A stretch of DNA of 64,000 bases, taken from assembly GCA_945893145.1 (NCBI GenBank), contig CAMDDZ010000022.1, positions 1 through 64,000 on the forward strand, in the 5' to 3' direction. The stretch comes from Rhodoplanes serenus (GTDB taxonomy: Bacteria > Pseudomonadota > Alphaproteobacteria > Rhizobiales > Xanthobacteraceae). A program made the translations under genes and the position numbers. Positions 1-64,000 of the stretch are shown here, one piece after another (the first letter of the stretch is position 1; each line of letters opens with the position of its first letter). Below the pieces are notes generated by a model. The model was not told the DNA's origin. It made no database searches and saw only the letters and a program-made list of their open reading frames with translations.

Positions 1-138
1 GCGACTTGCGCCCAATTCGCCGATGCGACGCTTGGGTTCCTGCGTGAAAGAGTTCCCCGGAATTGGCCGCGATTCCGCGATTCGGTCACCGACAACTTCC
101 GCATCATCAATCCAAAGGATTTTCGGGTTGTGACGTGA
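1..138 (+). mobile_element. 3' end of an IS630-type transposase gene, cut by the window edge
   Basis: Frame 1 is open from the first base to a TGA at 136-138 and gives 45 residues. The stretches LGFLRER, VTDNFRIINP and a final KDFRVVT resemble the C-terminus of IS630-superfamily DDE transposases as I remember them; I could not align them. The catalytic residues would lie upstream of the window. The reading frame ends just before autotransporter-like coding sequence begins in another frame, so this looks like the right side of an insertion sequence that landed in an autotransporter gene. I could not define the terminal inverted repeat or the target duplication. Confidence 0.6.
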
Positions 139-1664
139 ACGGGGTATACAATCAGTATTCCGGCGCCGTTCTTGAACTGCGTGGCGACAACACCGGCACC
201 AGCGACCAATTCACCGCCGACACCATGAACCTCGCCGGCACCCTGCGGGTGCGCGTGCAGCCGGGGCTTTATACGGTGCCGCAAATCTACAGCAACGTTG
301 TGGCGCTCACCGGCGGCGGAGCCATCACCACGACGTTTGACCGGTTCACCGCGACCTCACCGTTCTTCACAGTGACACCGACCTACAACACCGGTGACGC
401 AGCGTCCTACCAGTGGATCGACTTGACGCTGGCACGCATTCCGTTCGGCTCGGTGCCCGGTTTGACGGCCAACCAACAAGCCGTTGGCAACGCATTGGAA
501 AACGCCTATGCGACGACGCCGACCGGCAATGCGGAGACGTTCTACCGCTACCTATTCGCCGCAACGTCGATCTCGGTCCTCGACCTCCTCTCGGGCGAGG
601 GCAGCACCGCCGCGCAAAGCGCGGCAATCAACAGCGGCTCGTTGTTCAACAACGCGATGCTCAACCAGGCGCTGTTCGGCGACAACAATGGCGCCGCGAG
701 CCTCGTCTACAATCCGACGCCGCTGGCTTATGCGCCGGCCGCGAAGCGCGGCCACGAGGCGTTTGCGGCCATCAAGCCACAGCAGCAGGTCGGCTTTGTG
801 CCGCCTGGGCGCTGGCGCGTCTGGACGTCGGGCTTCGGTTCGAAGAGCTCGATCAACGGCGAGACCCTGACCGGCAGCGCCAGCCAATCGCTGCGCAGCT
901 ATGGCGGCACGCTTGGCCTGGACTACCAGCTTCAGGCCGACCTTCTGATCGGAATTGCAGTGGGCGCCAGCGAGAGCAATTTCTCGGTGTCCGACCGCGC
1001 CACCGACGGCCGCCTGACCGGCGGCCACATCGGGCTCTACGGCATCAAGACCTGGGGCCCCTACTACCTTGCGGCGACGGCGAGCTACGCAAACTTCGAC
1101 AACACGATCAACCGCACCATCACGGGCATCGGCACCACCGAGAACACCACGGGCCGCTTCACCAGCGACCAGCTCGGCGGCCGCCTCGAACTCGGCTGGA
1201 AGCAAATCTATGCCCGCCACACCATCACGCCGTTCGTAGCGGTGGAGCCGGCTGTGCTGTGGCAGCGCGGCTATACCGAGACCAGCACCACGGTCAACGG
1301 CACACCGGGCATTCTCGGCCTGACCTATGCGGCCAAGACCACGACCTCGCTGCCGACCTTCGTCGGCGTGCAGTTCGATACCCGCTACACCTTCGCCAAT
1401 GGCATGCTGCTCACGCCTTATGGGCGCGTGTCCTGGGTGCATGAATTCAATCCGAACCGCCAGATCTCGGCGTCGTTCATCACGGTGCCGGGCGCGAACT
1501 TCACGGTCGACGGCGCACGCGCGGCGCGCGATGCGGCACGGCTCGATGCGGGTGCGCGGCTCGCACTCGCGCCCCGCGCATCGTTGTTTGCAAACGTGAG
1601 CGGCGAGTTCTCCGACCGCGCGCGCAGCTACACGGCGATGGGCGGCTTTAGAGGCTTCTGGTAA
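63..1664 (+). CDS. Autotransporter C-terminal part, truncated at its N-terminus
   Basis: This is the outer-membrane end of a type V secreted protein. Residues from about 28 to 110 look like the end of a beta-helical passenger (SGAVLELRGDN, MNLAGTLRV). Residues from about 255 to 533 form the autotransporter beta-barrel domain with alternating aromatic/Gly strands (RVWTSGFGSKSS, YGGTLGLDYQL). The chain ends GFRGFW, with the terminal aromatic residue usual for barrel assembly. There is no signal peptide. The frame opens at a TTG at 63, and its first 26 residues overlap the transposase frame and are unlike a passenger, so the natural 5' part is missing. It is probably not exported and is better seen as a remnant. 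Confidence 0.75.
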   Translation: MAAIPRFGHRQLPHHQSKGFSGCDVNGVYNQYSGAVLELRGDNTGTSDQFTADTMNLAGTLRVRVQPGLYTVPQIYSNVVALTGGGAITTTFDRFTATSPFFTVTPTYNTGDAASYQWIDLTLARIPFGSVPGLTANQQAVGNALENAYATTPTGNAETFYRYLFAATSISVLDLLSGEGSTAAQSAAINSGSLFNNAMLNQALFGDNNGAASLVYNPTPLAYAPAAKRGHEAFAAIKPQQQVGFVPPGRWRVWTSGFGSKSSINGETLTGSASQSLRSYGGTLGLDYQLQADLLIGIAVGASESNFSVSDRATDGRLTGGHIGLYGIKTWGPYYLAATASYANFDNTINRTITGIGTTENTTGRFTSDQLGGRLELGWKQIYARHTITPFVAVEPAVLWQRGYTETSTTVNGTPGILGLTYAAKTTTSLPTFVGVQFDTRYTFANGMLLTPYGRVSWVHEFNPNRQISASFITVPGANFTVDGARAARDAARLDAGARLALAPRASLFANVSGEFSDRARSYTAMGGFRGFW

Positions 1665-2322
1665 CGCGCGGTTCGATCTGCTCCAGCGCGGTCCAGGTCG
1701 TGCCAGCGATCAGCACGCTCTGAACGATTTTCATCACCAGCACGAGCAACGCGAAGCTCGAAACCGACAGGCTTGGATTGCCCATCACAATCAGGCCGGC
1801 CATATAGACCACGACCGTGCTGCCGCCCCAGGCGTAGCCGGACCATTTCACCCACTGGCCAAGGTTGCGCGCGCTCTTGCGCAGCACCAGCGCCTCGACG
1901 GCCCCGATCGAGAGCCCGAACAGCAAGCCCACGAATACCATGAATCCGAAGCCGGAGCTCAGCATCGCATTGGTGACACGCGGCACGGATGGAATGGGTG
2001 TTGCGCCGGCGCCGAACAGCACGGCTGCGAGCGGAACGAGCATCAGGGCTGCGGCGACAGCGACAATCCACGTCGCCAGCGGAAATTCCGGCAGGACCCG
2101 CCGCAGCACCACGCCGCGCAATGCCGCGAAGCTGATCGCGAAGACAAGCTCCGCGCCAAGGCCGAACGCAACGGCGACATCGTTGGCTCCCGCAGCCTGC
2201 GACAATCCATAGGCAGCGGCGGCAGCCGACAGGCCAATGAATTGCGCCGCCACATGGGCGTACAGCCATTGCCGCTCGAGAGGCGACGCGGCTTGCTCAG
2301 GAACTGCATAGGCGACCGACAT
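1648..2322 (-). CDS. Hypothetical multi-pass inner-membrane protein
   Basis: A 224-residue protein with about five or six hydrophobic segments, at roughly residues 22-42, 50-70, 83-105, 122-145, 165-182 and 188-208, and short charged loops. I do not recognise the family. The segment FGLLFGLSIGAVEALVLRKSAR suggests an integral membrane protein with a cytoplasmic basic loop. It converges on the autotransporter remnant and overlaps its 3' end by 17 bases. The start at 2322 is followed by a hydrophilic N-terminus (MSVAYAVPEQ). No operon partner is evident, since phaB ends 134 bases upstream. Confidence 0.6.
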   Translation of the reverse strand: MSVAYAVPEQAASPLERQWLYAHVAAQFIGLSAAAAAYGLSQAAGANDVAVAFGLGAELVFAISFAALRGVVLRRVLPEFPLATWIVAVAAALMLVPLAAVLFGAGATPIPSVPRVTNAMLSSGFGFMVFVGLLFGLSIGAVEALVLRKSARNLGQWVKWSGYAWGGSTVVVYMAGLIVMGNPSLSVSSFALLVLVMKIVQSVLIAGTTWTALEQIEPRVTRSL

Positions 2323-2456
2323 AGCGAAACTCCGCGACAGCGCGACATGGTTTCGGCACGCCGCGGCCGGATCGGCCGCGGTCGCCTCGAAATCACGTCT
2401 TTGCTTGGTCGCGGCCCGGCTGCCGCAGGTTCAGATGCGCCCGCCAAAACGTTAAT

Positions 2457-3182
2457 TTAGGCGAAATACTGCCCGCCGTTGGCCGACAAGGTCGAGCCGG
2501 TGATCAACCCAGCGTCGTCAGAGGCGAGGAACACCACGCAGCGCGCGATCTCGTCCGGCTCGCCGAGGCGGCCGATCGGGATGAGCGGCAGGATGTTCTT
2601 CTCCAGCACGTCCTTCGGCACCGCCTGCACCATCTCGGTGTTGATGTAGCCCGGCGCGATGGCGTTGACCGTGATGCCCGCCCGCGCGCTTTCCTGGGCC
2701 AGCGCCTTGGTGAACCCGATCTCGCCGGCCTTGGCCGCCGAATAATTGCACTGCCCGAGCTGGCCCTTCTGGCCGTTGATCGAGGAGATATTGACGATGC
2801 GGCCGAACTTGCGCTCGCGCATGCCTTCGATGACGTTGCGGCACATGTTGAACAGCGAGCCGAGGTTGGTGTTGATCACTGCCGTCCACTGCTCGGGCTT
2901 CATGCGGTGCAGCGTGGCGTCCTTGGTGATGCCGGCGTTGTTGATCAGCACCTCGACCGGGCCGAGGTCGGCCTCGACCTGCTTGATGCCGGCCGCGCAG
3001 GCGTCAAACGACGACACGTCCCATTTGTAAACGTTGATGCCGGTTTCCGTCTTGAACTTCTGCGCCGCGTCGTCATTGCCGGCGTAGGTCGCCGCGACCT
3101 TGTATCCCGAAGCCTTCAGCGCTTTGGAAATTGCCGCGCCGATCCCGCGCGTACCACCCGTCACCACCGCTACGCGTGCCAT
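2457..3182 (-). CDS. phaB: Acetoacetyl-CoA reductase (NADPH, PHB synthesis)
   Basis: Reduces acetoacetyl-CoA to (R)-3-hydroxybutyryl-CoA, the monomer for polyhydroxybutyrate. It is a classical short-chain dehydrogenase of 241 residues, the usual PhaB length. The Rossmann motif TGGTRGIG is at residues 8-15, NNAG is near 81, and the catalytic set is Ser134, Tyr147 and Lys151 (YSAAK). The start at 3182 is preferred over an in-frame upstream start at 3224 because GGGAGAAACGA precedes it and the extra 14 residues are not family-like. phaA lies directly upstream on the same strand, with a hairpin terminator between the two genes. Confidence 0.93.
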   Translation of the reverse strand: MARVAVVTGGTRGIGAAISKALKASGYKVAATYAGNDDAAQKFKTETGINVYKWDVSSFDACAAGIKQVEADLGPVEVLINNAGITKDATLHRMKPEQWTAVINTNLGSLFNMCRNVIEGMRERKFGRIVNISSINGQKGQLGQCNYSAAKAGEIGFTKALAQESARAGITVNAIAPGYINTEMVQAVPKDVLEKNILPLIPIGRLGEPDEIARCVVFLASDDAGLITGSTLSANGGQYFA

Positions 3183-3246
3183 TTCGTTTCTCCCAATTTT
3201 CTTTGCAGTCCCCTCGGCTATCACAGCTTAGAGACGGCCATGCAAA

Positions 3247-3273
3247 AGGGCCACGGAAGATTTCCGTGGCCCT
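3247..3273 (-). terminator. Rho-independent terminator between phaA and phaB
   Basis: Two perfect 12-base arms (3247-3258 and 3262-3273) enclose a 3-base loop. Read on the minus strand, the stem is followed by TTTTG. It sits downstream of the phaA stop and about 65 bases upstream of the phaB start, so it should limit read-through from phaA into phaB. Confidence 0.8.
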
Positions 3274-3300
3274 ATTCTCAGTTGATGCAGTGCAGGAGAC

Positions 3301-4503
<1,203 letters not shown>

Positions 4504-4669
4504 TCAGCGCATACGGCCCATATAGTGGCTCGTTGCCTTGATAGTACGGTAGCCCCCCGCCCGCCAAGGTGGCACTGCACAAAAGGGTGGCCCACACTAC
4601 CGAAACCGCCTATTTTGGCGATGGGGCGGGCAAGCAGCGGCCAGCTTCGGGGAAACGTCCGGCACAAAC

Positions 4670-4879
4670 ATGCCAAGTTTCAAAGAGCCGATCACGATCA
4701 AGAAATACGCCGAAGGGCGGCTCTATAATCCTGGCATGGGGGCGTACGTCACGCTCCAACGTCTGGCCGAAATGGTCGAGGATGACGAGGATTTTGTCGT
4801 CACCGAGGCCAAGACCGGCGAGGACATCACCCGCTCAGTGCTGAAACAGATCATCATCGAGCGTGGCACCCATGGCTAA
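4670..4879 (+). CDS. PhaR-like minigene: single PHB-accumulation regulatory N-terminal domain
   Basis: A 69-residue protein consisting only of the PHB_acc_N DNA-binding domain (EPITIKKYAEGRLYN, then AKTGEDITRSVLKQII). By eye about two thirds of its residues match the first 66 of the adjacent PhaR. It lacks the PhaR C-terminal region. Basic residues of PhaR are replaced here: NRRLYN becomes EGRLYN, and VMVKKGED becomes EMVEDDED, which makes the domain acidic. The stop overlaps the phaR start by 8 bases, which implies translational coupling. A 29-base identical block is shared (4808-4836 and 5011-5039), pointing to recent duplication or gene conversion. It may modulate PhaR; that role is inferred. 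Confidence 0.8.
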   Translation: MPSFKEPITIKKYAEGRLYNPGMGAYVTLQRLAEMVEDDEDFVVTEAKTGEDITRSVLKQIIIERGTHG

Positions 4880-5453
4880 ACCGGAAGAGCCGATCACCAT
4901 CAAGAAATACGCCAACCGGCGGCTCTACAACACCGGCACGAGCACCTACGTCACGCTCGAAGATCTCGCCGTCATGGTGAAGAAGGGCGAAGACTTCATC
5001 GTGCATGACGCCAAGACCGGCGAGGACATCACCCGCTCGGTGCTCACGCAGATTATTTTCGAGCAGGAAAACAAGGAAGGGCAGAACCTGCTGCCGATCA
5101 ACTTCCTGCGCCAGCTGATCCGGTTCTATGGCGACAGCATGCAGATGATGGTGCCGCGTTACCTCGAAGTCTCGATCGACTCGCTCACCCGCGAGCAGGA
5201 GAAATTCCGCGGGCAGATCTCGCAAGCCTTTGGTATGGGCGGCTTCGGCGCGATCGAGGATCAGGTCCGCCGCAACATGGAGATGTTCGAGCGGACGTTT
5301 GCGATGTTCGCGCCATTCGCGCGCGCCGGCACCCAGCCGGGCGAGGCCGACAAGGCTGCGGCAAAGCCGGCCGGCGAATTCGATGATCTCAAGCGCCAGA
5401 TGGAAGAGATGCAGAAGCGGCTCGACCGCCTGAGCGACAAAGACAAAACCTAG
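4872..5453 (+). CDS. phaR: Polyhydroxyalkanoate synthesis repressor PhaR
   Basis: A DNA- and PHB-binding repressor that in this family controls phasin and PHA genes. It has 193 residues: an N-terminal PHB_acc_N domain (about 5-66; PITIKKYANRRLYNTGTSTYV), a PHB_acc segment (about 67-110; LLPINFLRQLIRFYGDSMQ), and a Pro/Ala linker ending in a coiled-coil-like tail (LKRQMEEMQKRLDRLSDKDK). The ATG at 4872 is chosen over a GTG at 4863 because it starts the conserved domain and overlaps the upstream minigene stop. phaA and phaB are adjacent and divergent. Confidence 0.93.
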   Translation: MAKPEEPITIKKYANRRLYNTGTSTYVTLEDLAVMVKKGEDFIVHDAKTGEDITRSVLTQIIFEQENKEGQNLLPINFLRQLIRFYGDSMQMMVPRYLEVSIDSLTREQEKFRGQISQAFGMGGFGAIEDQVRRNMEMFERTFAMFAPFARAGTQPGEADKAAAKPAGEFDDLKRQMEEMQKRLDRLSDKDKT

Positions 5454-5489
5454 CCGCTTTCTCTAGCCCGCGATTGTGGACGACGCGGT

Positions 5490-5984
5490 ATGAACGACAA
5501 CATCCGCAATTTCGCGATCTGGGTTGTCATCGTCCTGCTGATGCTCGGGCTGTTCACGCTGTTCCAGAATCCGGGACAGCGCACAGCGAGCCAGGAAATC
5601 TCCTTCACGCAATTTCTCAGCGAGGTCGACAGCGGGCGCGTCCGCGATGTCCTGCTCCAAGGCTCGGAAGCGACCGGCACATTCACTGACGGACGCAGGT
5701 TCCAGACCGTCGTTTCGAACGATCCGACGCTGACCACGCGGCTCTATGGCAAGGGCGTGGCGGTCACCGTCCAGCCGCCGGGCAGCGGCATGCCCTCGCT
5801 GATCTCGATGCTGGTGTCGTGGCTGCCGTTCGTGGCGCTGATCGGAGTTTGGATTTTCCTGTCGCGCGGAGTGCGGAGCAACACCGGAATGTCGTTCGGA
5901 CAGCAGGGCGAAATTGAATCGCTCAAGCGCCAAATCGCCGACTTGCAGCGGCAGATCGATCAGATGCGGAACGGGCAGCGGTAA
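5490..5984 (+). CDS. Stand-alone FtsH N-terminal (periplasmic) domain protein without AAA or protease domains
   Basis: This 164-residue protein copies the front of alphaproteobacterial FtsH. It has a first membrane helix (about 8-27), the FtsH extracellular domain (about 37-95; SFTQFLSEVDSGRVRDVLLQG, GTFTDGRRFQT) and a second helix (about 105-127; SWLPFVALIGVWIFLSRG). Full FtsH continues into an AAA ATPase and Zn protease. Here the chain ends in a short coiled coil (EIESLKRQIADLQRQIDQM). The reading frame stops cleanly, with no AAA-like remnant before the next gene. It may assemble with FtsH or HflKC and affect proteolysis; that is inferred. The first FtsH-like block slightly exceeds 20 residues if extended, so only its core is quoted. 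Confidence 0.82.
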   Translation: MNDNIRNFAIWVVIVLLMLGLFTLFQNPGQRTASQEISFTQFLSEVDSGRVRDVLLQGSEATGTFTDGRRFQTVVSNDPTLTTRLYGKGVAVTVQPPGSGMPSLISMLVSWLPFVALIGVWIFLSRGVRSNTGMSFGQQGEIESLKRQIADLQRQIDQMRNGQR

Positions 5985-5991
5985 CGCGAGG

Positions 5992-7800
5992 TTAGTTGCG
6001 CTTCGATTTACGCCGGTCCACCTGCACCTTGGTGCCCCAGGGCCGCTCGACCGAGGCAAGGCCGATCAGGACGCCCTGCAGATAGTCACAGCCCCATTCG
6101 GCCAGCATCGCGGCCGCTTTCTCGTCCTGCACCCATTCCGCCACGGTCTTGATATTGAGGCGCTTGGCGAGCTCGATCAGCGAGCGCACGAAGGCGCGGT
6201 CGTCCTCGGAGCGCGTCAGGTTCTGCACATAGGCGCCGTCGATCTTGAGGATGTCGACGCCAAGCTTGCGCAGATTGCGGAACGAGGTGTAGCCGGCGCC
6301 GAAATCGTCGATCGCGATGCGGCAGCCGAGATCTTTCACGCGGGCCACAAATCCCTTGGTCTCGTCGATATCGTGGATGGCCGCCATCTCGGTAATCTCG
6401 ACCGTGAGCCGCTCGGCCACGCCCTTGTGGGCGCGCAGCGTGGCGACCAGCGCGGTCCACCAGTCCGGATCAGTGGTTGAGGCAGGCGACACGTTGATGC
6501 TGGCGCGAAGCTCCGGCACAGCGACCAGCTCGCTCACCAAAAGCTCCAGCACGCGGTGATCGAGCAGGCGGACCAGACCGAGCCGTTCGGCGACCGGAAT
6601 GATGTCTTTGGCGGGCACCAGCTTGCCGTCGGCGCGCCGGATGCGCATCAGACATTCGTAAAAGGCGGCCTGGCGCGACGCTATTTCCACCACCGGCTCG
6701 AAGGCCAGCAGGATGCGCCGCTCGTTCAATGCAGTCACGATCTCGTCGGCGGACCGTACGTTCTCGCGCCGGAGCGCCTCGCGTTCGAGGTTCGGCCGGT
6801 AGGCCTGGAACGAGCCCTGCCGTCTGGCCTTGGCGTTGTCGAGCGTCTCCTGCGAGCGCGCCAGAATTTCCGACACGGTGCGGGCGTGACGCGGCGCCGT
6901 GACGCCGCCGATCGTTACCGTGACGGCGACCGGGCCTGCCGCGGTGCGCACCACGTCGTCGCGAACGCCGGCGAGCAGGCGCTCGGCGGCCTTCTCCATG
7001 TCATCGGGCGTGCAGCTGTTGAGGATCACCGCGAACTTGTTGCCTGAGAAACGGCCGAGCTGATCGCCACCACGCATCTTGGCACGCAGGCGTTTGGCGA
7101 CCGCATCGATCACCTCGTCGGCGACGTCGAAGCCATAGGCCTCGTTGACGCGGGCCAGATTGTCGATCGCCACCAGCATCAACCCGCATGAGCCGCGCTG
7201 GGCCACGGCCTGAGCCAGCGTTGCCTCCAGCACTTCGGTCAGATGGAAGCGGTTCATTTCGCCGGTTAGCCCATCGAAGCGCGACAGATAGGCGAGCCGC
7301 TCCTCCTGCTCGTGCCGCTCGTTGATCACACGGACCACGCCGTGCGCGCGCGACGGGTTGCCGTCGGCGCCGGCGAACCAGCGTCCGGTATCCTCGATCC
7401 ACAGGGCGGATTCGGCGCCCGGCGGCTGCAACGAATATTGCACCTGATACCGCACGCCCTCGCCGGTATCGCGATCCTTGGACTTCACCACCGCATCGAA
7501 GCGGCTCTGCGCGCTCTCAGGATTGAGCAGCTTAGCGTAGGCGCGGCCGCTATTGATCGTGTCGCGGTCGCGCACCAGCAGAACGCCGGAGACGTTGCCG
7601 CCCCAGTTCAGTTCATCGGTCGCAATCGTCCACTCGTAGGGGGCCTCGCCGACCGACGCCAGGATGCTCGATGGGTCGAAGCCCGCCTCCGCGCTGGCCC
7701 GGCTTTGGGGCTTGGACGGCGCGAGCGGCTGCGGCTGCGCGAACACATCCGGCGGCGCGCTGTCGCTAAAGACTTTTGGAGCGCGGTCCTTGTTGTTCAC
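5992..7800 (-). CDS. PAS-GGDEF-EAL protein with degenerate GGDEF site
   Basis: Probably a cyclic-di-GMP phosphodiesterase or sensor. After a Pro/Ala-rich leader there is a PAS-like region (about 25-145), a GGDEF domain (about 170-310) and an EAL domain (about 345-595). The GGDEF signature reads SGNKF, so cyclase activity is unlikely. In the EAL domain EAL reads ECL, but the Glu remains, and so do Asn (NVSPAS), Glu (EITEMA), DDFGAGYTSF, the Lys of ILKIDG, AEWV and the Gln of YLQGV; hydrolysis is therefore plausible. The GTG at 7800 is preferred (AAAAAGG upstream); a TTG at 7866 would add 22 atypical residues. No membrane segment is seen. Confidence 0.85.
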   Translation of the reverse strand: MNNKDRAPKVFSDSAPPDVFAQPQPLAPSKPQSRASAEAGFDPSSILASVGEAPYEWTIATDELNWGGNVSGVLLVRDRDTINSGRAYAKLLNPESAQSRFDAVVKSKDRDTGEGVRYQVQYSLQPPGAESALWIEDTGRWFAGADGNPSRAHGVVRVINERHEQEERLAYLSRFDGLTGEMNRFHLTEVLEATLAQAVAQRGSCGLMLVAIDNLARVNEAYGFDVADEVIDAVAKRLRAKMRGGDQLGRFSGNKFAVILNSCTPDDMEKAAERLLAGVRDDVVRTAAGPVAVTVTIGGVTAPRHARTVSEILARSQETLDNAKARRQGSFQAYRPNLEREALRRENVRSADEIVTALNERRILLAFEPVVEIASRQAAFYECLMRIRRADGKLVPAKDIIPVAERLGLVRLLDHRVLELLVSELVAVPELRASINVSPASTTDPDWWTALVATLRAHKGVAERLTVEITEMAAIHDIDETKGFVARVKDLGCRIAIDDFGAGYTSFRNLRKLGVDILKIDGAYVQNLTRSEDDRAFVRSLIELAKRLNIKTVAEWVQDEKAAAMLAEWGCDYLQGVLIGLASVERPWGTKVQVDRRKSKRN

Positions 7801-7990
7801 GGTCGAACCTTTTTGGGAGGCTGCGTTGCACCAGAGCGCGACACCGCAGTGGGGTTTGACGTTCAACCTACGGGGAAACCTTAAATAAACAGCAAAATGC
7901 CGCGTTAATAAGCGGTCCCCGCCCCGGTATGCCGATTGCGATGTTCCTTGTCACGGGATGCATCTTGTCCCGCCATGAGACAGGGCCGCG

Positions 7991-8233
7991 ATGCAGGCAG
8001 ATAAAAATTTACCATCCGAGAGCCGGGCGCTCGTTCCAGTGGCACCCACCGCCAGCAGCACGCGAACGCCGCGCGCGACGCCCGCCCAGCACGCCGCTTT
8101 CATCGCCCATCTGATCGCGACCGCAAAGCAGGTTCCCCAGACGCGGGAACGCCGCCGCGCTGAGCCGGACGAGGCGATTGCGGCCTACACCGCAGCGATT
8201 GGACGAGCCCACGCTTTGACGATCGCTCAATAG
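7991..8233 (+). CDS. Small conserved hypothetical protein
   Basis: An 80-residue basic protein with an Ala/Pro/Thr-rich front and a helical second half (FIAHLIATAKQVPQTRERRR followed by AEPDEAIAAYTAA). I recall similar short proteins with PQTR and RRAEP motifs in rhizobial genomes, but know no function. It converges on the gamma-glutamyltransferase gene and overlaps its stop by 7 bases. The gap before it (7801-7990) is AT-richer than its surroundings and probably holds promoters, but no clear -35/-10 pair could be assigned. Confidence 0.6.
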   Translation: MQADKNLPSESRALVPVAPTASSTRTPRATPAQHAAFIAHLIATAKQVPQTRERRRAEPDEAIAAYTAAIGRAHALTIAQ

Positions 8234-9810
8234 CCGATCGCGCAGCCGTCTTTGCGCGGCTCCGAGCCGCCGATCAGCACACCGCGATCCCAATCGATCT
8301 TGATCGCCTGCGCGCCACCCCAGGCCGAGGGGGCGGTCACAATCTGATGGCCGCGCGCTTTGAGGCCCTCGATGGTGCTGGCCGGCATGCCACGTTCGAT
8401 CACCGAATAGTCGCCCTCGAAGAAAGCGCGCGGCGCGTCGATAGCGGTTTGCAGGTCCATGCCGTAATCGACCACGTTGGTCACGAACTGCACGTGCCCC
8501 ATCGGCTGGTAGTGCGCGCCCATCACGCCGAAGCTGATGTCGCAACGGCCGTTTTTCATCGCCAGCGCCGGGATGATCGTGTGCATGGGCCGCTGGCTCG
8601 GACCGAGCATGTTCGGATGTCCGGGCTGCAGCACGAAACCTGAGCCGCGGTTGTTGAACATCACGCCGGTCTTCTCGGTGCAGATGCCCGAACCGAAGCT
8701 GGAATAGAGCGAGTTGATCAGCGACACCGCGCGGCGGTCGCGATCGACCACCGTGAGATAGACCGTATCGCCGCCCGGCACCGGCGCGCTCGGCAGCGGC
8801 GTGCGCTTGTTGCGGTCGATCTTGGCGGCGAGCGATTTTGCGAAGGCCTTGTCGTTGAGCGCCGGCACCGCAACGCGCATGCGGGACGGCTCGGCGATGT
8901 GCGCATCACGCACCGCAAAGGCCATGCGCGCGGCTTCGAGCTGGATGTGGAAGCGCTCGGCGCCGAGCGGATCGAGCGCGCCGAAATCAAAGTTCTCCAG
9001 GATGTTGAGAAACACCAGCGCGGTGAGGCCCTGCCCGTTCGGCGGCATCTCGGTGATGTCGAGGCCACGGTAGTTGGTCGAGATCGGCGTCTGCACCTCG
9101 CCGCGATGCGCCGCGAAGTCGTCGAGCGAAAGCACCGAGCCTTTGGCGCTGAGCGTCGCAACCATGTCCTGCGCGATCGGTCCCTCATAGAAGGCACGCG
9201 GACCGTCTTTCGCAATCGCCTTCAGCGTGGCCGCGAGCGCCGGCAGCTTGATGACGTCGCCGATGGCGGGAGCCTTGCCGCCGAACAGGTAGTGCTTCGT
9301 GGCACCAGGGCTGTTGGCGAGCTTGCCGGGGAGCGCCGCCCAGTCCGAGCCGACGCGTGGCGACACCGGAAAGCCGCCCTCAGCGTAGCGGATCGCTGGC
9401 GCCAGCGCGCGCTCCAGCGAATAGGTGCCACGGGCCTTGAGGATGGCACCCCAGGCTTCGATCGCGCCCGGCACGTTGACCGAATGCGGCGAGGTCGCCT
9501 CGATCATGCGCATGCCCTGCGCCATCAGCGCCTCGCTCGAAGCCTTGGCGCCGGAACGGCCGCAGCCGTTGTAGCCCCAGACCGGCTTGCCCGGCTCAGC
9601 GATCAGCGTGAAGCAATCGCCGCCGATGCCGGTCATGTGCGGCTCGATCACGCACTGCACTGCGACGGCCGTGATCGCCGCATCGACGGCATTGCCGCCG
9701 GCGCGCAACACGTCGATGGCGGCAAGCGTGGCGAGCGGCTGCGACGTCGCGGCCATGCCGTCACAGGCGATCACCGGCGAGCGGCCCGGAAGCTGAAAGT
9801 CGCGGGTCAT
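8227..9810 (-). CDS. Gamma-glutamyltransferase family protein
   Basis: An N-terminal-nucleophile hydrolase that cleaves or transfers gamma-glutamyl groups, for example from glutathione. The 527 residues include IEPHMTGIGGDCF near 56, MPPNGQGLTAL near 255 and the autoprocessing region GGDTVYLTVVD, whose Thr349 would be the nucleophile freed by self-cleavage. Classical enzymes read T-T-H-Y after this point, whereas here it is T-V-Y. GSG and MHTIIPAL follow as in the small subunit. No signal peptide is visible, so it is predicted to be cytoplasmic, unlike E. coli Ggt. The ATG at 9810 starts a typical N-terminus. Confidence 0.88.
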   Translation of the reverse strand: MTRDFQLPGRSPVIACDGMAATSQPLATLAAIDVLRAGGNAVDAAITAVAVQCVIEPHMTGIGGDCFTLIAEPGKPVWGYNGCGRSGAKASSEALMAQGMRMIEATSPHSVNVPGAIEAWGAILKARGTYSLERALAPAIRYAEGGFPVSPRVGSDWAALPGKLANSPGATKHYLFGGKAPAIGDVIKLPALAATLKAIAKDGPRAFYEGPIAQDMVATLSAKGSVLSLDDFAAHRGEVQTPISTNYRGLDITEMPPNGQGLTALVFLNILENFDFGALDPLGAERFHIQLEAARMAFAVRDAHIAEPSRMRVAVPALNDKAFAKSLAAKIDRNKRTPLPSAPVPGGDTVYLTVVDRDRRAVSLINSLYSSFGSGICTEKTGVMFNNRGSGFVLQPGHPNMLGPSQRPMHTIIPALAMKNGRCDISFGVMGAHYQPMGHVQFVTNVVDYGMDLQTAIDAPRAFFEGDYSVIERGMPASTIEGLKARGHQIVTAPSAWGGAQAIKIDWDRGVLIGGSEPRKDGCAIGY

Positions 9811-9859
9811 GGAAGCGTACGGTCGGTCAATGCGATTACGATTTCACAAGGATGCGATG

Positions 9860-10276
9860 TCAGGAGTGCGCTGGCCCGACCCGATCGATCTCGATGTCGC
9901 GTTGTGCCGTGCGTATCGACACGATGAAGCCGGTCATCACATCGACCAGACTGATGATCATCAGGATAAAGAACGTCGAGGTTCCGGCCTGTTTGACCAA
10001 CAGAAATTCGACCAGCATGACGATGAACAGGACCATCGAAAGAACGTGGTCGATGATGTTCCGCACCCCCATGCGCGTCGATTTCATGATCTCGACCGAG
10101 AGCAGCAAGATTGAGAACGCCAGCAAAATGTCTTCCGAGGTCACGGTCCAATCCGTGCCGGAGATCAGATGGATGGTCGAAACCTTGTCCGTCCAATTCA
10201 GGCCGGGCATCAGAAACGCGATCATGTTGTAGATCGCGAATGGAATGACGAGCAGCGGAAATCCAATCAGGTACAT
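9860..10276 (-). CDS. Hypothetical four-helix membrane protein
   Basis: 138 residues with four hydrophobic segments (about 2-23, 48-64, 76-93 and 102-124) separated by polar loops. I do not recognise a named family. The start at 10276 is set by a strong GGGGAGG ribosome site 8 bases upstream; a GTG at 10291 would place that site inside the gene. It is probably a small inner-membrane protein. No partner gene is evident: ggt lies 49 bases downstream on the same strand and rpmF is upstream. Confidence 0.65.
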   Translation of the reverse strand: MYLIGFPLLVIPFAIYNMIAFLMPGLNWTDKVSTIHLISGTDWTVTSEDILLAFSILLLSVEIMKSTRMGVRNIIDHVLSMVLFIVMLVEFLLVKQAGTSTFFILMIISLVDVMTGFIVSIRTAQRDIEIDRVGPAHS

Positions 10277-10308
10277 GAAGTGCCTCCCCACGCCTGCGCG
10301 GTAAGTCT

Positions 10309-10352
10309 AGCGCATGATCTTGGAACGCGCGAACCGGATTCGCGGAAAGACC
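10309..10352. repeat. Degenerate copy of the GCATGATC palindromic repeat
   Basis: It begins AGCGCATGATCTTGGA and contains GAACCGGATTCGCGGAAAGA, matching the left part and centre of the repeat seen intact at 48770-48819. The right arm is missing. It lies between a membrane-protein gene and rpmF. Confidence 0.4.
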
Positions 10353-10427
10353 GGCTACAGGCAAAATCGCCTGCCGCATCAACGACCGATCTGTGAACGA
10401 TTAAGCCCCGCGCCTTGGGTTTCGGGC

Positions 10428-10613
10428 TCAGACTTCGGTTTTAGGCTTGAGCACCGCCCGGCCCTTGTACATGCCGGTCTTGAGGTCGATGTGGTGGGAG
10501 CGGCGCAATTCGCCGGTGTCCTTGTCCTCGATATAGTGGGGCTGCTTCAGCGCGTCAGCCGAGCGGCGCATGCCCCGCCTGGAGGGACTTACTTTTCTCT
10601 TGGGCACCGCCAT
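10428..10613 (-). CDS. rpmF: 50S ribosomal protein L32
   Basis: A 61-residue basic protein of the large ribosomal subunit. It opens [20 protein letters not shown], the typical L32 N-terminus, and continues with the alphaproteobacterial form ([14 protein letters not shown]) that lacks the zinc cysteines. The start at 10613 fits the family; an in-frame start at 10631 adds 6 residues. mtgA lies 96 bases upstream on the same strand, a pairing I associate with Hyphomicrobiales. Confidence 0.95.
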
Positions 10614-10709
10614 GACGGCAATCTCCTGCAACCGGTACGAATTCTATTCGGGAAGCCGGGCTTATAGAGGAAGGTCGCGGCCCTGGCCAGAGCCTTTTCT
10701 GGCGCCGTT

Positions 10710-11438
10710 TTAGGGTCGGGACGAGCGAACGCAGGCGTCGATATCGGGAAAAGATGCCGCCTTGGCCTGGATCCGGGCCGCGACCCGCCGCATCCCCGGG
10801 CCGGGCTGCCGGGCGTTCCGCCGGACCGGACTAGGAAGGACCGCGGCCAGCAGCGCCGCCTCCTCCTCGTCCAGCCCGCGCACCGATTTGTCGAAAGCGC
10901 GCCGCGCGCCCGCCTCGACGCCGAACTGGCCGGTCGGGCCCCATTGGGCGATGTTTAGGTAAATTTCCAGGACGCGGCGCTTGGGCAGTACGAGATCGAT
11001 CCAGATCGCGAGCGGGGCCTCGATCACCTTGCGAACGATGCTGCGGCCCTGCCACAGGAACAGGTTCTTGGCGGTCTGCTGGGTGATGGTCGAGCCCCCT
11101 CGCATCCCGGTGATGTCGTCGGCCCCCTCGATGGCGTTTTTCAGCTCCCGGAGGTCGATGCCAAAGTGGCGGCAAAACCGCGCGTCCTCTGACGCCAGCA
11201 CCGCAAGCGGCAGCGTTGGCGCCATACGATCCAGCGGAACCCAGGTGCGATGGACGCGCATGCCATTGATCCACCGCCAGGCCATCGGGACCGAAGCCGG
11301 ATCGACGAAGCGATAGACCAGCACCAGCGCATAAGGCAGCAGCAGGACCAGGACCGCCACAATGACCACCGCGCGCAGGACGCGCGCACCCGTGCTGCGA
11401 ACCGGACGAAGCCTTGTCATCGCGGCACAGTTAAGCAC
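10710..11438 (-). CDS. mtgA: Monofunctional peptidoglycan glycosyltransferase
   Basis: Polymerises lipid II into glycan strands at the inner membrane. The 242 residues carry one N-terminal membrane anchor (about 23-44) and a GT51 domain with ASEDARFCRHFG (catalytic Glu), GGSTITQQTAKNLFLW and RVLEIYLNIAQWG. No transpeptidase domain follows. The GTG at 11438 has AAGGA 6 bases upstream and is chosen; an ATG at 11420 without a clear ribosome site is the alternative. Confidence 0.93.
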   Translation of the reverse strand: MLNCAAMTRLRPVRSTGARVLRAVVIVAVLVLLLPYALVLVYRFVDPASVPMAWRWINGMRVHRTWVPLDRMAPTLPLAVLASEDARFCRHFGIDLRELKNAIEGADDITGMRGGSTITQQTAKNLFLWQGRSIVRKVIEAPLAIWIDLVLPKRRVLEIYLNIAQWGPTGQFGVEAGARRAFDKSVRGLDEEEAALLAAVLPSPVRRNARQPGPGMRRVAARIQAKAASFPDIDACVRSSRP

Positions 11439-11482
11439 AATTCATCCTTGAGTGCGGCGCGGGTTCACACAAGGCCGACCGG

Positions 11483-12169
11483 ATGAGCGACGGAAAGCGG
11501 ACAAAATCGCCGATCTGGACGGTGCGGGTCGCGCGCGCGCATTGGCGGCTCGCGACGGGAATGGTGGTCGGCGCGCTGACCTTTGCGCTGCTTCTGCTGG
11601 CGTTCGGGAAAGCGAACGGTGTCGCCTGGCTGCTGCTGAGTTGGGACGCGGGCGCCGTCTTCTATCTCGTCGCGACCGCGATCATGATGGGGCGCTCATC
11701 CAGCAGCGAAATCCACCTGCACTCGGAAGCGCACGACGAAGGCGCGTTCGCGTTGCTGATGATCACGGTTTCGGCCGCAGTCGCCAGCCTTGCCGCGATC
11801 TTCGTCGAGCTTGCGATCCTCGACGCGGCGACACCCGGCTATGCGCTGTACGTCGTGCTCTCGATCGCGACGGTGGTGTTGTCGTGGATGCTGATCCACA
11901 CCATCTTTGCGTTGCACTATGCCTACGAGTTCTATGGCGACGATGATTGCGTCAAAGGACTGAAATTCCCCGATGACGATGATCCGGACTACTGGGACTT
12001 CGTCTATTTCTCGTTCGTGATCGGCATGACGTTCCAAGTGTCCGACGTCGCGGTGAGCAACAAGATTCTCCGTCGCATGGTGGTGGCGCACGGCGCGCTG
12101 TCGTTCTTCTTCACCACGGCGATCGTCGCGCTGACAGTCAACATCGCCGCCAGCATTATTCACAAGTAG
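11483..12169 (+). CDS. DUF1345 family membrane protein
   Basis: 228 residues with about five or six membrane helices. It carries the features I associate with DUF1345: the acidic DDDDPDYWDFVYFSFVIGMT block (about 155-174), the QVSDVAVSN motif and a terminal helix. The function is unknown. It is followed 19 bases later by a Na+/H+ antiporter gene on the same strand, so the two may be co-transcribed. mtgA is divergent. Confidence 0.82.
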   Translation: MSDGKRTKSPIWTVRVARAHWRLATGMVVGALTFALLLLAFGKANGVAWLLLSWDAGAVFYLVATAIMMGRSSSSEIHLHSEAHDEGAFALLMITVSAAVASLAAIFVELAILDAATPGYALYVVLSIATVVLSWMLIHTIFALHYAYEFYGDDDCVKGLKFPDDDDPDYWDFVYFSFVIGMTFQVSDVAVSNKILRRMVVAHGALSFFFTTAIVALTVNIAASIIHK

Positions 12170-12188
12170 GACGCGCCGGATCGCCGCT

Positions 12189-13796
12189 ATGATGACTTCA
12201 ACGATCCAGACGCTGCTCCTGCTGCTTGCGATTGGCGTCGCCGTCGCAATCGTGGCGCAGCGGCTCAAGCTCGCACCGTCGATCCTGCTAGTGGTCGCGG
12301 GCGTGGTGCTTGCGGTGGTGCCCGGAATTCCGGCCGTTGAGCTGGCGCCCGAATTCGTGCTGCTGGTGATCCTGCCGCCGCTGATCTACTCGGCCGGCGT
12401 ATCGATGAGCTGGCGCGAATTCCGCTTCAATCTTCGGCCCATCGCGATGCTCGCCTTCGGCTGCGTGATCTTCACCACCTGCGCGGTGGCGGGCGCAGTG
12501 CACTGGCTGCTCGGCTGGCAATGGGGCACGGCTTTCGTGCTCGGCGCCATCGTAGCGCCGCCCGACGTGGTGGCGCCGCTCGCCATTGCGCGGCGGCTCG
12601 GCATGCCGCGGCGCATTCTGGTGGTGCTGGAAGGCGAAGGCCTCGCCAACGATGCGACCGCACTCATTCTCTACCGCTTCGCGGTTGCCGCGGTAGCGAC
12701 CGGCGTGTTCTCGGTCTCGCAGGCCGCCGGCACTTTTGCGCTGATTGTCGTCGGCGAGCTCGCGTGGGGTATCGGCGTCGGCTGGCTTGCGCTGCGGCTG
12801 CGGCACTGGGTGCACAACACGCGGGTCGAAATCACGCTGTCGCTGATGACGCCCTATGTCGCCTATTGGGTGCCCGAACATTTCGGCGGCTCCGGCGTGC
12901 TCGCCACCGTCGCGGCCGGCCTGTATGTGAGCTGGAACGGACCGCGACTGATTTCCGCCGCCACGCGCCTGCAGGGCATCTTCTTCTGGGACTTGGTCAT
13001 TTACCTGATCGAGAGCTTCGTCTTCCTGCTCACCGGGTTGCAGGCGCGCACGCTGATCGAGAAGGCGCAAGCTTTTCCGCTGCGCGACATCCTGCTCGCA
13101 ACCGCAATCACCACCGCGATCGTGATCGTGGCGCGCTTTATCTGGATGTTCCCCGGCATTTATGGGCCGCGCTGGATCAGCCCCGCTCTGCGCAAGCGCG
13201 ATCCATCGCCACCCTGGCAATGGGCTTTCGCACTCGCATTCACCGGGGTGCGTGGCGTGGTGTCGCTGGCAGCGGCCCTTGCGATCCCGCTCGCCACGGC
13301 GAGCGGCGCGGGGTTTCCGCAGCGCGACCTGATCCTGTTCGTCACCTTCGGCGTCATCATTGTCACGCTGGTCGGACAAGGGCTGATGCTGCCGAGCGTC
13401 ATCCGCTGGCTTGGCCTCGGTCGCGAAGGCAAGGCCGAGCAGCGGCGCGAGCACGAGGCTGAGCTTGCGGCTCGCAGCGAGGCGATCCAGGCGGCCTACC
13501 AGCATCTCGAACGGATCGCGGCCGAGCGCAACCTATCGGCCGAGACCCGGGCATTCCTCAACTCCCGCCACGATCACCGCATCCGCCAGGTCCCGGCCGA
13601 CCTCGACGAAGGCCTCGCACACACAAGGGAGAACAACGACCTGCGCATGGAATTGATCGCCGCCGAGCGCGACTTCCTTTACGAGCTGCTGCGTCAGGGC
13701 AAGATCACCGATGAGGCGCGCCGGCGGCTCGAGCGGGAACTCGACCTCGAAGAGGCCACCATTCTGTCGAAGCGCGAAGTGGAGACGCCGCTGTAA
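12189..13796 (+). CDS. Na+/H+ antiporter, CPA1 family
   Basis: Exchanges Na+ (or K+) for H+ across the inner membrane. It has about 12 helices in residues 1-410, with LPPLIYSAGVSMSW, GAIVAPPDVVAPLAIARRLG and the ion-site-like EGEGLANDATALILY, all typical of NhaP/YjcE-type exchangers. A helical cytoplasmic tail (about 412-535; heptad-like Glu/Arg) probably regulates transport. The first two codons are both ATG (12189 and 12192). Confidence 0.9.
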   Translation: MMTSTIQTLLLLLAIGVAVAIVAQRLKLAPSILLVVAGVVLAVVPGIPAVELAPEFVLLVILPPLIYSAGVSMSWREFRFNLRPIAMLAFGCVIFTTCAVAGAVHWLLGWQWGTAFVLGAIVAPPDVVAPLAIARRLGMPRRILVVLEGEGLANDATALILYRFAVAAVATGVFSVSQAAGTFALIVVGELAWGIGVGWLALRLRHWVHNTRVEITLSLMTPYVAYWVPEHFGGSGVLATVAAGLYVSWNGPRLISAATRLQGIFFWDLVIYLIESFVFLLTGLQARTLIEKAQAFPLRDILLATAITTAIVIVARFIWMFPGIYGPRWISPALRKRDPSPPWQWAFALAFTGVRGVVSLAAALAIPLATASGAGFPQRDLILFVTFGVIIVTLVGQGLMLPSVIRWLGLGREGKAEQRREHEAELAARSEAIQAAYQHLERIAAERNLSAETRAFLNSRHDHRIRQVPADLDEGLAHTRENNDLRMELIAAERDFLYELLRQGKITDEARRRLERELDLEEATILSKREVETPL

Positions 13797-13807
13797 TGGG
13801 CGGGCGT

Positions 13808-14146
13808 TTATTTCCGCGGCAGATTGCTGCCGCCGGCCCACCAGGTCCGCAGCCGGTACCAGTGACGGCGCAACGCGGCCGACAGGAACGCCAGCACAAC
13901 GCCGCCGATCAGGATCGGCATCCAAAAAAGCAGCAGGCCGGCCATGGCGAGAAACGCCAGCGCGCCGACGAAGCTGATGATCAACAGGCCGACCAGAATG
14001 GAAGGGATGCTGGGCCGCGACAAATAGACACGACGGACGCCGTCGCGCTCATCGACACGCATCCAGACGCCGGACATGCGGCGGGACCCCCGGTTGTCTT
14101 GGCCTGGGGGAATGATTTCCGGCTCCACCTGTCGTGTCATCGGCAT
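13808..14146 (-). CDS. Small hypothetical membrane protein downstream of ispG
   Basis: 112 residues: a hydrophilic front (VDERDGVRRVYLSRP), then two adjacent hydrophobic segments (about 47-68 and 70-91) and a basic tail (RRHWYRLRTWW). It lies 10 bases after the ispG stop on the same strand, so it is probably co-transcribed. I do not recognise the family. It converges on the antiporter gene with a 11-base gap. Confidence 0.6.
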   Translation of the reverse strand: MPMTRQVEPEIIPPGQDNRGSRRMSGVWMRVDERDGVRRVYLSRPSIPSILVGLLIISFVGALAFLAMAGLLLFWMPILIGGVVLAFLSAALRRHWYRLRTWWAGGSNLPRK

Positions 14147-14156
14147 ACTCGCTTCA

Positions 14157-15407
14157 TTACTCCGCCGCGGTTCGCGTTCCGACTCCGTAGCGGCGCTCGA
14201 TGTAGTCGATCACGAGCTTCTTGAAATCCTGCGAGACCGTCGGGCCACGCAACGTCACGGCCTTCTTGCCGTCGATGAATACTGGCGCGGCGGGGGTCTC
14301 GCCAGTGCCGGGCAGCGAGATGCCGATGTCGGCATGCTTGCTCTCGCCCGGTCCATTGACGATGCAGCCCATCACGGCGACGTTCAGCCCTTCAACACCG
14401 GGATACTTTTTCTTCCACTCCGGCATCGAGTCGCGAATGAACGATTGGATACCGCCGGCCAGCTCCTGGAACGTGGTCGAGGTGGTGCGCCCGCAGCCGG
14501 GACATGCCGCAACCAGCGGCACGAAGGTACGGAAGCCCATGGTCTGCAGGATTTCCTGCGCGACCTTCACCTCGAGCGTGCGGTCACCGTTCGGCTCCGG
14601 CGTGAGCGAGACGCGGATGGTGTCGCCAATGCCCTGCTGCAGCAGAATGCCAAGCGCCGACGACGAGGCAACGATGCCCTTGCTGCCCATGCCGGCTTCG
14701 GTGAGACCGAGATGGATCGCGTAATCCGAGCGCTTGGCGAGCTCGATATAGACCTGCACCAGGTCCTGCACCGCCGACACCTTGGCGGACAGAATGATTT
14801 TGTCGCGCGACAGGCCGATCTCCTCGGCGCGCGCCGCCGACAGCAGCGCCGACTGCACCATCGCCTCGCGGGTGATCTCGCGCGCCTCCTTCGGCGCGTT
14901 CGACTTAGAATTCTCATCCATCAGGTGGGTCAGCAATTCCTGATCGAGCGAGCCCCAATTGGCGCCGATGCGCACCGGCTTGTTGTGCTTGATCGCCATT
15001 TCGACGATCGAGGAGAACTGACGGTCCTTCTTTTCCTTGAAGCCGACGTTGCCGGGATTGATGCGGTACTTGTCGAGCGCCTCGGCGCAGCCGGGATGAT
15101 CGGCAAGGAGCTTGTGGCCGATGTAGTGGAAGTCGCCGACGAGCGGCACCTCACAGCCGATCTTGAGCAGCCGCTCCTTGATCTTCGGCACCGCCGCCGC
15201 CGCCTCGTCGCGGTCCACCGTGATGCGCACGATCTCGGAACCGGCATTCGCCAGCGCCGCCACCTGGCGGACGGTCGAATCCACATCAGCGGTGTCGGTG
15301 TTGGTCATGGACTGCACCACGACCGGCGCTTCGCCGCCCACGGTCACGTTGCCAACCCTGACCGGCACCGACCGGCGCCTTGCCGCCTGCATTCCCGCTT
15401 CGATCAT
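14157..15407 (-). CDS. ispG: 4-hydroxy-3-methylbut-2-enyl diphosphate synthase
   Basis: A [4Fe-4S] enzyme of the MEP pathway that converts ME-cPP to HMBPP for isoprenoids. The 416 residues are the normal bacterial length. The TIM-barrel part starts [15 protein letters not shown] and has [13 protein letters not shown]. The C-terminal cluster domain holds [13 protein letters not shown] (two Cys) and [18 protein letters not shown] (third Cys and catalytic Glu). The ATG at 15407 agrees with the family N-terminus. Confidence 0.96.
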
Positions 15408-15422
15408 CGCAACACCCTAATT

Positions 15423-15473
15423 GAGCATGGCCTTGTCCGAAAACCGGTACCGACTTTTCGGGGGGTCCTGCTC
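15423..15473. repeat. GAGCATG-type palindromic intergenic repeat
   Basis: An imperfect palindrome between ispG and the DMT transporter gene: left arm GAGCATGGCC, centre TCCGAAAACCGG and ACTTTTCGG, right arm GGTCCTGCTC. It is the same element as at 48770-48819, in inverted orientation, and of a kind I associate with rhizobial genomes. Confidence 0.7.
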
Positions 15474-15488
15474 CGGAGACATATAGCC

Positions 15489-16391
15489 CTACCGCGGCCG
15501 GTTGACGAGTATGAGACCACCCGCCACCAACAGCACAGCAAGCGCAAAAGCGGGCGTCAAAGGCTCGCCCAGCACTAAGTGCCCGGCCGCGACCCCGAAC
15601 AAGGGGGTCAAAAATGTGAAGGCAGAAAGGCGGCTTGCGGAGAATTTGACGATCAACGCAAACCAAACGCTAAAGGTCGTTCCGACCACGATGGTTTGAT
15701 AGGCCAGTGAGCCCAAAGCCACTGTGGATGGCATGGCTGTGATGCGCTCGCCGAACGCCAACGCGCCGAGCACCACGATCGGAACACAGGCCACAATCTG
15801 GTAGAGCAGCGTCTTTTCCGGCGAAACCCGCGCCAGTGAGCTTGCCTTGATCACCAGCGTGGTGGCGGCCCAGGCCAGCGCCGCGCCGGCCATCATCAGA
15901 TCGCCCAACAGCTGATATGGCGAATTGGCCGGCGCCGGCACGCCGAACGCCACCAACATGCCGGCGAAGGCGAGCACCAGTCCGCCCCATTGCATCATGT
16001 TGAAGCGGTCGCCGGGCAGGAAAATGCGCGCGCCGAGCACGACGAAGAACGGCGCCAGATAGATGAACAGCGTCGCGCGCGAGGCTGCGGTGTAGAGCAG
16101 CCCGCGATAGATCAACAAAAACTCGACGCCGAACAACACCCCAGCCACAAGCCCCACCGTCAGCGTGCCATCTCGCGCCGTAATCTGCAGGCCCCGAAAG
16201 CGCATCACGCCGAGCACGATGAGGATCGCGAGGCTCGAGCGGATCGTGCATTGAATAAGCGGCGGCACGCCGCCCAAGATGGCGAGCTTGATGGCCGGCT
16301 GATTGAAGCCCCAGGTTAGGCACAGAAACACCACCAGCGCCATGCTGGCGGCATCGAGCGGCCGCGTGTGGCTTGCGGGAATACCTGTCAT
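15489..16391 (-). CDS. DMT-superfamily (EamA) transporter
   Basis: A 300-residue inner-membrane exporter with about ten helices in two repeated EamA halves (residues 14-145 and 160-297). CLTWGFNQPAIKLAI opens the first half, and GALAWAATTLVIK the second. The substrate cannot be read from sequence. It begins 10 bases after the stop of the upstream zur-like gene and may be co-transcribed with it; a metal role would be speculation. Confidence 0.87.
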   Translation of the reverse strand: MTGIPASHTRPLDAASMALVVFLCLTWGFNQPAIKLAILGGVPPLIQCTIRSSLAILIVLGVMRFRGLQITARDGTLTVGLVAGVLFGVEFLLIYRGLLYTAASRATLFIYLAPFFVVLGARIFLPGDRFNMMQWGGLVLAFAGMLVAFGVPAPANSPYQLLGDLMMAGAALAWAATTLVIKASSLARVSPEKTLLYQIVACVPIVVLGALAFGERITAMPSTVALGSLAYQTIVVGTTFSVWFALIVKFSASRLSAFTFLTPLFGVAAGHLVLGEPLTPAFALAVLLVAGGLILVNRPR

Positions 16392-16400
16392 TTCAACGAA

Positions 16401-16883
16401 TCATGCCGCCCGGCAGTGCGAGCAAATTCCGGAAATTTCGATCACCGGCGTCTTCGGTGCGAAGCCCGCCGCGCGTGCCGCGCCCTTCAATTCGCTCGCC
16501 ACCGCGGCGGAAGCCGCCTCGCCCACCTCGCCGCAGCGCTCGCAGATCAGGAACACGACAAGGTCGCCACTGGCGTGATTGTTGACGCAGGCGACGAAGG
16601 CGTTGCGACTCTCGATGCGATGCACCAGCCCGTGCTCGCGCAGGAAGTCGAGCACGCGATAGACCGTGATCGGCGCCGGCCGCGTGCCGTTGGCCGCAGC
16701 GCGGTCGATGATCTCATAAGCGCCGAGCGGCTTGTGGTGCTCGAGCAACACCTCGAGCACCCGACGGCGGATGGGCGTGAGCCTCTGTGCGCGTTGCGCG
16801 CACAGCGCTTCGGCATGCGCCAGTGCGTCCGCGGTGCAGCGGCCGTGGTCATGATCGGGTGCGAGGAAAACCGGTTGCGGCAT
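16401..16883 (-). CDS. zur: Fur-family regulator, Zur-like
   Basis: A 160-residue metal-dependent repressor. A winged helix spans about 30-95 (RLTPIRRRVLEVLLEHHKPLGAYEI) and a dimerisation domain follows. Structural-zinc cysteines appear as CERCGE and a terminal CSHCRAA. The His-rich start (APDHDHGRC) fits Zur better than Fur. The ATG at 16883 fits the family N-terminus; the frame extends upstream to 16991 without family-like sequence. bdhA is divergent. Confidence 0.85.
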   Translation of the reverse strand: MPQPVFLAPDHDHGRCTADALAHAEALCAQRAQRLTPIRRRVLEVLLEHHKPLGAYEIIDRAAANGTRPAPITVYRVLDFLREHGLVHRIESRNAFVACVNNHASGDLVVFLICERCGEVGEAASAAVASELKGAARAAGFAPKTPVIEISGICSHCRAA

Positions 16884-16970
16884 GGCTTTTAGAGAAGCGG
16901 CGTTGCGAATGGGGCCAACATAGGTCGCCCCCGCCGGAAAGTAACGCCGTCCCCCGACGACAAAGAAAAA

Positions 16971-16990
16971 TGTTGCAATGCAGCATAACA
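16971..16990. promoter_or_regulatory. Imperfect palindrome between zur and bdhA
   Basis: TGTTGCAATGCAGCATAACA. The outer bases TGTT/AACA and the central TGCA pair, while the inner bases do not (6 of 10). It lies 88 bases before zur and 70 before bdhA. It could be a Zur box, or, given the TGCA/GCAGCA core, a PhaR-type site; the sequence alone does not decide. Confidence 0.35.
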
Positions 16991-17059
16991 ATCGCCACCT
17001 TCCGCAGGTCGGCCGTTGTGCTGGCCTGGGGGCGATGACCGATTCATAAGGGATTGTAG

Positions 17060-17842
17060 ATGCTTAAAGGAAAAAGCGCGGTCATTACGGGTTCCACTTC
17101 CGGCATCGGCTTGGGCGTCGCCCGGGCCTTGGCGGGCGCCGGCAGCAACGTTGTCCTCAACGGCTTTGGCGACGCAGGCGAGATCGAAAAACTGCGCGCC
17201 GGCATCGAAAAAGAGTTCGGCATCAAAGCGCTCTATTCGCCGGCCGACATGACCAAGCCGGTCGAGATCGTCGCCATGGTGAAGATGGCGGAGACGACGC
17301 TCGGCGCGGTCGATGTGCTGGTCAACAATGCCGGCATCCAGCACGTCTCCCCGATCGAGGATTTTCCGGTCGAGAAGTGGGACGCCATCATCGCGATCAA
17401 TTTGGTGTCGGCATTCCACACCATCCGCGCCGCTGTGCCGGGGATGAAGAAGCGAAAATGGGGCCGCATCATCAACACCGCCTCGGCCCACTCGCTCGTC
17501 GCTTCGCCGTTCAAGGCAGCCTATGTCACGGCGAAGCATGGGCTCGTCGGTCTGACCAAGACCGTGGCGCTCGAGCTCGCCACCTTCGGCGTCACCGCCA
17601 ATTGCATTTCGCCGGGCTACGTGTGGACGCCGCTGGTCGAGCGGCAGATCCCCGACCAGATGAAGACGCGCGGGCTGACCGAAGAGCAGGTCAAGCGCGA
17701 CGTGCTGCTCGCCGCCCAGCCCACCAAGCAATTCGTCACGATCGAGCAAGTGGCGTCGCTCGCGCTCTATCTCGCGTCCGATGCAGCCGCCAACATCACG
17801 GGGGCCAACATCTCGATTGACGGTGGCTGGACTGCGCAGTGA
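17060..17842 (+). CDS. bdhA: D-3-hydroxybutyrate dehydrogenase
   Basis: Oxidises (R)-3-hydroxybutyrate to acetoacetate with NAD+, the entry from PHB breakdown into central metabolism. The 260 residues form a classical SDR: TGSTSGIG at 9-16, NNAG near 88, and an active site with Ser plus YVTAKHG. GIQHVSPIEDFP, NTASAHSLVASPFK and SPGYVWTPLVE are hallmarks of BdhA as opposed to PhaB. The ATGA at 17839-17842 overlaps the next gene, implying translational coupling to a patatin-like lipase. Confidence 0.93.
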   Translation: MLKGKSAVITGSTSGIGLGVARALAGAGSNVVLNGFGDAGEIEKLRAGIEKEFGIKALYSPADMTKPVEIVAMVKMAETTLGAVDVLVNNAGIQHVSPIEDFPVEKWDAIIAINLVSAFHTIRAAVPGMKKRKWGRIINTASAHSLVASPFKAAYVTAKHGLVGLTKTVALELATFGVTANCISPGYVWTPLVERQIPDQMKTRGLTEEQVKRDVLLAAQPTKQFVTIEQVASLALYLASDAAANITGANISIDGGWTAQ

Positions 17843-18963
17843 TGAATCTGCTCAGCCGCGCCTTCGGCCGCCCGCGAGTGTCCGCGCCGGGCGATCCAAA
17901 GAAGAAGCGCATCAATCTCGCCCTGCAAGGCGGCGGTGCGCATGGCGCATTCACGTGGGGCGTGCTCGACGAGTTGTTGGGCGACGGACGGATCGAAATC
18001 GAAGGCATTTCCGGCACCTCGGCGGGTGCGGTCAACGCCGTGATGGTGGCGGATGGGCTCGCACGTGGCGGGCCTGAGGAGGCGCGCAAGCGCCTCGCCG
18101 AATTCTGGCGCGCCGTGAGCCGCGACGGCGAGCTCTCCACCATGCATCGCGCGGTGGCGGACCGGCTGTTCTCGCTTCTTCCGATGACGGGCGCGCCGAT
18201 CCAAAACTGGTTCGGCGCGGTATCGCGCTATCTGTCGCCCTACGACCTCAACCCGCTCAACATCAATCCGTTGAAGGGCCTGGTCGATCGGCTGGTCGAT
18301 TTCGACGCGGTGCGCAAAAGCCCGCTCCAGCTTTTCATCGCCGCCACCAACGTCAACACCGGGCGGCTGCGCGTTTTCGCGCGCGACAAGATCGACGCCA
18401 CCGCGGTGATGGCGTCGGCAGCGCTGCCGCTTGTTTTTCACGCGGTCGAAATTGACGGCGCGCCCTATTGGGACGGCGGCTACACGGCCAACCCCCCGAT
18501 CTATCCGTTTTTCCGCACCACGCAGACCGAAGATGTGCTGGTGGTGCAGATCAATCCGGTGACACGCACCGGGACACCGAAGTCGTCACAGGAAATTATC
18601 AATCGCGTCAACGAAATCACTTTCAACGCGTCGCTGCTGGCGGAATATCGCGCCATCGAATTCGTCAGCCGCTTGATCGACCAGGGACGGCTCCCGCGCG
18701 GCACCGGTCCCGGCGAATACCGGCGCATCAACGTGCATCGGATCGATCTGGGATTCATCGGCAAGAAGCTGACGCCGGCGAGCCGTCTGAACACCGATTT
18801 CGACTTCTTCGAGATGCTGCATCGCGCCGGGCGCCGCGCCGCGCGGCGCTTCCTCGGCACGCATTTCGACGATATCGGGGTGCGCAGCACCCTCGACCTG
18901 CGCACCGAAATGCGAGGAGAGCGCGAGGAGGCGCTGCCGGCCGACCTAGCGCAGTCGGCCTGA
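17839..18963 (+). CDS. Patatin-like phospholipase/esterase coupled to bdhA
   Basis: A 374-residue serine hydrolase with a Ser-Asp dyad. The oxyanion-hole motif is LQGGGAHGAFTWG (about 30-42), the nucleophile elbow GTSAG is near 58, and the DGG of PYWDGGYTANPP supplies the Asp. There is no signal peptide, so it is predicted cytoplasmic. The start overlaps the bdhA stop by four bases. Family members cleave lipid acyl esters. Because its partner consumes 3-hydroxybutyrate, a role at the PHB granule, as a depolymerase or on granule lipids, is possible but inferred. Confidence 0.88.
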   Translation: MMNLLSRAFGRPRVSAPGDPKKKRINLALQGGGAHGAFTWGVLDELLGDGRIEIEGISGTSAGAVNAVMVADGLARGGPEEARKRLAEFWRAVSRDGELSTMHRAVADRLFSLLPMTGAPIQNWFGAVSRYLSPYDLNPLNINPLKGLVDRLVDFDAVRKSPLQLFIAATNVNTGRLRVFARDKIDATAVMASAALPLVFHAVEIDGAPYWDGGYTANPPIYPFFRTTQTEDVLVVQINPVTRTGTPKSSQEIINRVNEITFNASLLAEYRAIEFVSRLIDQGRLPRGTGPGEYRRINVHRIDLGFIGKKLTPASRLNTDFDFFEMLHRAGRRAARRFLGTHFDDIGVRSTLDLRTEMRGEREEALPADLAQSA

Positions 18964-18970
18964 ACGGCGG

Positions 18971-19939
18971 CTAGTTCGGCTCGATCCCCGCCGCCTTGGT
19001 GACATCGCGCCAGCGCGTGATCTCGGTTTCGATCAGCTTGCCGAACTCCGCCGGGGTCGATTGCGCAGCGAGCGCGCCGATGTTCTCGAGCTTCTTGATC
19101 ACATCGTCGCTCGACAGCACCTGGTTGAGCGCCTTCGATGTCTTCTCGACGATCGCCGCCGGCACTCCCGCTGGATAGACCAGCCCATACCAGCCCAACA
19201 CGTCGAAGCCCGGGACACCTGATTCGGCGATGGTCGGGACATCGGGTATCGAGGGCCAGCGCTGCGGCGTCGCGACCGCAAGGATGCGGAGATCGCCCGA
19301 GGCGACCTGGCCACGCACCGCATGGGCCAGATCGATCGCATAGGCGACGTCCTTCCGCAGCAGAGCGGTCACCAGCTCACCGGTGGTGCGGAACGAGACC
19401 GCCTGCGTTTGGATGCCGGCGCGCTGGCGCAGCAATTCGGCGGTGAGATGCTGGGTCGATCCGACACCCACGGTGCCGTAATTCAGCTTGCCGGGTTCGC
19501 TCTTGGCCAGCGCAATCAGCTCTTGCAGGTTTTTCGCCGGGAAGTCCTTTTGCACCAGCACCACGAAGGCGGAGCGGCCGACGATCCCGACCGGCGCAAA
19601 ATCCTTGATGGCGTCGTAGGCTTGCGACTTGATCATCACCGCCGACACCGTGTGCCCCGTGCTTATCATCAGCGCGCTGTAGCCATCCTTGGGGCCCTTG
19701 GCGACGATATCGCCCGCGATGGTGCCGCCGGCGCCCGGCTTGTTCTCGATCACGACGCTGGTGCCCAGAAGCTTAGCCAACGGCTCGGAGATGATGCGGG
19801 CCGCCACATCGGTGCCGCCGCCAGCACCGAAGCCGACCATGATGCGGAGAGGGCGCGACGGCCAATCCTGCGCCGTGGCCGGCAGGGCGGGCAGCGCAAA
19901 GGCCAGCGCCGCAATGGCGAGTTTGGCAGCCGGTGACAT
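18971..19939 (-). CDS. Bug/TctC-type periplasmic solute-binding protein
   Basis: Belongs to the tripartite tricarboxylate transporter receptor family, which binds carboxylates and related anions. The 322 residues open with a Sec signal (MSPAAKLAIAALAFALPAL, cleavage near ATAQ). Then come WPSRPLRIMVGFGAGGGTD, VVIENKPGAGGTIA and GTVGVGSTQHLTAEL, all typical. The ATG at 19939 has GGGGAGG upstream. No TctA/TctB membrane genes are nearby, so it is an orphan receptor. Confidence 0.88.
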   Translation of the reverse strand: MSPAAKLAIAALAFALPALPATAQDWPSRPLRIMVGFGAGGGTDVAARIISEPLAKLLGTSVVIENKPGAGGTIAGDIVAKGPKDGYSALMISTGHTVSAVMIKSQAYDAIKDFAPVGIVGRSAFVVLVQKDFPAKNLQELIALAKSEPGKLNYGTVGVGSTQHLTAELLRQRAGIQTQAVSFRTTGELVTALLRKDVAYAIDLAHAVRGQVASGDLRILAVATPQRWPSIPDVPTIAESGVPGFDVLGWYGLVYPAGVPAAIVEKTSKALNQVLSSDDVIKKLENIGALAAQSTPAEFGKLIETEITRWRDVTKAAGIEPN

Positions 19940-20023
19940 GATGTGTTCCTCCCCAGTTCCCACTCGACAGCAAACGCGCCGCGCCGCGCAGGGTCAAGCG
20001 CGGCGTTGTGCTAGATTGCCGCA

Positions 20024-20578
20024 ATGCTTGACCCCTTGCTCACGGCCGAGATTGGCGCGGCGCGGCTCGACATTGTCGTCGCCGACATCACGACACTCGA
20101 CGTCGACGCTATCGTGAATGCGGCGAAAACCTCGTTGCTTGGCGGGGGCGGCGTGGACGGCGCGATCCATCGCGCCGCCGGTCCCGATCTGCTGAAGGAG
20201 TGCCAGACGCTCGGCGGCTGCCCGACCGGCTCGGCCAAGATGACCAAGGGCTATCGCCTGAAAGCCAAGCACGTCATCCACGCGGTCGGCCCGGTGTGGC
20301 AGGGCGGCGGGCAAGGCGAAGCCGACACGCTGTCGACTTGCTACAGTATTGCGATCGACTTGGCCGGTAGCGCGGGGCTGCGATCGATTGCGTTTCCGGC
20401 GATCTCGACTGGCGTCTATCGGTTTCCGGCCGGTCTCGCCGCCGACATCGCGGTCGCCACAGTGGCGGCGGAGATCGCCCGGTATCCGCGCGGCATCACG
20501 CAGGTGGTGTTCTGCTGTTTCTCCAAGGAGTCAGCGGAGCACCACATGAATGCATTCGCGGAGTTGGGGCTGGCGTAG
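20024..20578 (+). CDS. Macrodomain protein (ADP-ribose / O-acetyl-ADP-ribose hydrolase type)
   Basis: 184 residues forming one macrodomain of the YmdB/MacroD type. VNAAKTSLLGGGGVDGAIH carries the Asn and the Gly-rich loop that bind ADP-ribose, and AFPAISTGVYRFP is the second ligand loop. The family removes ADP-ribose or acetyl from O-acetyl-ADP-ribose. A short-spaced gene of unrelated type converges on it, and no sirtuin or toxin gene is beside it. Confidence 0.88.
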   Translation: MLDPLLTAEIGAARLDIVVADITTLDVDAIVNAAKTSLLGGGGVDGAIHRAAGPDLLKECQTLGGCPTGSAKMTKGYRLKAKHVIHAVGPVWQGGGQGEADTLSTCYSIAIDLAGSAGLRSIAFPAISTGVYRFPAGLAADIAVATVAAEIARYPRGITQVVFCCFSKESAEHHMNAFAELGLA

Positions 20579-20593
20579 CGTTCGACCGGCCAG

Positions 20594-21391
20594 CTACGTC
20601 TTCGGCGCCTCGTCCAGCTTGACCACCCAGCCTTCGAGTCCCGGCTTCGCGGCCGGATAGGACGCCGTGACGGCCGGATCGTGGCCCGGCACGATGTGGG
20701 CGCGCGAGGGCGCGAGCCGCTTCAGTGTCTCATAGCCCTCAAGCACCTCGGCGATGTTGTAGGTGGTCGGGAAAATCCGCATCTCGTCGAGATGCGGCGC
20801 GAGATGCACCGCATCGGATGCCAGCACCACCGGACCACGCTTGGTCTTCACCACCACGCTCTGTAAGCCTTTGGCGTGGCCACCGATGTGATGCACCGTG
20901 ACGCCCGGAGCGATCTCGTCGACGCCGTTGTGATAACGCACCCGGCCGGCAAACAGCTTGCGCACCATCGCGACGACGTAATCCTCTTCATAGGAGGCAC
21001 GGAGCTGGTTGTGACACATGCACCGGCCCGTGCACATTTCCATCTCCTTGTCCTGAACGTGATAGGTCGCGTTCGGGAAGATGTCGAAATTGCCGCAATG
21101 GTCGTAGTGCATGTGGCTGATGATGACGGTGTCGATCTTGTCAGGATCGACGCCGACCGCCTTGAGCCCATCGCGCAGCGGCTTGGTGTGGGTGCGGCCG
21201 CGCCGCTTTCCCACCACCTCATCGAAGCCGGTGTCGAGGATGATGGTTCGCTTCGGACTCTTGATCGCATAAACAAAGTAATCGAGCGGCTGAATGATAT
21301 CGTGCGGGTCGCCGCCGATAAAGTTCTCCGCCGCTTTGCGCGGATGGTGCGCGTATTTGACCGCGAAGACTTCATAAATCTCGTCGCTCAT
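20594..21391 (-). CDS. Metallo-beta-lactamase-fold hydrolase, AHL-lactonase-like
   Basis: A 265-residue metal hydrolase. The signature HMHYDHCGNF (near 106) gives the two-metal site. Further ligands are the His of HHIGGHAKG, the Asp of ASDAVHLAP and the His of IVPGHDP. The architecture resembles N-acyl-homoserine lactonases and related lactone hydrolases; the true substrate is unknown. The ATG at 21391 is used rather than the upstream start at 21406. It follows a 3-hydroxyisobutyrate-dehydrogenase-like gene by 11 bases and is probably co-transcribed with it. Confidence 0.82.
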   Translation of the reverse strand: MSDEIYEVFAVKYAHHPRKAAENFIGGDPHDIIQPLDYFVYAIKSPKRTIILDTGFDEVVGKRRGRTHTKPLRDGLKAVGVDPDKIDTVIISHMHYDHCGNFDIFPNATYHVQDKEMEMCTGRCMCHNQLRASYEEDYVVAMVRKLFAGRVRYHNGVDEIAPGVTVHHIGGHAKGLQSVVVKTKRGPVVLASDAVHLAPHLDEMRIFPTTYNIAEVLEGYETLKRLAPSRAHIVPGHDPAVTASYPAAKPGLEGWVVKLDEAPKT

Positions 21392-21402
21392 GTGCGTCCC
21401 CC

Positions 21403-22299
21403 TCAAGCCTTCTTCTTCGCGCGCATCTGTATGCCGGCGCTCTTTTCGACCGTCTTGGCGAGCTCGGTGAAATCGCTATTGGCGCCATGCTCGGCCAGCG
21501 CCTTTTCCCATAGGCGGCCGACCGCGGACGCCACCTCGACGGGGATGCCGTAGTCCTCGGCTTCCGACAGGAACAGCCGCACATCCTTCACCATCAACGC
21601 CATGCCGAAGCCGTAGTCGAATGTGCCGGGCAGCACCGAGCGTGGAAACTTCTGCGTGGTGGCCGTGTTCATGCCGCTGCCGGCGTTGATTACGTCGCAC
21701 ATCAGGCTCGGATCGAGCCCGGCCTTCACGCCCATCGCGATCGCCTCTGAGCTTGCCGCCATGCCGGTGGCGGAAAGAAAATTGTTGGCGAGCTTCATGC
21801 TCTGCGCCATGCCGGGCTTGTCGCCGCAGTAGAACACCTTGCCGAACACCTGAAGAGCCGGCGTGACCAGATCGACGTCGTCTTTCGGGCCGGACGTCAT
21901 GACGGCGAGTGTGCCCTTCTCGGCGCCGGCGACGCCGCCCGACACCGGGCAGTCGATCTGCACGATGCCGCGCTTGTGCATGATCTCGGCAGTTCGGATC
22001 GCGGCGCGCGAGCCGGTGGTGGACAGGTCGATGTAGCGCTTCACGCGATTGCCGCGCGTGATGCCGTCCTCGCCGTCGACCACTTTCATGCCGACGTCGA
22101 GCGAGGGCAGTGACGTCATCACGGTCTCAACGCGGCTCGCGACGTCAGCCGGCGACTTCGCCGCGGTTGCCCCCAACTTGACCAGCGTGTCCACCGCCTC
22201 CTTGCGGACGTCGAACACCGTGACCTGATGACCGGCCTCGACGAGGCGGCGGCTCATGGGACCGCCCATGTTGCCGAGGCCGATGAACCCGATTTCCAT
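21403..22299 (-). CDS. 3-hydroxyisobutyrate-dehydrogenase-family oxidoreductase
   Basis: An NAD(P)-dependent beta-hydroxyacid dehydrogenase of 298 residues. The Rossmann motif GFIGLGNMGGPMSRRLVEAG is at the start, the substrate loop CPVSGGVAGAEKGTL is near 121, and the catalytic Lys lies in MKLANNFLSATGM. The ATG at 22299 is fixed by GGGAGG upstream; a longer frame to 22347 lacks family character. Substrate candidates are 3-hydroxyisobutyrate, tartronate semialdehyde or a related acid. The lactonase-like gene downstream suggests a pathway opening a lactone and oxidising the hydroxyacid (inference). Confidence 0.88.
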   Translation of the reverse strand: MEIGFIGLGNMGGPMSRRLVEAGHQVTVFDVRKEAVDTLVKLGATAAKSPADVASRVETVMTSLPSLDVGMKVVDGEDGITRGNRVKRYIDLSTTGSRAAIRTAEIMHKRGIVQIDCPVSGGVAGAEKGTLAVMTSGPKDDVDLVTPALQVFGKVFYCGDKPGMAQSMKLANNFLSATGMAASSEAIAMGVKAGLDPSLMCDVINAGSGMNTATTQKFPRSVLPGTFDYGFGMALMVKDVRLFLSEAEDYGIPVEVASAVGRLWEKALAEHGANSDFTELAKTVEKSAGIQMRAKKKA

Positions 22300-22434
22300 T
22301 CCAATCCTCCCGATTTCTTTTGGCTTCACGCGCTGGCGTCTTCGCAACAGTGCCCGACCGCAGCGCGCACGTCACCACAAGCGGGCGCCGGCCGGGTCAC
22401 ACCCGCTCCACGGCGCTCCAAGCAGGCTTGATGA

Positions 22435-22458
22435 ATATCATAAGCCAGCTTATATTAT
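22435..22458. promoter_or_regulatory. Palindromic operator upstream of marR-emrAB
   Basis: The core ATAAGCCAGCTTAT (22440-22453) has perfect 6-base arms, and outer bases 22435-22437 pair with 22456-22458. It sits 24 bases before the MarR start, in an AT-rich island within GC-rich DNA, as expected for an autoregulatory MarR site. Confidence 0.6.
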
Positions 22459-22481
22459 CGTGACATAGGAAATGATGCGCA

Positions 22482-22955
22482 ATGCCCTCACGCAGCCGAA
22501 ATCGTGAAATTCTCTTTCTTATCAGCGATGTAGGGCGCCTGCTGCGAACCTACGCCGACCACAAGGCGCGCCAGTTCGGCATGACCCGGGCGCAGTGGGC
22601 GGTGCTGCTGCGGCTTGAGCGCCGCGAAGGCCTCAAACAATCGGACCTCGCCGAAGACCTCGACCTCCAGCCGATCACGCTCACTCGGCTGGTCGACCGG
22701 CTTTGCGAAAGCGGACTGATCGAGCGCCGGCCCGATCCGGTGGATCGGCGCGCCAAGCGTCTCTATCTGACGCCGGCCGCCCACCCGCTGCTCGATCGCA
22801 TCGCGGGTCCGATCGAAGAAATCGCCGAAAACGTGCTCACGGGGTTCGACCCCGCCGAAGCAGGCGTGTTGCTTACACAACTCGAGCTGGCACGCGAAAA
22901 CCTGAAGCGCGCGATCGCCGGCAAAACTCAGGACGCGGTGAAGCGTTATGGCTGA
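22482..22955 (+). CDS. MarR-family transcriptional regulator
   Basis: A 157-residue winged-helix dimer. Helices GMTRAQWAVLLRLERREGL and SDLAEDLDLQPITLTRLVDR (about 34-70) form the DNA-binding part, followed by the wing RRPDPVDRRAKRLYLT. It overlaps the emrA-like gene by 8 bases, and an operator-like palindrome lies just upstream. Expected role: a repressor of the efflux operon, relieved by a phenolic or drug ligand. Confidence 0.9.
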   Translation: MPSRSRNREILFLISDVGRLLRTYADHKARQFGMTRAQWAVLLRLERREGLKQSDLAEDLDLQPITLTRLVDRLCESGLIERRPDPVDRRAKRLYLTPAAHPLLDRIAGPIEEIAENVLTGFDPAEAGVLLTQLELARENLKRAIAGKTQDAVKRYG

Positions 22956-24102
22956 GCCCTCACTCAAACTCGTTCCCGACGCGCCGAGCGTCGCCGACCG
23001 TGCCAAGGATTTCGCCAACAAGTCGTTCGCGCGGATGCCACGCAAGCGCCTGCGCATGATCCTGCTCGTGATCTTGCCAATGATTGCGGTTGCGATCGGC
23101 CTGGGGTTCTACCTGACCAGCGGCCGCTACATCTCGACCGATAACGCCAATGTCGGCGCCCAGAAGGTCCTGATCACGCCGGATATCTCCGGCAAGATCG
23201 CGCGCACGCTGGTGCGCGAGGGCCAGCGCGTCAAGGCAGGCGACGAAGTCTTCTTGATCGATCCGCAGCCGTTCCAGATCGCGGTCGCACAGGCTGAAGC
23301 CAGGCTTGCGACCGTGCGGACCGACTTCGCGGTGCTCAAATCCAATCTGCAGTCGTTCACCAAGCTCGCGGAGTTGACGCAGGAGAACACCGTCATCAGA
23401 CAGCGCGACCTCGAACGCAAACAGCTGCTGATGACCAATCGGACCGGTTCGCAGGCCGACCTCGACATTTCGCAGGGCGTGCTGGTCCTGGCGCAGCAAC
23501 AGGCGCAGACCGCGCTCCAGCGCAAGAATGAAGCGCTCAACCAGCTGCTCGGCAATCCCGATCTGCCGATCGAGCAATATCCCGCCTTCATGCAGGCGCG
23601 CGCGGCACTCGATCAGGCGCAGCGCGATCTCGACCACACGGTTCTGCGCGCGCCGATCGACGGTACCGCCACGCAAGTGGACAACATCCAGCTTGGTCGC
23701 TTTGTCATCGCAGGCACTCCGATGTTTGCCGTGATCGAGGACAGTGCACCATGGGTCGATGCCAACCCGAAGGAAACCGACATCACGCACCTTCAGATTG
23801 GCCAGCGCGCGACCGTCGTGATCGACACGTTCCCGGGCCACACGTTTGCAGGCACGGTCATCGCGGTCAGCCCCGGCACCGGCGCGCAGTTCGCAATCCT
23901 GCCGCCGCAAAACGCCAGCGGCAATTGGGTCAAGATCGTGCAGCGCGTGCCGGTCCGCATCCAGCTCGACCGCGATCCGAAAGCGAGCCAATTGCGCGCC
24001 GGCATGAGCGCCTATGTCGAGATCGACACCGGCCGTCAGCGCACCGTGCTCGGATCGATCTTCGGCGCTAGCAACACGGTGGCGGCCCAGGAGACGAAGT
24101 GA
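22948..24102 (+). CDS. emrA: EmrA-type membrane fusion protein (HlyD family)
   Basis: A 384-residue periplasmic adaptor linking an inner-membrane MFS pump to an outer-membrane channel. It has one N-terminal helix (about 36-56), a biotinyl-lipoyl-like half (ISGKIARTLVREGQRVKAGD), a coiled-coil hairpin (about 105-200) and a beta-barrel region with RAPIDGTATQVDNIQLGRFV. Its start lies inside the marR 3' end and its stop overlaps the emrB start (GTGA), so all three genes are one translationally coupled operon. Confidence 0.92.
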   Translation: MAEPSLKLVPDAPSVADRAKDFANKSFARMPRKRLRMILLVILPMIAVAIGLGFYLTSGRYISTDNANVGAQKVLITPDISGKIARTLVREGQRVKAGDEVFLIDPQPFQIAVAQAEARLATVRTDFAVLKSNLQSFTKLAELTQENTVIRQRDLERKQLLMTNRTGSQADLDISQGVLVLAQQQAQTALQRKNEALNQLLGNPDLPIEQYPAFMQARAALDQAQRDLDHTVLRAPIDGTATQVDNIQLGRFVIAGTPMFAVIEDSAPWVDANPKETDITHLQIGQRATVVIDTFPGHTFAGTVIAVSPGTGAQFAILPPQNASGNWVKIVQRVPVRIQLDRDPKASQLRAGMSAYVEIDTGRQRTVLGSIFGASNTVAAQETK

Positions 24103-25640
24103 CCACCCTGCCCATGATCGCCGGCATGAGCCCGACCACTCGTCGCGCGCTGGTCACGGCGTGCACCATGAGCGCCACGATCATGCAGGCGCTCGACGCC
24201 ACGGTCGCCAACGTGTCACTGCCCTACATGCAGGGAAGCCTTTCCGCCTCGCTCGATCAGATCAACTGGGTGCTGACGTCCTACATCGTGGCGGCCGCCA
24301 TCATGACGGCGCCGGTGGCCTGGATGGCGGATCGCTTCGGCCGCAAGCGCGTGTTCGTTGTCTGCGCCATTGGCTTCACCGTTGCGTCGCTGCTCTGCGC
24401 GCTGGCGCAGGACATCACCAGCATTGTCGCCGCGCGGCTGTTGCAGGGCGCGTTCGGCGCAGCCCTGGTGCCGCTATCGCAATCAGTAATGCTCGATTCC
24501 TATCCGCCCGAGCAGCGCGGTTCCGCGATGGCGATCTGGGGCATGGGCGTAATGCTTGGCCCGATCCTGGGGCCTGCGATCGGCGCCTTCCTGACCGATC
24601 ATTACTCTTGGCACTGGGTGTTCCTGATCAATCTGCCGATTGGCGCCGTCACGGTGATCGGGCTCTTGCTGTTCCTGGAGGAGAGCAAGACTCAGACGCA
24701 TTTGCGCTTCGACTGGTTCGGCTTCGCTGCGCTGGCGATCGGCATCGGCGCGCTGCAACTGATCCTCGACCGCGGCGAGCAGGTCGGCTGGTTCGGCTCG
24801 ACCGAGATCATCATCGAGGCGATCGTCTCGGTCGCGGGCTTCTATTATTTCTTCGCGCACTCGCTCACCACCGATGAGCCGTTCGTGCGCTTCGAGGTGT
24901 TCAAGGACCGCAATTTCCTGGCCGGTTGCTTGTTCATGGCGGTGGTCGGCATGGGGCTGTTCGGCACGATGGCGCTGGTGACGCCGTTCACCCAGCAATT
25001 GCTCGGCTACCCGATCATGACCGCGGGCCTCGTGCTCGGCTCGCGGGGCGTCGGGACGCTAATCGCCATGCTGATGGTCGGCCGGCTGCTGAAATACTTC
25101 GAGGCCCGCACCATGGTGCTGGTCGGCCTCGTGCTGATGGCCGGCACGCTCTATCAGATGATCGGCTTCACCAACTACACCTCGACCCGCACCATTGTGA
25201 CCGTCGGTGTCTTTCAGGGCGCGGGTATCGGCTTCGTCTTTGTGGCGCTCAGCACTGCGTCGTTCACGACGCTGCCCAACCATTTGCGCACCAGTGGCAC
25301 CGCGCTGCTGACGCTGATTCGCAATCTGGGCTCCGCCGGCGGCATTTCGCTGATGATCTCAAACCTCACCGGCAAGACCAGCGAGATGCACGCGCGTCTC
25401 GTGGAGCATATCACGCCGTTCAACGACGCCCTGCGGCAGGCCGGCGCGCTGATCGATATCAACACCGATCAGGGCCGCGCCGTGCTCGATGGCATTGTGA
25501 CGCAACAAGCGTCGGTGATTGCTTACCAGAACGACTTCATGCTGCTGATGATCTTGACGCTCGCCACCATGCCGTTCGTGCTGTTCATCGGCACAACGCG
25601 CACGACACGCCCACCAAGCGCGGCGCACGTCGAGATCTAG
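24099..25640 (+). CDS. emrB: EmrB-type MFS multidrug exporter (DHA2, 14 helices)
   Basis: A proton-driven exporter in the inner membrane, 513 residues with 14 predicted helices. The family motifs are LDATVANVSLPYMQGSL, the motif A form WMADRFGRKRVF, and the motif C region GMGVMLGPILGPAIGAFLTD. It starts with GTG at 24099, overlapping emrA by 4 bases. The exported compounds are not readable from sequence; aromatic acids would fit the neighbourhood only loosely. The stop overlaps that of the convergent CoA-transferase gene. Confidence 0.93.
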   Translation: MTTLPMIAGMSPTTRRALVTACTMSATIMQALDATVANVSLPYMQGSLSASLDQINWVLTSYIVAAAIMTAPVAWMADRFGRKRVFVVCAIGFTVASLLCALAQDITSIVAARLLQGAFGAALVPLSQSVMLDSYPPEQRGSAMAIWGMGVMLGPILGPAIGAFLTDHYSWHWVFLINLPIGAVTVIGLLLFLEESKTQTHLRFDWFGFAALAIGIGALQLILDRGEQVGWFGSTEIIIEAIVSVAGFYYFFAHSLTTDEPFVRFEVFKDRNFLAGCLFMAVVGMGLFGTMALVTPFTQQLLGYPIMTAGLVLGSRGVGTLIAMLMVGRLLKYFEARTMVLVGLVLMAGTLYQMIGFTNYTSTRTIVTVGVFQGAGIGFVFVALSTASFTTLPNHLRTSGTALLTLIRNLGSAGGISLMISNLTGKTSEMHARLVEHITPFNDALRQAGALIDINTDQGRAVLDGIVTQQASVIAYQNDFMLLMILTLATMPFVLFIGTTRTTRPPSAAHVEI

Positions 25641-26773
25641 CGCGTTTTTCCCGCGGCGCCGAACTCGGCCCTGATTTTCTCGCTGTGCTCACCGATTTTC
25701 GGCACCGCGCCGTAGCGCCGCGGCTCGCCGGCGTGTTGCGCGGCCGGCGCCGGATAGGAAACCGGTCCGGACGGGGAGTCTATCGTGATGCGGCGCAGAT
25801 GCGGATGGCGCCCGAGCTCCGCCGGGCCGTTGACGCGGCCGAACGCAATGTCGTTCGCGGTGAGCCGCTCGCTCAGCGGCCCGACATCGACCGCGCCAAA
25901 CACCTGGGCGACTCTGCCGTCGGTCTCGGGCCTACGCTTCACGCGCTCGACGTTAGTGGCGAAGTTGGGATCGGCGGCGAGCGCCTTGTCGCCCATCACC
26001 TTCTCGGCCAGCACGCGCCATTCGCGGTCGCTCTGGATCGAAATCAAAATATCGGCGCCGTCACGGGTCTTGAACACGCCGTAAGGCGAGATCGAAGTGT
26101 GGGCGAGGCCCATGCGCTTGGGCGGCGCGCCACCTTCGTGTTGCAGGAGCGGCACCGTCATCCAGTCTGCCATGCCGTCGAACATCGACACCGCAATCGC
26201 GCGCCCTTCACCGGTGCGCCCGCGCACAATCAGCGCCTCCAGCACCGCCTCGTAGGCGTTGAGGCCTGCCGCGACATCGCAGATCGACACGCCGACGCGC
26301 GCCGGCGCCTCGGGTCCGCCGGTCACGGAGGCCACGCCGGACTCTGCCTGGATCAGCATGTCGTAGGCCTTGCGTGCCGCATAAGGGCCGTCGTCGCCAT
26401 AGCCCGACACCGAGCAGACAATTAACCGCGGATAATCCCGCCGCAGCCGCTCGACCGCGAAGCCGAGCTTCGCTGCGGCGCCGGGTTTGAGGTTTTGGAT
26501 AAACACATCGGCCTTCGCCAACATGGCTTCGAGCAGCGTCTTGTCGTCGGCCTTGGCGAGATCGAGCACCACCGATTGCTTGCCGCGGTTGAGCCAGACG
26601 AAATAGCTGCACTCGCCGTGGACCAAATGATCGTACTCGCGCGCGAAGTCGCCCTCCGGCCGCTCGATCTTGATGACGCGCGCGCCGGCATCCGCGAGTT
26701 TGCACGAGCACATCGGCGCGGCGACCGCCTGCTCGAGTGAGACGACGAATAGGCCTTCGAGCGGGAGCGCCAC
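25637..26773 (-). CDS. CaiB/BaiF family (type III) CoA transferase
   Basis: A 378-residue enzyme that moves CoA between carboxylic acids. FVVSLEQAVAAPMCSCKLADAG and VIKIERPEGDFAREYD are family openings, and the Asp in VSICDVAAGLNAYEA (near 169) is the expected catalytic residue. The GTG at 26773 has GAGAGG upstream. It is the last gene of a four-gene operon with an acyl-CoA dehydrogenase, hydratase 2 and dehydrogenase, and probably activates or recycles the substrate acid. The first motif is longer than its conserved core and the match is by eye. Confidence 0.88.
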   Translation of the reverse strand: MALPLEGLFVVSLEQAVAAPMCSCKLADAGARVIKIERPEGDFAREYDHLVHGECSYFVWLNRGKQSVVLDLAKADDKTLLEAMLAKADVFIQNLKPGAAAKLGFAVERLRRDYPRLIVCSVSGYGDDGPYAARKAYDMLIQAESGVASVTGGPEAPARVGVSICDVAAGLNAYEAVLEALIVRGRTGEGRAIAVSMFDGMADWMTVPLLQHEGGAPPKRMGLAHTSISPYGVFKTRDGADILISIQSDREWRVLAEKVMGDKALAADPNFATNVERVKRRPETDGRVAQVFGAVDVGPLSERLTANDIAFGRVNGPAELGRHPHLRRITIDSPSGPVSYPAPAAQHAGEPRRYGAVPKIGEHSEKIRAEFGAAGKTR

Positions 26774-26783
26774 GGCTTACCTC

Positions 26784-27935
26784 TCAGTACGACCGCGGCA
26801 GGCCGAGCACGTGCTCGGCGATATAGGACAGCACGAGATTGGTCGAGATCGGCGCGACCGTATAGAGCCGCGTCTCGCGGAACTTGCGCTCGATGTCGAA
26901 CTCCTCGGCAAAGCCGAAACCGCCGTGGGTCTGCAGGCACATGTCGGCCGCGGCCCAGGACGCTTCGGCGGCGAGCTGCTTCGCCATGTTGGCCTCCGCG
27001 CCGCAATCCTTGCCGGATTCGTAGAGTGCGGCCGCTTCGCGCACCATCAGCTCGGCGCCGCGCATCTGCATATAGGCGCGCGCGATGGGAAACTGCACAC
27101 CCTGGTTCTGCCCAATGGGCCGGCCGAACAACACGCGCTCCTTGGCATAGGCCGACGCTTTCTCGACGAACCACTTGGCGTCGCCAATGCATTCCGACGC
27201 AATCAGAATGCGCTCGGCGTTCATGCCGGCGAGGATGTAACGGAAACCCTGGCCCTCCTCGCCGATCAGGTTCTCGGCTGGCACCTGCATGTTGTCGAAG
27301 AACACTTCGGTGGTGGCGTGGTTCATCATCGTGCGGATCGGACGGATGGTGAGGCCCTTCACGGTCCGCATATCGACCACGAACACCGACAGACCCTCGG
27401 TGCGCTTCTTGGCCTGCTCGCGCGGCGTGGTGCGTGCCAGCAGCAACATCAGGTCAGAATGCTCGGCGCGCGAGGTCCAGAGCTTCTGGCCGCTCACTAC
27501 ATAGGTGCTGTTGCCATCGCGCACCGCCGTCGTCCGCAGCGACAAGGTGTCTGTGCCCGAGGTCGGCTCGGTGACGCCGAACGCCTGCAGGCGCAATTCA
27601 CCCTTGGCGATACCCGGCAGCCAGCGCTGCTTTTGCTCGGCGCTGCCGTGCCGCAGCAGCGTGCCCATGGTGTACATCTGCGCGTGGCAGGCCGCGCCAT
27701 TGCAGCCCGCGGCGTGGATTTCCTCCATGATGGCGGCTGCCGCCGTCATGGTGAGTCCGCTGCCGCCATATTCCTCAGGGATGAGCGCAGCCAGGAACCC
27801 CGCTTCGGTCAGCGCCTTGACGAACTCGCCCGGATAGGCGCGCTCGCGGTCGAGCTTGCGCCAATACTCGCCCGGGAAGCCCGCGCACAGGGCCCGAACC
27901 GCTTCACGGATCGGAGCGAGGTCGGTATCGCTCAC
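26784..27935 (-). CDS. Acyl-CoA dehydrogenase
   Basis: An FAD enzyme that introduces the alpha-beta double bond in an acyl-CoA. It has 383 residues: a helical N-domain (about 1-110; AALIPEEYGGSGL), a beta domain with QAFGVTEPTSGTDT and VVSGQKLWTSRAEHS, and a C-terminal helical domain ending LPRSY with QTHGGFGFAEEFDIERKFR. The GTG at 27935 forms a GTGA overlap with the upstream hydratase gene and starts a normal N-terminus; the frame runs 143 codons further upstream without family sequence. Confidence 0.92.
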   Translation of the reverse strand: MSDTDLAPIREAVRALCAGFPGEYWRKLDRERAYPGEFVKALTEAGFLAALIPEEYGGSGLTMTAAAAIMEEIHAAGCNGAACHAQMYTMGTLLRHGSAEQKQRWLPGIAKGELRLQAFGVTEPTSGTDTLSLRTTAVRDGNSTYVVSGQKLWTSRAEHSDLMLLLARTTPREQAKKRTEGLSVFVVDMRTVKGLTIRPIRTMMNHATTEVFFDNMQVPAENLIGEEGQGFRYILAGMNAERILIASECIGDAKWFVEKASAYAKERVLFGRPIGQNQGVQFPIARAYMQMRGAELMVREAAALYESGKDCGAEANMAKQLAAEASWAAADMCLQTHGGFGFAEEFDIERKFRETRLYTVAPISTNLVLSYIAEHVLGLPRSY

Positions 27936-28792
27936 GGGCGAACCTCGACGCGGCCGTTGTTCATCACCACGACATTCCGATCCGGCACCGAGGCGCGGAA
28001 GCTGACCACATGGCCGTCGCGCCACATCTCGGTGCGGATGGTCTCGCCGGGAAACACCGGCGACGAGAACCGGCCGGCGAATGAAACGACCCGCGCCGGA
28101 TCGTAGTCGCAGACGCTTCTCAGGAGCGCGTGGCCGACGACGCCGAACGTGCCGAGCCCGTGCAAGATCGGCTTCGGATAGCCCGCCGCCTTCGCCACCT
28201 CGGGATCGATATGCAGCGGATTCCGATCCGCCGAGAGCCGATAGATCATCGCCTGCTCGGGCCGCGTGCCGAGATCGCAGGTGAGGTCGGGCGCCCGCTC
28301 GGGGATTTTGTGCACCGGCAGGCTCTCGCGCGGCGGACCACCGAAGCCTCCGTCGGCACGGCAAAACGTGGTCTGCGTCACGGTCGCGATCAGCGTGCCG
28401 CTCGCTTTGTCGGTGACCTTGCGCTCGGTATAGACCAGCGCGCCCTTGCCGGCGCCCTTGTCGATCACCTCGACGATACGGGTTTTACCGATCACCGTGC
28501 CGTTGGGCTTGAGCGGCGCGTGCAGCGTGAAGCCTTGCTCGCCGTTGACGATCTTCACCCAGTCGATACCGGTGTCGAGCTCGCGCACCCAAAAACCCGG
28601 ATAGCCGAGCACGCAGCAAAACGACGGTAGCGGCTTGAGATTCTTCTCATAGACGAAATCGAGCTGCTTCAGGTCGAGCGGATCGTGGCCGAGGCCCACG
28701 CCGAGCGCGTAGAGCATCGTGTCCTTGTCGGTATAGGTGTGCTCGACGTCGGCGATCTTCAGGGCGAGCAGCTTGTCGTAGTCGATGGCCAT
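27932..28792 (-). CDS. MaoC-type (R)-specific enoyl-CoA hydratase 2, double hot dog
   Basis: 286 residues with two hot-dog folds, the size of the hydratase 2 domain of peroxisomal multifunctional enzyme type 2. The C-terminal half has the hydratase motif YRLSADRNPLHIDP followed by ILHGLGTFG, with catalytic Asp and His. It converts trans-2-enoyl-CoA to (3R)-hydroxyacyl-CoA. It overlaps the dehydrogenase gene upstream by one base (TGATG) and the acyl-CoA dehydrogenase downstream by four. Confidence 0.92.
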   Translation of the reverse strand: MAIDYDKLLALKIADVEHTYTDKDTMLYALGVGLGHDPLDLKQLDFVYEKNLKPLPSFCCVLGYPGFWVRELDTGIDWVKIVNGEQGFTLHAPLKPNGTVIGKTRIVEVIDKGAGKGALVYTERKVTDKASGTLIATVTQTTFCRADGGFGGPPRESLPVHKIPERAPDLTCDLGTRPEQAMIYRLSADRNPLHIDPEVAKAAGYPKPILHGLGTFGVVGHALLRSVCDYDPARVVSFAGRFSSPVFPGETIRTEMWRDGHVVSFRASVPDRNVVVMNNGRVEVRP

Positions 28793-29706
28793 CAGATCGG
28801 GTCCCAGGAAAACACCTCGCCGGAGCGGTCGAGCGGGGTGAACGAGGGGCCGAACGCACCCTTGAGCTGCTGATCGAGCTTTTCCGGCGTCCAGCCATCG
28901 GCGCGGTGGATCGAGCGGATCGGTCGCGGCTGGTTGAACAGGAAAATCTCATTATTGCGCACCGAGAGAATTTGTCCGGAGACGCCGGCGGCGCGGTCGG
29001 AGCCGAGATAGACCACGAGCGGTGCGATTTTCTCCGGCGTCATCTGCTGCAACCGTTCGACGCGCTTTTTCTCGTCCTCGGTTTCGGTCGGGATCGAGCC
29101 GATCATGCGGCCCCAGGCGAATGGCGCAATCGCATTCGAGCGGACGTTGAAGCGCTGCATGTCGAGGGCGATGCCACGCGACAGGCCGACGATGCCCATC
29201 TTGGCCGCCATGTAATTGGCCTGGCCGAAGTTGCCGATCAGGCCCGAGGTCGATGTCATGTGGATCATCGAGCCGGAATTCTGCTCGCGGAAATGCGTGG
29301 CGCAGGCGCGGCTCATGGAGAATGAGCCGTGTAGGTGGACCCCGATCACGTCGGACCAGTCCGACCAGCTCATGCGATGAAAAATCTTGTCGCGCAGAAT
29401 ACCGGCGTTGTTGACAAGGATATCGACGCGGCCGAAGGCGTCGAGGGCAGCCTTCACGATCTGATCGGCGTTCTGCGGCTCGCCGATCGAGAGCGTGGAG
29501 GCAATCGCCTGGCCACCGGCCTTCTTGATCTCATCGACCACCTGTTGGGCGGGGCCGGTGTCGCCCCCTGAACCGTCGAGCGCAGCCCCCACGTCATTGA
29601 CGAGAACCTTGGCGCCCTCCTGCGCCATCATCATCGCAATGGCGCGGCCGATGCCGCGGCCCGCGCCGGTGACAATGGCGACTTTTCCCTCGACGATTCC
29701 TGGCAT
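28792..29706 (-). CDS. (3R)-hydroxyacyl-CoA dehydrogenase-like SDR
   Basis: A 304-residue SDR resembling the N-terminal domain of multifunctional enzyme type 2. The glycine motif TGAGRGIG is at about 15-22. A long insertion after NDVGAALDGSGGDTGPAQQ is typical of this branch. The active site has Ser (TSTSGLIGNFGQ) and YMAAK. A C-terminal extension (WTPEKLDQQLKG) also matches that branch. It should oxidise (3R)-hydroxyacyl-CoA made by the adjacent hydratase. It is the first gene of the operon; a palindromic repeat lies upstream. Confidence 0.9.
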   Translation of the reverse strand: MPGIVEGKVAIVTGAGRGIGRAIAMMMAQEGAKVLVNDVGAALDGSGGDTGPAQQVVDEIKKAGGQAIASTLSIGEPQNADQIVKAALDAFGRVDILVNNAGILRDKIFHRMSWSDWSDVIGVHLHGSFSMSRACATHFREQNSGSMIHMTSTSGLIGNFGQANYMAAKMGIVGLSRGIALDMQRFNVRSNAIAPFAWGRMIGSIPTETEDEKKRVERLQQMTPEKIAPLVVYLGSDRAAGVSGQILSVRNNEIFLFNQPRPIRSIHRADGWTPEKLDQQLKGAFGPSFTPLDRSGEVFSWDPI

Positions 29707-29731
29707 TGAAAACGCATCCCTCTCCGCTGTC

Positions 29732-29834
29732 GTCCCGGCCGAGCGCCCGAAGGGCGCGCGAGCCGGGACTCATAACCACTGGAGCCTATTCTATTGCAAA
29801 GCCGGTGTTCATGGGTCCCCGCCTTTGCGGGGAC
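29732..29834. repeat. GTCCCGGC composite palindromic repeat
   Basis: Two hairpins. The first pairs GTCCCGGC (29732-29739) with GCCGGGAC (29762-29769). The second pairs GTCCCCGC (29815-29822) with GCGGGGAC (29827-29834) over a CTTT loop. The linker (CATAACCACTGGAG) resembles repeats I know from Bradyrhizobium-type genomes. It separates the acyl-CoA operon from the MetE-like array. Confidence 0.75.
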
Positions 29835-29867
29835 GACACCTAAGAATGCCGCACCGGCGGCGAAAAT

Positions 29868-30974
29868 TCACCGGCCCCAAACCTCGTCAGCAACCTCGAC
29901 GATCATCCGGAGCTTCGACCATTGCTCATCCTCGGTGAGCACGTTGCCCTCTTCGGTGGAGGCAAAGCCGCATTGCGGCGAGAGCGCGAGCTGGTCGAGC
30001 GGCACAAACTTCGCCGCCTCATCGATGCGGCGCTTGATCGCGTCCTTGGATTCGAGCTTGCCGGACTTCGAGGTGACCAGGCCCAGCACCACGATCTTGC
30101 CCTTGGGCACCAGGCGCAGCGGCTCGAAGCCGCCGGCGCGCTCGCTGTCGTACTCCATGAAATAGCCGTGCACGTTGGTGCGGTTGAACAGCACCTCGGC
30201 CTCTGCGTCGTAGCCGCCCGCACCCATGAAGGTCGATTTGTAGTTGCCGCGGCACAGATGCATCGTGATCGTCATGTCGGCCGGAATGTCCGACATCGCG
30301 GCGTTGATCAGGTCGGCATAGAGCGGCCCGAGCTTCTCGGGATCGTCGCCACGCTTGGTCATCTGATTGCGATACTTCGGATCGCACAACATGGCGATGA
30401 AGACTTCGTCGAGTTGCAAATAGCGGCAGCCGGCATCGGCAAAGCCGCGCACCGCCTTCTTGTATGCATTGCCGAGATCGTCCCAGAAGCGGTCCATCGC
30501 CGGATAAGTTTTCTGGTCGATCGGCGTCTTCATCGGCCGGCCGTAGATCGCCGACGGCGCCGGAATGGTGATCTTCGGCGTCCGCTTGGTGTGAGCGGCT
30601 ACAAACTTGAAATGCTCGACCATCGGGTGCGGCCCGGCCATGCCGAGCTTGCCGGTGACCTGCACGCCCTCGTTACGCGTGGCTACACCCGAGAAGGCGA
30701 CACCTGAGTCCATCACGTGCTTGGACGCGCCACCGAGGCCCCAGAGGAAATCGAGATGCCACCATGAGCGGCGGAACTCGCCATCCGTAATCGCCTGTAG
30801 GCCGACGTCCTCCTGCTTCTTGATGACGCGCTCGATCTCGCGGTCCTCGATGTCCTGCAACGCCTGCGCCGTGATCTCGCCCTTGGCGCGCTTGGCGCGC
30901 GCCTCATGCAGCACCTTGGGACGCAACAGGCTACCGACGTGGTCGGCGCGAAACGGTGGTTTTGTTCTTTTCAT
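29868..30974 (-). CDS. MetE C-terminal-domain-like methyltransferase, array copy E (last)
   Basis: 368 residues, about half of full MetE: only the catalytic TIM-barrel (Meth_synt_2) is present. Zinc ligands of methionine synthase are kept as the HxC of MHLCRGNYKS, the Glu of EYDSERAGGFEPL and the Cys of LSPQCGFAS. LQLDEVFIAMLCD replaces the MetE DEPA segment. The ATG at 30974 overlaps the previous copy's stop by four bases. The family transfers methyl to a thiol, usually homocysteine; without the N-terminal domain, methyl-folate use is doubtful and the donor is unknown. Confidence 0.88.
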   Translation of the reverse strand: MKRTKPPFRADHVGSLLRPKVLHEARAKRAKGEITAQALQDIEDREIERVIKKQEDVGLQAITDGEFRRSWWHLDFLWGLGGASKHVMDSGVAFSGVATRNEGVQVTGKLGMAGPHPMVEHFKFVAAHTKRTPKITIPAPSAIYGRPMKTPIDQKTYPAMDRFWDDLGNAYKKAVRGFADAGCRYLQLDEVFIAMLCDPKYRNQMTKRGDDPEKLGPLYADLINAAMSDIPADMTITMHLCRGNYKSTFMGAGGYDAEAEVLFNRTNVHGYFMEYDSERAGGFEPLRLVPKGKIVVLGLVTSKSGKLESKDAIKRRIDEAAKFVPLDQLALSPQCGFASTEEGNVLTEDEQWSKLRMIVEVADEVWGR

Positions 30975-32077
30975 TTCCAGACCTCGTCTGCGATCTCCAC
31001 GATCATGCGGAGCTTGGCCCATTGCTCTTCCTCGGCGAGGATATTGCCCTCCTCGCTGGAGGCAAAGCCGCATTGCGGCGAGAGGCAAAGCTGATCGAGC
31101 GGCACGAATTTGGCGGCCTGGTCGATGCGGCGCTTGATAGCGTCTTTAGATTCCAGCGTCCCGGTCTTCGACGTCACCAGTCCGAGCACCACCTGCTTGC
31201 CCTTCGGCACGAAGCGGAGCGGCTCGAAGCCGCCGGCGCGCTCGCTGTCGAACTCCATGAAATAGCCGTGGACCTTGATCGTGTTGAACATCACCTCGGC
31301 TACCGGCTCGTACCCGCCAGACGCAATGAAGGTCGAGCGGAAATTACCGCGGCACAGGTGCATCGTGATGGTCATGTCGTCCGGAATGTCCGACATCGCT
31401 GCGTTGATCATGCCCGCATAGGCGTGCAGCAGCGCATTCGGGTCTTCACCGCGATCCTTGACCTGCTGGATCAGCTTCGGATCACACAGATAGGTCAGGT
31501 TGACCTCGTCCATTTGCAGATAGCGGCAGCCGGCGTCGGCGAAAGCCCGCACGCACCTGCGATAGGTCTGACCGAGATCGCGGTAGAACTCGTCCATGTC
31601 GGGATAGATGGCGGCCGGCACCGCGTCGCGGCCGTCGCGGAAATGCACCGCTGACGGCGACGGGATCGTCATCTTCGGCGTCTGCCTGGTGTGAGCCTTC
31701 AGAAAGCGGAAATGCTCGATCATCGGGTGGGTGTCGAAGTCGCCAAGCTTGCGCGCCACCCGAACGAGAACTTGCTGCGGCTGGACGCCGCCCTGGAACG
31801 CGACCTTGCGCCTGCCGGAATAGGTCTCGATACCGGGCAGCGCGGCGACGAAATCGGTCTGCCATGATTTGCGGCGGTTTTCGCCGTCGGTGATCGATTG
31901 CAGCCCGATCGCCTCCTGCTTGCCAATCAGGGCTTCGATCTCGCGATCCTCGACGGCCTTGAACTGTTCGGCCGAAATGTCACCGCTGGCGCGTTTGACG
32001 CGCGCGTCCTTCAGGACGGCCGAGCGCAGCAGGCTGCCGACCTGATCGGCGCGAAACGGGGGCTTGGTGCGTTGCAC
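30971..32077 (-). CDS. MetE C-terminal-domain-like methyltransferase, array copy D
   Basis: 368 residues with the same domain as its neighbours: start VQRTKPPFRADQVGSLLRS, active segment LQMDEVNLTYLCD, zinc set MHLCRGNFRSTF / EFDSERAGGFEPL / LSPQCGFAS. It uses GTG at 32077, with its GGGGGAG ribosome site lying over the stop of copy C 4 bases upstream, so translation is probably coupled. By eye it is closest to copy C. The substrate is unknown. Confidence 0.87.
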   Translation of the reverse strand: MQRTKPPFRADQVGSLLRSAVLKDARVKRASGDISAEQFKAVEDREIEALIGKQEAIGLQSITDGENRRKSWQTDFVAALPGIETYSGRRKVAFQGGVQPQQVLVRVARKLGDFDTHPMIEHFRFLKAHTRQTPKMTIPSPSAVHFRDGRDAVPAAIYPDMDEFYRDLGQTYRRCVRAFADAGCRYLQMDEVNLTYLCDPKLIQQVKDRGEDPNALLHAYAGMINAAMSDIPDDMTITMHLCRGNFRSTFIASGGYEPVAEVMFNTIKVHGYFMEFDSERAGGFEPLRFVPKGKQVVLGLVTSKTGTLESKDAIKRRIDQAAKFVPLDQLCLSPQCGFASSEEGNILAEEEQWAKLRMIVEIADEVWK

Positions 32078-32081
32078 AGGG

Positions 32082-33188
32082 CTATCTCCCCCAAACCTCG
32101 TCGGCGACCTCGGCAATCATCCGCAGCTTCGCCCATTGCTCCTCCTCGGCGAGCAGATTGCCCTCCTCGGTCGAAGCAAAGCCGCATTGCGGCGATAGGC
32201 AAAGCTGGTCGAGTGGAATGTATTGCGCCGCCTGGTCGATGCGGCGCTTGAGGTCGTCCTTCGATTCAAGTGTGCCGCTCTTGCTGGTGACGAGACCGAG
32301 CACCACCTGCTTGCCCTTCGGCACGAAGCGGAGCGGCTCGAAGCCGCCGGCGCGTTCGCTGTCGTATTCCATGAAATAGGCTTGAATCTTGATCTCGTTG
32401 AACAGGATTTCGGCCACCGGCTCGTAGCCGCCCGACGCCACGAAGGTCGATTGGAAATTGCCACGGCACAAATGCATCGCAGTGGTCATGTCGGCAGGCA
32501 CGTCCGAGATCGCCGCGTTGATCATCTTGGCATAGTCGTGCGGCATCCGGTTGGGATCGTCGCCGCGCTCCGTGACCTGCTGGCGCAGTTTCGGATCGCA
32601 GAGGTAAGTGAAGTTCACCTCGTCGAGTTGGATGTAGCGGCAGCCGGCATCGGCAAACGCGCGCACCGCCTTGCGATAGCTTTCGCCAAGGTCGCGGTAG
32701 AAATCGTCCATGTCCGGATAGATCTCGACGGGCACCGCCGAACGGCCGTAGCGGAAGTGCATCGACGACGGCGACGGAATCGTCATCTTCGGCGTCTGCT
32801 TGGTGTGCGCCTGGACGAACTTGAAATGCTCGATCATCGGATGCGGCGCGTAATCGCCGAGCTTGCCGATGACACGGACCATCATCGGACGCGGCTGCCG
32901 GCCCTGGAACTTGATCTTACGCTCGCCGAGATAGGTTTCCGCGCCGATCAGCTTGCCGAGGAAATCGTAGTTCCAGAATGCGCGCCGGTATTCGCCATCG
33001 GTGATGGACTTCAGGCCGGCCGATTCCTGTTTCTTGATGGCGGCTTCGATCTCGCGATCCTCGACCGCTTTCAGCTGCTCGGCCGTGATCTCGTTCTTCT
33101 CGCGCTTAGCTCGCGCCTCTTTCAAAGCGGCCGGACGCAGCAGGCTGCCGACGTGGTCGGCGCGGAAGGGAGGCTTGGTGCGCTGCAT
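32082..33188 (-). CDS. MetE C-terminal-domain-like methyltransferase, array copy C
   Basis: 368 residues. The core motifs are LQLDEVNFTYLCD, MHLCRGNFQSTF, EYDSERAGGFEPL and LSPQCGFAS, all with the expected zinc ligands. The ATG at 33188 follows GTGGAG and starts MQRTKPPFRAD like the other copies; a longer frame to 33311 runs through a palindromic repeat and is not coding. It is the first copy after the repeat that splits the array, so it may have its own promoter or lie downstream of a processing site. Confidence 0.88.
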   Translation of the reverse strand: MQRTKPPFRADHVGSLLRPAALKEARAKREKNEITAEQLKAVEDREIEAAIKKQESAGLKSITDGEYRRAFWNYDFLGKLIGAETYLGERKIKFQGRQPRPMMVRVIGKLGDYAPHPMIEHFKFVQAHTKQTPKMTIPSPSSMHFRYGRSAVPVEIYPDMDDFYRDLGESYRKAVRAFADAGCRYIQLDEVNFTYLCDPKLRQQVTERGDDPNRMPHDYAKMINAAISDVPADMTTAMHLCRGNFQSTFVASGGYEPVAEILFNEIKIQAYFMEYDSERAGGFEPLRFVPKGKQVVLGLVTSKSGTLESKDDLKRRIDQAAQYIPLDQLCLSPQCGFASTEEGNLLAEEEQWAKLRMIAEVADEVWGR

Positions 33189-33203
33189 AAACACTCCACT
33201 CGT

Positions 33204-33309
33204 GTCCCGGCCAAGCGCGCGCTTGCGAGCGCGAGCCGGGACCCCGGTTCTTAGAAAGCTGGGTCCCGGGTCTGTAGCGCACCACTTCGTGCTGCGCTGC
33301 GCCCGGGAC
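33204..33309. repeat. GTCCCGGC composite palindromic repeat inside the MetE-like array
   Basis: Hairpin 1 pairs GTCCCGGC (33204-33211) with GCCGGGAC (33235-33242). Hairpin 2 pairs GTCCCGGG (33263-33270) with CCCGGGAC (33302-33309). It is the same family as at 29732. It occupies nearly all of the 130-base gap between copies B and C and may terminate or process the transcript. Confidence 0.72.
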
Positions 33310-33318
33310 AAGAGACCC

Positions 33319-34428
33319 TTACCGGCCCCACACCTCGTCGGCCAATTCCACGATCATCCGCAGCTTCGCCCATTGCTCGTCCTCGGCAAGGACGTTGCCC
33401 TCCTCTGTCGAGGCAAAGCCGCACTGCGGCGAGAGGCAAAGCTGATCGAGCGCGACATATTTGGTCGCCTCGTCGATGCGCCGCTTGATGGAATCCTTGC
33501 TTTCAAGCTTGCCGCTCTTGGAGGTGACTAGCCCAAGCACCACAATCTTGTTGCCCTTGGGGAGAAAGCGCAGCGGCTCGAAGCCGCCCGAGCGCTCGGT
33601 GTCATACTCCAGGAAATAGCCGTCGAGCTTGACCTCGCCGAGCAGCCGCTCGGCGACGAACTCGTAACCGCCGCTTGCGATGAACGTCGAGCGGAAGTTG
33701 CCGCGGCAGGAGTGCATGGAGACGACCATATCGACCGGCTTGCCCTCGAGCGCTTTGTTGGTCATCGCGGCGTATTTGGCCGGCAGCGAATCTGGGTCGT
33801 CGCCGCGGCCCTTGGATTTCTCGCGCTCCTTCGGGTCGCAGATCATCGACCAGGCGGTATCGTCCATCTGGAGATAACGGCAGCCGGCGTCATATAAGGC
33901 GCGGATCGCCTTCTGATAGGCCTTGGCGACATCGTCGAAATAGGCGTCGAGTTCGGGATAGGTCTTCCGGTCGATCGAGCCACGGCCCTGGCGAAAATGC
34001 AGCGTGCTCGGTGCCGGAATGGTCATCTTCGGCGTCACCTTGGTGTGAGCTTTCAGAAACTTGAAATGCTCGACGTGCGGATGGCTGGTGAAGCCGATCT
34101 TGCCGGTGACGCGCACGCTTTCCGCCTTAGTGACGACGCCGGCGAACTGGATGCCCTCGCCGACCGTATAAAGCTCAACGTTGTCGAGGCCTTTATAAAA
34201 ATCGAACTGCCACCAGGAACGGCGAAACTCGCCGTCGGTGGCAAGCTTGAGGCCCACGTCCTCCTGCTTCTTGATGGCCTTCTCGATCTCGCGGTCCTCT
34301 ATCTCGCGAAGCTGCGCGTCGGTGATTTTCTTCTCCGCATGCTTGGCCCGCGCCTCCTTAAGCGGCACGGGACGCAACAGGCTGCCGACGTGATCGGCGC
34401 GAAACGGCGGCGTGGTGCGGGGCGCCAT
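33319..34428 (-). CDS. MetE C-terminal-domain-like methyltransferase, array copy B
   Basis: 369 residues. It belongs to a second subgroup with copy A: the DEV segment of the others reads LQMDDTAWSMICD, and NKIVVLGLVTSKSG replaces the shorter form. The zinc set is intact (MHSCRGNFRSTF, EYDTERSGGFEPL, LSPQCGFAS). The ATG at 34428 overlaps the copy A stop by one base (TAATG), so the pair is translationally coupled. A different substrate from copies C-E is likely (inference from the altered active-site acid). Confidence 0.87.
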   Translation of the reverse strand: MAPRTTPPFRADHVGSLLRPVPLKEARAKHAEKKITDAQLREIEDREIEKAIKKQEDVGLKLATDGEFRRSWWQFDFYKGLDNVELYTVGEGIQFAGVVTKAESVRVTGKIGFTSHPHVEHFKFLKAHTKVTPKMTIPAPSTLHFRQGRGSIDRKTYPELDAYFDDVAKAYQKAIRALYDAGCRYLQMDDTAWSMICDPKEREKSKGRGDDPDSLPAKYAAMTNKALEGKPVDMVVSMHSCRGNFRSTFIASGGYEFVAERLLGEVKLDGYFLEYDTERSGGFEPLRFLPKGNKIVVLGLVTSKSGKLESKDSIKRRIDEATKYVALDQLCLSPQCGFASTEEGNVLAEDEQWAKLRMIVELADEVWGR

Positions 34429-35534
34429 TACTTGCCCCAAACCTCTTCGGCGATCTCGACGACTTCGCGCATCTTCGCCCACTGCTGCTGCTCGGTCAGC
34501 ACATTGCCTTCCTCGGTGGAGGCGAAGCCGCATTGCGGGCTGAGCGCCATCTGTTCCATCGGCATGAACTTCGCCGCTTCATCAAGCCGGCGCTTCACGG
34601 TGTCCTTGCTTTCGAGCGTGCCGCTCTTGGAGGTGATGACGCCGACCACAACGATCTTGTTGCCCTTCGGCAGGAAGCGGAGCGGCTCGAAGCCGCCGGC
34701 ACGATCGCTGTCGTATTCCAGGAAGTAGCCGTCGAAGTTGCATTTGGCGAGCAGCCGCTCAGCCACCGGCTCGTAGCCGCCGGATGAAATCCAGGTCGAG
34801 CGGAAATTGCCACGGCAGATGTGGGTCGTGATCGTCATGTCGGCTGGCTTGTCTTTCAGCGAGTCGTTGATGACGCGCGTGTAGTCGTCGGCCAGCGTCG
34901 CGACATTCATGCCGCGCTCCTTGGCCTTCTTCATCTCGACATCCGAGCAGAGATAGGCCCAGGCGGTGTCGTCGAACTGCAGGTAGCGGCAGCCGGCGTC
35001 ATAGAACGCCTTCACGGCCTGGCGATAGGCCGCCGAGAGGTCAGAGAAGATCGCGTCGTTGTTTGGATAGGCCTTCTTGTCGACCGCGTTGGGCTCCAGA
35101 CGGAAATGCAGCACCGTCGGCGACGGGATGCACATCTTTGGCATCACCTTGGTGTGCTGCTTCACGAACTTGAAGTGATCGAGCATCGGATGATTGCTGA
35201 AGCCGATCTTGCCGGTGACACGGATGCCTTTCGGCTTGGTCTGCACACCTTGGAACTGGATGCCGTGGTCCATCTCATAGACCTCGACGTTGTCCAGGCC
35301 GTTGTAGAAATCGTAATGCCAGAACATCCGGCGGTATTCGCCATCGGTCGCGCATTGCAGCCCAACCTCTTCCTGCTTCTTGATGACCTTCGGGATTTCC
35401 TGATCCTCGATCGCCTTCAGATCGGCCGCGCTGATCTGACCTTTGTCGCGCTTGGTGCGCGCCTCGGTGATCGCGGGCGTGCGCAAGTAGCTGCCGACGT
35501 GATCGGCGCGAAAGGGCGGTGTTGTTCTTTTCAT
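34428..35534 (-). CDS. MetE C-terminal-domain-like methyltransferase, array copy A (first)
   Basis: 368 residues, first in transcription order. The motifs are LQFDDTAWAYLCS, THICRGNFRSTW, EYDSDRAGGFEPL and LSPQCGFAS; HxC, Glu and the distal Cys are kept. AGGAAACACCC precedes the ATG at 35534; the frame extends to 35591 without family sequence. The promoter must lie in the 323-base region shared with the divergent liv binding-protein gene, which suggests that array and transporter are used together. Confidence 0.87.
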   Translation of the reverse strand: MKRTTPPFRADHVGSYLRTPAITEARTKRDKGQISAADLKAIEDQEIPKVIKKQEEVGLQCATDGEYRRMFWHYDFYNGLDNVEVYEMDHGIQFQGVQTKPKGIRVTGKIGFSNHPMLDHFKFVKQHTKVMPKMCIPSPTVLHFRLEPNAVDKKAYPNNDAIFSDLSAAYRQAVKAFYDAGCRYLQFDDTAWAYLCSDVEMKKAKERGMNVATLADDYTRVINDSLKDKPADMTITTHICRGNFRSTWISSGGYEPVAERLLAKCNFDGYFLEYDSDRAGGFEPLRFLPKGNKIVVVGVITSKSGTLESKDTVKRRLDEAAKFMPMEQMALSPQCGFASTEEGNVLTEQQQWAKMREVVEIAEEVWGK

Positions 35535-35857
35535 CGGGTGTTTCCTCGCGTGTCTAAGCCTTGTTCTGACGCAAGCATCGCACGGCGGCAAGGCAGCGGT
35601 CGAGAACCACCGCCGATTCCGATTCTCGACGCTGAACCAGCGGCAGAACGATTTGTGGGAGCGATCCCACCGTGCTTGCGCAGCCTGAAATAGAACCGGG
35701 TCGAGTGGTCCTTTTCGCGCTGTAAAGCGCCGAAAAGCCGCATGCCACCGTTGCCCATTCGCTTGCGCCGATTCGGCCTTTCGCCCTACTATCCGGCCCG
35801 AATCCGGCCGCGCAAAGCTGGCCCCGGTTCAGTTTGCCCCCCTACGGAGGAAATCCA
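35535..35857. other. Divergent intergenic region between the MetE-like array and the liv genes
   Basis: These 323 bases hold no supported gene. A hairpin at 35712-35736 (TTTTCGCGCT, then AGCGCCGAAAA with one bulged base) is the only clear structure. GGAGGAAA at the right end is the ribosome site of the binding-protein gene. Promoters for both directions should be here, but no convincing -35/-10 pair was found. Confidence 0.5.
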
Positions 35858-37060
35858 ATGATCAAACGCATGCTCGCGGCAACCGCCGCGCTAGCCATTA
35901 CGACTGCGTTCGCGCAGGCGCAGGAGGTCAAGATTGGTCTCGTTGCGCCGTTCACCGGCATCGGCGCCGAACTCGGTCAGCAGATCGACCGTGGCGTACA
36001 GCAATTCCTCAAACTCAACGCCGGCAAGATCGCGCCCTACAAGCTCACCATCATCAAGCGCGACGACAAGAATCCGTCCGGCGCCGACTCCAAGGTCGCA
36101 GTGCAGGAGCTGCTGACACAAGAGAACGTCGATGCGCTCGCTGGCTGGATCTATTCGCCGAACGCCATCGCCTCTGCGCCGGTCGTAAGCGCCGGCAAGA
36201 AGCTTGCAGTGATCATGAACGCCGGCACCGCCTTCATCACCAACCTCTCGCCTTACTACGTGCGCACCTCGTTCAGCATGTGGCACGCGGGCTTCGCGCT
36301 CGGTGAAGCGGCGGCGAAGCAGCTCAAGGCCAAGACCGCGGTGGTCGGCTACAGCGACTTCCCGCCCGGCAAGGATAGCCTCGCGGCGTTCAAGCGCGCG
36401 TTCGAGGCGAACGGCGGCCAGGTGATCGACGAAATCCCGATGGGGGGTCCTGCTCAGGTGCCGGACTTCACGCCGTTCTTCCAGCGCGTAAAGGACAAGA
36501 AGCCCGACCTGTTCTTCGTGTTCGTGCCGGCCGGCGATCATGCACTCGCGGTCGTGAAGACCTACGGCGCGCTCGGCATGAAGGCCGCCGGCATCAAGCT
36601 GATCGGCCCGGGCGACATCACCCAGGACATCAAGCTGCAAGCGATGGGTGACGCAGCGATCGGCCTGATCACCATGCACCACTACAACGCCGACCTCGAC
36701 AACCCGGTCAACAAGGCGCTGGTCGCGTCCTGGAAGAAGGACTACGGCGCGGATGCGACGCCGGACTTCGTCGCCATCGGCGCCTACGACGGCATGGCTG
36801 CGATCCTGCACGCGGTACAGGCCACCAAGGGCAAGATGGACCCCGACGCTGCGCTGGCCGCGCTCAAGGGCTGGAAATACGACAGCCCGCGCGGTCCGAT
36901 CGCGATCGATCCGGAAACGCGTGACATCATCATGAACGAGTATCTCGTCGAAGTGGTGAAGGGTGCGGACGGCAAGCTGCACCAGAAGGTGCTCGGCAAG
37001 ATCGACGCCGTGAAGGATGCCTGCAAAGCCCAGAAGATCGGACCCTGCGCGCCGAAGTGA
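35858..37060 (+). CDS. Branched-chain-amino-acid-type ABC transporter substrate-binding protein
   Basis: 400 residues. A Sec signal (MIKRMLAATAALAITTAF, cleavage after AQAQ) leads into VKIGLVAPFTGIGAELGQQI, the start of a Peripla_BP_6 fold. The LivJ-like fold binds amino acids, but relatives in this group also bind aromatic acids or amides, so the ligand is open. The ATG at 35858 follows GGAGGAAA. A strong terminator directly follows, so it can be made in excess over the membrane parts. Confidence 0.92.
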   Translation: MIKRMLAATAALAITTAFAQAQEVKIGLVAPFTGIGAELGQQIDRGVQQFLKLNAGKIAPYKLTIIKRDDKNPSGADSKVAVQELLTQENVDALAGWIYSPNAIASAPVVSAGKKLAVIMNAGTAFITNLSPYYVRTSFSMWHAGFALGEAAAKQLKAKTAVVGYSDFPPGKDSLAAFKRAFEANGGQVIDEIPMGGPAQVPDFTPFFQRVKDKKPDLFFVFVPAGDHALAVVKTYGALGMKAAGIKLIGPGDITQDIKLQAMGDAAIGLITMHHYNADLDNPVNKALVASWKKDYGADATPDFVAIGAYDGMAAILHAVQATKGKMDPDAALAALKGWKYDSPRGPIAIDPETRDIIMNEYLVEVVKGADGKLHQKVLGKIDAVKDACKAQKIGPCAPK

Positions 37061-37092
37061 TGGCGCCAGGCGCACGTAACGCATTCGGCAGG

Positions 37093-37118
37093 CCGCCGCC
37101 CAACCGGGCGGCGGTTTT
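37093..37118 (+). terminator. Rho-independent terminator after the binding-protein gene
   Basis: Perfect 9-base arms CCGCCGCCC and GGGCGGCGG with an AACC loop, followed by TTTT. It lies 33 bases after the stop, on the plus strand, ahead of the permease genes. Confidence 0.85.
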
Positions 37119-37283
37119 GCGTTATGGAGACGCCAAAACGACAGCGACGCCGCGACGCGCTTCTTTCCAACGCGCTCATGCTTTAGTATTTCCGTCATCA
37201 AGCCGGGCCAACCGGCGCGGGGATTGTGTAATGAAGCGGGCCTATGCGGCGGCTGCTAGCAGCCCATTCGGGCGGGAACGCGC

Positions 37284-38156
37284 GTGATCTTCGGCATCGA
37301 TGTTATCAGCACGCTGCTCGGCGGGGTCGCCGCCGGTATGGTGCTGTTTATCGTGTCGGTCGGCCTGTCCGTCACCATGGGCCTGATGGGCTTCGTCAAT
37401 CTCGCCCACGGCGGCTTCGCCATGATCGGCGGCTACCTCATCGTGCTGGCGATGAACCGCCTCGGCATGCCATTCGTCGCCGCGCTCGCTATCGGATTCG
37501 TCGTTGTCGCGGCCGTCAGCACCATCTTCGAGCGGCTGCTCTACTCGCGGCTCTACCGCGCGACCGAACTCGACCAGGTGCTGTTCACCATTGGGCTGGT
37601 GTTCATGATGATCGCGTCGGTGACGCTGGCGGTCGGGCCGGAGACGCAACCGCTGACCTTGCCGACCTGGCTGCAGGGCCAGATCAATCTCGGCTTCATC
37701 AGCTACCGCACCTACAGCATCGTGCTGATCGCGGTCGGCACCGTGATCATGCTCGGCCTGTGGCTCGGCTTCGAGCGCACCCGCATGGGCGCGCAAATCC
37801 GCGCCGCGGTCGACAATCGCCGCATGGCCGAGTCGCTCGGCATCAACATTACGCGGCTGTTCACGCTGGTGTTCGCCTTCGGCAGCGGCATGGCGGCGCT
37901 CGGCGGCGGGCTCGGCGCCGAATTCCTCGGCCTCGATCCGCAATATCCGCTAAAATACCTGGTCATCTTCCTGATCGTGGTCGCGGTCGGCGGGCTTGGC
38001 CGCATCACCGGCGTGTTCTACGCATCGCTCATCATCGGTGTGGTCGACTTCGCGCTGAAGAAATACCTACCGCAGGGCGGCACGGTGTTCATCTACGGCA
38101 TGACCATCCTGCTGCTGCTGTGGCGGCCGCAGGGCCTGTTCGGGAAGTCGACATGA
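37284..38156 (+). CDS. livH: LivH-type ABC permease
   Basis: 290 residues with about eight helices. GLMGFVNLAHGGFAMIGGY and FERTRMGAQIRAAVDNRRMA (the loop contacting the ATPase) are typical of LivH. It starts with GTG at 37284, and its stop overlaps the livM ATG (ATGA). It forms the inner-membrane channel with LivM. Confidence 0.92.
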   Translation: MIFGIDVISTLLGGVAAGMVLFIVSVGLSVTMGLMGFVNLAHGGFAMIGGYLIVLAMNRLGMPFVAALAIGFVVVAAVSTIFERLLYSRLYRATELDQVLFTIGLVFMMIASVTLAVGPETQPLTLPTWLQGQINLGFISYRTYSIVLIAVGTVIMLGLWLGFERTRMGAQIRAAVDNRRMAESLGINITRLFTLVFAFGSGMAALGGGLGAEFLGLDPQYPLKYLVIFLIVVAVGGLGRITGVFYASLIIGVVDFALKKYLPQGGTVFIYGMTILLLLWRPQGLFGKST

Positions 38157-39163
38157 GCGCGACGGACCTGCAAAATCATCCGGCCGCCCGGGCGCTGGCG
38201 CAACGTCATCGCCTGCGCGTATGGGAGGGCCTGCCCTGGCTGCTGGCGCTCGCGTGCTATTTTGCCTTCCCGCGCTATCTCGGCTTCGGCACCGAGATTC
38301 TCATCACAGTGCTGTTCGCGATCTCGCTCGATCTCGCGCTCGGCTACGCCGGCATCGTGACGCTCGGCCACGCGGCATTCTTCGGTGCCGGTGCCTATAC
38401 GGTCGGCATGCTGGCCAAGAACGGCATCTGGACCGAGCCGATCACCGGGCTGTTGCTCGGGGCTGCGGTCGCCGGTCTCATTGGCTTCCTGTCCGGCCTG
38501 GTTCTGCTTCGCACCGCCGGCTTGACACTTCTGATGCTGACCTTGTGCTTCATGGGCCTGCTGGAGGAATCCGCCAACATGGGTGCGGATTTCACCGGCG
38601 GCTTCGACGGCCTCGACAGCCTGCCGATCAAGCCGATCGTCGGCATGTTCGAGTTCGACGTGCTGTATTCCAAGACACAATATCTCTACGTCCTGGCCGT
38701 GCTGTTCGTCTGCTTCGTGTTCACTCGTACGCTGGTGTATTCACCATTCGGCCACAGCCTCACCGGCATCCGTGAGAACACACTGCGCATGCATGCCGTC
38801 GGTGCGCCGGTCGAGCGGCGGCTGGTGATCTGCTACACGATCTCGGCCGCGATCGCCGGCATTGCCGGCGCGCTGTGGGCGCAGGCCAACGCTTACGTCA
38901 ATCTTTCGACGCTCGGCCTCGACCGCGCCGCCACCGTGCTGATCATCCTGGTGCTCGGCGGCTACGGACGCCTGTACGGCGCGTTTGTCGGCGCGTTCGT
39001 CTACATGATGCTCGAGCACTTCCTGTCGAAGCTCTACCCGGAGGCCTGGCAGCTTGGTCTCGGGCTCCTGCTCGTGGTGATCGCGCTGTTCGCGCGCGGC
39101 GGCATTCTTGGCATCGGCGAGGAGCTTCGGCGCCGGTTCCGTGGCTGGCGCAACAAGCCATGA
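38153..39163 (+). CDS. livM: LivM-type ABC permease
   Basis: 336 residues with about ten helices. DLALGYAGIVTLGHAAFFG and the cytoplasmic loop HSLTGIRENTLRMHAVG mark LivM. The ATG at 38153 overlaps livH; the same frame extends far upstream over livH but is not coding there. The stop overlaps the livG start (ATGA). Confidence 0.92.
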   Translation: MSATDLQNHPAARALAQRHRLRVWEGLPWLLALACYFAFPRYLGFGTEILITVLFAISLDLALGYAGIVTLGHAAFFGAGAYTVGMLAKNGIWTEPITGLLLGAAVAGLIGFLSGLVLLRTAGLTLLMLTLCFMGLLEESANMGADFTGGFDGLDSLPIKPIVGMFEFDVLYSKTQYLYVLAVLFVCFVFTRTLVYSPFGHSLTGIRENTLRMHAVGAPVERRLVICYTISAAIAGIAGALWAQANAYVNLSTLGLDRAATVLIILVLGGYGRLYGAFVGAFVYMMLEHFLSKLYPEAWQLGLGLLLVVIALFARGGILGIGEELRRRFRGWRNKP

Positions 39164-39915
39164 CCGTGCTGCTCGAGACCCAATCCGTCAGCAAGAACTT
39201 CGGCGCGTTGCGGGCGACACGCGAGGTCAGCTTCAAGCTCGAGGAAGGCGCGCGGCACGCGCTGATCGGGCCGAACGGCGCGGGCAAGACCACATTCATC
39301 AACCTGCTCACCGGCGTTCTGCCGCCGAACTCCGGCAAGGTGCTGCTGAAGGACCGCGACATCACTCAGATGGCTCAGGCCGAGCGGGTCAAGCTCGGCA
39401 TTGCCCGCACCTTCCAGATCAACCGGCTGTTTCGCGGCCTCTCGGTGCTGGAGAACGTCTATATGGCGGTGGCCGAGCGCGTCGGCGCCGCACCCAAAAT
39501 GCTCACTCCGGCAGGCGCACAGCGGGACGTGATCGACGAGTCGATGCAACTTTTAGAGTCGCTCAAGCTTGCCGACATTGCCCACCACACCATCGTGGGA
39601 CTGCCCTACGGCCGGCAGCGGCTGGTGGAACTCGCCATTACGCTCGGCCTCAAGCCCGAAGTGCTGCTGCTCGACGAGCCGGCGGCCGGCGTGCCGAGCG
39701 CCGAGAGCCACATCATCCTCGATGCGATCGATGCACTGCCGAAAACCATCGGCGTGCTGATCATCGACCATGACATGGACCTGGTGTTCCGCTTCGCCAA
39801 GCGCATCACCGTGCTGGTGCGCGGCGCCATCTTCGCCGAGGGCACTCCAAAGGAAATCGGTGCCAACCCCGATGTGCGCGCGGTCTATCTCGGACAGGCG
39901 ACACAACATGGCTAG
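39160..39915 (+). CDS. livG: LivG-type ABC ATPase
   Basis: 251 residues. Walker A is GPNGAGKTTF (about 37-46), followed by the LivG-specific LGIARTFQINRLFRGLSV. The signature position reads LPYGRQRLVELA, which is unusual, since LSGGQ/LSYGQQ-type is expected. Walker B is VLLLDEPAAGV. The ATG at 39160 overlaps livM, and the 3' end overlaps livF by 8 bases. Confidence 0.92.
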   Translation: MTVLLETQSVSKNFGALRATREVSFKLEEGARHALIGPNGAGKTTFINLLTGVLPPNSGKVLLKDRDITQMAQAERVKLGIARTFQINRLFRGLSVLENVYMAVAERVGAAPKMLTPAGAQRDVIDESMQLLESLKLADIAHHTIVGLPYGRQRLVELAITLGLKPEVLLLDEPAAGVPSAESHIILDAIDALPKTIGVLIIDHDMDLVFRFAKRITVLVRGAIFAEGTPKEIGANPDVRAVYLGQATQHG

Positions 39916-40612
39916 CGCGCTCGAACTCAAAGCGGTGTCAGCGGGCTACGGCGAGACCGTGGTTCTGGAAGACATCAATCTTGCGATCGCGCCGGGCGAG
40001 AGCATCAGCGTGATGGGCCGCAACGGTGTCGGCAAGACCACGCTGCTCGCAACCGTCATGGGCCATACCACGCTACACAAGGGCGAGGTCACGCTCGATG
40101 GCCGCAGCCTCAATCGCGTGCCGGTCTATCGCCGCGCCGCCGCTGGCATCGGCTTCGTGCCGCAGGAGCGCGAGATTTTCGCCTCGCTCAGTGTGCTCGA
40201 GAACCTCGAGGTCGGCGCGCGACCGGGACCTTGGACGCAGGAGCGCGTGTTTGAGCTGTTTCCCAACCTCAAGGAGCGGCTCGGCAACAAGGGCAACCAG
40301 CTGTCCGGCGGTGAGCAGCAGATGTTGTCGATCGCCCGCGCACTGCTGACCAATCCGTCAATTTTGCTGATGGACGAACCCACCGAGGGCCTGGCGCCGG
40401 TGATCGTCGAGGCGCTGACCGCAGTGCTGGTGCGGCTGCGCGGCGAGTCCGGGTTGTCGATCATCCTGGTCGAGCAGAACAGCCGCGTTGCCTTCGAGTT
40501 CTCCAACCGCAGCGTGGTGATGGACAAGGGCCGCATCGTCTATGACGGCGCGTCCGCCACATTGCGCGATGACCCCGAGCGTTTGACGCAGTTGATCGGG
40601 GTGAGCGAGTAG
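39908..40612 (+). CDS. livF: LivF-type ABC ATPase
   Basis: 234 residues. Walker A is GRNGVGKTTLL, the signature is LSGGEQQMLSIARAL, Walker B is ILLMDEPTEGLAP, and the H-loop position is taken by Gln (ILVEQNSR), as usual for LivF. The ATG at 39908 lies inside livG, so livHMGF are one coupled operon. Confidence 0.92.
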   Translation: MASALELKAVSAGYGETVVLEDINLAIAPGESISVMGRNGVGKTTLLATVMGHTTLHKGEVTLDGRSLNRVPVYRRAAAGIGFVPQEREIFASLSVLENLEVGARPGPWTQERVFELFPNLKERLGNKGNQLSGGEQQMLSIARALLTNPSILLMDEPTEGLAPVIVEALTAVLVRLRGESGLSIILVEQNSRVAFEFSNRSVVMDKGRIVYDGASATLRDDPERLTQLIGVSE

Positions 40613-40638
40613 AGGATACCGCGCAGACGCGGCCCATA

Positions 40639-40655
40639 GCGCGTCGAAGACGCGC
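40639..40655. terminator. Hairpin after livF (possible terminator)
   Basis: GCGCGTC and GACGCGC pair over a GAA loop, 27 bases after the livF stop. No T-tract follows, so it is a weak intrinsic terminator at best. The rest of the 154-base gap shows only a short direct repeat (GTCCGGGCA and GTCCGGGCA-like at 40712-40735). Confidence 0.4.
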
Positions 40656-40766
40656 GTAAACGCGCTGATTGGCCGCTGTCCCGACCGAGGGCGCAACGCC
40701 TGAGGACCTTGTCGTCCGGGCACAAGTCCGGGCATCCTTCTGGAACAACAATCACCGGGGGACGCC

Positions 40767-41741
40767 ATGATCATTCGCCGCAGGTTCCTCAAGCTCGCCG
40801 CCTCCACCGCAACGCTCATTGCCGCGCCGTCCCTTGCTGCAGCGCAGGCCTATCCGTCGCGCCCGATTCGCCTACTGGTCGGTTTCGCGGCGGGCGGCGG
40901 CCAGGACATCCTCGCGCGCCTGATCGGGCAATGGTTGTCGGAGCGGCTCGGCCAGCAAATCGTGATCGAGAACCGGCCGGGCCAAGCCGCCAGCATCGCG
41001 GCCGAAGCCGTTGTGCGCTCGCCACCGGACGGCTACACGCTCTTTCTCGTTGGTCCCAACAACGCGATCAACGCCACGCTCTACAACAATCTGAGCTTCG
41101 ATATCGTCAAGGACTTCCAGCATGTCGCGGCGCTGGTGACCATGCCGAACGTCATGGCAGTACACCCATCGGTACCGGCCAAGACGGTGGCGGAATTCAT
41201 CGCCTACGCGAAGGCCAACCCGGGCAAAGTGAACTTCGCCTCCGGCGGAGTGGGCACCTCCGTGCATGTCTCCGGCGAGCTGTTCAAGCAGATGACTGGC
41301 GTGCCGATGGAGCACATCTCGTATCGCGGCGCGGGCCCGGCGACCATCGATCTGCTGGCCGGGCAGGTGCAGGTGATGTTCGACAACCTGAATTCGCAGA
41401 TCGGCCACATCAAAGCCGGGCGGCTCCGTGCCCTCGCCGTAACCACAGCCACGCGATCACCGGCCTTGCCGGACATTCCGACGGTCGGCGATACCGTGCA
41501 GGGTTTCGAGGCAAGCGCGTTCTTCGGGATCAGCGCGCCACGAAATATCCCTCAGGATGCGCTGACGAAGCTCAACCAGGAGATCAACGCCGGCCTGCGC
41601 GATCCGAAGCTCAAAGCGCGGTTCGACGATCTTGGCGCCGATATCCGTCCCGGATCGCCTGACGACTTTGCCAAGCTCATCGCCGCCGAAGTCGCGAAAT
41701 GGGCTCCTGTGGTGAAGGCCTCCGGCGCCAAGCCGGACTGA
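40767..41741 (+). CDS. Bug/TctC-type binding protein with Tat-like signal
   Basis: 324 residues. The N-terminus IIRRRFLKLAASTATLIAA carries a twin-arginine motif (RRxFLK) before the hydrophobic stretch and an AAAQA cleavage region. The receptor motifs are YPSRPIRLLVGFAAGGGQD, IENRPGQAASIAAEAV and VNFASGGVGTSVHVSGELF. It is an orphan: no TctAB genes are present. A second receptor follows 9 bases later, so the two are likely one operon. The ligand is probably a carboxylate. Confidence 0.88.
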   Translation: MIIRRRFLKLAASTATLIAAPSLAAAQAYPSRPIRLLVGFAAGGGQDILARLIGQWLSERLGQQIVIENRPGQAASIAAEAVVRSPPDGYTLFLVGPNNAINATLYNNLSFDIVKDFQHVAALVTMPNVMAVHPSVPAKTVAEFIAYAKANPGKVNFASGGVGTSVHVSGELFKQMTGVPMEHISYRGAGPATIDLLAGQVQVMFDNLNSQIGHIKAGRLRALAVTTATRSPALPDIPTVGDTVQGFEASAFFGISAPRNIPQDALTKLNQEINAGLRDPKLKARFDDLGADIRPGSPDDFAKLIAAEVAKWAPVVKASGAKPD

Positions 41742-41750
41742 TCCGAGGAT

Positions 41751-42728
41751 ATGATGATCACTCGCCGCCGGGTCGTGCAGCTAGCAGCGACCGCCGCCGC
41801 AATCCCAGCGCTCGGTCCCATGGCCATGGCTCAGACCTATCCGAGCAAGTCCGTGCGCTTCATCGTCAGCTTCCCGCCAGGCGGCCCAAACGACACGCTC
41901 GGGCGCCTCGCCGCCGGCTGGCTCTCGCAGCGGCTCGGCCAGCCGTTCCAGGTCGAGAACCATGGCGGCGCTTCCGGCAACACCGGTACCGAAATCGTGG
42001 TGCGCGCACCGGCCGACGGCTACACCGTGCTGCTGTGCGGCCCCGCGAACGCGATCAGCGGGTCGCTCTATCCGAACCTGAGCTTCAACTTCCTGCGCGA
42101 CATGCAGCCGGTCGCAGGCATCACGCGCGAGGCGCTGGTGATGGTGGTGCATCCTTCGGTGCCCGCGAAAACGGTCCCGGAGTACATCGCCTACGCCAAG
42201 GCCAATCTCACCAGCACCAAAATGGCGTCGACCGGCAACGGCTCGTCCCCGCACGTCACCGGCGAGCTGTTCAAGATCATGACCGGGCTGCCATTGAACG
42301 TCGTGCATTTCGGTGGTGGCGGACCGGCGCTGCGGGCGATGATCGCCGGCGAGGCGCAGATGATGTTCGAGCCGATGTCGGCTTCGATCGAGCCGGTGCG
42401 CTCCGGCAAGCTGCGCGCCCTCGCTGTCACCACAACGGCCCGCTCCAGCGTGTTGCCGGACGTTCCCGTGCTGGCAGATTTCGTGCCGGGCTACGAGGCA
42501 AGCGCGGTGACCGGGATTGCCGTGCCCAAGGGAACGCCGGCAGAGATCGTCGAGGCGTTGAACCGCGCCATGAACGCGGCCTTCGCCGATCCGGCGATGA
42601 AAACGAAGCTCGCCGACACCGGCGGCGGCCCGCTGCCCGGCACCGTGGCGGAGTTCACAAAGCTGATGGAAGCGGAAACCGCGAAGTGGGGCGACGTGGT
42701 CCAAAAGGCCGGAGTCAAGCCAGGTTAG
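41751..42728 (+). CDS. Second Bug/TctC-type binding protein with Tat-like signal
   Basis: 325 residues, paralogous to the preceding gene. The signal ITRRRVVQLAATAAAIPAL is twin-arginine-like, with a cleavage region near AMAQ. The motifs are YPSKSVRFIVSFPPGGPND and ENHGGASGNTGTEIVVRAP. The first two codons are both ATG. It converges on ligC. Location next to the lig genes makes aromatic or pyrone carboxylates reasonable ligands, by context only. Confidence 0.87.
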   Translation: MMITRRRVVQLAATAAAIPALGPMAMAQTYPSKSVRFIVSFPPGGPNDTLGRLAAGWLSQRLGQPFQVENHGGASGNTGTEIVVRAPADGYTVLLCGPANAISGSLYPNLSFNFLRDMQPVAGITREALVMVVHPSVPAKTVPEYIAYAKANLTSTKMASTGNGSSPHVTGELFKIMTGLPLNVVHFGGGGPALRAMIAGEAQMMFEPMSASIEPVRSGKLRALAVTTTARSSVLPDVPVLADFVPGYEASAVTGIAVPKGTPAEIVEALNRAMNAAFADPAMKTKLADTGGGPLPGTVAEFTKLMEAETAKWGDVVQKAGVKPG

Positions 42729-42755
42729 CTTTCGGCGAGCCGCCCCACGCGCGCC

Positions 42756-43712
42756 CTACGCGTGTGCCTTGCGCTGGGGGTCGATGATCTTCTCGAGCTT
42801 GCCGAGCACGTGCATGCAGGGCAGCAACTGCTGGAGACTGCCGTTCGGCTCGCGCTTCTTCTGGATGGCGTCGATGAACTCGCGGTCTTCCAGTTCGATG
42901 CCGTCCATCGACACGTCGACCTTCGATACGTCGATCTTGTTGTCCTTGCCATCGCTCAGATCGTCATAGAATGCCTTGAAGGTGCCGTTGTCGCAGATGT
43001 AGCGGAAGAACGAGCCGAGCGGCCCGTCGTTGTTGAACGACAGCGACAGCGTCAGCATGGAACCCGACGGCGTCCGCGCCACGATTCCCATGTCCATCGC
43101 GATGTTGAGCTGCGGATGGATCGGGCCCTGCACCGCATAGCAATCGGAAATGGTCTCGCCGGCCTGATATTGGAACAGGTCGACTGTGTGGGCGGCGTGG
43201 TGCCAGAGCAGATGGTCGGTCCAGCTTCGCGCGTTGCCCGCCGCGTTGATGTTCTTGCGCCGGAAGAAATAGGTCTGCACGTCCATCTGCTGAATCTTCA
43301 ACTCGCCAGCCTTGATCTTCTTATGGATGTACTGATGGCTCGGGTTGAAGCGCCGCACATGGCCACCCATCGCGGTGACGCCAGTTTCCTTGGCGATCTT
43401 CGCTAAGTTCTCGGCATCCTCGACCGAGTCGGTTACCGGAATCTCGACCAGCACGTGCTTGCCGGCGCGCATCACCTGCTCGCCTTGGCGGAAGTGCATC
43501 TTGGTCGGCGTGGTGAGGATCACGGCGTCGGCGCGCTTGATGCCTTCGCTCAATTCGCCGGTGTAATGCGGGATGCCGTATTTCTTGGCGACGGCGGCGG
43601 TCGAGTCCTGATTGCCCCCGACCAGCGAGGTGACTTCGACGCCCGGAATGCGCTTCAGCGCATCGAGATGCTTCTGGCCAAAGGCGCCTTGGCCGGCAAC
43701 ACAGATTTTCAT
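42756..43712 (-). CDS. ligC: 4-carboxy-2-hydroxymuconate-6-semialdehyde dehydrogenase
   Basis: Oxidises the ring-cleavage product of protocatechuate (as its hemiacetal) to 2-pyrone-4,6-dicarboxylate with NAD(P)+. It is a Gfo/Idh/MocA-fold protein of 318 residues, the LigC length. GQGAFGQKHLDAL binds the nucleotide. Strong LigC hallmarks are QQMDVQTYFFRRKN, SWTDHLLWHHAAHTVDLF, LSFNNDGPLGSFFRYICDNG and KVDVSMDGIEL, which I recall from the Sphingobium enzyme. It starts 10 bases after ligB. Confidence 0.93.
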   Translation of the reverse strand: MKICVAGQGAFGQKHLDALKRIPGVEVTSLVGGNQDSTAAVAKKYGIPHYTGELSEGIKRADAVILTTPTKMHFRQGEQVMRAGKHVLVEIPVTDSVEDAENLAKIAKETGVTAMGGHVRRFNPSHQYIHKKIKAGELKIQQMDVQTYFFRRKNINAAGNARSWTDHLLWHHAAHTVDLFQYQAGETISDCYAVQGPIHPQLNIAMDMGIVARTPSGSMLTLSLSFNNDGPLGSFFRYICDNGTFKAFYDDLSDGKDNKIDVSKVDVSMDGIELEDREFIDAIQKKREPNGSLQQLLPCMHVLGKLEKIIDPQRKAHA

Positions 43713-43722
43713 TGGTTCCTCT

Positions 43723-45085
<1,363 letters not shown>

Positions 45086-45238
45086 CGCTGCTGCTCCGCT
45101 CCGGTCACGCTGGAGCATCGACCAAGAGGCTGTTGCGTTTGATATATCCAGCGCAGCCGGGCTTTGCAACGGACTGGCTTACACACCCCAGTGTGCTAGC
45201 ATCGAGCCGGTTCGGGGACCTTTTGATGGAGCCGCTCG

Positions 45239-46057
45239 ATGGTGGCCACTGACAAGGTATTCGCCGGTTCGGTCCCAGAAATCTACGAACAATTTCTAGT
45301 CCCGCTCATCTTCGAGCCCTATGCGCGCGATCTCGCCGGCCGGGTCGCGGAGGCGGGACCCAAGCATGTGCTGGAGACCGCTGCCGGCACAGGCGTGCTG
45401 ACCCGCGCGATGACCTCCCAGCTTCCGGCTACCGCACGAATTGTCGCAACCGACCTCAACCCGCCGATGCTCGCTCAGGCTAAGGCGAAGCAAGCCGGCG
45501 ACAGCCGTATCGAATGGCAACAGGCCGATGCGCTTGCGTTGCCGTTCCAGGATCAATCATTCGATGTCGTTGCTTGCCAGTTCGGCGCGATGTTCTTTCC
45601 TGACAAAATCCAGGGTTATCGCGAAGCCTGCCGCGTGCTGAGGCCGGGCGGCCGTTTCTGCCTCAACGTCTGGGACAAGATTTCGGAGAATGAATTCGCC
45701 GATGTCGTGACCGAGGTGCTGGCAGACATGTTCCCGCACGACCCGCCACGATTCATGGCTCGCACACCACACGGCTATTTCGATACAGACCTGATCCGCG
45801 AGCAACTGGGCGCGGCCGGATTTGCCAATATCGCGGTCAACGCGCTCGATCACAGGAGCAAGGCGCCTTCACCGCGTCACCCTGCGGTCGCCTATTGCCA
45901 GGGTACGCCGCTGCGAAACGAGATCGAGGCGCGCGATCCGGCACGGCTGGAGGAAGCGACGAACAAGGCCACAGACGCCATAGCGCGCCGATTTGGCAGC
46001 GGCGCGGTCGATGGCCACATTCGAGCCATCGTCATCACCGCGACGCGTGCAAGCTGA
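45239..46057 (+). CDS. Class I SAM-dependent methyltransferase
   Basis: 272 residues of UbiE/type-11 fold. Motif I is VLETAAGTGVLTRAM, then VATDLNPPMLAQAK, and the motif II region is FDVVACQFGAMFFPD with VLRPGGRFCLNVWD. The substrate is unknown. It is the only plus-strand gene between ligA and ligI and converges on the GlcG/HbpS-like gene with a 3-base gap. Confidence 0.88.
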   Translation: MVATDKVFAGSVPEIYEQFLVPLIFEPYARDLAGRVAEAGPKHVLETAAGTGVLTRAMTSQLPATARIVATDLNPPMLAQAKAKQAGDSRIEWQQADALALPFQDQSFDVVACQFGAMFFPDKIQGYREACRVLRPGGRFCLNVWDKISENEFADVVTEVLADMFPHDPPRFMARTPHGYFDTDLIREQLGAAGFANIAVNALDHRSKAPSPRHPAVAYCQGTPLRNEIEARDPARLEEATNKATDAIARRFGSGAVDGHIRAIVITATRAS

Positions 46058-46060
46058 GGA

Positions 46061-46552
46061 TCACAGTCCAGCGTCGCGCCAATTCGGCGCCGGCTGCTCG
46101 GGATGACTCTTGAGGCCGGCGCAATGCACGCCGGTGATCGCGGCGTACTCGTCCTTGTCGGAGGCGTCGCCGGAAATCCCAACCGCGCCGATGACCTCGC
46201 CCTTGTCGTTGAGCGCCAGCACGCCGCCAGGCACCGGGATGAACCGGCCGTCGGCCGCGGCGGCGATCGCGCCCTGGAACGCCGGGCGATCCTTCAGCCG
46301 GTCGCGGATGGTGCGGCTGGAGATGCCCATGCCGAGCGCACCGGCCGCCTTGCCGATGGCGATATCGGCGCGAAGATTGCCGGAGCCGTCCTGGCGCTTC
46401 ACCAGCACGAGATTGCCGCCCACGTCGAGCACCGCGACCGTGAGTGGAAGAAGCCCCGCCTCCGCGCCGGCCTTGAGCGCCGCATCAACAATTGTCTCCG
46501 CCACCGCGAGTGGCATGCTGACTTGCAGACGATGGACATAGTGATCGGCCAT
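46061..46552 (-). CDS. GlcG/HbpS-family protein (PF03928) in the ligI operon
   Basis: 163 residues of the GlcG/HbpS fold, a small domain often encoded beside catabolic enzymes. VAVLDVGGNLVLVKRQDG, GKAAGALGMG and PVPGGVLALNDKGEVIGAVG are typical. Some relatives bind heme or cobalamin-like ligands; no catalytic role is established here. The ATG at 46552 lies 8 bases after the ligI stop and has GGAGCTGAG upstream. Confidence 0.85.
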   Translation of the reverse strand: MADHYVHRLQVSMPLAVAETIVDAALKAGAEAGLLPLTVAVLDVGGNLVLVKRQDGSGNLRADIAIGKAAGALGMGISSRTIRDRLKDRPAFQGAIAAAADGRFIPVPGGVLALNDKGEVIGAVGISGDASDKDEYAAITGVHCAGLKSHPEQPAPNWRDAGL

Positions 46553-46560
46553 CGGCCGGC

Positions 46561-47436
46561 TCAGCTCCAATAGAGCTTCATCGGATTATCGACCAGCAGC
46601 TTCTTCTGCAGCTCTGCGGTCGGCGCAATCTTCGGGATCATGTCGGTGATGACGCCATCGTCCGGCGCCTCCTTCGGCATGTTCGGATGCGGCCAGTCGG
46701 TGCCCCAGATCACACGGTCGGGGAATCGCTCGACGATGGCGCGCGCGAACGGCACCACGTCGTCATAGGGCGGCCCCTGAAGCGTGAAGCGCTCCGGGCA
46801 GGTCACCTTGGTGATCCAGTTCTTGTTGGCGTCGAGCGCCCTGAGCCAGTTTTGGAAGTGCTTGCCGTTCAAACCTTCCTTCACGTTCGGGCAGGCCATG
46901 TGGTCGAACACCAGCGTGGTCGGCAGTGATTTCAGGAACGGGCCCATCTCGTCGAGATCGGCGTGCTCGAAGTAGACCACGATGTGCCAGCCGAGCTTGG
47001 CGATGCGGTTGGCGATCCGCACCATCACGTCCTTCGGCGTCGAGTCGACCAGCCGCTTGATGAAATTGAAGCGCACGCCCTTGATGCCGTCGCGATCGAG
47101 AGCTTTAAGCTGCTCATCGGTGAAGCTTTCGTCGACAAAGGCGACACCCTTGGCCCGACCGTTCGACGTCACCAGCGCATCGACTAGCGCGCGATTGTCG
47201 ACATCGTGACAGGTCGCCTGCACGATCACGGCCTTGTCAAAGCCGAGAAAGTCGTGGAGCGCGAACAGCTTCTCCTTCGGCGCATCGCACGGCGTGTATT
47301 TGCGCTTCGGAGAGAACGGAAATTTCGCCTCCGGGCCGAACACGTGGTTGTGCGCGTCCACCGCGCCCGCCGGTGGCTTGTATTTCGGCTTCGACGGATT
47401 GGGATGGAACGGAATGTAGCCGGGGCTCATCGGCAC
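46561..47436 (-). CDS. ligI: 2-pyrone-4,6-dicarboxylate hydrolase
   Basis: Opens the pyrone made by LigC to 4-oxalomesaconate. It is an amidohydrolase-superfamily protein of 291 residues. VDAHNHVFGP gives the HxH site, and QATCHDVDN, YFEHADLDEMGPF, VFDHMACPN and VIWGTDWPHPNMP follow in LigI order. The GTG at 47436, with GGGAGG 8 bases upstream, is used; the ATG two codons later is also possible. It lies 31 bases after a PcaF-like thiolase gene. Confidence 0.92.
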   Translation of the reverse strand: MPMSPGYIPFHPNPSKPKYKPPAGAVDAHNHVFGPEAKFPFSPKRKYTPCDAPKEKLFALHDFLGFDKAVIVQATCHDVDNRALVDALVTSNGRAKGVAFVDESFTDEQLKALDRDGIKGVRFNFIKRLVDSTPKDVMVRIANRIAKLGWHIVVYFEHADLDEMGPFLKSLPTTLVFDHMACPNVKEGLNGKHFQNWLRALDANKNWITKVTCPERFTLQGPPYDDVVPFARAIVERFPDRVIWGTDWPHPNMPKEAPDDGVITDMIPKIAPTAELQKKLLVDNPMKLYWS

Positions 47437-47467
47437 GTGGATAGCCTCCCTCTCATTTCTTTGTTCG

Positions 47468-48673
47468 TTAAACGCGCTCGATCGCCAGCGACACGCCCTG
47501 CCCGACGCCGACGCACATCGTCGCGAGCGCGCGCTTGCCGCCGTGCTTCATCATCTGATGCGTCGCCGTGATCGCAAGCCTCGCGCCGGACATGCCAAGC
47601 GGATGGCCGAGCGCAATCGCGCCGCCGTTCGGATTGACATGTTCGGCATCGTCGGGGAGCCCAAGCTGGCGCAGGCAGGCGAGCGCCTGTGAGGCAAACG
47701 CCTCGTTCAGTTCGATCACGTCAAAGTCGCCGATCTTGAGGCCCAGCCGTTCCATCAGCTTGCGGGTGGATGGCACCGGCCCGATCCCCATCACGCGCGG
47801 CGGCACGCCGGCCGCTGCCATCCCGGTGACGCGCGCATACGGCGTCAGGCCGTGCTTCTTCACTGCGGCCTCAGACGCAATCAACATCGCGGCAGCGCCG
47901 TCGTTGACGCCCGACGCATTGCCGGCCGTGATGGTGCCGGGATCGCGCACGAACGGCTTGAGCTTTGCCAGACCTTCCATGGTGGTTTCGGGCCGCAGGT
48001 GCTCGTCCTTATCGATCGTGATGGGTCCGGCCTTGCCGCCCGGCACAATCACAGGCTCGATTTCCTCGGCGAAATGCCCAGAGGCCTGCGCCTTCGCGGC
48101 ACGCTGCTGCGAGCGATACGCGAAGGCATCCTGATCCTTGCGCGCGACCTGGTAATCCTCCGCGACATTTTCCGCCGTCTCCGGCATGGCATCGACGCCA
48201 TATTGTTTCTTCATCAGCGGATTGATGAAGCGCCAGCCGATGGTGGTGTCCTCGACCTGCGCGCTGCGCTGGAACGCCTCGTGCGCCTTGCTCATCACCA
48301 GCGGCGCGCGCGTCATCGACTCGACACCGCCCGCAATCGCGAAGTCGGATTCGCCGGCCCGAATGGCCTGCGCGGCAAGCCCCACCGCGTTCAATCCCGA
48401 CGAGCACAGGCGGTTCACGGTGATACCTGGAATAGAATCCGGCAGGCCCGCCAGCAGCAGCGCCATACGCGCGACGTTGCGGTTGTCCTCGCCGGCCTGA
48501 TTGGCGCAGCCGTAATAAACGTCGTCGAGCGCGCTCCAATCGACCTTCGGGTACCGCTTCATCAGCGCCTTGAGCGGCACCGCGGCGAGATCGTCGGTGC
48601 GTATCTTGGCAAGGCCGCCAGCGTAGCGGCCGATCGGCGTGCGTATGCCGTCGCAAATGAAGGCTTCGGGCAT
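47468..48673 (-). CDS. PcaF-like acyl-CoA thiolase (3-oxoadipyl-CoA thiolase family)
   Basis: 401 residues. The nucleophile Cys90 lies in VNRLCSSGLNAVG, and GCANQAGEDNRNVARMALL is characteristic of PcaF/PaaJ rather than PhaA. GHPLGMSGAR and the C-terminal TMCVGVGQG complete the site. In PcaF the enzyme cleaves 3-oxoadipyl-CoA. The window has no other 3,4-pathway gene, so it may instead cleave a 3-oxo-aryl-propionyl-CoA from the feruloyl-CoA route. AAGGAGACC precedes the ATG at 48673. It heads an operon with ligI. Confidence 0.88.
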   Translation of the reverse strand: MPEAFICDGIRTPIGRYAGGLAKIRTDDLAAVPLKALMKRYPKVDWSALDDVYYGCANQAGEDNRNVARMALLLAGLPDSIPGITVNRLCSSGLNAVGLAAQAIRAGESDFAIAGGVESMTRAPLVMSKAHEAFQRSAQVEDTTIGWRFINPLMKKQYGVDAMPETAENVAEDYQVARKDQDAFAYRSQQRAAKAQASGHFAEEIEPVIVPGGKAGPITIDKDEHLRPETTMEGLAKLKPFVRDPGTITAGNASGVNDGAAAMLIASEAAVKKHGLTPYARVTGMAAAGVPPRVMGIGPVPSTRKLMERLGLKIGDFDVIELNEAFASQALACLRQLGLPDDAEHVNPNGGAIALGHPLGMSGARLAITATHQMMKHGGKRALATMCVGVGQGVSLAIERV

Positions 48674-48769
48674 CGTGGTCTCCTTAGGACGGCTCGCCGG
48701 GGCTCGCTGCACGCGCAGAGGTAGGGTCTAGCGCGCATTGATCGCAGCGCGATTTCGTGCGCGAATTTA

Positions 48770-48819
48770 GAGCATGATCCCGGAAAGTGGAAACCGGATC
48801 TCGGATAAAGATCATGCTC
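48770..48819. repeat. Intact GAGCATGATC palindromic repeat
   Basis: Perfect 10-base arms GAGCATGATC (48770-48779) and GATCATGCTC (48810-48819) around GGAAAGTGGAAACCGG. It is the best copy of the element also seen at 15423 and, degenerate, at 10309. It lies between the thiolase gene and a divergent DUF3237 gene. Confidence 0.8.
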
Positions 48820-48851
48820 AAGGAAAAAACCACGGAACGCGGGGTTGAACG

Positions 48852-49310
48852 ATGTCATTGCTGTCCGAAACGCCCATTCTGACGATCCACGCCGAGCTGG
48901 CCGGCATCCAGAAGCTCGGTGCCACGCCCTACGGCGAGCGGCGGATCATCAACATCCTGGGTGGCACGGTGGAGGGGCCGAAGCTCCAAGGCAAAATCCT
49001 GCCCGGCGGCGCCGATTGGCAGATCGTGCGCGCCGACGGCGTGGTGGATTTGCGGGCGCGCTACACGGTCGAGACCGACGCCGGCGGGCTGATCCTGGTC
49101 AACAGCGAGGGCTATCGGCACGGCCCGCCCGACGTGATGGCTCGGCTCGCCCGCGACGAGACGGTCGATCCTTCCCTCTATTACTTCCGCGCCTTCATGC
49201 GGTTCGAGACCTCCGATCCGGCGGCGGCCTGGCTGAACCGCATCCTGGCACTCGGCCGTGGCGCCCGCGAAAACCGGGTCGTGAAAATCGACGTCTTTGA
49301 GGTGCTGTGA
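48852..49310 (+). CDS. DUF3237 family protein
   Basis: 152 residues, beta-rich, with the features I associate with DUF3237: a barrel-like pattern (GGTVEGPKLQGKILPGGADW), VDLRARYTVETDAGGLILV and a final YYFRAFMRFET. The function is unknown; members often accompany aromatic or CoA-thioester catabolic genes. It is 89 bases upstream of the crotonase gene and in the same direction. Confidence 0.8.
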   Translation: MSLLSETPILTIHAELAGIQKLGATPYGERRIINILGGTVEGPKLQGKILPGGADWQIVRADGVVDLRARYTVETDAGGLILVNSEGYRHGPPDVMARLARDETVDPSLYYFRAFMRFETSDPAAAWLNRILALGRGARENRVVKIDVFEVL

Positions 49311-49368
49311 GAGGCGGTTTCGCCGCTCGAATAGGCCCCGCTTGACCCAACCGCGCGTCAGTTAGATT

Positions 49369-49383
49369 GTTGTCCTGGACAAC
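49369..49383. promoter_or_regulatory. Palindromic operator upstream of the feruloyl-CoA synthetase operon
   Basis: GTTGTCCTGGACAAC is a perfect palindrome around a central T. A -35-like TTGACC lies at 49342-49347, and the palindrome overlaps the expected -10 region (GATTGT, 17-base spacing). It is 16 bases before the crotonase start, as a repressor site would be. The cognate regulator is not in the window. Confidence 0.55.
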
Positions 49384-49399
49384 GGATATTGGACCCTCG

Positions 49400-50203
49400 A
49401 TGCCGAAGAAAAATGGCAGGCTTTCCGTCGATCTGCCGCCCTCGCTCGCCGCCGAGCAACGGGGCGAGGTCGCAATCCTTCGCCTGGCCCGGCCGGAAAA
49501 ACGCAACGCCATCAACGACACGACCGTGCTCGGCATTGAGACGTTCTTCGCCGCGCTCACCGATGACATCAAGGCCGTGGTAATCCACGGCGGGGGCGAC
49601 AATTTCTCTGCCGGTCTCGATCTCTCCGACTTGGCTGAGGCCAATGTGGTCGAGGGCATGCAGCATTCGCGCGTGTGGCACCGGGTGTTCGATCAGATCC
49701 AATTCGGCAAGGTGCCGGTGGTGGCGGTGCTGACAGGCGCGGTGGTCGGCGGTGGCTTGGAGCTTGCCGCCGCGGCGCATATTCGCGTCGCCGAGCGCTC
49801 GGCTTATTACGCGCTGCCGGAGGGCAGTCGCGGCATCTTCCTCGGCGGCGGCGGCACGGTCCGGCTGCCGCGGCTGATCGGCGTGGCGCACGTTATGGAT
49901 CTGATGCTGACCGGACGCACCCTAAGCGCCGAGGAAGGCCGCACCATCGGCCTGTCGCAATACCTGGTCGATGACGGCAAGGGCCTCGCCAAGGCCACCG
50001 AGCTGGCCGAGCGCATCGCCACCAACGCACCACTCAGCAATTTCGCCGTCATGCACGTGCTGCCGCGCATTGCCGAAAGCGATCCGGCGACCGGCTATAT
50101 GACCGAGGCGCTGATGGCCGCCATCGCGCAAGGCAGCGAGGAAGCCAAGGCGCGGCTGAAGGACTTCCTGGAGAAGCGCGGCAAGAAGGTGCTTCGCGGA
50201 TGA
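49400..50203 (+). CDS. Enoyl-CoA hydratase/isomerase (crotonase) family protein
   Basis: 267 residues. The oxyanion-hole segments are NFSAGLDLSDLAE and GAVVGGGLELAAAAHIRVA. LPEGSRGIFLGGGGTVRLPR supplies a Glu at the first catalytic position. In this operon it should hydrate feruloyl-CoA or related cinnamoyl-CoA; whether it also cleaves to vanillin is not readable. The ATG at 49400 is used, and the stop overlaps the synthetase ATG by four bases. Confidence 0.88.
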   Translation: MPKKNGRLSVDLPPSLAAEQRGEVAILRLARPEKRNAINDTTVLGIETFFAALTDDIKAVVIHGGGDNFSAGLDLSDLAEANVVEGMQHSRVWHRVFDQIQFGKVPVVAVLTGAVVGGGLELAAAAHIRVAERSAYYALPEGSRGIFLGGGGTVRLPRLIGVAHVMDLMLTGRTLSAEEGRTIGLSQYLVDDGKGLAKATELAERIATNAPLSNFAVMHVLPRIAESDPATGYMTEALMAAIAQGSEEAKARLKDFLEKRGKKVLRG

Positions 50204-52074
50204 CGGCTGAGGCGGTGCGCGAAACCAAGGCCGCTGCGGCGCCATTGCGGAAGGTCAAGCTCGGTCCTTCTGACGTGGTGCTCGACCGCAAGCCGGACGG
50301 CACCATCTATCTGCGCTCGCCGCATCCGCTCGAAGCCTACCCCGACAAGCTGACGCTGCGGTTGGAGCATTGGGCCAAGGCCGCGCCCGACCGCGTGTTC
50401 CTGGCGCAGCGCGCGGCCGACGGCTCCTGGCGCAAGCTGACCTACGCGCAGACGCTCGCGGAGGTCCGCGCCATCGCGCAGTCGCTGTTGCAGCGAAATC
50501 TGTCCACCGAGCGGCCGATTGCGATCCTGTCCGGCAACGACATCGAACATGCGCTGCTTGGCCTCGCCGCCATGATGATCGGCGTACCCTATGCGCCGAT
50601 CTCGGTGCCCTACTCGCTAATGTCGAGCGACTTCGGCAAGCTGAAGTCGATCATTCAGATTCTGACGCCGGGTCTGGTGTTCGCGGCCGACGGCAAAGTC
50701 TTTGCGCGCGCCATCGAGGCCGCAGTGCCGCTCGACATAGAAATCGTCGTCACGGCGAATCCCGGCGAGCGGCCGGAGACGCCGTTCACTGATCTGCTGG
50801 CGGCGACGCCGACCAGCGCGGTCAACGACGCGCATAGGAAAGTCAGCACAGACAGCGTTGCGAAAATCCTGTTCACCTCCGGTTCGACCGGTATGCCAAA
50901 GGGCGTCATTAACACCCAGCGCATGCTGTGTTCCAACCAGGCGATGGTCCGCGGCAGTCTTGCCTTCATCGTCGACGAGCCCCCGGTGCTGGTCGACTGG
51001 CCACCGTGGAATCACACCTTCGGCGGCAACCACGATTTCGGCATGGTGCTGCACAACGGCGGCTCGTTCTATATCGACGAAGGCAAACCATTGCCGGGCG
51101 CCATCGAAGCTACCGTACGCAATCTGCGTGAGATCGCACCGACCATCTATCTCAATGTGCCCAAAGGCTTCGAGATGCTGTTGCCTTATCTGCGCAGCGA
51201 TACGGCGCTACGGCAGAATTTCTTCAGCCGGATGAAAGTGCTGTTCTACGCTGGCGCCGGTCTGGCGCGGCACGTCTGGGACGAGCTGCAACAGATGGCC
51301 GTCGCGACGACGGGAGAGCGGATCATCTTTCTGTCGAGTCTCGGCTCGACCGAGACGGCACCGGCGGCTTTGGCCCGCACCTGGGAGTCCGAGCAGCCTG
51401 GCAACATCGGGCTGCCGCTGCGTGGTGTGGAGCTGAAGCTCGTCCCCAGCGACGGCAAGTTCGAGGGCCGCTACAGAGGGCCCAACATCACGCCGGGATA
51501 CTGGCGGCGGCCCGACCTCACGAAGGAGACCTTCGACGAGGAAGGCTTCTACAAAATGGGCGACGCGCTGAAGTTCGCCGATCCCACCGATCCGGCGAAG
51601 GGCTTGTTGTTCGACGGCCGGCTGGCTGAGGACTTCAAGCTTGCGAGCGGAACCTGGGTCAGCACTGGCGCACGCCGCGCGCAGTTCGTCGATCATTGCG
51701 CCCCGCTGGTCCGCGACGCGGTGATCGCGGGTGCCGATCGCGACGACATCACGGTGCTGGTGTTCCCCGATGTCGAGGCCTGCCGCAAGCAGGCTGGGCT
51801 TGGCGCCGATGCGGCCCCCGCCGCGGTACTGGCCGATCCGAAGCTTCGCGAGGAATTCCGCAAGCGCCTGAGCGCGCTGGCGCGGCAAAGCGCCGGCAGC
51901 TCGACGCGTATCTGCCGCGCCATCCTGATGGACGAGCCGCCGTCGTTCGATGCCGGCGAGGCGACCGACAAGGGCTCGATCAACCAGCGCGCGGTGCTGA
52001 CACGCCGCGCCGGGCTGGTCGAGGAGCTTTATGCGCGGCCTGCCTCGGTCCGCGTGATTTCGATCGAGAGCTGA
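50200..52074 (+). CDS. fcs: Feruloyl-CoA synthetase
   Basis: Activates ferulate and related hydroxycinnamates with ATP and CoA. It is an AMP-forming ligase of 624 residues, the size of the long feruloyl-CoA synthase group. The P-loop is ILFTSGSTGMPKGVI, and VDWPPWNHTFGGNHDFGMVL and the acyl-site region FLSSLGSTETAPAAL are features of that group. The adenylate motif is YKMGDALKF. It sits between crotonase and SDR genes with overlaps of 4 and a gap of 1 base. Confidence 0.9.
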   Translation: MTAEAVRETKAAAAPLRKVKLGPSDVVLDRKPDGTIYLRSPHPLEAYPDKLTLRLEHWAKAAPDRVFLAQRAADGSWRKLTYAQTLAEVRAIAQSLLQRNLSTERPIAILSGNDIEHALLGLAAMMIGVPYAPISVPYSLMSSDFGKLKSIIQILTPGLVFAADGKVFARAIEAAVPLDIEIVVTANPGERPETPFTDLLAATPTSAVNDAHRKVSTDSVAKILFTSGSTGMPKGVINTQRMLCSNQAMVRGSLAFIVDEPPVLVDWPPWNHTFGGNHDFGMVLHNGGSFYIDEGKPLPGAIEATVRNLREIAPTIYLNVPKGFEMLLPYLRSDTALRQNFFSRMKVLFYAGAGLARHVWDELQQMAVATTGERIIFLSSLGSTETAPAALARTWESEQPGNIGLPLRGVELKLVPSDGKFEGRYRGPNITPGYWRRPDLTKETFDEEGFYKMGDALKFADPTDPAKGLLFDGRLAEDFKLASGTWVSTGARRAQFVDHCAPLVRDAVIAGADRDDITVLVFPDVEACRKQAGLGADAAPAAVLADPKLREEFRKRLSALARQSAGSSTRICRAILMDEPPSFDAGEATDKGSINQRAVLTRRAGLVEELYARPASVRVISIES

Positions 52075-52075
52075 C

Positions 52076-52837
52076 ATGGATCCGAAGGGACACGCGGCAA
52101 TCGTCACCGGGGCCGCCTCCGGCCTCGGGGCCGAAACCGCGAGGCAGCTCGCGCAGGCCGGCGCGAAGGTTGCCTGCCTCGACATCAACCTGCATGGCGC
52201 CAAGGCAACCGCAGCCCAAATCGGCGGGCTTGCGATTCCGTGCGACGTCACCAGTTCCGACAGCGCCACCGCCGCGGTTGCACAAGCGCGCCAGCAGCAC
52301 GGCGCGGCGCGCATCCTGGTCAATTGCGCCGGCGTCGGTCCTGCCAAGCGCATCGTCGGCCGCGACGGACCGATGCCGCTCGCCGACTTCGAGCGCGTGA
52401 TCGCGATCAACCTGATCGGCACGTTCAACATGATGCGGCTTGCCGCCGCCGATATGCAGGCGCTCGACCCGCTCACCGACGGCGAGCGCGGCGTGGTTGT
52501 CTCGACCGCTTCGGTCGCGGCTTTCGAAGGCCAGGTCGGCCAAGCGGCCTATGCGTCGTCCAAGGGCGGCGTCGCGGCGCTGACGCTGCCGGCAGCGCGT
52601 GAGCTTTCCCAGTTCGGCATCCGCGTGATGGCGATTGCGCCCGGCATCTTCGGCACGCCAATGCTGCTTGCGCTGCCGCAAGCCACGCAAGACAGCCTCG
52701 GCGCATCGGTGCCGTTCCCGAAGCGTCTCGGCGAACCGCGCGAATTTGCCGATCTGGTGCTTGCCATCGTACGAAGCAGCTATCTCAATGGCGAGGTCAT
52801 CCGGCTCGACGGCGCACTGCGCATGCCGCCGCGCTGA
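52076..52837 (+). CDS. SDR, 3-hydroxyacyl-CoA dehydrogenase type
   Basis: 253 residues of the HSD10-like SDR branch: TGAASGLG (about 12-19), VNCAGVGPAKRI, a Ser site in STASVAAFEGQVGQAA and YASSKGG. SQFGIRVMAIAPGIFGTPML and VPFPKRLGEP are typical for 3-hydroxy-2-methylbutyryl- or 3-hydroxyacyl-CoA dehydrogenases. Here it would oxidise the hydroxy-aryl-propionyl-CoA made by the crotonase. It starts one base after fcs. Confidence 0.88.
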   Translation: MDPKGHAAIVTGAASGLGAETARQLAQAGAKVACLDINLHGAKATAAQIGGLAIPCDVTSSDSATAAVAQARQQHGAARILVNCAGVGPAKRIVGRDGPMPLADFERVIAINLIGTFNMMRLAAADMQALDPLTDGERGVVVSTASVAAFEGQVGQAAYASSKGGVAALTLPAARELSQFGIRVMAIAPGIFGTPMLLALPQATQDSLGASVPFPKRLGEPREFADLVLAIVRSSYLNGEVIRLDGALRMPPR

Positions 52838-52860
52838 GACAGCAGGAAACCGAGCGAAAC

Positions 52861-53283
52861 ATGCTGACCTACACGCGCGAAACCCGCATCGAATGGGGCG
52901 ACTGTGACCCCGCGGGCATCGTTTTCTTCCCGCGCTATTTCGCGATGTTTGATAGCTGCACCACGGCGCTGTTCTCCAAGGCGCTCGGTCTGAGCAAATA
53001 TCAGTTCACGCGGCAGTATCAGTTCCAAGGCTATCCGATGGTCGATACGCGGGCGCGCTTCCTCAAGCCCACCAAATTCGGCGACGACGTGGTGATCGAA
53101 ACCAAAGTGACCGAATTCCGCCGGTCGAGTTTCGACGTGCAGCACCGGATCACGCTTAATGGCGAGCTTTGCGTCGAATGCTTCGACACGCGGGTCTGGG
53201 CCGAACGCGACCCCGACAATCCGGAAAAAATTCGGTCGAAGCCGATCCCGCGCGAGGTGATCGCGAAATTCGGCACCACCTGA
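52861..53283 (+). CDS. 4-hydroxybenzoyl-CoA-type thioesterase
   Basis: 140 residues of single hot-dog fold. WGDCDPAGIVFFPRYF near 12 places the catalytic Asp as in the Pseudomonas 4-hydroxybenzoyl-CoA thioesterase. Later VDTRARFLKPTKFGDDV and EFRRSSFDVQHRI match the fold. It would release 4-hydroxybenzoate or vanillate from its CoA ester, ending the pathway. It is 23 bases after the SDR gene. Confidence 0.9.
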   Translation: MLTYTRETRIEWGDCDPAGIVFFPRYFAMFDSCTTALFSKALGLSKYQFTRQYQFQGYPMVDTRARFLKPTKFGDDVVIETKVTEFRRSSFDVQHRITLNGELCVECFDTRVWAERDPDNPEKIRSKPIPREVIAKFGTT

Positions 53284-53314
53284 ACGCGCCGGAGCCAACA
53301 GGCAGCATCCGACG

Positions 53315-54097
53315 ATGCCCGATATCAAGCCCGTTACCCTGATCACAGGCGCATCGGCCGGCATCGGCGCAGCGCTGGCCGATGTGTTCGCCGATCATGG
53401 CCACGAGCTTGTGCTGGTGGCGCGGCGCGCCCCGCAACTCAAGCTACTCGCGGACGCCATCGCCGACCGCGGACGCGCACGGTCGCTCGTGCTCGCGCTC
53501 GACCTAGGGCGCAGCGATGCCACGCTGCGAATCGCCGACGAACTGCGCGACAGCGGCCTTAGCCCCCAATTCGTGGTCAACAATGCCGGCTTCGGCCTGC
53601 TCGGCCAAGCCGCGAGCCTCGACCGCGCCGAGCAAATCGCCATGATCGACCTCAATGTGCGGGTGCTCACCGATCTCTCGCTACGCTTCATTGACAGTCT
53701 GGCGCGGCATCGCGGCGGCATCCTCAACGTCGCTTCGGTCGCGAGCTTCATGCCGGGGCCGGGAATGGCGGTGTACTACGCCACCAAGGCCTATGTGCGG
53801 TCGTTCAGCGAAGCCCTGCACCACGAGCTCAAGCCCAAGGGCGTGCGTGTGACGGCGCTTTGCCCCGGGCCGGTGGAAACCGAATTCATGGCGCGGGCGG
53901 GCGTGCCGGACGATCATTTCCCGCGTTTCCTGATGCGTTCGGCGGCGCGCGTCGCTCGCGAAGGCTATGACGGAATGATGCGCGGCAAGCGCGTCGTGGT
54001 GCCGGGCTCTGACAACAAGGCGGCGGCGCTGCTGCCGAGCTTGTTGCCGCGCGGCCTCATGCTGTCGATTGTCGGAAGGCTGAGCAAAATGCGTTAA
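53315..54097 (+). CDS. SDR family oxidoreductase (DltE/YqjQ-like)
   Basis: 260 residues. The glycine motif is TGASAGIG (about 11-18), VVNNAGFGLLG follows, and the active site holds Ser (NVASVASFMPGPGM) and YYATKAYV. LCPGPVETEF is typical of the broad DltE-like group. The substrate is unknown. It follows the thioesterase gene by 31 bases and may be the last gene of the fcs operon. Confidence 0.86.
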   Translation: MPDIKPVTLITGASAGIGAALADVFADHGHELVLVARRAPQLKLLADAIADRGRARSLVLALDLGRSDATLRIADELRDSGLSPQFVVNNAGFGLLGQAASLDRAEQIAMIDLNVRVLTDLSLRFIDSLARHRGGILNVASVASFMPGPGMAVYYATKAYVRSFSEALHHELKPKGVRVTALCPGPVETEFMARAGVPDDHFPRFLMRSAARVAREGYDGMMRGKRVVVPGSDNKAAALLPSLLPRGLMLSIVGRLSKMR

Positions 54098-54121
54098 GCC
54101 GAGCCGATGCGCGCCCGCGCG

Positions 54122-55333
54122 TCAGATCGCAGCCGGCGTGTACCGGACATCGGCGTCGAAGGCGGCCACCAGGGCCATGCCGCCCTTGGCCCATTGCTCG
54201 ACCGGCAACGGCCCGCACACCAGCATTATGTATTCGTAGGGCGCCCGCATGTCGTTCGCCATGATGAATTGGTAGTGCATGCGAAACAGGTTCCAGCGCA
54301 TCTTGCCGTAGAACTCCGGCGCCAGCATGTCGCGGAAGCGTACCTCCCAAACCAGCGGGTTGCAGCGTTGCGGCCCGGCATCAATGCCGAGGCCGCCGAC
54401 CGGATCGAAGTCGTAAAAATTGAGCGCATCCTTGCGCGCCTGCGCGTCGATCCAGCGGATCGACGGCTCGGTCGCGATCCGTTTGATGACCGCGTGAATC
54501 TTCACGGCGCCACGATGCAGCCCAATCCCCGGCATCAACGAGCCGGGTGTGAGCAGCGTAATCGGCAGGCCGCGCCGGCCAAGATCGGGATCAAGCTCGA
54601 GCGCGCGCGCGACCACTGCCGGCGCGGTGACGCCACCGCCGCTGTGGCCCACCACCACGATCTCGTCGGTATCGTTGGCACGCGCTATCTCGACCAGACG
54701 CCGGGCACCCGCTTCGATCGCCCGGTCGAAGCACGATGGCTCACCCCGCGCATATTCCAGCAGATAGGGCCAATGGCTGTTGATCTGCACCACGAACAGC
54801 CGGTCGGCGAGCGGACGCAGCAGCATAAAGCAACCCAGCGCCGCCACGATGCCAAGCGGAATGGCAAGCCAGGCGGACATGCCGAGGAAAAGCATGGCCA
54901 GCCAGCCGACCAGCCATCCGCCGAGCGCCGACAGAGCAAGCCAATACAGCAGCAGCATCTGGAAATGGACCAGCGCCAGGCCGTACTGCAGCGACGCGCG
55001 AAACACACGGAACAGCGTGCCGGTGAACAGGTAGTTGAACATCCAACAAAGCGCGCGCGGCGCCTGACGCCACATCGACTCCGCCATGTTGGCGCGGATC
55101 ATCTGCTCCTGGCGGAGAAAGTCATAGCGCGTCGAGACCTGCCAGTTCGGGCCGGATGCCTCGACGTCCCAATGCGCGAAGTCATCGGAGTCGATGACGA
55201 GTTCGCCGATCCGGGACTGCAGCGGCCAGTTTTTCAGGAAGCGCCGGAACGAGCGCTGGAACAGGTTGTAGTAACCCTCCGCGCCCTGCGGATCGTAGCC
55301 CTCGACATAGATGACGTGTCTTCGCCGGATCAC
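54122..55333 (-). CDS. Membrane-embedded alpha/beta hydrolase-like protein
   Basis: About 403 residues, family not recognised. After HVIYVEGYDPQGAEGYYNLF comes a soluble part, then hydrophobic segments (about 95-115, 125-145 and 148-175). Next is a serine-hydrolase elbow VVVGHSGGGVTAP (about 225-237), with later acids and His that could complete a triad. The start is uncertain: a GTG at 55333 is the best in-frame codon, 43 bases after the ligase stop, but without a strong ribosome site. It is the third gene of an operon with a methyltransferase and an aryl-CoA ligase. Confidence 0.65.
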   Translation of the reverse strand: MIRRRHVIYVEGYDPQGAEGYYNLFQRSFRRFLKNWPLQSRIGELVIDSDDFAHWDVEASGPNWQVSTRYDFLRQEQMIRANMAESMWRQAPRALCWMFNYLFTGTLFRVFRASLQYGLALVHFQMLLLYWLALSALGGWLVGWLAMLFLGMSAWLAIPLGIVAALGCFMLLRPLADRLFVVQINSHWPYLLEYARGEPSCFDRAIEAGARRLVEIARANDTDEIVVVGHSGGGVTAPAVVARALELDPDLGRRGLPITLLTPGSLMPGIGLHRGAVKIHAVIKRIATEPSIRWIDAQARKDALNFYDFDPVGGLGIDAGPQRCNPLVWEVRFRDMLAPEFYGKMRWNLFRMHYQFIMANDMRAPYEYIMLVCGPLPVEQWAKGGMALVAAFDADVRYTPAAI

Positions 55334-55376
55334 AGCACCACCGCTGTTGCCATGTTTGGAGCTTCGCGCTTCAAGG

Positions 55377-56915
55377 TCAATGAGGATCGCGCCGCAGGCG
55401 CTCACGAAGCTTGTGGCGCTGAAGCTTGCCAGTCGCAGTGCGCGGCAGCTCGGTGACGACCTCGAAGCGCCGCGGCTGCTTGTGGGCGGGCAGCGCCTGC
55501 GACAGCCGCTCGCGCGCGGCCGCCACTGCGGCGGCGCTGTCCGCGCCAGCCACCGGCAGAACATAAAGCACGATCTCGGCGAGCCCGATGGCGCTCTGGC
55601 CCAGCACCGCCGCGGTCTCGGCAACGCCCGGCGTGCCGGCGAGTGTATCCTCGATCTCGGCTGGCGAGACCCAGAGGCTCGACACACGCAGCATGTCGCC
55701 GCTGCGCCCGCGGTGGTGATAGAAGCCATCGGTGTCGCGCACGTACTCGTCGCCGGTCGCAAACCATCCATCCGGCTTGAACTGATCTTGCGGCCGGCGC
55801 GGCGGGTCATTGGCTTGGCTATCAGCCGAGCGATAACCGACGCAGATCGACGGCATGCGCACTTCGAGCCGCCCCGACCGGTCGGGTTCGATGATCACCG
55901 CACCCACGTCATCGACGATGCGCAGCTCAACGCCCGGCATGGCCATTCCCGACGAGCCGGGGCGGCGGAGCTTCGGCAAATTGCCGATCACCATATAGAC
56001 ACACTCCGACGCGCCGAGGCCGTCGAGGATCGGATGCCCGCTGGCGGCCTCCCATTCGTTCCAGATTTGCGGCGGCAGCCGTTCGCCGGCCGACACATAA
56101 TGGCGCAAAGCGCGGAACGCCGGGGTCTGCGGCAGATTGGCATCGATCAGCCGGTGATAGACCGCAGGCACGCTGAGCAGGATGGTTGGCTGAAATCGCT
56201 CGACTGTCGCCGCGATGCTTTCGGCAGTGGCCCAGCGCTCCAGCAGGACATTGGTCGCGCCCATCCGCAGCGCCGCGAACATATTTCCAATCGCATAAGC
56301 GAAGTGAAAGCGCGAGGTGGCGAACAGCCGGTCCTGGTTTGTCGTGCCCAGCACCTGCTCGTAATACTGCGCGCAAATCTCAACGTTGGCATGACGGTGT
56401 TCGACCGCCTTGGGCTGCCCCGTGGTGCCTGAGGTCATCACCCAGAACGCCGGGTCGTCCGGCTCGCGCGCCACGGGCTTGAGCGCCGCGGCGGGCTTGG
56501 CCTTCCACGACGCGAGCTCCTGCTCGCGCTGCATCAACTTGGCCGAAGACGCAGCGGCCGCAATCGCAGCGGACGCAAGCTCGGCGAACTCGTGGTCGAC
56601 CACAATCAATGCGGGCCGTACCACGCCGAAAATCTGCTTAAGCTCGTCGGCGGCCGCGCGGCTCGAGATCGAGACCGCGATCGCGCCGGTCGCCATCGCG
56701 GCAAGGTGCAGCGCGACAATGTCCGGACAGTCGAGCATCAGCATGGCGACGCGATCGCCAGACCGAATTCCGGCATCGCGCAGGCCCGCCGCATATTGGC
56801 TGACACGCGCCGTGAGCTCGCCGTAACTCAGGGATTCGCCCGCGCTCAGAATCGCCGGATGCCCGGGCCCGGAAACCGCAAGCCCGTTCAGCAGGCAATA
56901 CTCGACTGCGTTCAT
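55377..56915 (-). CDS. Benzoate-CoA-ligase-like AMP-forming acyl-CoA synthetase
   Basis: About 512 residues of the ANL superfamily. The P-loop is VMTSGTTGQPKAVEHRH; YVSAGERLPPQIWNEW and GLGASECVYMVIGN form the acyl pocket, as in benzoate/4-hydroxybenzoate ligases. The hinge is WFATGDEYVRDTDGFYHHRG, and the final catalytic Lys is in PRTATGKLQRHKL. The ATG at 56915 is used; a GTG at 56930, immediately after the upstream stop, is an alternative. It probably activates an aromatic acid. Confidence 0.87.
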   Translation of the reverse strand: MNAVEYCLLNGLAVSGPGHPAILSAGESLSYGELTARVSQYAAGLRDAGIRSGDRVAMLMLDCPDIVALHLAAMATGAIAVSISSRAAADELKQIFGVVRPALIVVDHEFAELASAAIAAAASSAKLMQREQELASWKAKPAAALKPVAREPDDPAFWVMTSGTTGQPKAVEHRHANVEICAQYYEQVLGTTNQDRLFATSRFHFAYAIGNMFAALRMGATNVLLERWATAESIAATVERFQPTILLSVPAVYHRLIDANLPQTPAFRALRHYVSAGERLPPQIWNEWEAASGHPILDGLGASECVYMVIGNLPKLRRPGSSGMAMPGVELRIVDDVGAVIIEPDRSGRLEVRMPSICVGYRSADSQANDPPRRPQDQFKPDGWFATGDEYVRDTDGFYHHRGRSGDMLRVSSLWVSPAEIEDTLAGTPGVAETAAVLGQSAIGLAEIVLYVLPVAGADSAAAVAAARERLSQALPAHKQPRRFEVVTELPRTATGKLQRHKLRERLRRDPH

Positions 56916-56930
56916 CGCGGACTGCGCCAC

Positions 56931-57971
56931 TCAGGCGCGCACGGCTTCGATGATCTCGACCGCCGGATGCGCCGTCGGCAGCACGCGCGTAAGCCGCAGC
57001 CCCGCCTTCTCGAACAGCACGCGATACTCTTCTTCGGTACGTTCGCGGCCGCCGGTCAGCAGCATCACGTGCAGGTCGAGCCAGCGGCCGGGGCTCGGCG
57101 TATCGTCGGTCGGCACGGTCTTCTCCAGCACCAGCACGCGCGCGTGCGGTGGCATGGCGCGGCGCACGTTGTTGAGCATCTTCAGGCAGTCGGCGTCGTC
57201 GTAATCGTGCAGCAGGTGACGGAACAGATAGGCGTCGGCGCCATCGGGCACCGACTCGAACACGTCGCCGGCGACAAAGTTCACGCCTGGCAACGGACCG
57301 CCTTCGCCGCGCTGGCCGGCGTCGATGCCCTCCTGCAGATCGAACAGCGTGCCACGCAGGTTCGGATGAGCGGCGAGGATCGCGGACAGCAACATGCCGT
57401 GGCCGCCGCCGACATCGACGATGTGTTTGAACTGCGAGAAGTCGTAGGCCGTGACGATGGCCGGGGTCTCCGGCGAATGCACCTCGACCATCATGCGCTG
57501 GAAGCGCGCACCCTCGGCTGGATTACTGTGCAGCCAGGAGAACAACGGTGCGCCGTGGAGCTGCTCGAACGCGACGCCGCCTTTCATCGCGCTGTCGAGG
57601 TTGGCCCAGATCTCAGCATGATAATCGGTCAGCAGCGAGGCCGAGGTGCGCATGGAATTCGGCGAGTTCGACGTCAACATGCGGCCGAGCGGCGTCAGCG
57701 CGAAACGCCCGCCGGTTGCTTCAGTCACGATGCCGACGGTCGAAAGCGCGCGCAGCAGGCGATAGACGCGGTCCGCATCGAGGCCGCGCGCTACGGCGAT
57801 CGACTTGGCATCGTCGGCGCCGCCCTCCATCGAGTCGGCGAGGCCAAGCCGCGCGAACGAACCGATGGCGTAGGTCACCCACAGGCTGCTGACGAGCTGC
57901 ATCATTCTCTTGTGGAGCGACGCGGGATCGGACGACGGCGCCCTCGGAGGCTTGACGTTTTCGACTTTCAC
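56931..57971 (-). CDS. SAM-dependent O-methyltransferase (acetylserotonin/hydroxyindole type)
   Basis: 346 residues. A helical dimerisation domain (about 20-120; RLLRALSTVGIVTEATGGRF) precedes a Rossmann domain with motif I HIVDVGGGHGMLLSAIL and RHLLHDYDDADCLKML. This layout is that of plant-like and polyketide O-methyltransferases acting on small hydroxyl compounds. The GTG at 57971 has GGAGGGGACC upstream. It is the first gene of the ligase/hydrolase operon. Confidence 0.87.
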   Translation of the reverse strand: MKVENVKPPRAPSSDPASLHKRMMQLVSSLWVTYAIGSFARLGLADSMEGGADDAKSIAVARGLDADRVYRLLRALSTVGIVTEATGGRFALTPLGRMLTSNSPNSMRTSASLLTDYHAEIWANLDSAMKGGVAFEQLHGAPLFSWLHSNPAEGARFQRMMVEVHSPETPAIVTAYDFSQFKHIVDVGGGHGMLLSAILAAHPNLRGTLFDLQEGIDAGQRGEGGPLPGVNFVAGDVFESVPDGADAYLFRHLLHDYDDADCLKMLNNVRRAMPPHARVLVLEKTVPTDDTPSPGRWLDLHVMLLTGGRERTEEEYRVLFEKAGLRLTRVLPTAHPAVEIIEAVRA

Positions 57972-58145
57972 GGTCCCCTCCAGACGCACGCAAAAAAGAC
58001 ACCCGCAATAGGCGCAGCCATAAACGAATTACGTCAATGAATCCAGGAGGATTTGCCCGGCCCGCAGCGGACTGGATTCCTTTACAATGACGGCGTTCTC
58101 AGGCTTGAATCGCCAAAACCCAGCACCAAAACAGGACAGTTCATC

Positions 58146-59870
58146 ATGGCCGGACAGCCGACCGCGCAGCGGGCCGAATCCAACGAGCGCCAGCCCATCG
58201 CGGCCGAGGCGTTCTTGCGTGCGCTGGCCGACCACGGCATCGATTATTTCTTCGCCAATCCGGGCACCGACTTTCCGCCCATCGTCGAGGCCTACAGCCG
58301 CGCCAAGCTTTCCAACGCCAAAGTTCCAACCCCGCTGGTCATTCCGCATGAAAACCTCGCGGTTGCGATGGCGCACGGCGCCTATGCGATGACCGGCCGT
58401 CCGCAAGCCGTGATGCTGCACGTCAACGTCGGCACCGCGAATGCGATCAACAACCTGATCAATCTCAACCGCGACAACATCCCCCTCCTGCTCGCGGCTG
58501 GCCGCACCCCGGTGACCGAGAAGGGCAAGTTCGGCGGCCGCAACCGCTACATCCACTGGGGTCAGGAGATGTTCGATCAGGCCGGGATGCTGCGCGAGGT
58601 GGTGAAGTGGGATTACGAATTGCGCGTGCCTGAGCAGATCACCGACATGGTGACGCGCGCCTATGAGATCATGATGTCGAGCCCGCGCGGACCGGTGTAT
58701 CTGTCGCTGCCGCGCGAGCCGCTGGCGGCGCCGCTGCCCGAGCTGCCGGGCCCAGTGAAGCCGCGCGCCGTGCCGGCCGTGCCGCATCCCGATCCGGCGC
58801 AGATCGCAACGCTTGCTGAATGGATCGCGGCGGCCGAAAAGCCGTTGATCATCACCACGGCGAGCGGCGCAGCCGCGATGGCGCCACTCGGGCGGCTCGC
58901 GGAGAAATACGCGCTGCCGGTGGTGACGCAACGCCAGCGCGCCGTCTGCCTGCCGTCGAGCCATCCGATGCACATGGGCTACGACCCCGGCAGCCTCCTT
59001 CAGGAGGCCGACCTCATCGTCGTGATGGATGCCGACGTGCCGTGGATTCCGAACGAGCAGAACCCGAACGCCAATTGCCGCTTCGCAACCCTCGGCGAGG
59101 ATCCGGCGTTCCGCCGCTATCCGATGCGCAGTTTCCCGAGCGATCTCGCCATCACGTCCGGCACTGCGAGCGCGCTCGAAGCCTTGGAACAAGCGCTGAC
59201 CAAGCACACCGTCCCCGAGTCACGGCTCAGCGCGCGCCGCACCCGCGCCGTCGAATTCAATCGCAAGCGCAACGAGCAGCTCGCGAAAGCCTCCGCCACG
59301 CCAACCGGCGACAAGATCACGCCGGCCTATCTCAGCCGCATGATCGGCGAGACGGTCGGCCAGGACGCCGTCATCTTCAACGAATATTCCATGATCCAAG
59401 ACCACTGCCCCCGCGAAAAGCCAGACACGTTCTATGGCTTAAGCGCGGCCGGCGGGCTCGGCTGGGGCTTCGGCGCGGCGCTGGGCGCCAAGCTCGCGGC
59501 GCCCGATAAGCTCGTGGTCGCGACGCTCGGCGACGGCGCCTACATGTTCTCCAACCCGATGGTCGCGCATTGGGTGTCGGACGTGCACAAGCTGCCGATC
59601 CTCACCATCATCTTCAACAACAGCCGCTATGGCGCGGTGCGCGGCGCGACGCTGTCGATGTTCCGCAATGGTGCGGCCGGCGAGGACGATGGCCGCTTCA
59701 TGGCAGATCTTAACCCGAGCCCGGCCTTCGAGGCTGCCGTCAAGGCGCAGGGCGGCCACGGCGAGCGCGTCGAGAAGGCAGCCGACCTGCCGGCCGCGCT
59801 GGCGCGGGCGCGGGACGTCGTGGTCAAGGAAAAGCGCCAGGCGCTGCTCAACGTGATCTGCCCGTATTGA
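58146..59870 (+). CDS. Thiamine-diphosphate-dependent enzyme (acetolactate synthase/decarboxylase-like)
   Basis: 574 residues in the usual three-domain order. The N-terminal Pyr domain has NPGTDFPPIVEAY and the catalytic Glu in IPHENLAVAMAHG. A middle domain follows, and the PP domain has GDGAYMFSNPMVAHW ending near NNSRYG, which binds Mg and diphosphate. The ligand-specific residues do not reveal the reaction; 2-oxoacid decarboxylase or carboligase are options. The ATG at 58146 is used. It is divergent from the methyltransferase operon, and an amidohydrolase gene follows. Confidence 0.87.
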   Translation: MAGQPTAQRAESNERQPIAAEAFLRALADHGIDYFFANPGTDFPPIVEAYSRAKLSNAKVPTPLVIPHENLAVAMAHGAYAMTGRPQAVMLHVNVGTANAINNLINLNRDNIPLLLAAGRTPVTEKGKFGGRNRYIHWGQEMFDQAGMLREVVKWDYELRVPEQITDMVTRAYEIMMSSPRGPVYLSLPREPLAAPLPELPGPVKPRAVPAVPHPDPAQIATLAEWIAAAEKPLIITTASGAAAMAPLGRLAEKYALPVVTQRQRAVCLPSSHPMHMGYDPGSLLQEADLIVVMDADVPWIPNEQNPNANCRFATLGEDPAFRRYPMRSFPSDLAITSGTASALEALEQALTKHTVPESRLSARRTRAVEFNRKRNEQLAKASATPTGDKITPAYLSRMIGETVGQDAVIFNEYSMIQDHCPREKPDTFYGLSAAGGLGWGFGAALGAKLAAPDKLVVATLGDGAYMFSNPMVAHWVSDVHKLPILTIIFNNSRYGAVRGATLSMFRNGAAGEDDGRFMADLNPSPAFEAAVKAQGGHGERVEKAADLPAALARARDVVVKEKRQALLNVICPY

Positions 59871-59934
59871 TCAACAAGCCCCTCGACAAATCGGGCCGCG
59901 GGCTTAAACCAACGTAACGTTCGGAGGAAACAAC

Positions 59935-60957
59935 ATGACGATGCGCGTCGACGCCTACACCCATTTCATCCCGAGCCGGTTCTACAAAGAGGTGATGTCC
60001 ACCGGCAATCACAAGGACATCGGCAAGCGCATGATGGGCGTGCCGTCGATCTACGACGTCAACGTGCGGCTCAAGGTGGTCGACAAGTTCAAAGACTACG
60101 CGCAGATCCTGTCCTACCCGATGCCGCCCTTCGAGATGATGACCAAGGACGGCAAGCAGGCCGAGGAATACGCCAAGATCGTCAACGACGGCTTCGTCGA
60201 TCTCTGCAAGCAGCACCCTAACCACTTCCCCGGCTGGGTCGCGCAGTGCCCGATGTCAGCGCCGGATGTCGGCGTCCGCGAAGCAGCACGCGCCATGAAG
60301 AACGGCGCGCTCGGCGTGCAGATTTACACCAACGTTGGTGGCCGGCCCCTCGACAACCCCGAGTTCGAGCCGTTCTGGGCAGCGATGAACAAGGCCGGCA
60401 CGCCGATCTGGCTGCATCCCTCGCGCGGCGCGGGCTTTCCCGACTACCAGACCGAGACAAAATCGAGATACGAAATCTGGTGGACGCTCGGCTGGTCCTA
60501 CGAGACCGCCGCCGCCATGTCGCGGCTGGTGTTCTCCAAGATCATGGACAAGTACCCGAAGCTGAAGATCATCACCCACCATTTCGGTGGCATCGTGCCG
60601 ATGCTCGAAGGCCGCATCGGACCCGGCTGGGATCAGATCGGCGCACGCACCTCCGACGAGGACTTGCAGGCGCTAAAGCGCTCGCTGAAGAAGCGTCCGC
60701 TCGACTACTTCAAGCACAACTTCTACTGCGACACCGCCGTGTTCGGCGGCAAGCCAGCAACCGTGTGCGGTCTCGAGTTCTATGACCCGGACAAGATCGT
60801 GTTCGCCTCGGACTGCCCGTTCGACCCGGAGAAGGGCACCTATTACATCCGCGAGACGCTGAAGATTCTCGACGGGCTGAAGATGTCCAAGGCCAAGTAC
60901 AAGGCCATCATGCACGGCAATCTGGAGAAGCTGACCGGCAAGAAGCTGGTGAAATGA
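59935..60957 (+). CDS. ACMSD-like amidohydrolase with altered metal site
   Basis: 340 residues of the PF04909 group, which includes aminocarboxymuconate-semialdehyde, gamma-resorcylate and 5-carboxyvanillate decarboxylases. The usual HxH near the start reads DAYTHFIP, with Tyr in place of the first His. Later ligands are present: IWLHPSRG, ITHHFGGIVPMLEGR and FASDCPFDPEKG. A non-hydrolytic decarboxylation of an aromatic or muconate acid is likely by family. GGAGGAAAC precedes the ATG, 64 bases after the thiamine-diphosphate enzyme. Confidence 0.86.
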   Translation: MTMRVDAYTHFIPSRFYKEVMSTGNHKDIGKRMMGVPSIYDVNVRLKVVDKFKDYAQILSYPMPPFEMMTKDGKQAEEYAKIVNDGFVDLCKQHPNHFPGWVAQCPMSAPDVGVREAARAMKNGALGVQIYTNVGGRPLDNPEFEPFWAAMNKAGTPIWLHPSRGAGFPDYQTETKSRYEIWWTLGWSYETAAAMSRLVFSKIMDKYPKLKIITHHFGGIVPMLEGRIGPGWDQIGARTSDEDLQALKRSLKKRPLDYFKHNFYCDTAVFGGKPATVCGLEFYDPDKIVFASDCPFDPEKGTYYIRETLKILDGLKMSKAKYKAIMHGNLEKLTGKKLVK

Positions 60958-61048
60958 CCGCCTCAGGCGGTCATCCCGGGCGCGAGCATAGCGAGCGCGG
61001 CCGGGATCGAGCTACATTGACGTCATGGCCGGGCCGCAGCCCGGCCAT
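60955..61048. repeat. Three consecutive hairpins after the amidohydrolase gene
   Basis: Hairpin 1: TGACCGCC / GGCGGTCA (60955-60973), overlapping the stop codon. Hairpin 2: ATCCCGG / CCGGGAT (60973-61007). Hairpin 3: ATGGCCGGGC / GCCCGGCCAT (61025-61048) over CGCA. It is related to the CCCGGC repeats at 29732 and 33204 and probably acts as a transcript end. Confidence 0.7.
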
Positions 61049-61116
61049 TCGTTTGAAGCCCTTGCCTCCCCGCCCCGTGCGCTTCAAGATTCGCCGCCGG
61101 AATTGAGAGCGACGCA

Positions 61117-61887
61117 ATGAAGCGGCCCGTGGTTGGCGTGATCGCCAGCCTGCACATGCTGGAAAACCGATACGCGGCGCAACGCGTCGGCGAGCGCAAC
61201 CTTCAGGCCGTGGTGGACGTGGCGGGCGCCATGCCGGTGATGTTTGCGGGCTGCCCGGCACTCACCGACGTCGAGGAGTTGCTCGAAATCGTCGACGGCG
61301 TGTTGCTGACCGGCGCACGCGCCAATGTGCATCCGAGCCGCTTCGGCGCCGAGCCGCATCCCAAGCACGAGCCCTACGATGAGCGGCGCGACGCCATAGC
61401 GTTCGCCGTGATCGAGGCCTGCGTCGAGCGCGGCGTGCCGTTGCTCGGCATCTGCCGCGGCTTCCAGGAGATGGCGGTCGCCTATGGCAGCACGCTGCAT
61501 CCCGAAATCCGGGAATTGCCGGGCCGCGCGAACCACCGCGCACCGCGCCAGGCCAACGGCGAATTCCATCCGGATCAGGATGTCGTCTTCGGCGATCGCC
61601 ACGATGTACGTCTCGTCTCGGGCGGCGCCTTTGCGCAGCTGTTCGGCCGTGAAACCATTCGTGTGAATTCGCTGCACGGCCAGGGCATTCTCGAACCCGG
61701 CAAACGTATCGTCGTTGAGGGTGTCGCAGAGGACGGCACCATCGAAGCGATCCGAATTTCCAACGCGCCGGGCTTTGCGCTCGGTGTGCAATGGCACGCG
61801 GAATACGACCCGCAGAAGAACCCGATCAATCGCGCGCTGTTCCAAGCATTCGGCGAGGCCGTCGCGGCGAAAAAGCGCGCGGTGTAG
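61117..61887 (+). CDS. Gamma-glutamyl-gamma-aminobutyrate hydrolase family (class I glutamine amidotransferase)
   Basis: 256 residues of the peptidase C26 / PuuD group. The nucleophile Cys is in LLGICRGFQEMAVAYG, and the His of VQWHAEYDPQKNP and the following Glu complete the triad. VDGVLLTGARANVHPSRFG is the typical oxyanion region. It would hydrolyse gamma-glutamyl bonds, as in putrescine degradation, but no other puu gene is nearby. Starts at an ATG at 61117. Confidence 0.9.
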   Translation: MKRPVVGVIASLHMLENRYAAQRVGERNLQAVVDVAGAMPVMFAGCPALTDVEELLEIVDGVLLTGARANVHPSRFGAEPHPKHEPYDERRDAIAFAVIEACVERGVPLLGICRGFQEMAVAYGSTLHPEIRELPGRANHRAPRQANGEFHPDQDVVFGDRHDVRLVSGGAFAQLFGRETIRVNSLHGQGILEPGKRIVVEGVAEDGTIEAIRISNAPGFALGVQWHAEYDPQKNPINRALFQAFGEAVAAKKRAV

Positions 61888-61954
61888 GCTTGCGCCTGTG
61901 GGTTCCCACGGTCGCGCCCATGAAACGCCGTGCTTCATCTGCTAGCGTCCCGTG

Positions 61955-64000
61955 ATGGACGCTGCCCGCAACCTTGGCCTCGCCGAAGACCCGCCGCCGG
62001 AGCCGGCCGCGCGGCCGACTCCGGTAATGGAGCAGTTCATCGAGATCAAGGCGGCCAATCCGGATTGCCTTCTGTTCTACCGGATGGGCGATTTCTACGA
62101 ATTGTTCTTCGAGGACGCCGAAGTGGCGAGCCGTGCGCTCGGCATCGTGCTGACCAAGCGCGGCAAGCATCTGGGCCGCGACATCCCGATGTGCGGCGTA
62201 CCCGTCCACCGTTCCGACGAATACCTGCATCGCCTGATCGCGCAGGGCCACCGCGTCGCGGTGTGCGAACAGACCGAAGACCCGGTCGAAGCCAAGAAGC
62301 GCGGCAGCAAGTCGGTGGTGCGGCGCGACGTCATCCGCCTAGTGACGCCCGGCACCCTCACCGAGGACACACTGCTCGATGCTCGGCGGAACAACTACCT
62401 GCTGGCAATCGTGCGGGCCCGGACATCGGGTGGCGAGGACAGCCGGTTCGCACTGGCCTGGATCGATATTTCGACCGGCGAGTTCCGCATCGCCGAATGC
62501 GAGCGCCTGGGGCTCGCGGCCGAGGTCGCCCGCTTGGAGCCCGGCGAGATCATCGTATCGGACGCGCTCTACGGCGATCTGGATCTTGCGCCTTATCTGC
62601 GGACGCTGCCGGCGGTGACGCCACTGCCGCGCGACGTGTTCGACGGCGCCACCGCGGAGCGGCGGCTGTCGGACTATTTCGCGGTCGCCACCACCGACGC
62701 CTTCGGCGCGCTGACGCGGCTGGAGCTGAACGCCGCCGCAGCCTGCGTCACCTATGTAGAGCGCACGCAACTCGGCAAACGACCACCGCTGTCGCCGCCG
62801 GTGCGCGAGGCCGCGGGCGCGACGCTCTCCATCGACCAGGCCACACGCGCCAACCTCGAACTCACCCGCACGCTCGCGGGCGAACGTCGCGGCTCGCTGC
62901 TCGCCGCCATCGACCGCACCGTAACGCCAGCCGGCGCACGCTTGCTGGCGCAACGGCTGGCCGCGCCGTTGACCGAGCCTGCGGCCATCACCCACCGGCT
63001 CGACGCGGTAGAGGCCTTTACCGGCGATCCACCGGCGCGCCAGCAGGTCCGCGAGCTTCTCAACATCGCGCCCGACATGGCACGTTCGCTGTCGCGCCTT
63101 GTGGTCGGGCGCGGCGGGCCCCGCGACCTTGCCGCGATCCGCGACGGCATCGGCGCGGCCGCTGGCCTCGCCGCGCGGCTCGACAAGCTCGCAGGCCGGC
63201 CCGCCGAGATCGCGAACGCCATCGCTGGCCTGCGGCAGCCCGACCAGGAACTGCCGCGCGAGCTTGCGGCAGCGCTCGGCGACGAACTGCCGGTGTTCCG
63301 GCGCGACGGGGGTTTTGTGCGCGCGGGCTACGAGGCCGCGCTCGACCAGGCGCGTGCGCTGCGCGATGAGTCGCGCAAGGTGATCGCCCAGCTTCAGGCG
63401 CGCTATGCCGACGACACCGGCGTGAAGTCGCTGAAGATCCGGCACAACAACGTGCTGGGCTATTTTGTCGATGTGACCGCGCAGCATGGCGACAAGCTGA
63501 TGAGCGCGCCGCTCAACGCAAGCTTCATCCATCGCCAGACTCTCGCCGGCCAAGTGCGCTTCACCACCACAGAATTGGGCGAGCTCGAAGCCAAGATTTC
63601 CAACGCCGCCGATCGCGCGCTCGGTCACGAGCTCGAAATTTTCGAACGGCTCGCCGCCGCCGTCTTCGCGGCCAGCGCCGAGATCAAGGCGGCCGCCGAA
63701 GCCCTGGCGCTGATCGACGTTTCCTGCGCGCTGGCCACGCTCGCGGTCGAGCGCTCTTACGTACGGCCGGAGATCGACCGCACGCTCGATTTCGTCATCG
63801 AGGGCGGCCGGCACCCGGTGGTCGAGCAGGCGCTGTCGGATCCGTTCGTCGCCAACGATTGCGACCTCGCGCCGCCCAAGGACGCCAAAGCCGGCCGCAT
63901 CTGGCTCATGACCGGCCCCAACATGGCGGGCAAATCGACCTTCCTGCGGCAGAACGCGCTGATCGCCGTGCTGGCGCAGACCGGCAGCTTCGTGCCGGCA
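61955..64000 (+). CDS. mutS: DNA mismatch repair protein MutS (3' end outside the window)
   Basis: 682 codons are inside the window, and the frame is open to the last base. The mismatch-binding motif FYE is at residues 47-49 ([14 protein letters not shown]), followed by the connector ([16 protein letters not shown]), lever and clamp regions. The ATPase Walker [15 protein letters not shown] is near residue 652. Roughly 220-240 residues should follow. The ATG at 61955 is used; the conserved region begins [10 protein letters not shown] at 23. The upstream gap of 67 bases shows no clear promoter. Confidence 0.96.

Follow-up and report, generated by a model that had tools for sequence, protein, structure and literature searches.

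Five adjacent MetE-like genes beside aromatic-acid import and protocatechuate cleavage genes in Rhodoplanes serenus

The soil bacterium Rhodoplanes serenus carries five MetE-catalytic-domain genes of 368-369 aa side by side, all on the minus strand, at 29868-35534 of the 64,000-nucleotide stretch of DNA analysed here (the window) and divergent from a Liv-type ABC transporter operon. The family of the encoded proteins (A-E), their intact active site, the age of their lineages, and their coupling to the uptake of aromatic acids and the cleavage of protocatechuate are firm. The array is real and conserved, is probably catabolic, and forms a branch of a known family. What it does can be put forward tentatively: as members of the PRK06520/YxjG clade, A-E could well be homocysteine-type methyltransferases that depend on zinc and, having diverged, act on different methoxylated aromatic acids. 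The importer and the ring-cleavage neighbors suggest that these proteins strip methyl groups from plant aromatics. The genes of the array and the evidence for each are as follows.

34428..35534, minus strand: copy A, MetE-catalytic-domain protein, 368 aa, ATG start, DDTAW type, at the head of the array (domain and subfamily profiles)
33319..34428, minus strand: copy B, 369 aa, ATG start, DDTAW type (domain and subfamily profiles)
33189..33318, no strand: B-C spacer, 130 nt, GC-rich and palindromic, the only gap in the array (sequence)
32082..33188, minus strand: copy C, 368 aa, ATG start, DEVNF type (profiles; AF2 model with pLDDT 86.7)
30971..32077, minus strand: copy D, 368 aa, GTG start, DEVNL type (profiles and lineage tree)
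29868..30974, minus strand: copy E, 368 aa, ATG start, DEVFI type, YGR replacing HFR (alignment)

The start of B lies on the stop of A (TAATG, a 1 nt overlap), C and D are separated by 4 nt, and D and E overlap by 4 nt (ATGA). A preliminary description of the locus had proposed five same-strand genes of 368-369 residues that lack the N-terminal half of MetE, which the open reading frame coordinates and PF01717 matches bear out, and had noted starts and stops that overlap or nearly touch save in one place, which is the B-C spacer. Its further observations that the zinc-site residues are kept (H, C, E, and C in all five copies) and that the copies split into DDTAW (A, B) and DEV (C, D, E) types also hold, the split being nearly fixed by lineage. 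Pairwise identity among A-E is about 54-75%, with C and D the closest pair (75%). The source genome has 27 PF01717 matches in about 22 genes, as counted from coordinates; seven fall in the PRK06520 subfamily. A search for a riboswitch at the array gave no Rfam match.

Several lines of evidence define the family. A-E match PF01717 over the full length or the C-terminal half, and the profile search detected no N-terminal MetE domain. Their scores of 507-586 bits exceed the NF005085/PRK06520 cut-off of 313, whereas against the MetE profile TIGR01371 they reach 32-42 bits (cut-off 930), and they have 368-369 aa versus about 750 aa. In a tree that took in MetE, the Xanthobacter epoxyalkane-coenzyme M (CoM) transferase Xaut_4865, and Listeria and Priestia homologues, A-E share one clade with the Listeria (1YPX-type) and Priestia proteins and lie outside both MetE and the epoxyalkane-CoM transferase branch. 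A tree had been suggested as a check in the preliminary description; in its MetE part, the five copies fall outside MetE and within this YxjG-type clade. A fold search with the copy C model agrees: among solved folds the best match is 1YPX (Z 39, 46% identity), ahead of 3RPD (Z 32.4) and MetE (about 32). Like the MesA-D core methionine synthases (PMC7857596), A-E consist of the catalytic half only, but they differ in their conserved aromatic context, their multi-copy arrays, and a low sequence match (31 bits) to 3RPD, a short Shewanella methionine synthase with a fold match of Z 32 to copy C and the one protein used for this comparison.

The short MetE-like proteins of PRK06520/PRK06233 (YxjG/YxjH, 1YPX) share clade, length, and zinc and homocysteine residues with A-E. 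The Firmicute genes examined are single and riboswitch-controlled, whereas the window has a five-gene array beside aromatic genes and no riboswitch. The Listeria and Priestia homologues sit behind SAM riboswitches, and yxjH of L. paracasei is methionine-responsive, being induced without methionine (PMC6004538).

Alignment with E. coli MetE (b3829) shows that A-E share its C-terminal barrel, all four zinc ligands (H641, C643, E665, and C726), and the residues that contact homocysteine (S433, E484, and D599), but have no N-terminal domain and have replaced W561, the pterin-stacking Trp. The zinc ligands are kept in 181 of 182 family members and equivalents of S433, E484, and D599 in 182 of 182, so that every member carries the S/E/D set predicted for a homocysteine methyltransferase. 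The intact residues, together with the SAM-riboswitch-controlled homologues and the methionine-responsive yxjH, favor homocysteine as the acceptor across the whole clade.

A different use of the zinc site can be imagined, namely thiol addition or some C-O cleavage that is not demethylation, with lignin ethers as one conceivable substrate. A relative with such chemistry and a catabolic role exists in Xaut_4865, presumably a PF01717-type zinc enzyme by both fold and family, and the zinc site is kept in A-E. Epoxyalkane-CoM transferase uses a thiol other than homocysteine, and Xaut_4865 has N and R where MetE has S433 and E484. It is distant (21% identity), lies on a separate branch, and has lost the homocysteine residues that are invariant in the array family, all of which makes this alternative very unlikely.

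The five genes are no recent, redundant duplicates. The array stands in the same context in all congeners examined, with five copies in seven of them (loci L142-L145, L147, L148, and L150) and fewer at L146 and at two loci on short contigs, L149 and L158. A chance arrangement is ruled out by this recurrence in other members of the genus. In the tree, A, B, C/D, and E form four lineages, and arrays of other genera (e.g. L036, L038, L039, and L042-L045) hold these in unchanged order. Next to C, D makes up a clade of its own, confined to the genus except for one member (L039). Gene order conserved across genera likewise rules out a recent duplication. The active-site segment is identical in 18 of 18 members of the A lineage and 17 of 17 of the E lineage, varies only at neighboring residues in the B and C lineages, and keeps DEVN in all nine members of the D lineage. 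Lineage-fixed differences are concentrated near the active site, as 9 of 18 positions lie within 5 residues of an active-site residue compared with 79 of 366 overall (p 0.006), with closeness measured along the sequence rather than in space. The agreement of order, adjacency, and sequence lineage points to old lineages that have long been kept for non-identical functions.

These observations also bear on the simplest explanation, that A-E are ordinary methionine synthases maintained redundantly for dosage. The NCBI model name and the methionine control of Firmicute homologues are consistent with it. However, MetH and its own metF are present in nine of ten congeners, the lineages are ancient and fixed, and the neighbors are aromatic-catabolic, which leaves dosage a slim chance. 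The full-length MetH encoded elsewhere in most congeners upholds the earlier remark that five copies exceed what methionine synthesis needs.

The divergent Liv transporter noted at the outset is a complete LivKHMGF set on the plus strand (35858-40612). It and the intergenic palindrome comprise the following features.

35655..35670, no strand: palindrome GTGGGAGCGATCCCAC, located where the A and livK promoters diverge (conserved in congeners)
35858..37060, plus strand: LivK-type periplasmic binding protein (PF13458; 4ey3/4eyg/4eyk, 312 bits)
37284..38156, plus strand: LivH permease (PF02653)
38153..39163, plus strand: LivM permease, start approximate, in the 37244-39163 frame (open reading frame list)
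39160..39915, plus strand: LivG ATPase, start approximate, in open reading frame 38875-39915 (open reading frame list)
39908..40612, plus strand: LivF ATPase, start approximate, in open reading frame 39770-40612 (open reading frame list)

The best solved relatives of the window LivK are the Rhodopseudomonas palustris proteins 4EY3/4EYG/4EYK (312 bits), which we take to be hydroxybenzoate-type binders, the ligand in 4EYG presumably being vanillate. An orthologue of that solved protein in the R. palustris group (743 bits) is itself encoded in an operon that joins Liv genes to an array-type gene (L071). Strong binding of 4-hydroxybenzoate is on record for the R. palustris binding proteins RPA0985 and RPA4029 (PMC3223731). 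The pairing of array and Liv operon is conserved in relatives; the tally of Liv genes among loci counts generic ABC ATPases, which makes L028 and L031 false positives. The palindrome GTGGGAGCGATCCCAC occurs in the equivalent place in seven more congeners and has one exact match in the 64 kb window (0.27 expected), with none found at ligABC in that search. It is a candidate for an operator shared by the A and livK promoters.

The further neighbors of the array on either side are as follows.

25637..26773, minus strand: family III CoA-transferase (domain profile)
26784..27950, minus strand: acyl-CoA dehydrogenase, start approximate, open reading frame to 28364 (domain profile)
27932..28792, minus strand: MaoC-type dehydratase (neighborhood comparison)
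28792..29706, minus strand: SDR dehydrogenase, 3' of the array and with its orientation (profile; conserved next to arrays)
42756..43712, minus strand: LigC/PmdC, 4-carboxy-2-hydroxymuconate-6-semialdehyde dehydrogenase (9azo PmdC, 430 bits)
43723..44637, minus strand: LigB, protocatechuate 4,5-dioxygenase beta (1b4u, 407 bits)
44630..45169, minus strand: LigA, protocatechuate 4,5-dioxygenase alpha (TIGR02792, 157 bits, over the cut-off)
46561..47436, minus strand: LigI, 2-pyrone-4,6-dicarboxylate hydrolase (4d8l, 344 bits)
50200..52074, plus strand: acyl-CoA synthetase PRK12582, presumably feruloyl-CoA-synthase-like (828 bits against a cut-off of 777)

The SDR, MaoC, acyl-CoA dehydrogenase, and CoA-transferase genes lie downstream on the same strand and are conserved with the array. 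The protocatechuate 4,5-cleavage set (LigA, LigB, LigC, and LigI) is 9 kb away and is followed by a 3-oxoadipyl-CoA thiolase. At L151, L154, and L155, the ligIABC genes run directly into the array, and other Rhizobiales have pcaIJ, pcaF, and pcaHG in place of the lig genes. Neighborhoods were clustered from our own gene calls, in which starts are approximate. Outside the family, the subfamily gene adjoins two or three GcvT-type (LigM-like) O-demethylase genes and gallate-pathway genes in Microbacteriaceae, and VanA and gallate genes in Pantoea. VanA adjoins it in Ferrovibrio and in genome G029, and a LigM equivalog adjoins the array in Pseudolabrys (L042). Counting against an aromatic reading, a homologue on a Klebsiella plasmid adjoins a genuine urea transporter.

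Co-occurrence points the same way. Among 150 genomes of the family, LigA or PcaH is present in 100 of 104 with the subfamily and in 11 of 46 without it (p 4e-20, uncorrected for phylogeny and inflated by closely related genomes). Counted by genus, the figures are 28 of 30 and 6 of 11 (p 0.01, also uncorrected for phylogeny). LigA or PcaH lies within 12 kb of a subfamily gene in at least 30 genomes, and no genome of the 150 has both dioxygenases above the cut-off.

Taken together, these data suggest a pathway for the preferred reading of A-E as aryl methyltransferases. The Liv importer would take up lignin-type benzoate derivatives, zinc-bound homocysteine thiolate would attack the aryl methyl ether, the phenol product (protocatechuate once the last methyl is gone) would pass to the adjacent LigABC/LigI ring cleavage, and methionine would be recycled via S-adenosylmethionine. 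Judged from genomic context, the methyl donors would be aryl methyl ethers, with one substrate class per lineage. The preliminary description had seen in the five genes a family of methyltransferases that differ in substrate and are supplied by the Liv importer. That proposal is partly supported, by separate conserved lineages with fixed active-site differences and by a conserved Liv partner with a shared palindrome; methyl transfer and substrate differences are its predicted part. Its list of methylated sulfur, amine, and methoxyaromatic compounds is narrowed by context to methoxylated or hydroxylated aromatic acids.

Several points count against this pathway. Stoichiometric methionine requires a methyl sink, and we know of no precedent for zinc-thiolate attack on an aryl methyl ether. 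Rhodopseudomonas has a single subfamily copy, yet neither an ethyl-vanillate nor syringate reportedly supports growth of R. palustris (PMC3223731).

The established routes of aromatic O-demethylation are oxygenases, GcvT/folate enzymes, and corrinoid systems. No MetE-like aromatic demethylase turned up in searches of open-licence literature. Of 11 genus genomes, 10 have VanA homologues; we therefore make no claim that the window's organism lacks the demethylation step, and the fact that most congeners do not strictly lack it weighs against the best reading. LigM is below the threshold used throughout the genus, except for one weak match in G006. In G012, G013, G020, and G021, all of which have the subfamily, neither LigM nor VanA was found. 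Both observations speak for the best reading.

A divergent MetF lies directly upstream of arrays in eight loci, with 7XG9, which we take to be SYK-6 MetF, as best solved match (175 bits). This SYK-6-type MetF is an extra one, as congeners also carry a standard metF that adjoins metH. The window's genome has the extra MetF away from the array (G000:C21), behind the same gene, c5, that accompanies it elsewhere. Two neighborhood types recur in relatives, Liv-M-c5-metK-ahcY and c5-MetF-M, where M is the array-type gene. The c5 product is an HTH protein that may contain a SAM-methyltransferase domain (sub-threshold methyltransferase matches only); sequence searches gave no solved relative, and its predicted structure is poor (pLDDT 59.6).

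The MetF neighbor fits methyl-folate as product better than methionine and is the strongest reason to keep two folate-based alternatives open. In one, A-E are partners in O-demethylation: LigM or another enzyme makes methyl-folate, and A-E pass the methyl group to homocysteine, regenerating folate. The intact homocysteine site and the LigM-type and SYK-6-type MetF genes that adjoin subfamily genes agree with such a role. It is nevertheless unlikely, given that a single weak LigM match was found in the genus, the missing N-terminal half and W561, the adjacency of some members to VanA, which makes no methyl-folate, and the fact that one reaction does not call for four or five diverged copies. 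In the other, A-E are themselves folate-dependent O-demethylases, the zinc site activating the substrate and the methyl group moving to tetrahydrofolate as in LigM but within a MetE barrel, with MetF then oxidizing methyl-folate. LigM/DesA resemble A-E in proposed role (methoxyaromatic acid to catechol), neighborhood, and SYK-6-type MetF, but have the GcvT fold (PF01571), whereas A-E match PF01717 only. MetF directly upstream of arrays without LigM speaks for this second alternative, whereas the invariant homocysteine-binding residues and the lost pterin-stacking Trp render it quite improbable.

A bolder form of the preferred zinc-homocysteine reading would add a further aromatic O-demethylation chemistry, with the methyl group carried by the methionine cycle; we consider this a long shot. 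MetK and AhcY would recycle methionine, and the c5 HTH protein, paired with the SYK-6-type MetF, would hand the methyl group to folate oxidation. Such a route would explain both neighborhood types.

For microbes that use lignin, removing methoxyl groups is a key step. If the preferred reading is true, a large protein group that now carries the label methionine synthase would need a new name as catabolic demethylases, and a demethylation route would be gained for some Xanthobacteraceae in which neither VanA nor LigM is detectable. A homocysteine-based demethylase would also avoid the formaldehyde made by VanAB.

GC-rich palindromic repeats occupy intergenic positions on both sides of copies C to E, and two binding-protein genes lie between livF, the last gene of the divergent Liv importer, and ligC:

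Window 33189-33318: GC-rich palindromic intergenic repeat, in the spacer between copies B and C
Window 29700-29860: GC-rich palindromic intergenic repeat, downstream of copy E
Window 40767-42728: tandem pair of TctC/Bug-type binding protein genes, with livF on one side and ligC on the other

The tandem pair is kept in congeners. The window's own genome encodes 15 more PF01717 paralogues, from two other subfamilies (L009-L022), and TctC/Bug-type binding protein genes are found at most 10 kb from 12 of them. At two compared loci (L063 and L151), the array is interrupted by a c17 gene, which belongs to another PF01717 subfamily. In the congener G006 (L164), a LigM-related GcvT-type gene is followed directly by a diverged member of the array genes' own subfamily. 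LigA and PcaH do not occur together above the cut-off in any of 150 family genomes.

A search of the metagenome-assembled genome containing the window (G000) recovered neither MetH nor the standard metF; metH is present in 9 of 10 congeners, and the absence of both genes from this assembly is probably an assembly gap.

The c5 gene lies upstream of the divergent MetF in Xanthobacteraceae and of metK-ahcY in Bradyrhizobium:

G000, contig C21, 48350-50530: c5 (L169); other c5 loci: L166-L173 and L032-L104

These proteins are 450-470 residues long with an N-terminal HTH, beside which a SAM-methyltransferase domain is possible; searches for Pfam and PDB relatives found none.

An array-gene homologue is also carried on a Klebsiella plasmid, immediately ahead of a genuine urtABCDE urea transporter:

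L023, 8001-14760: Klebsiella plasmid cassette, flanked by IS elements
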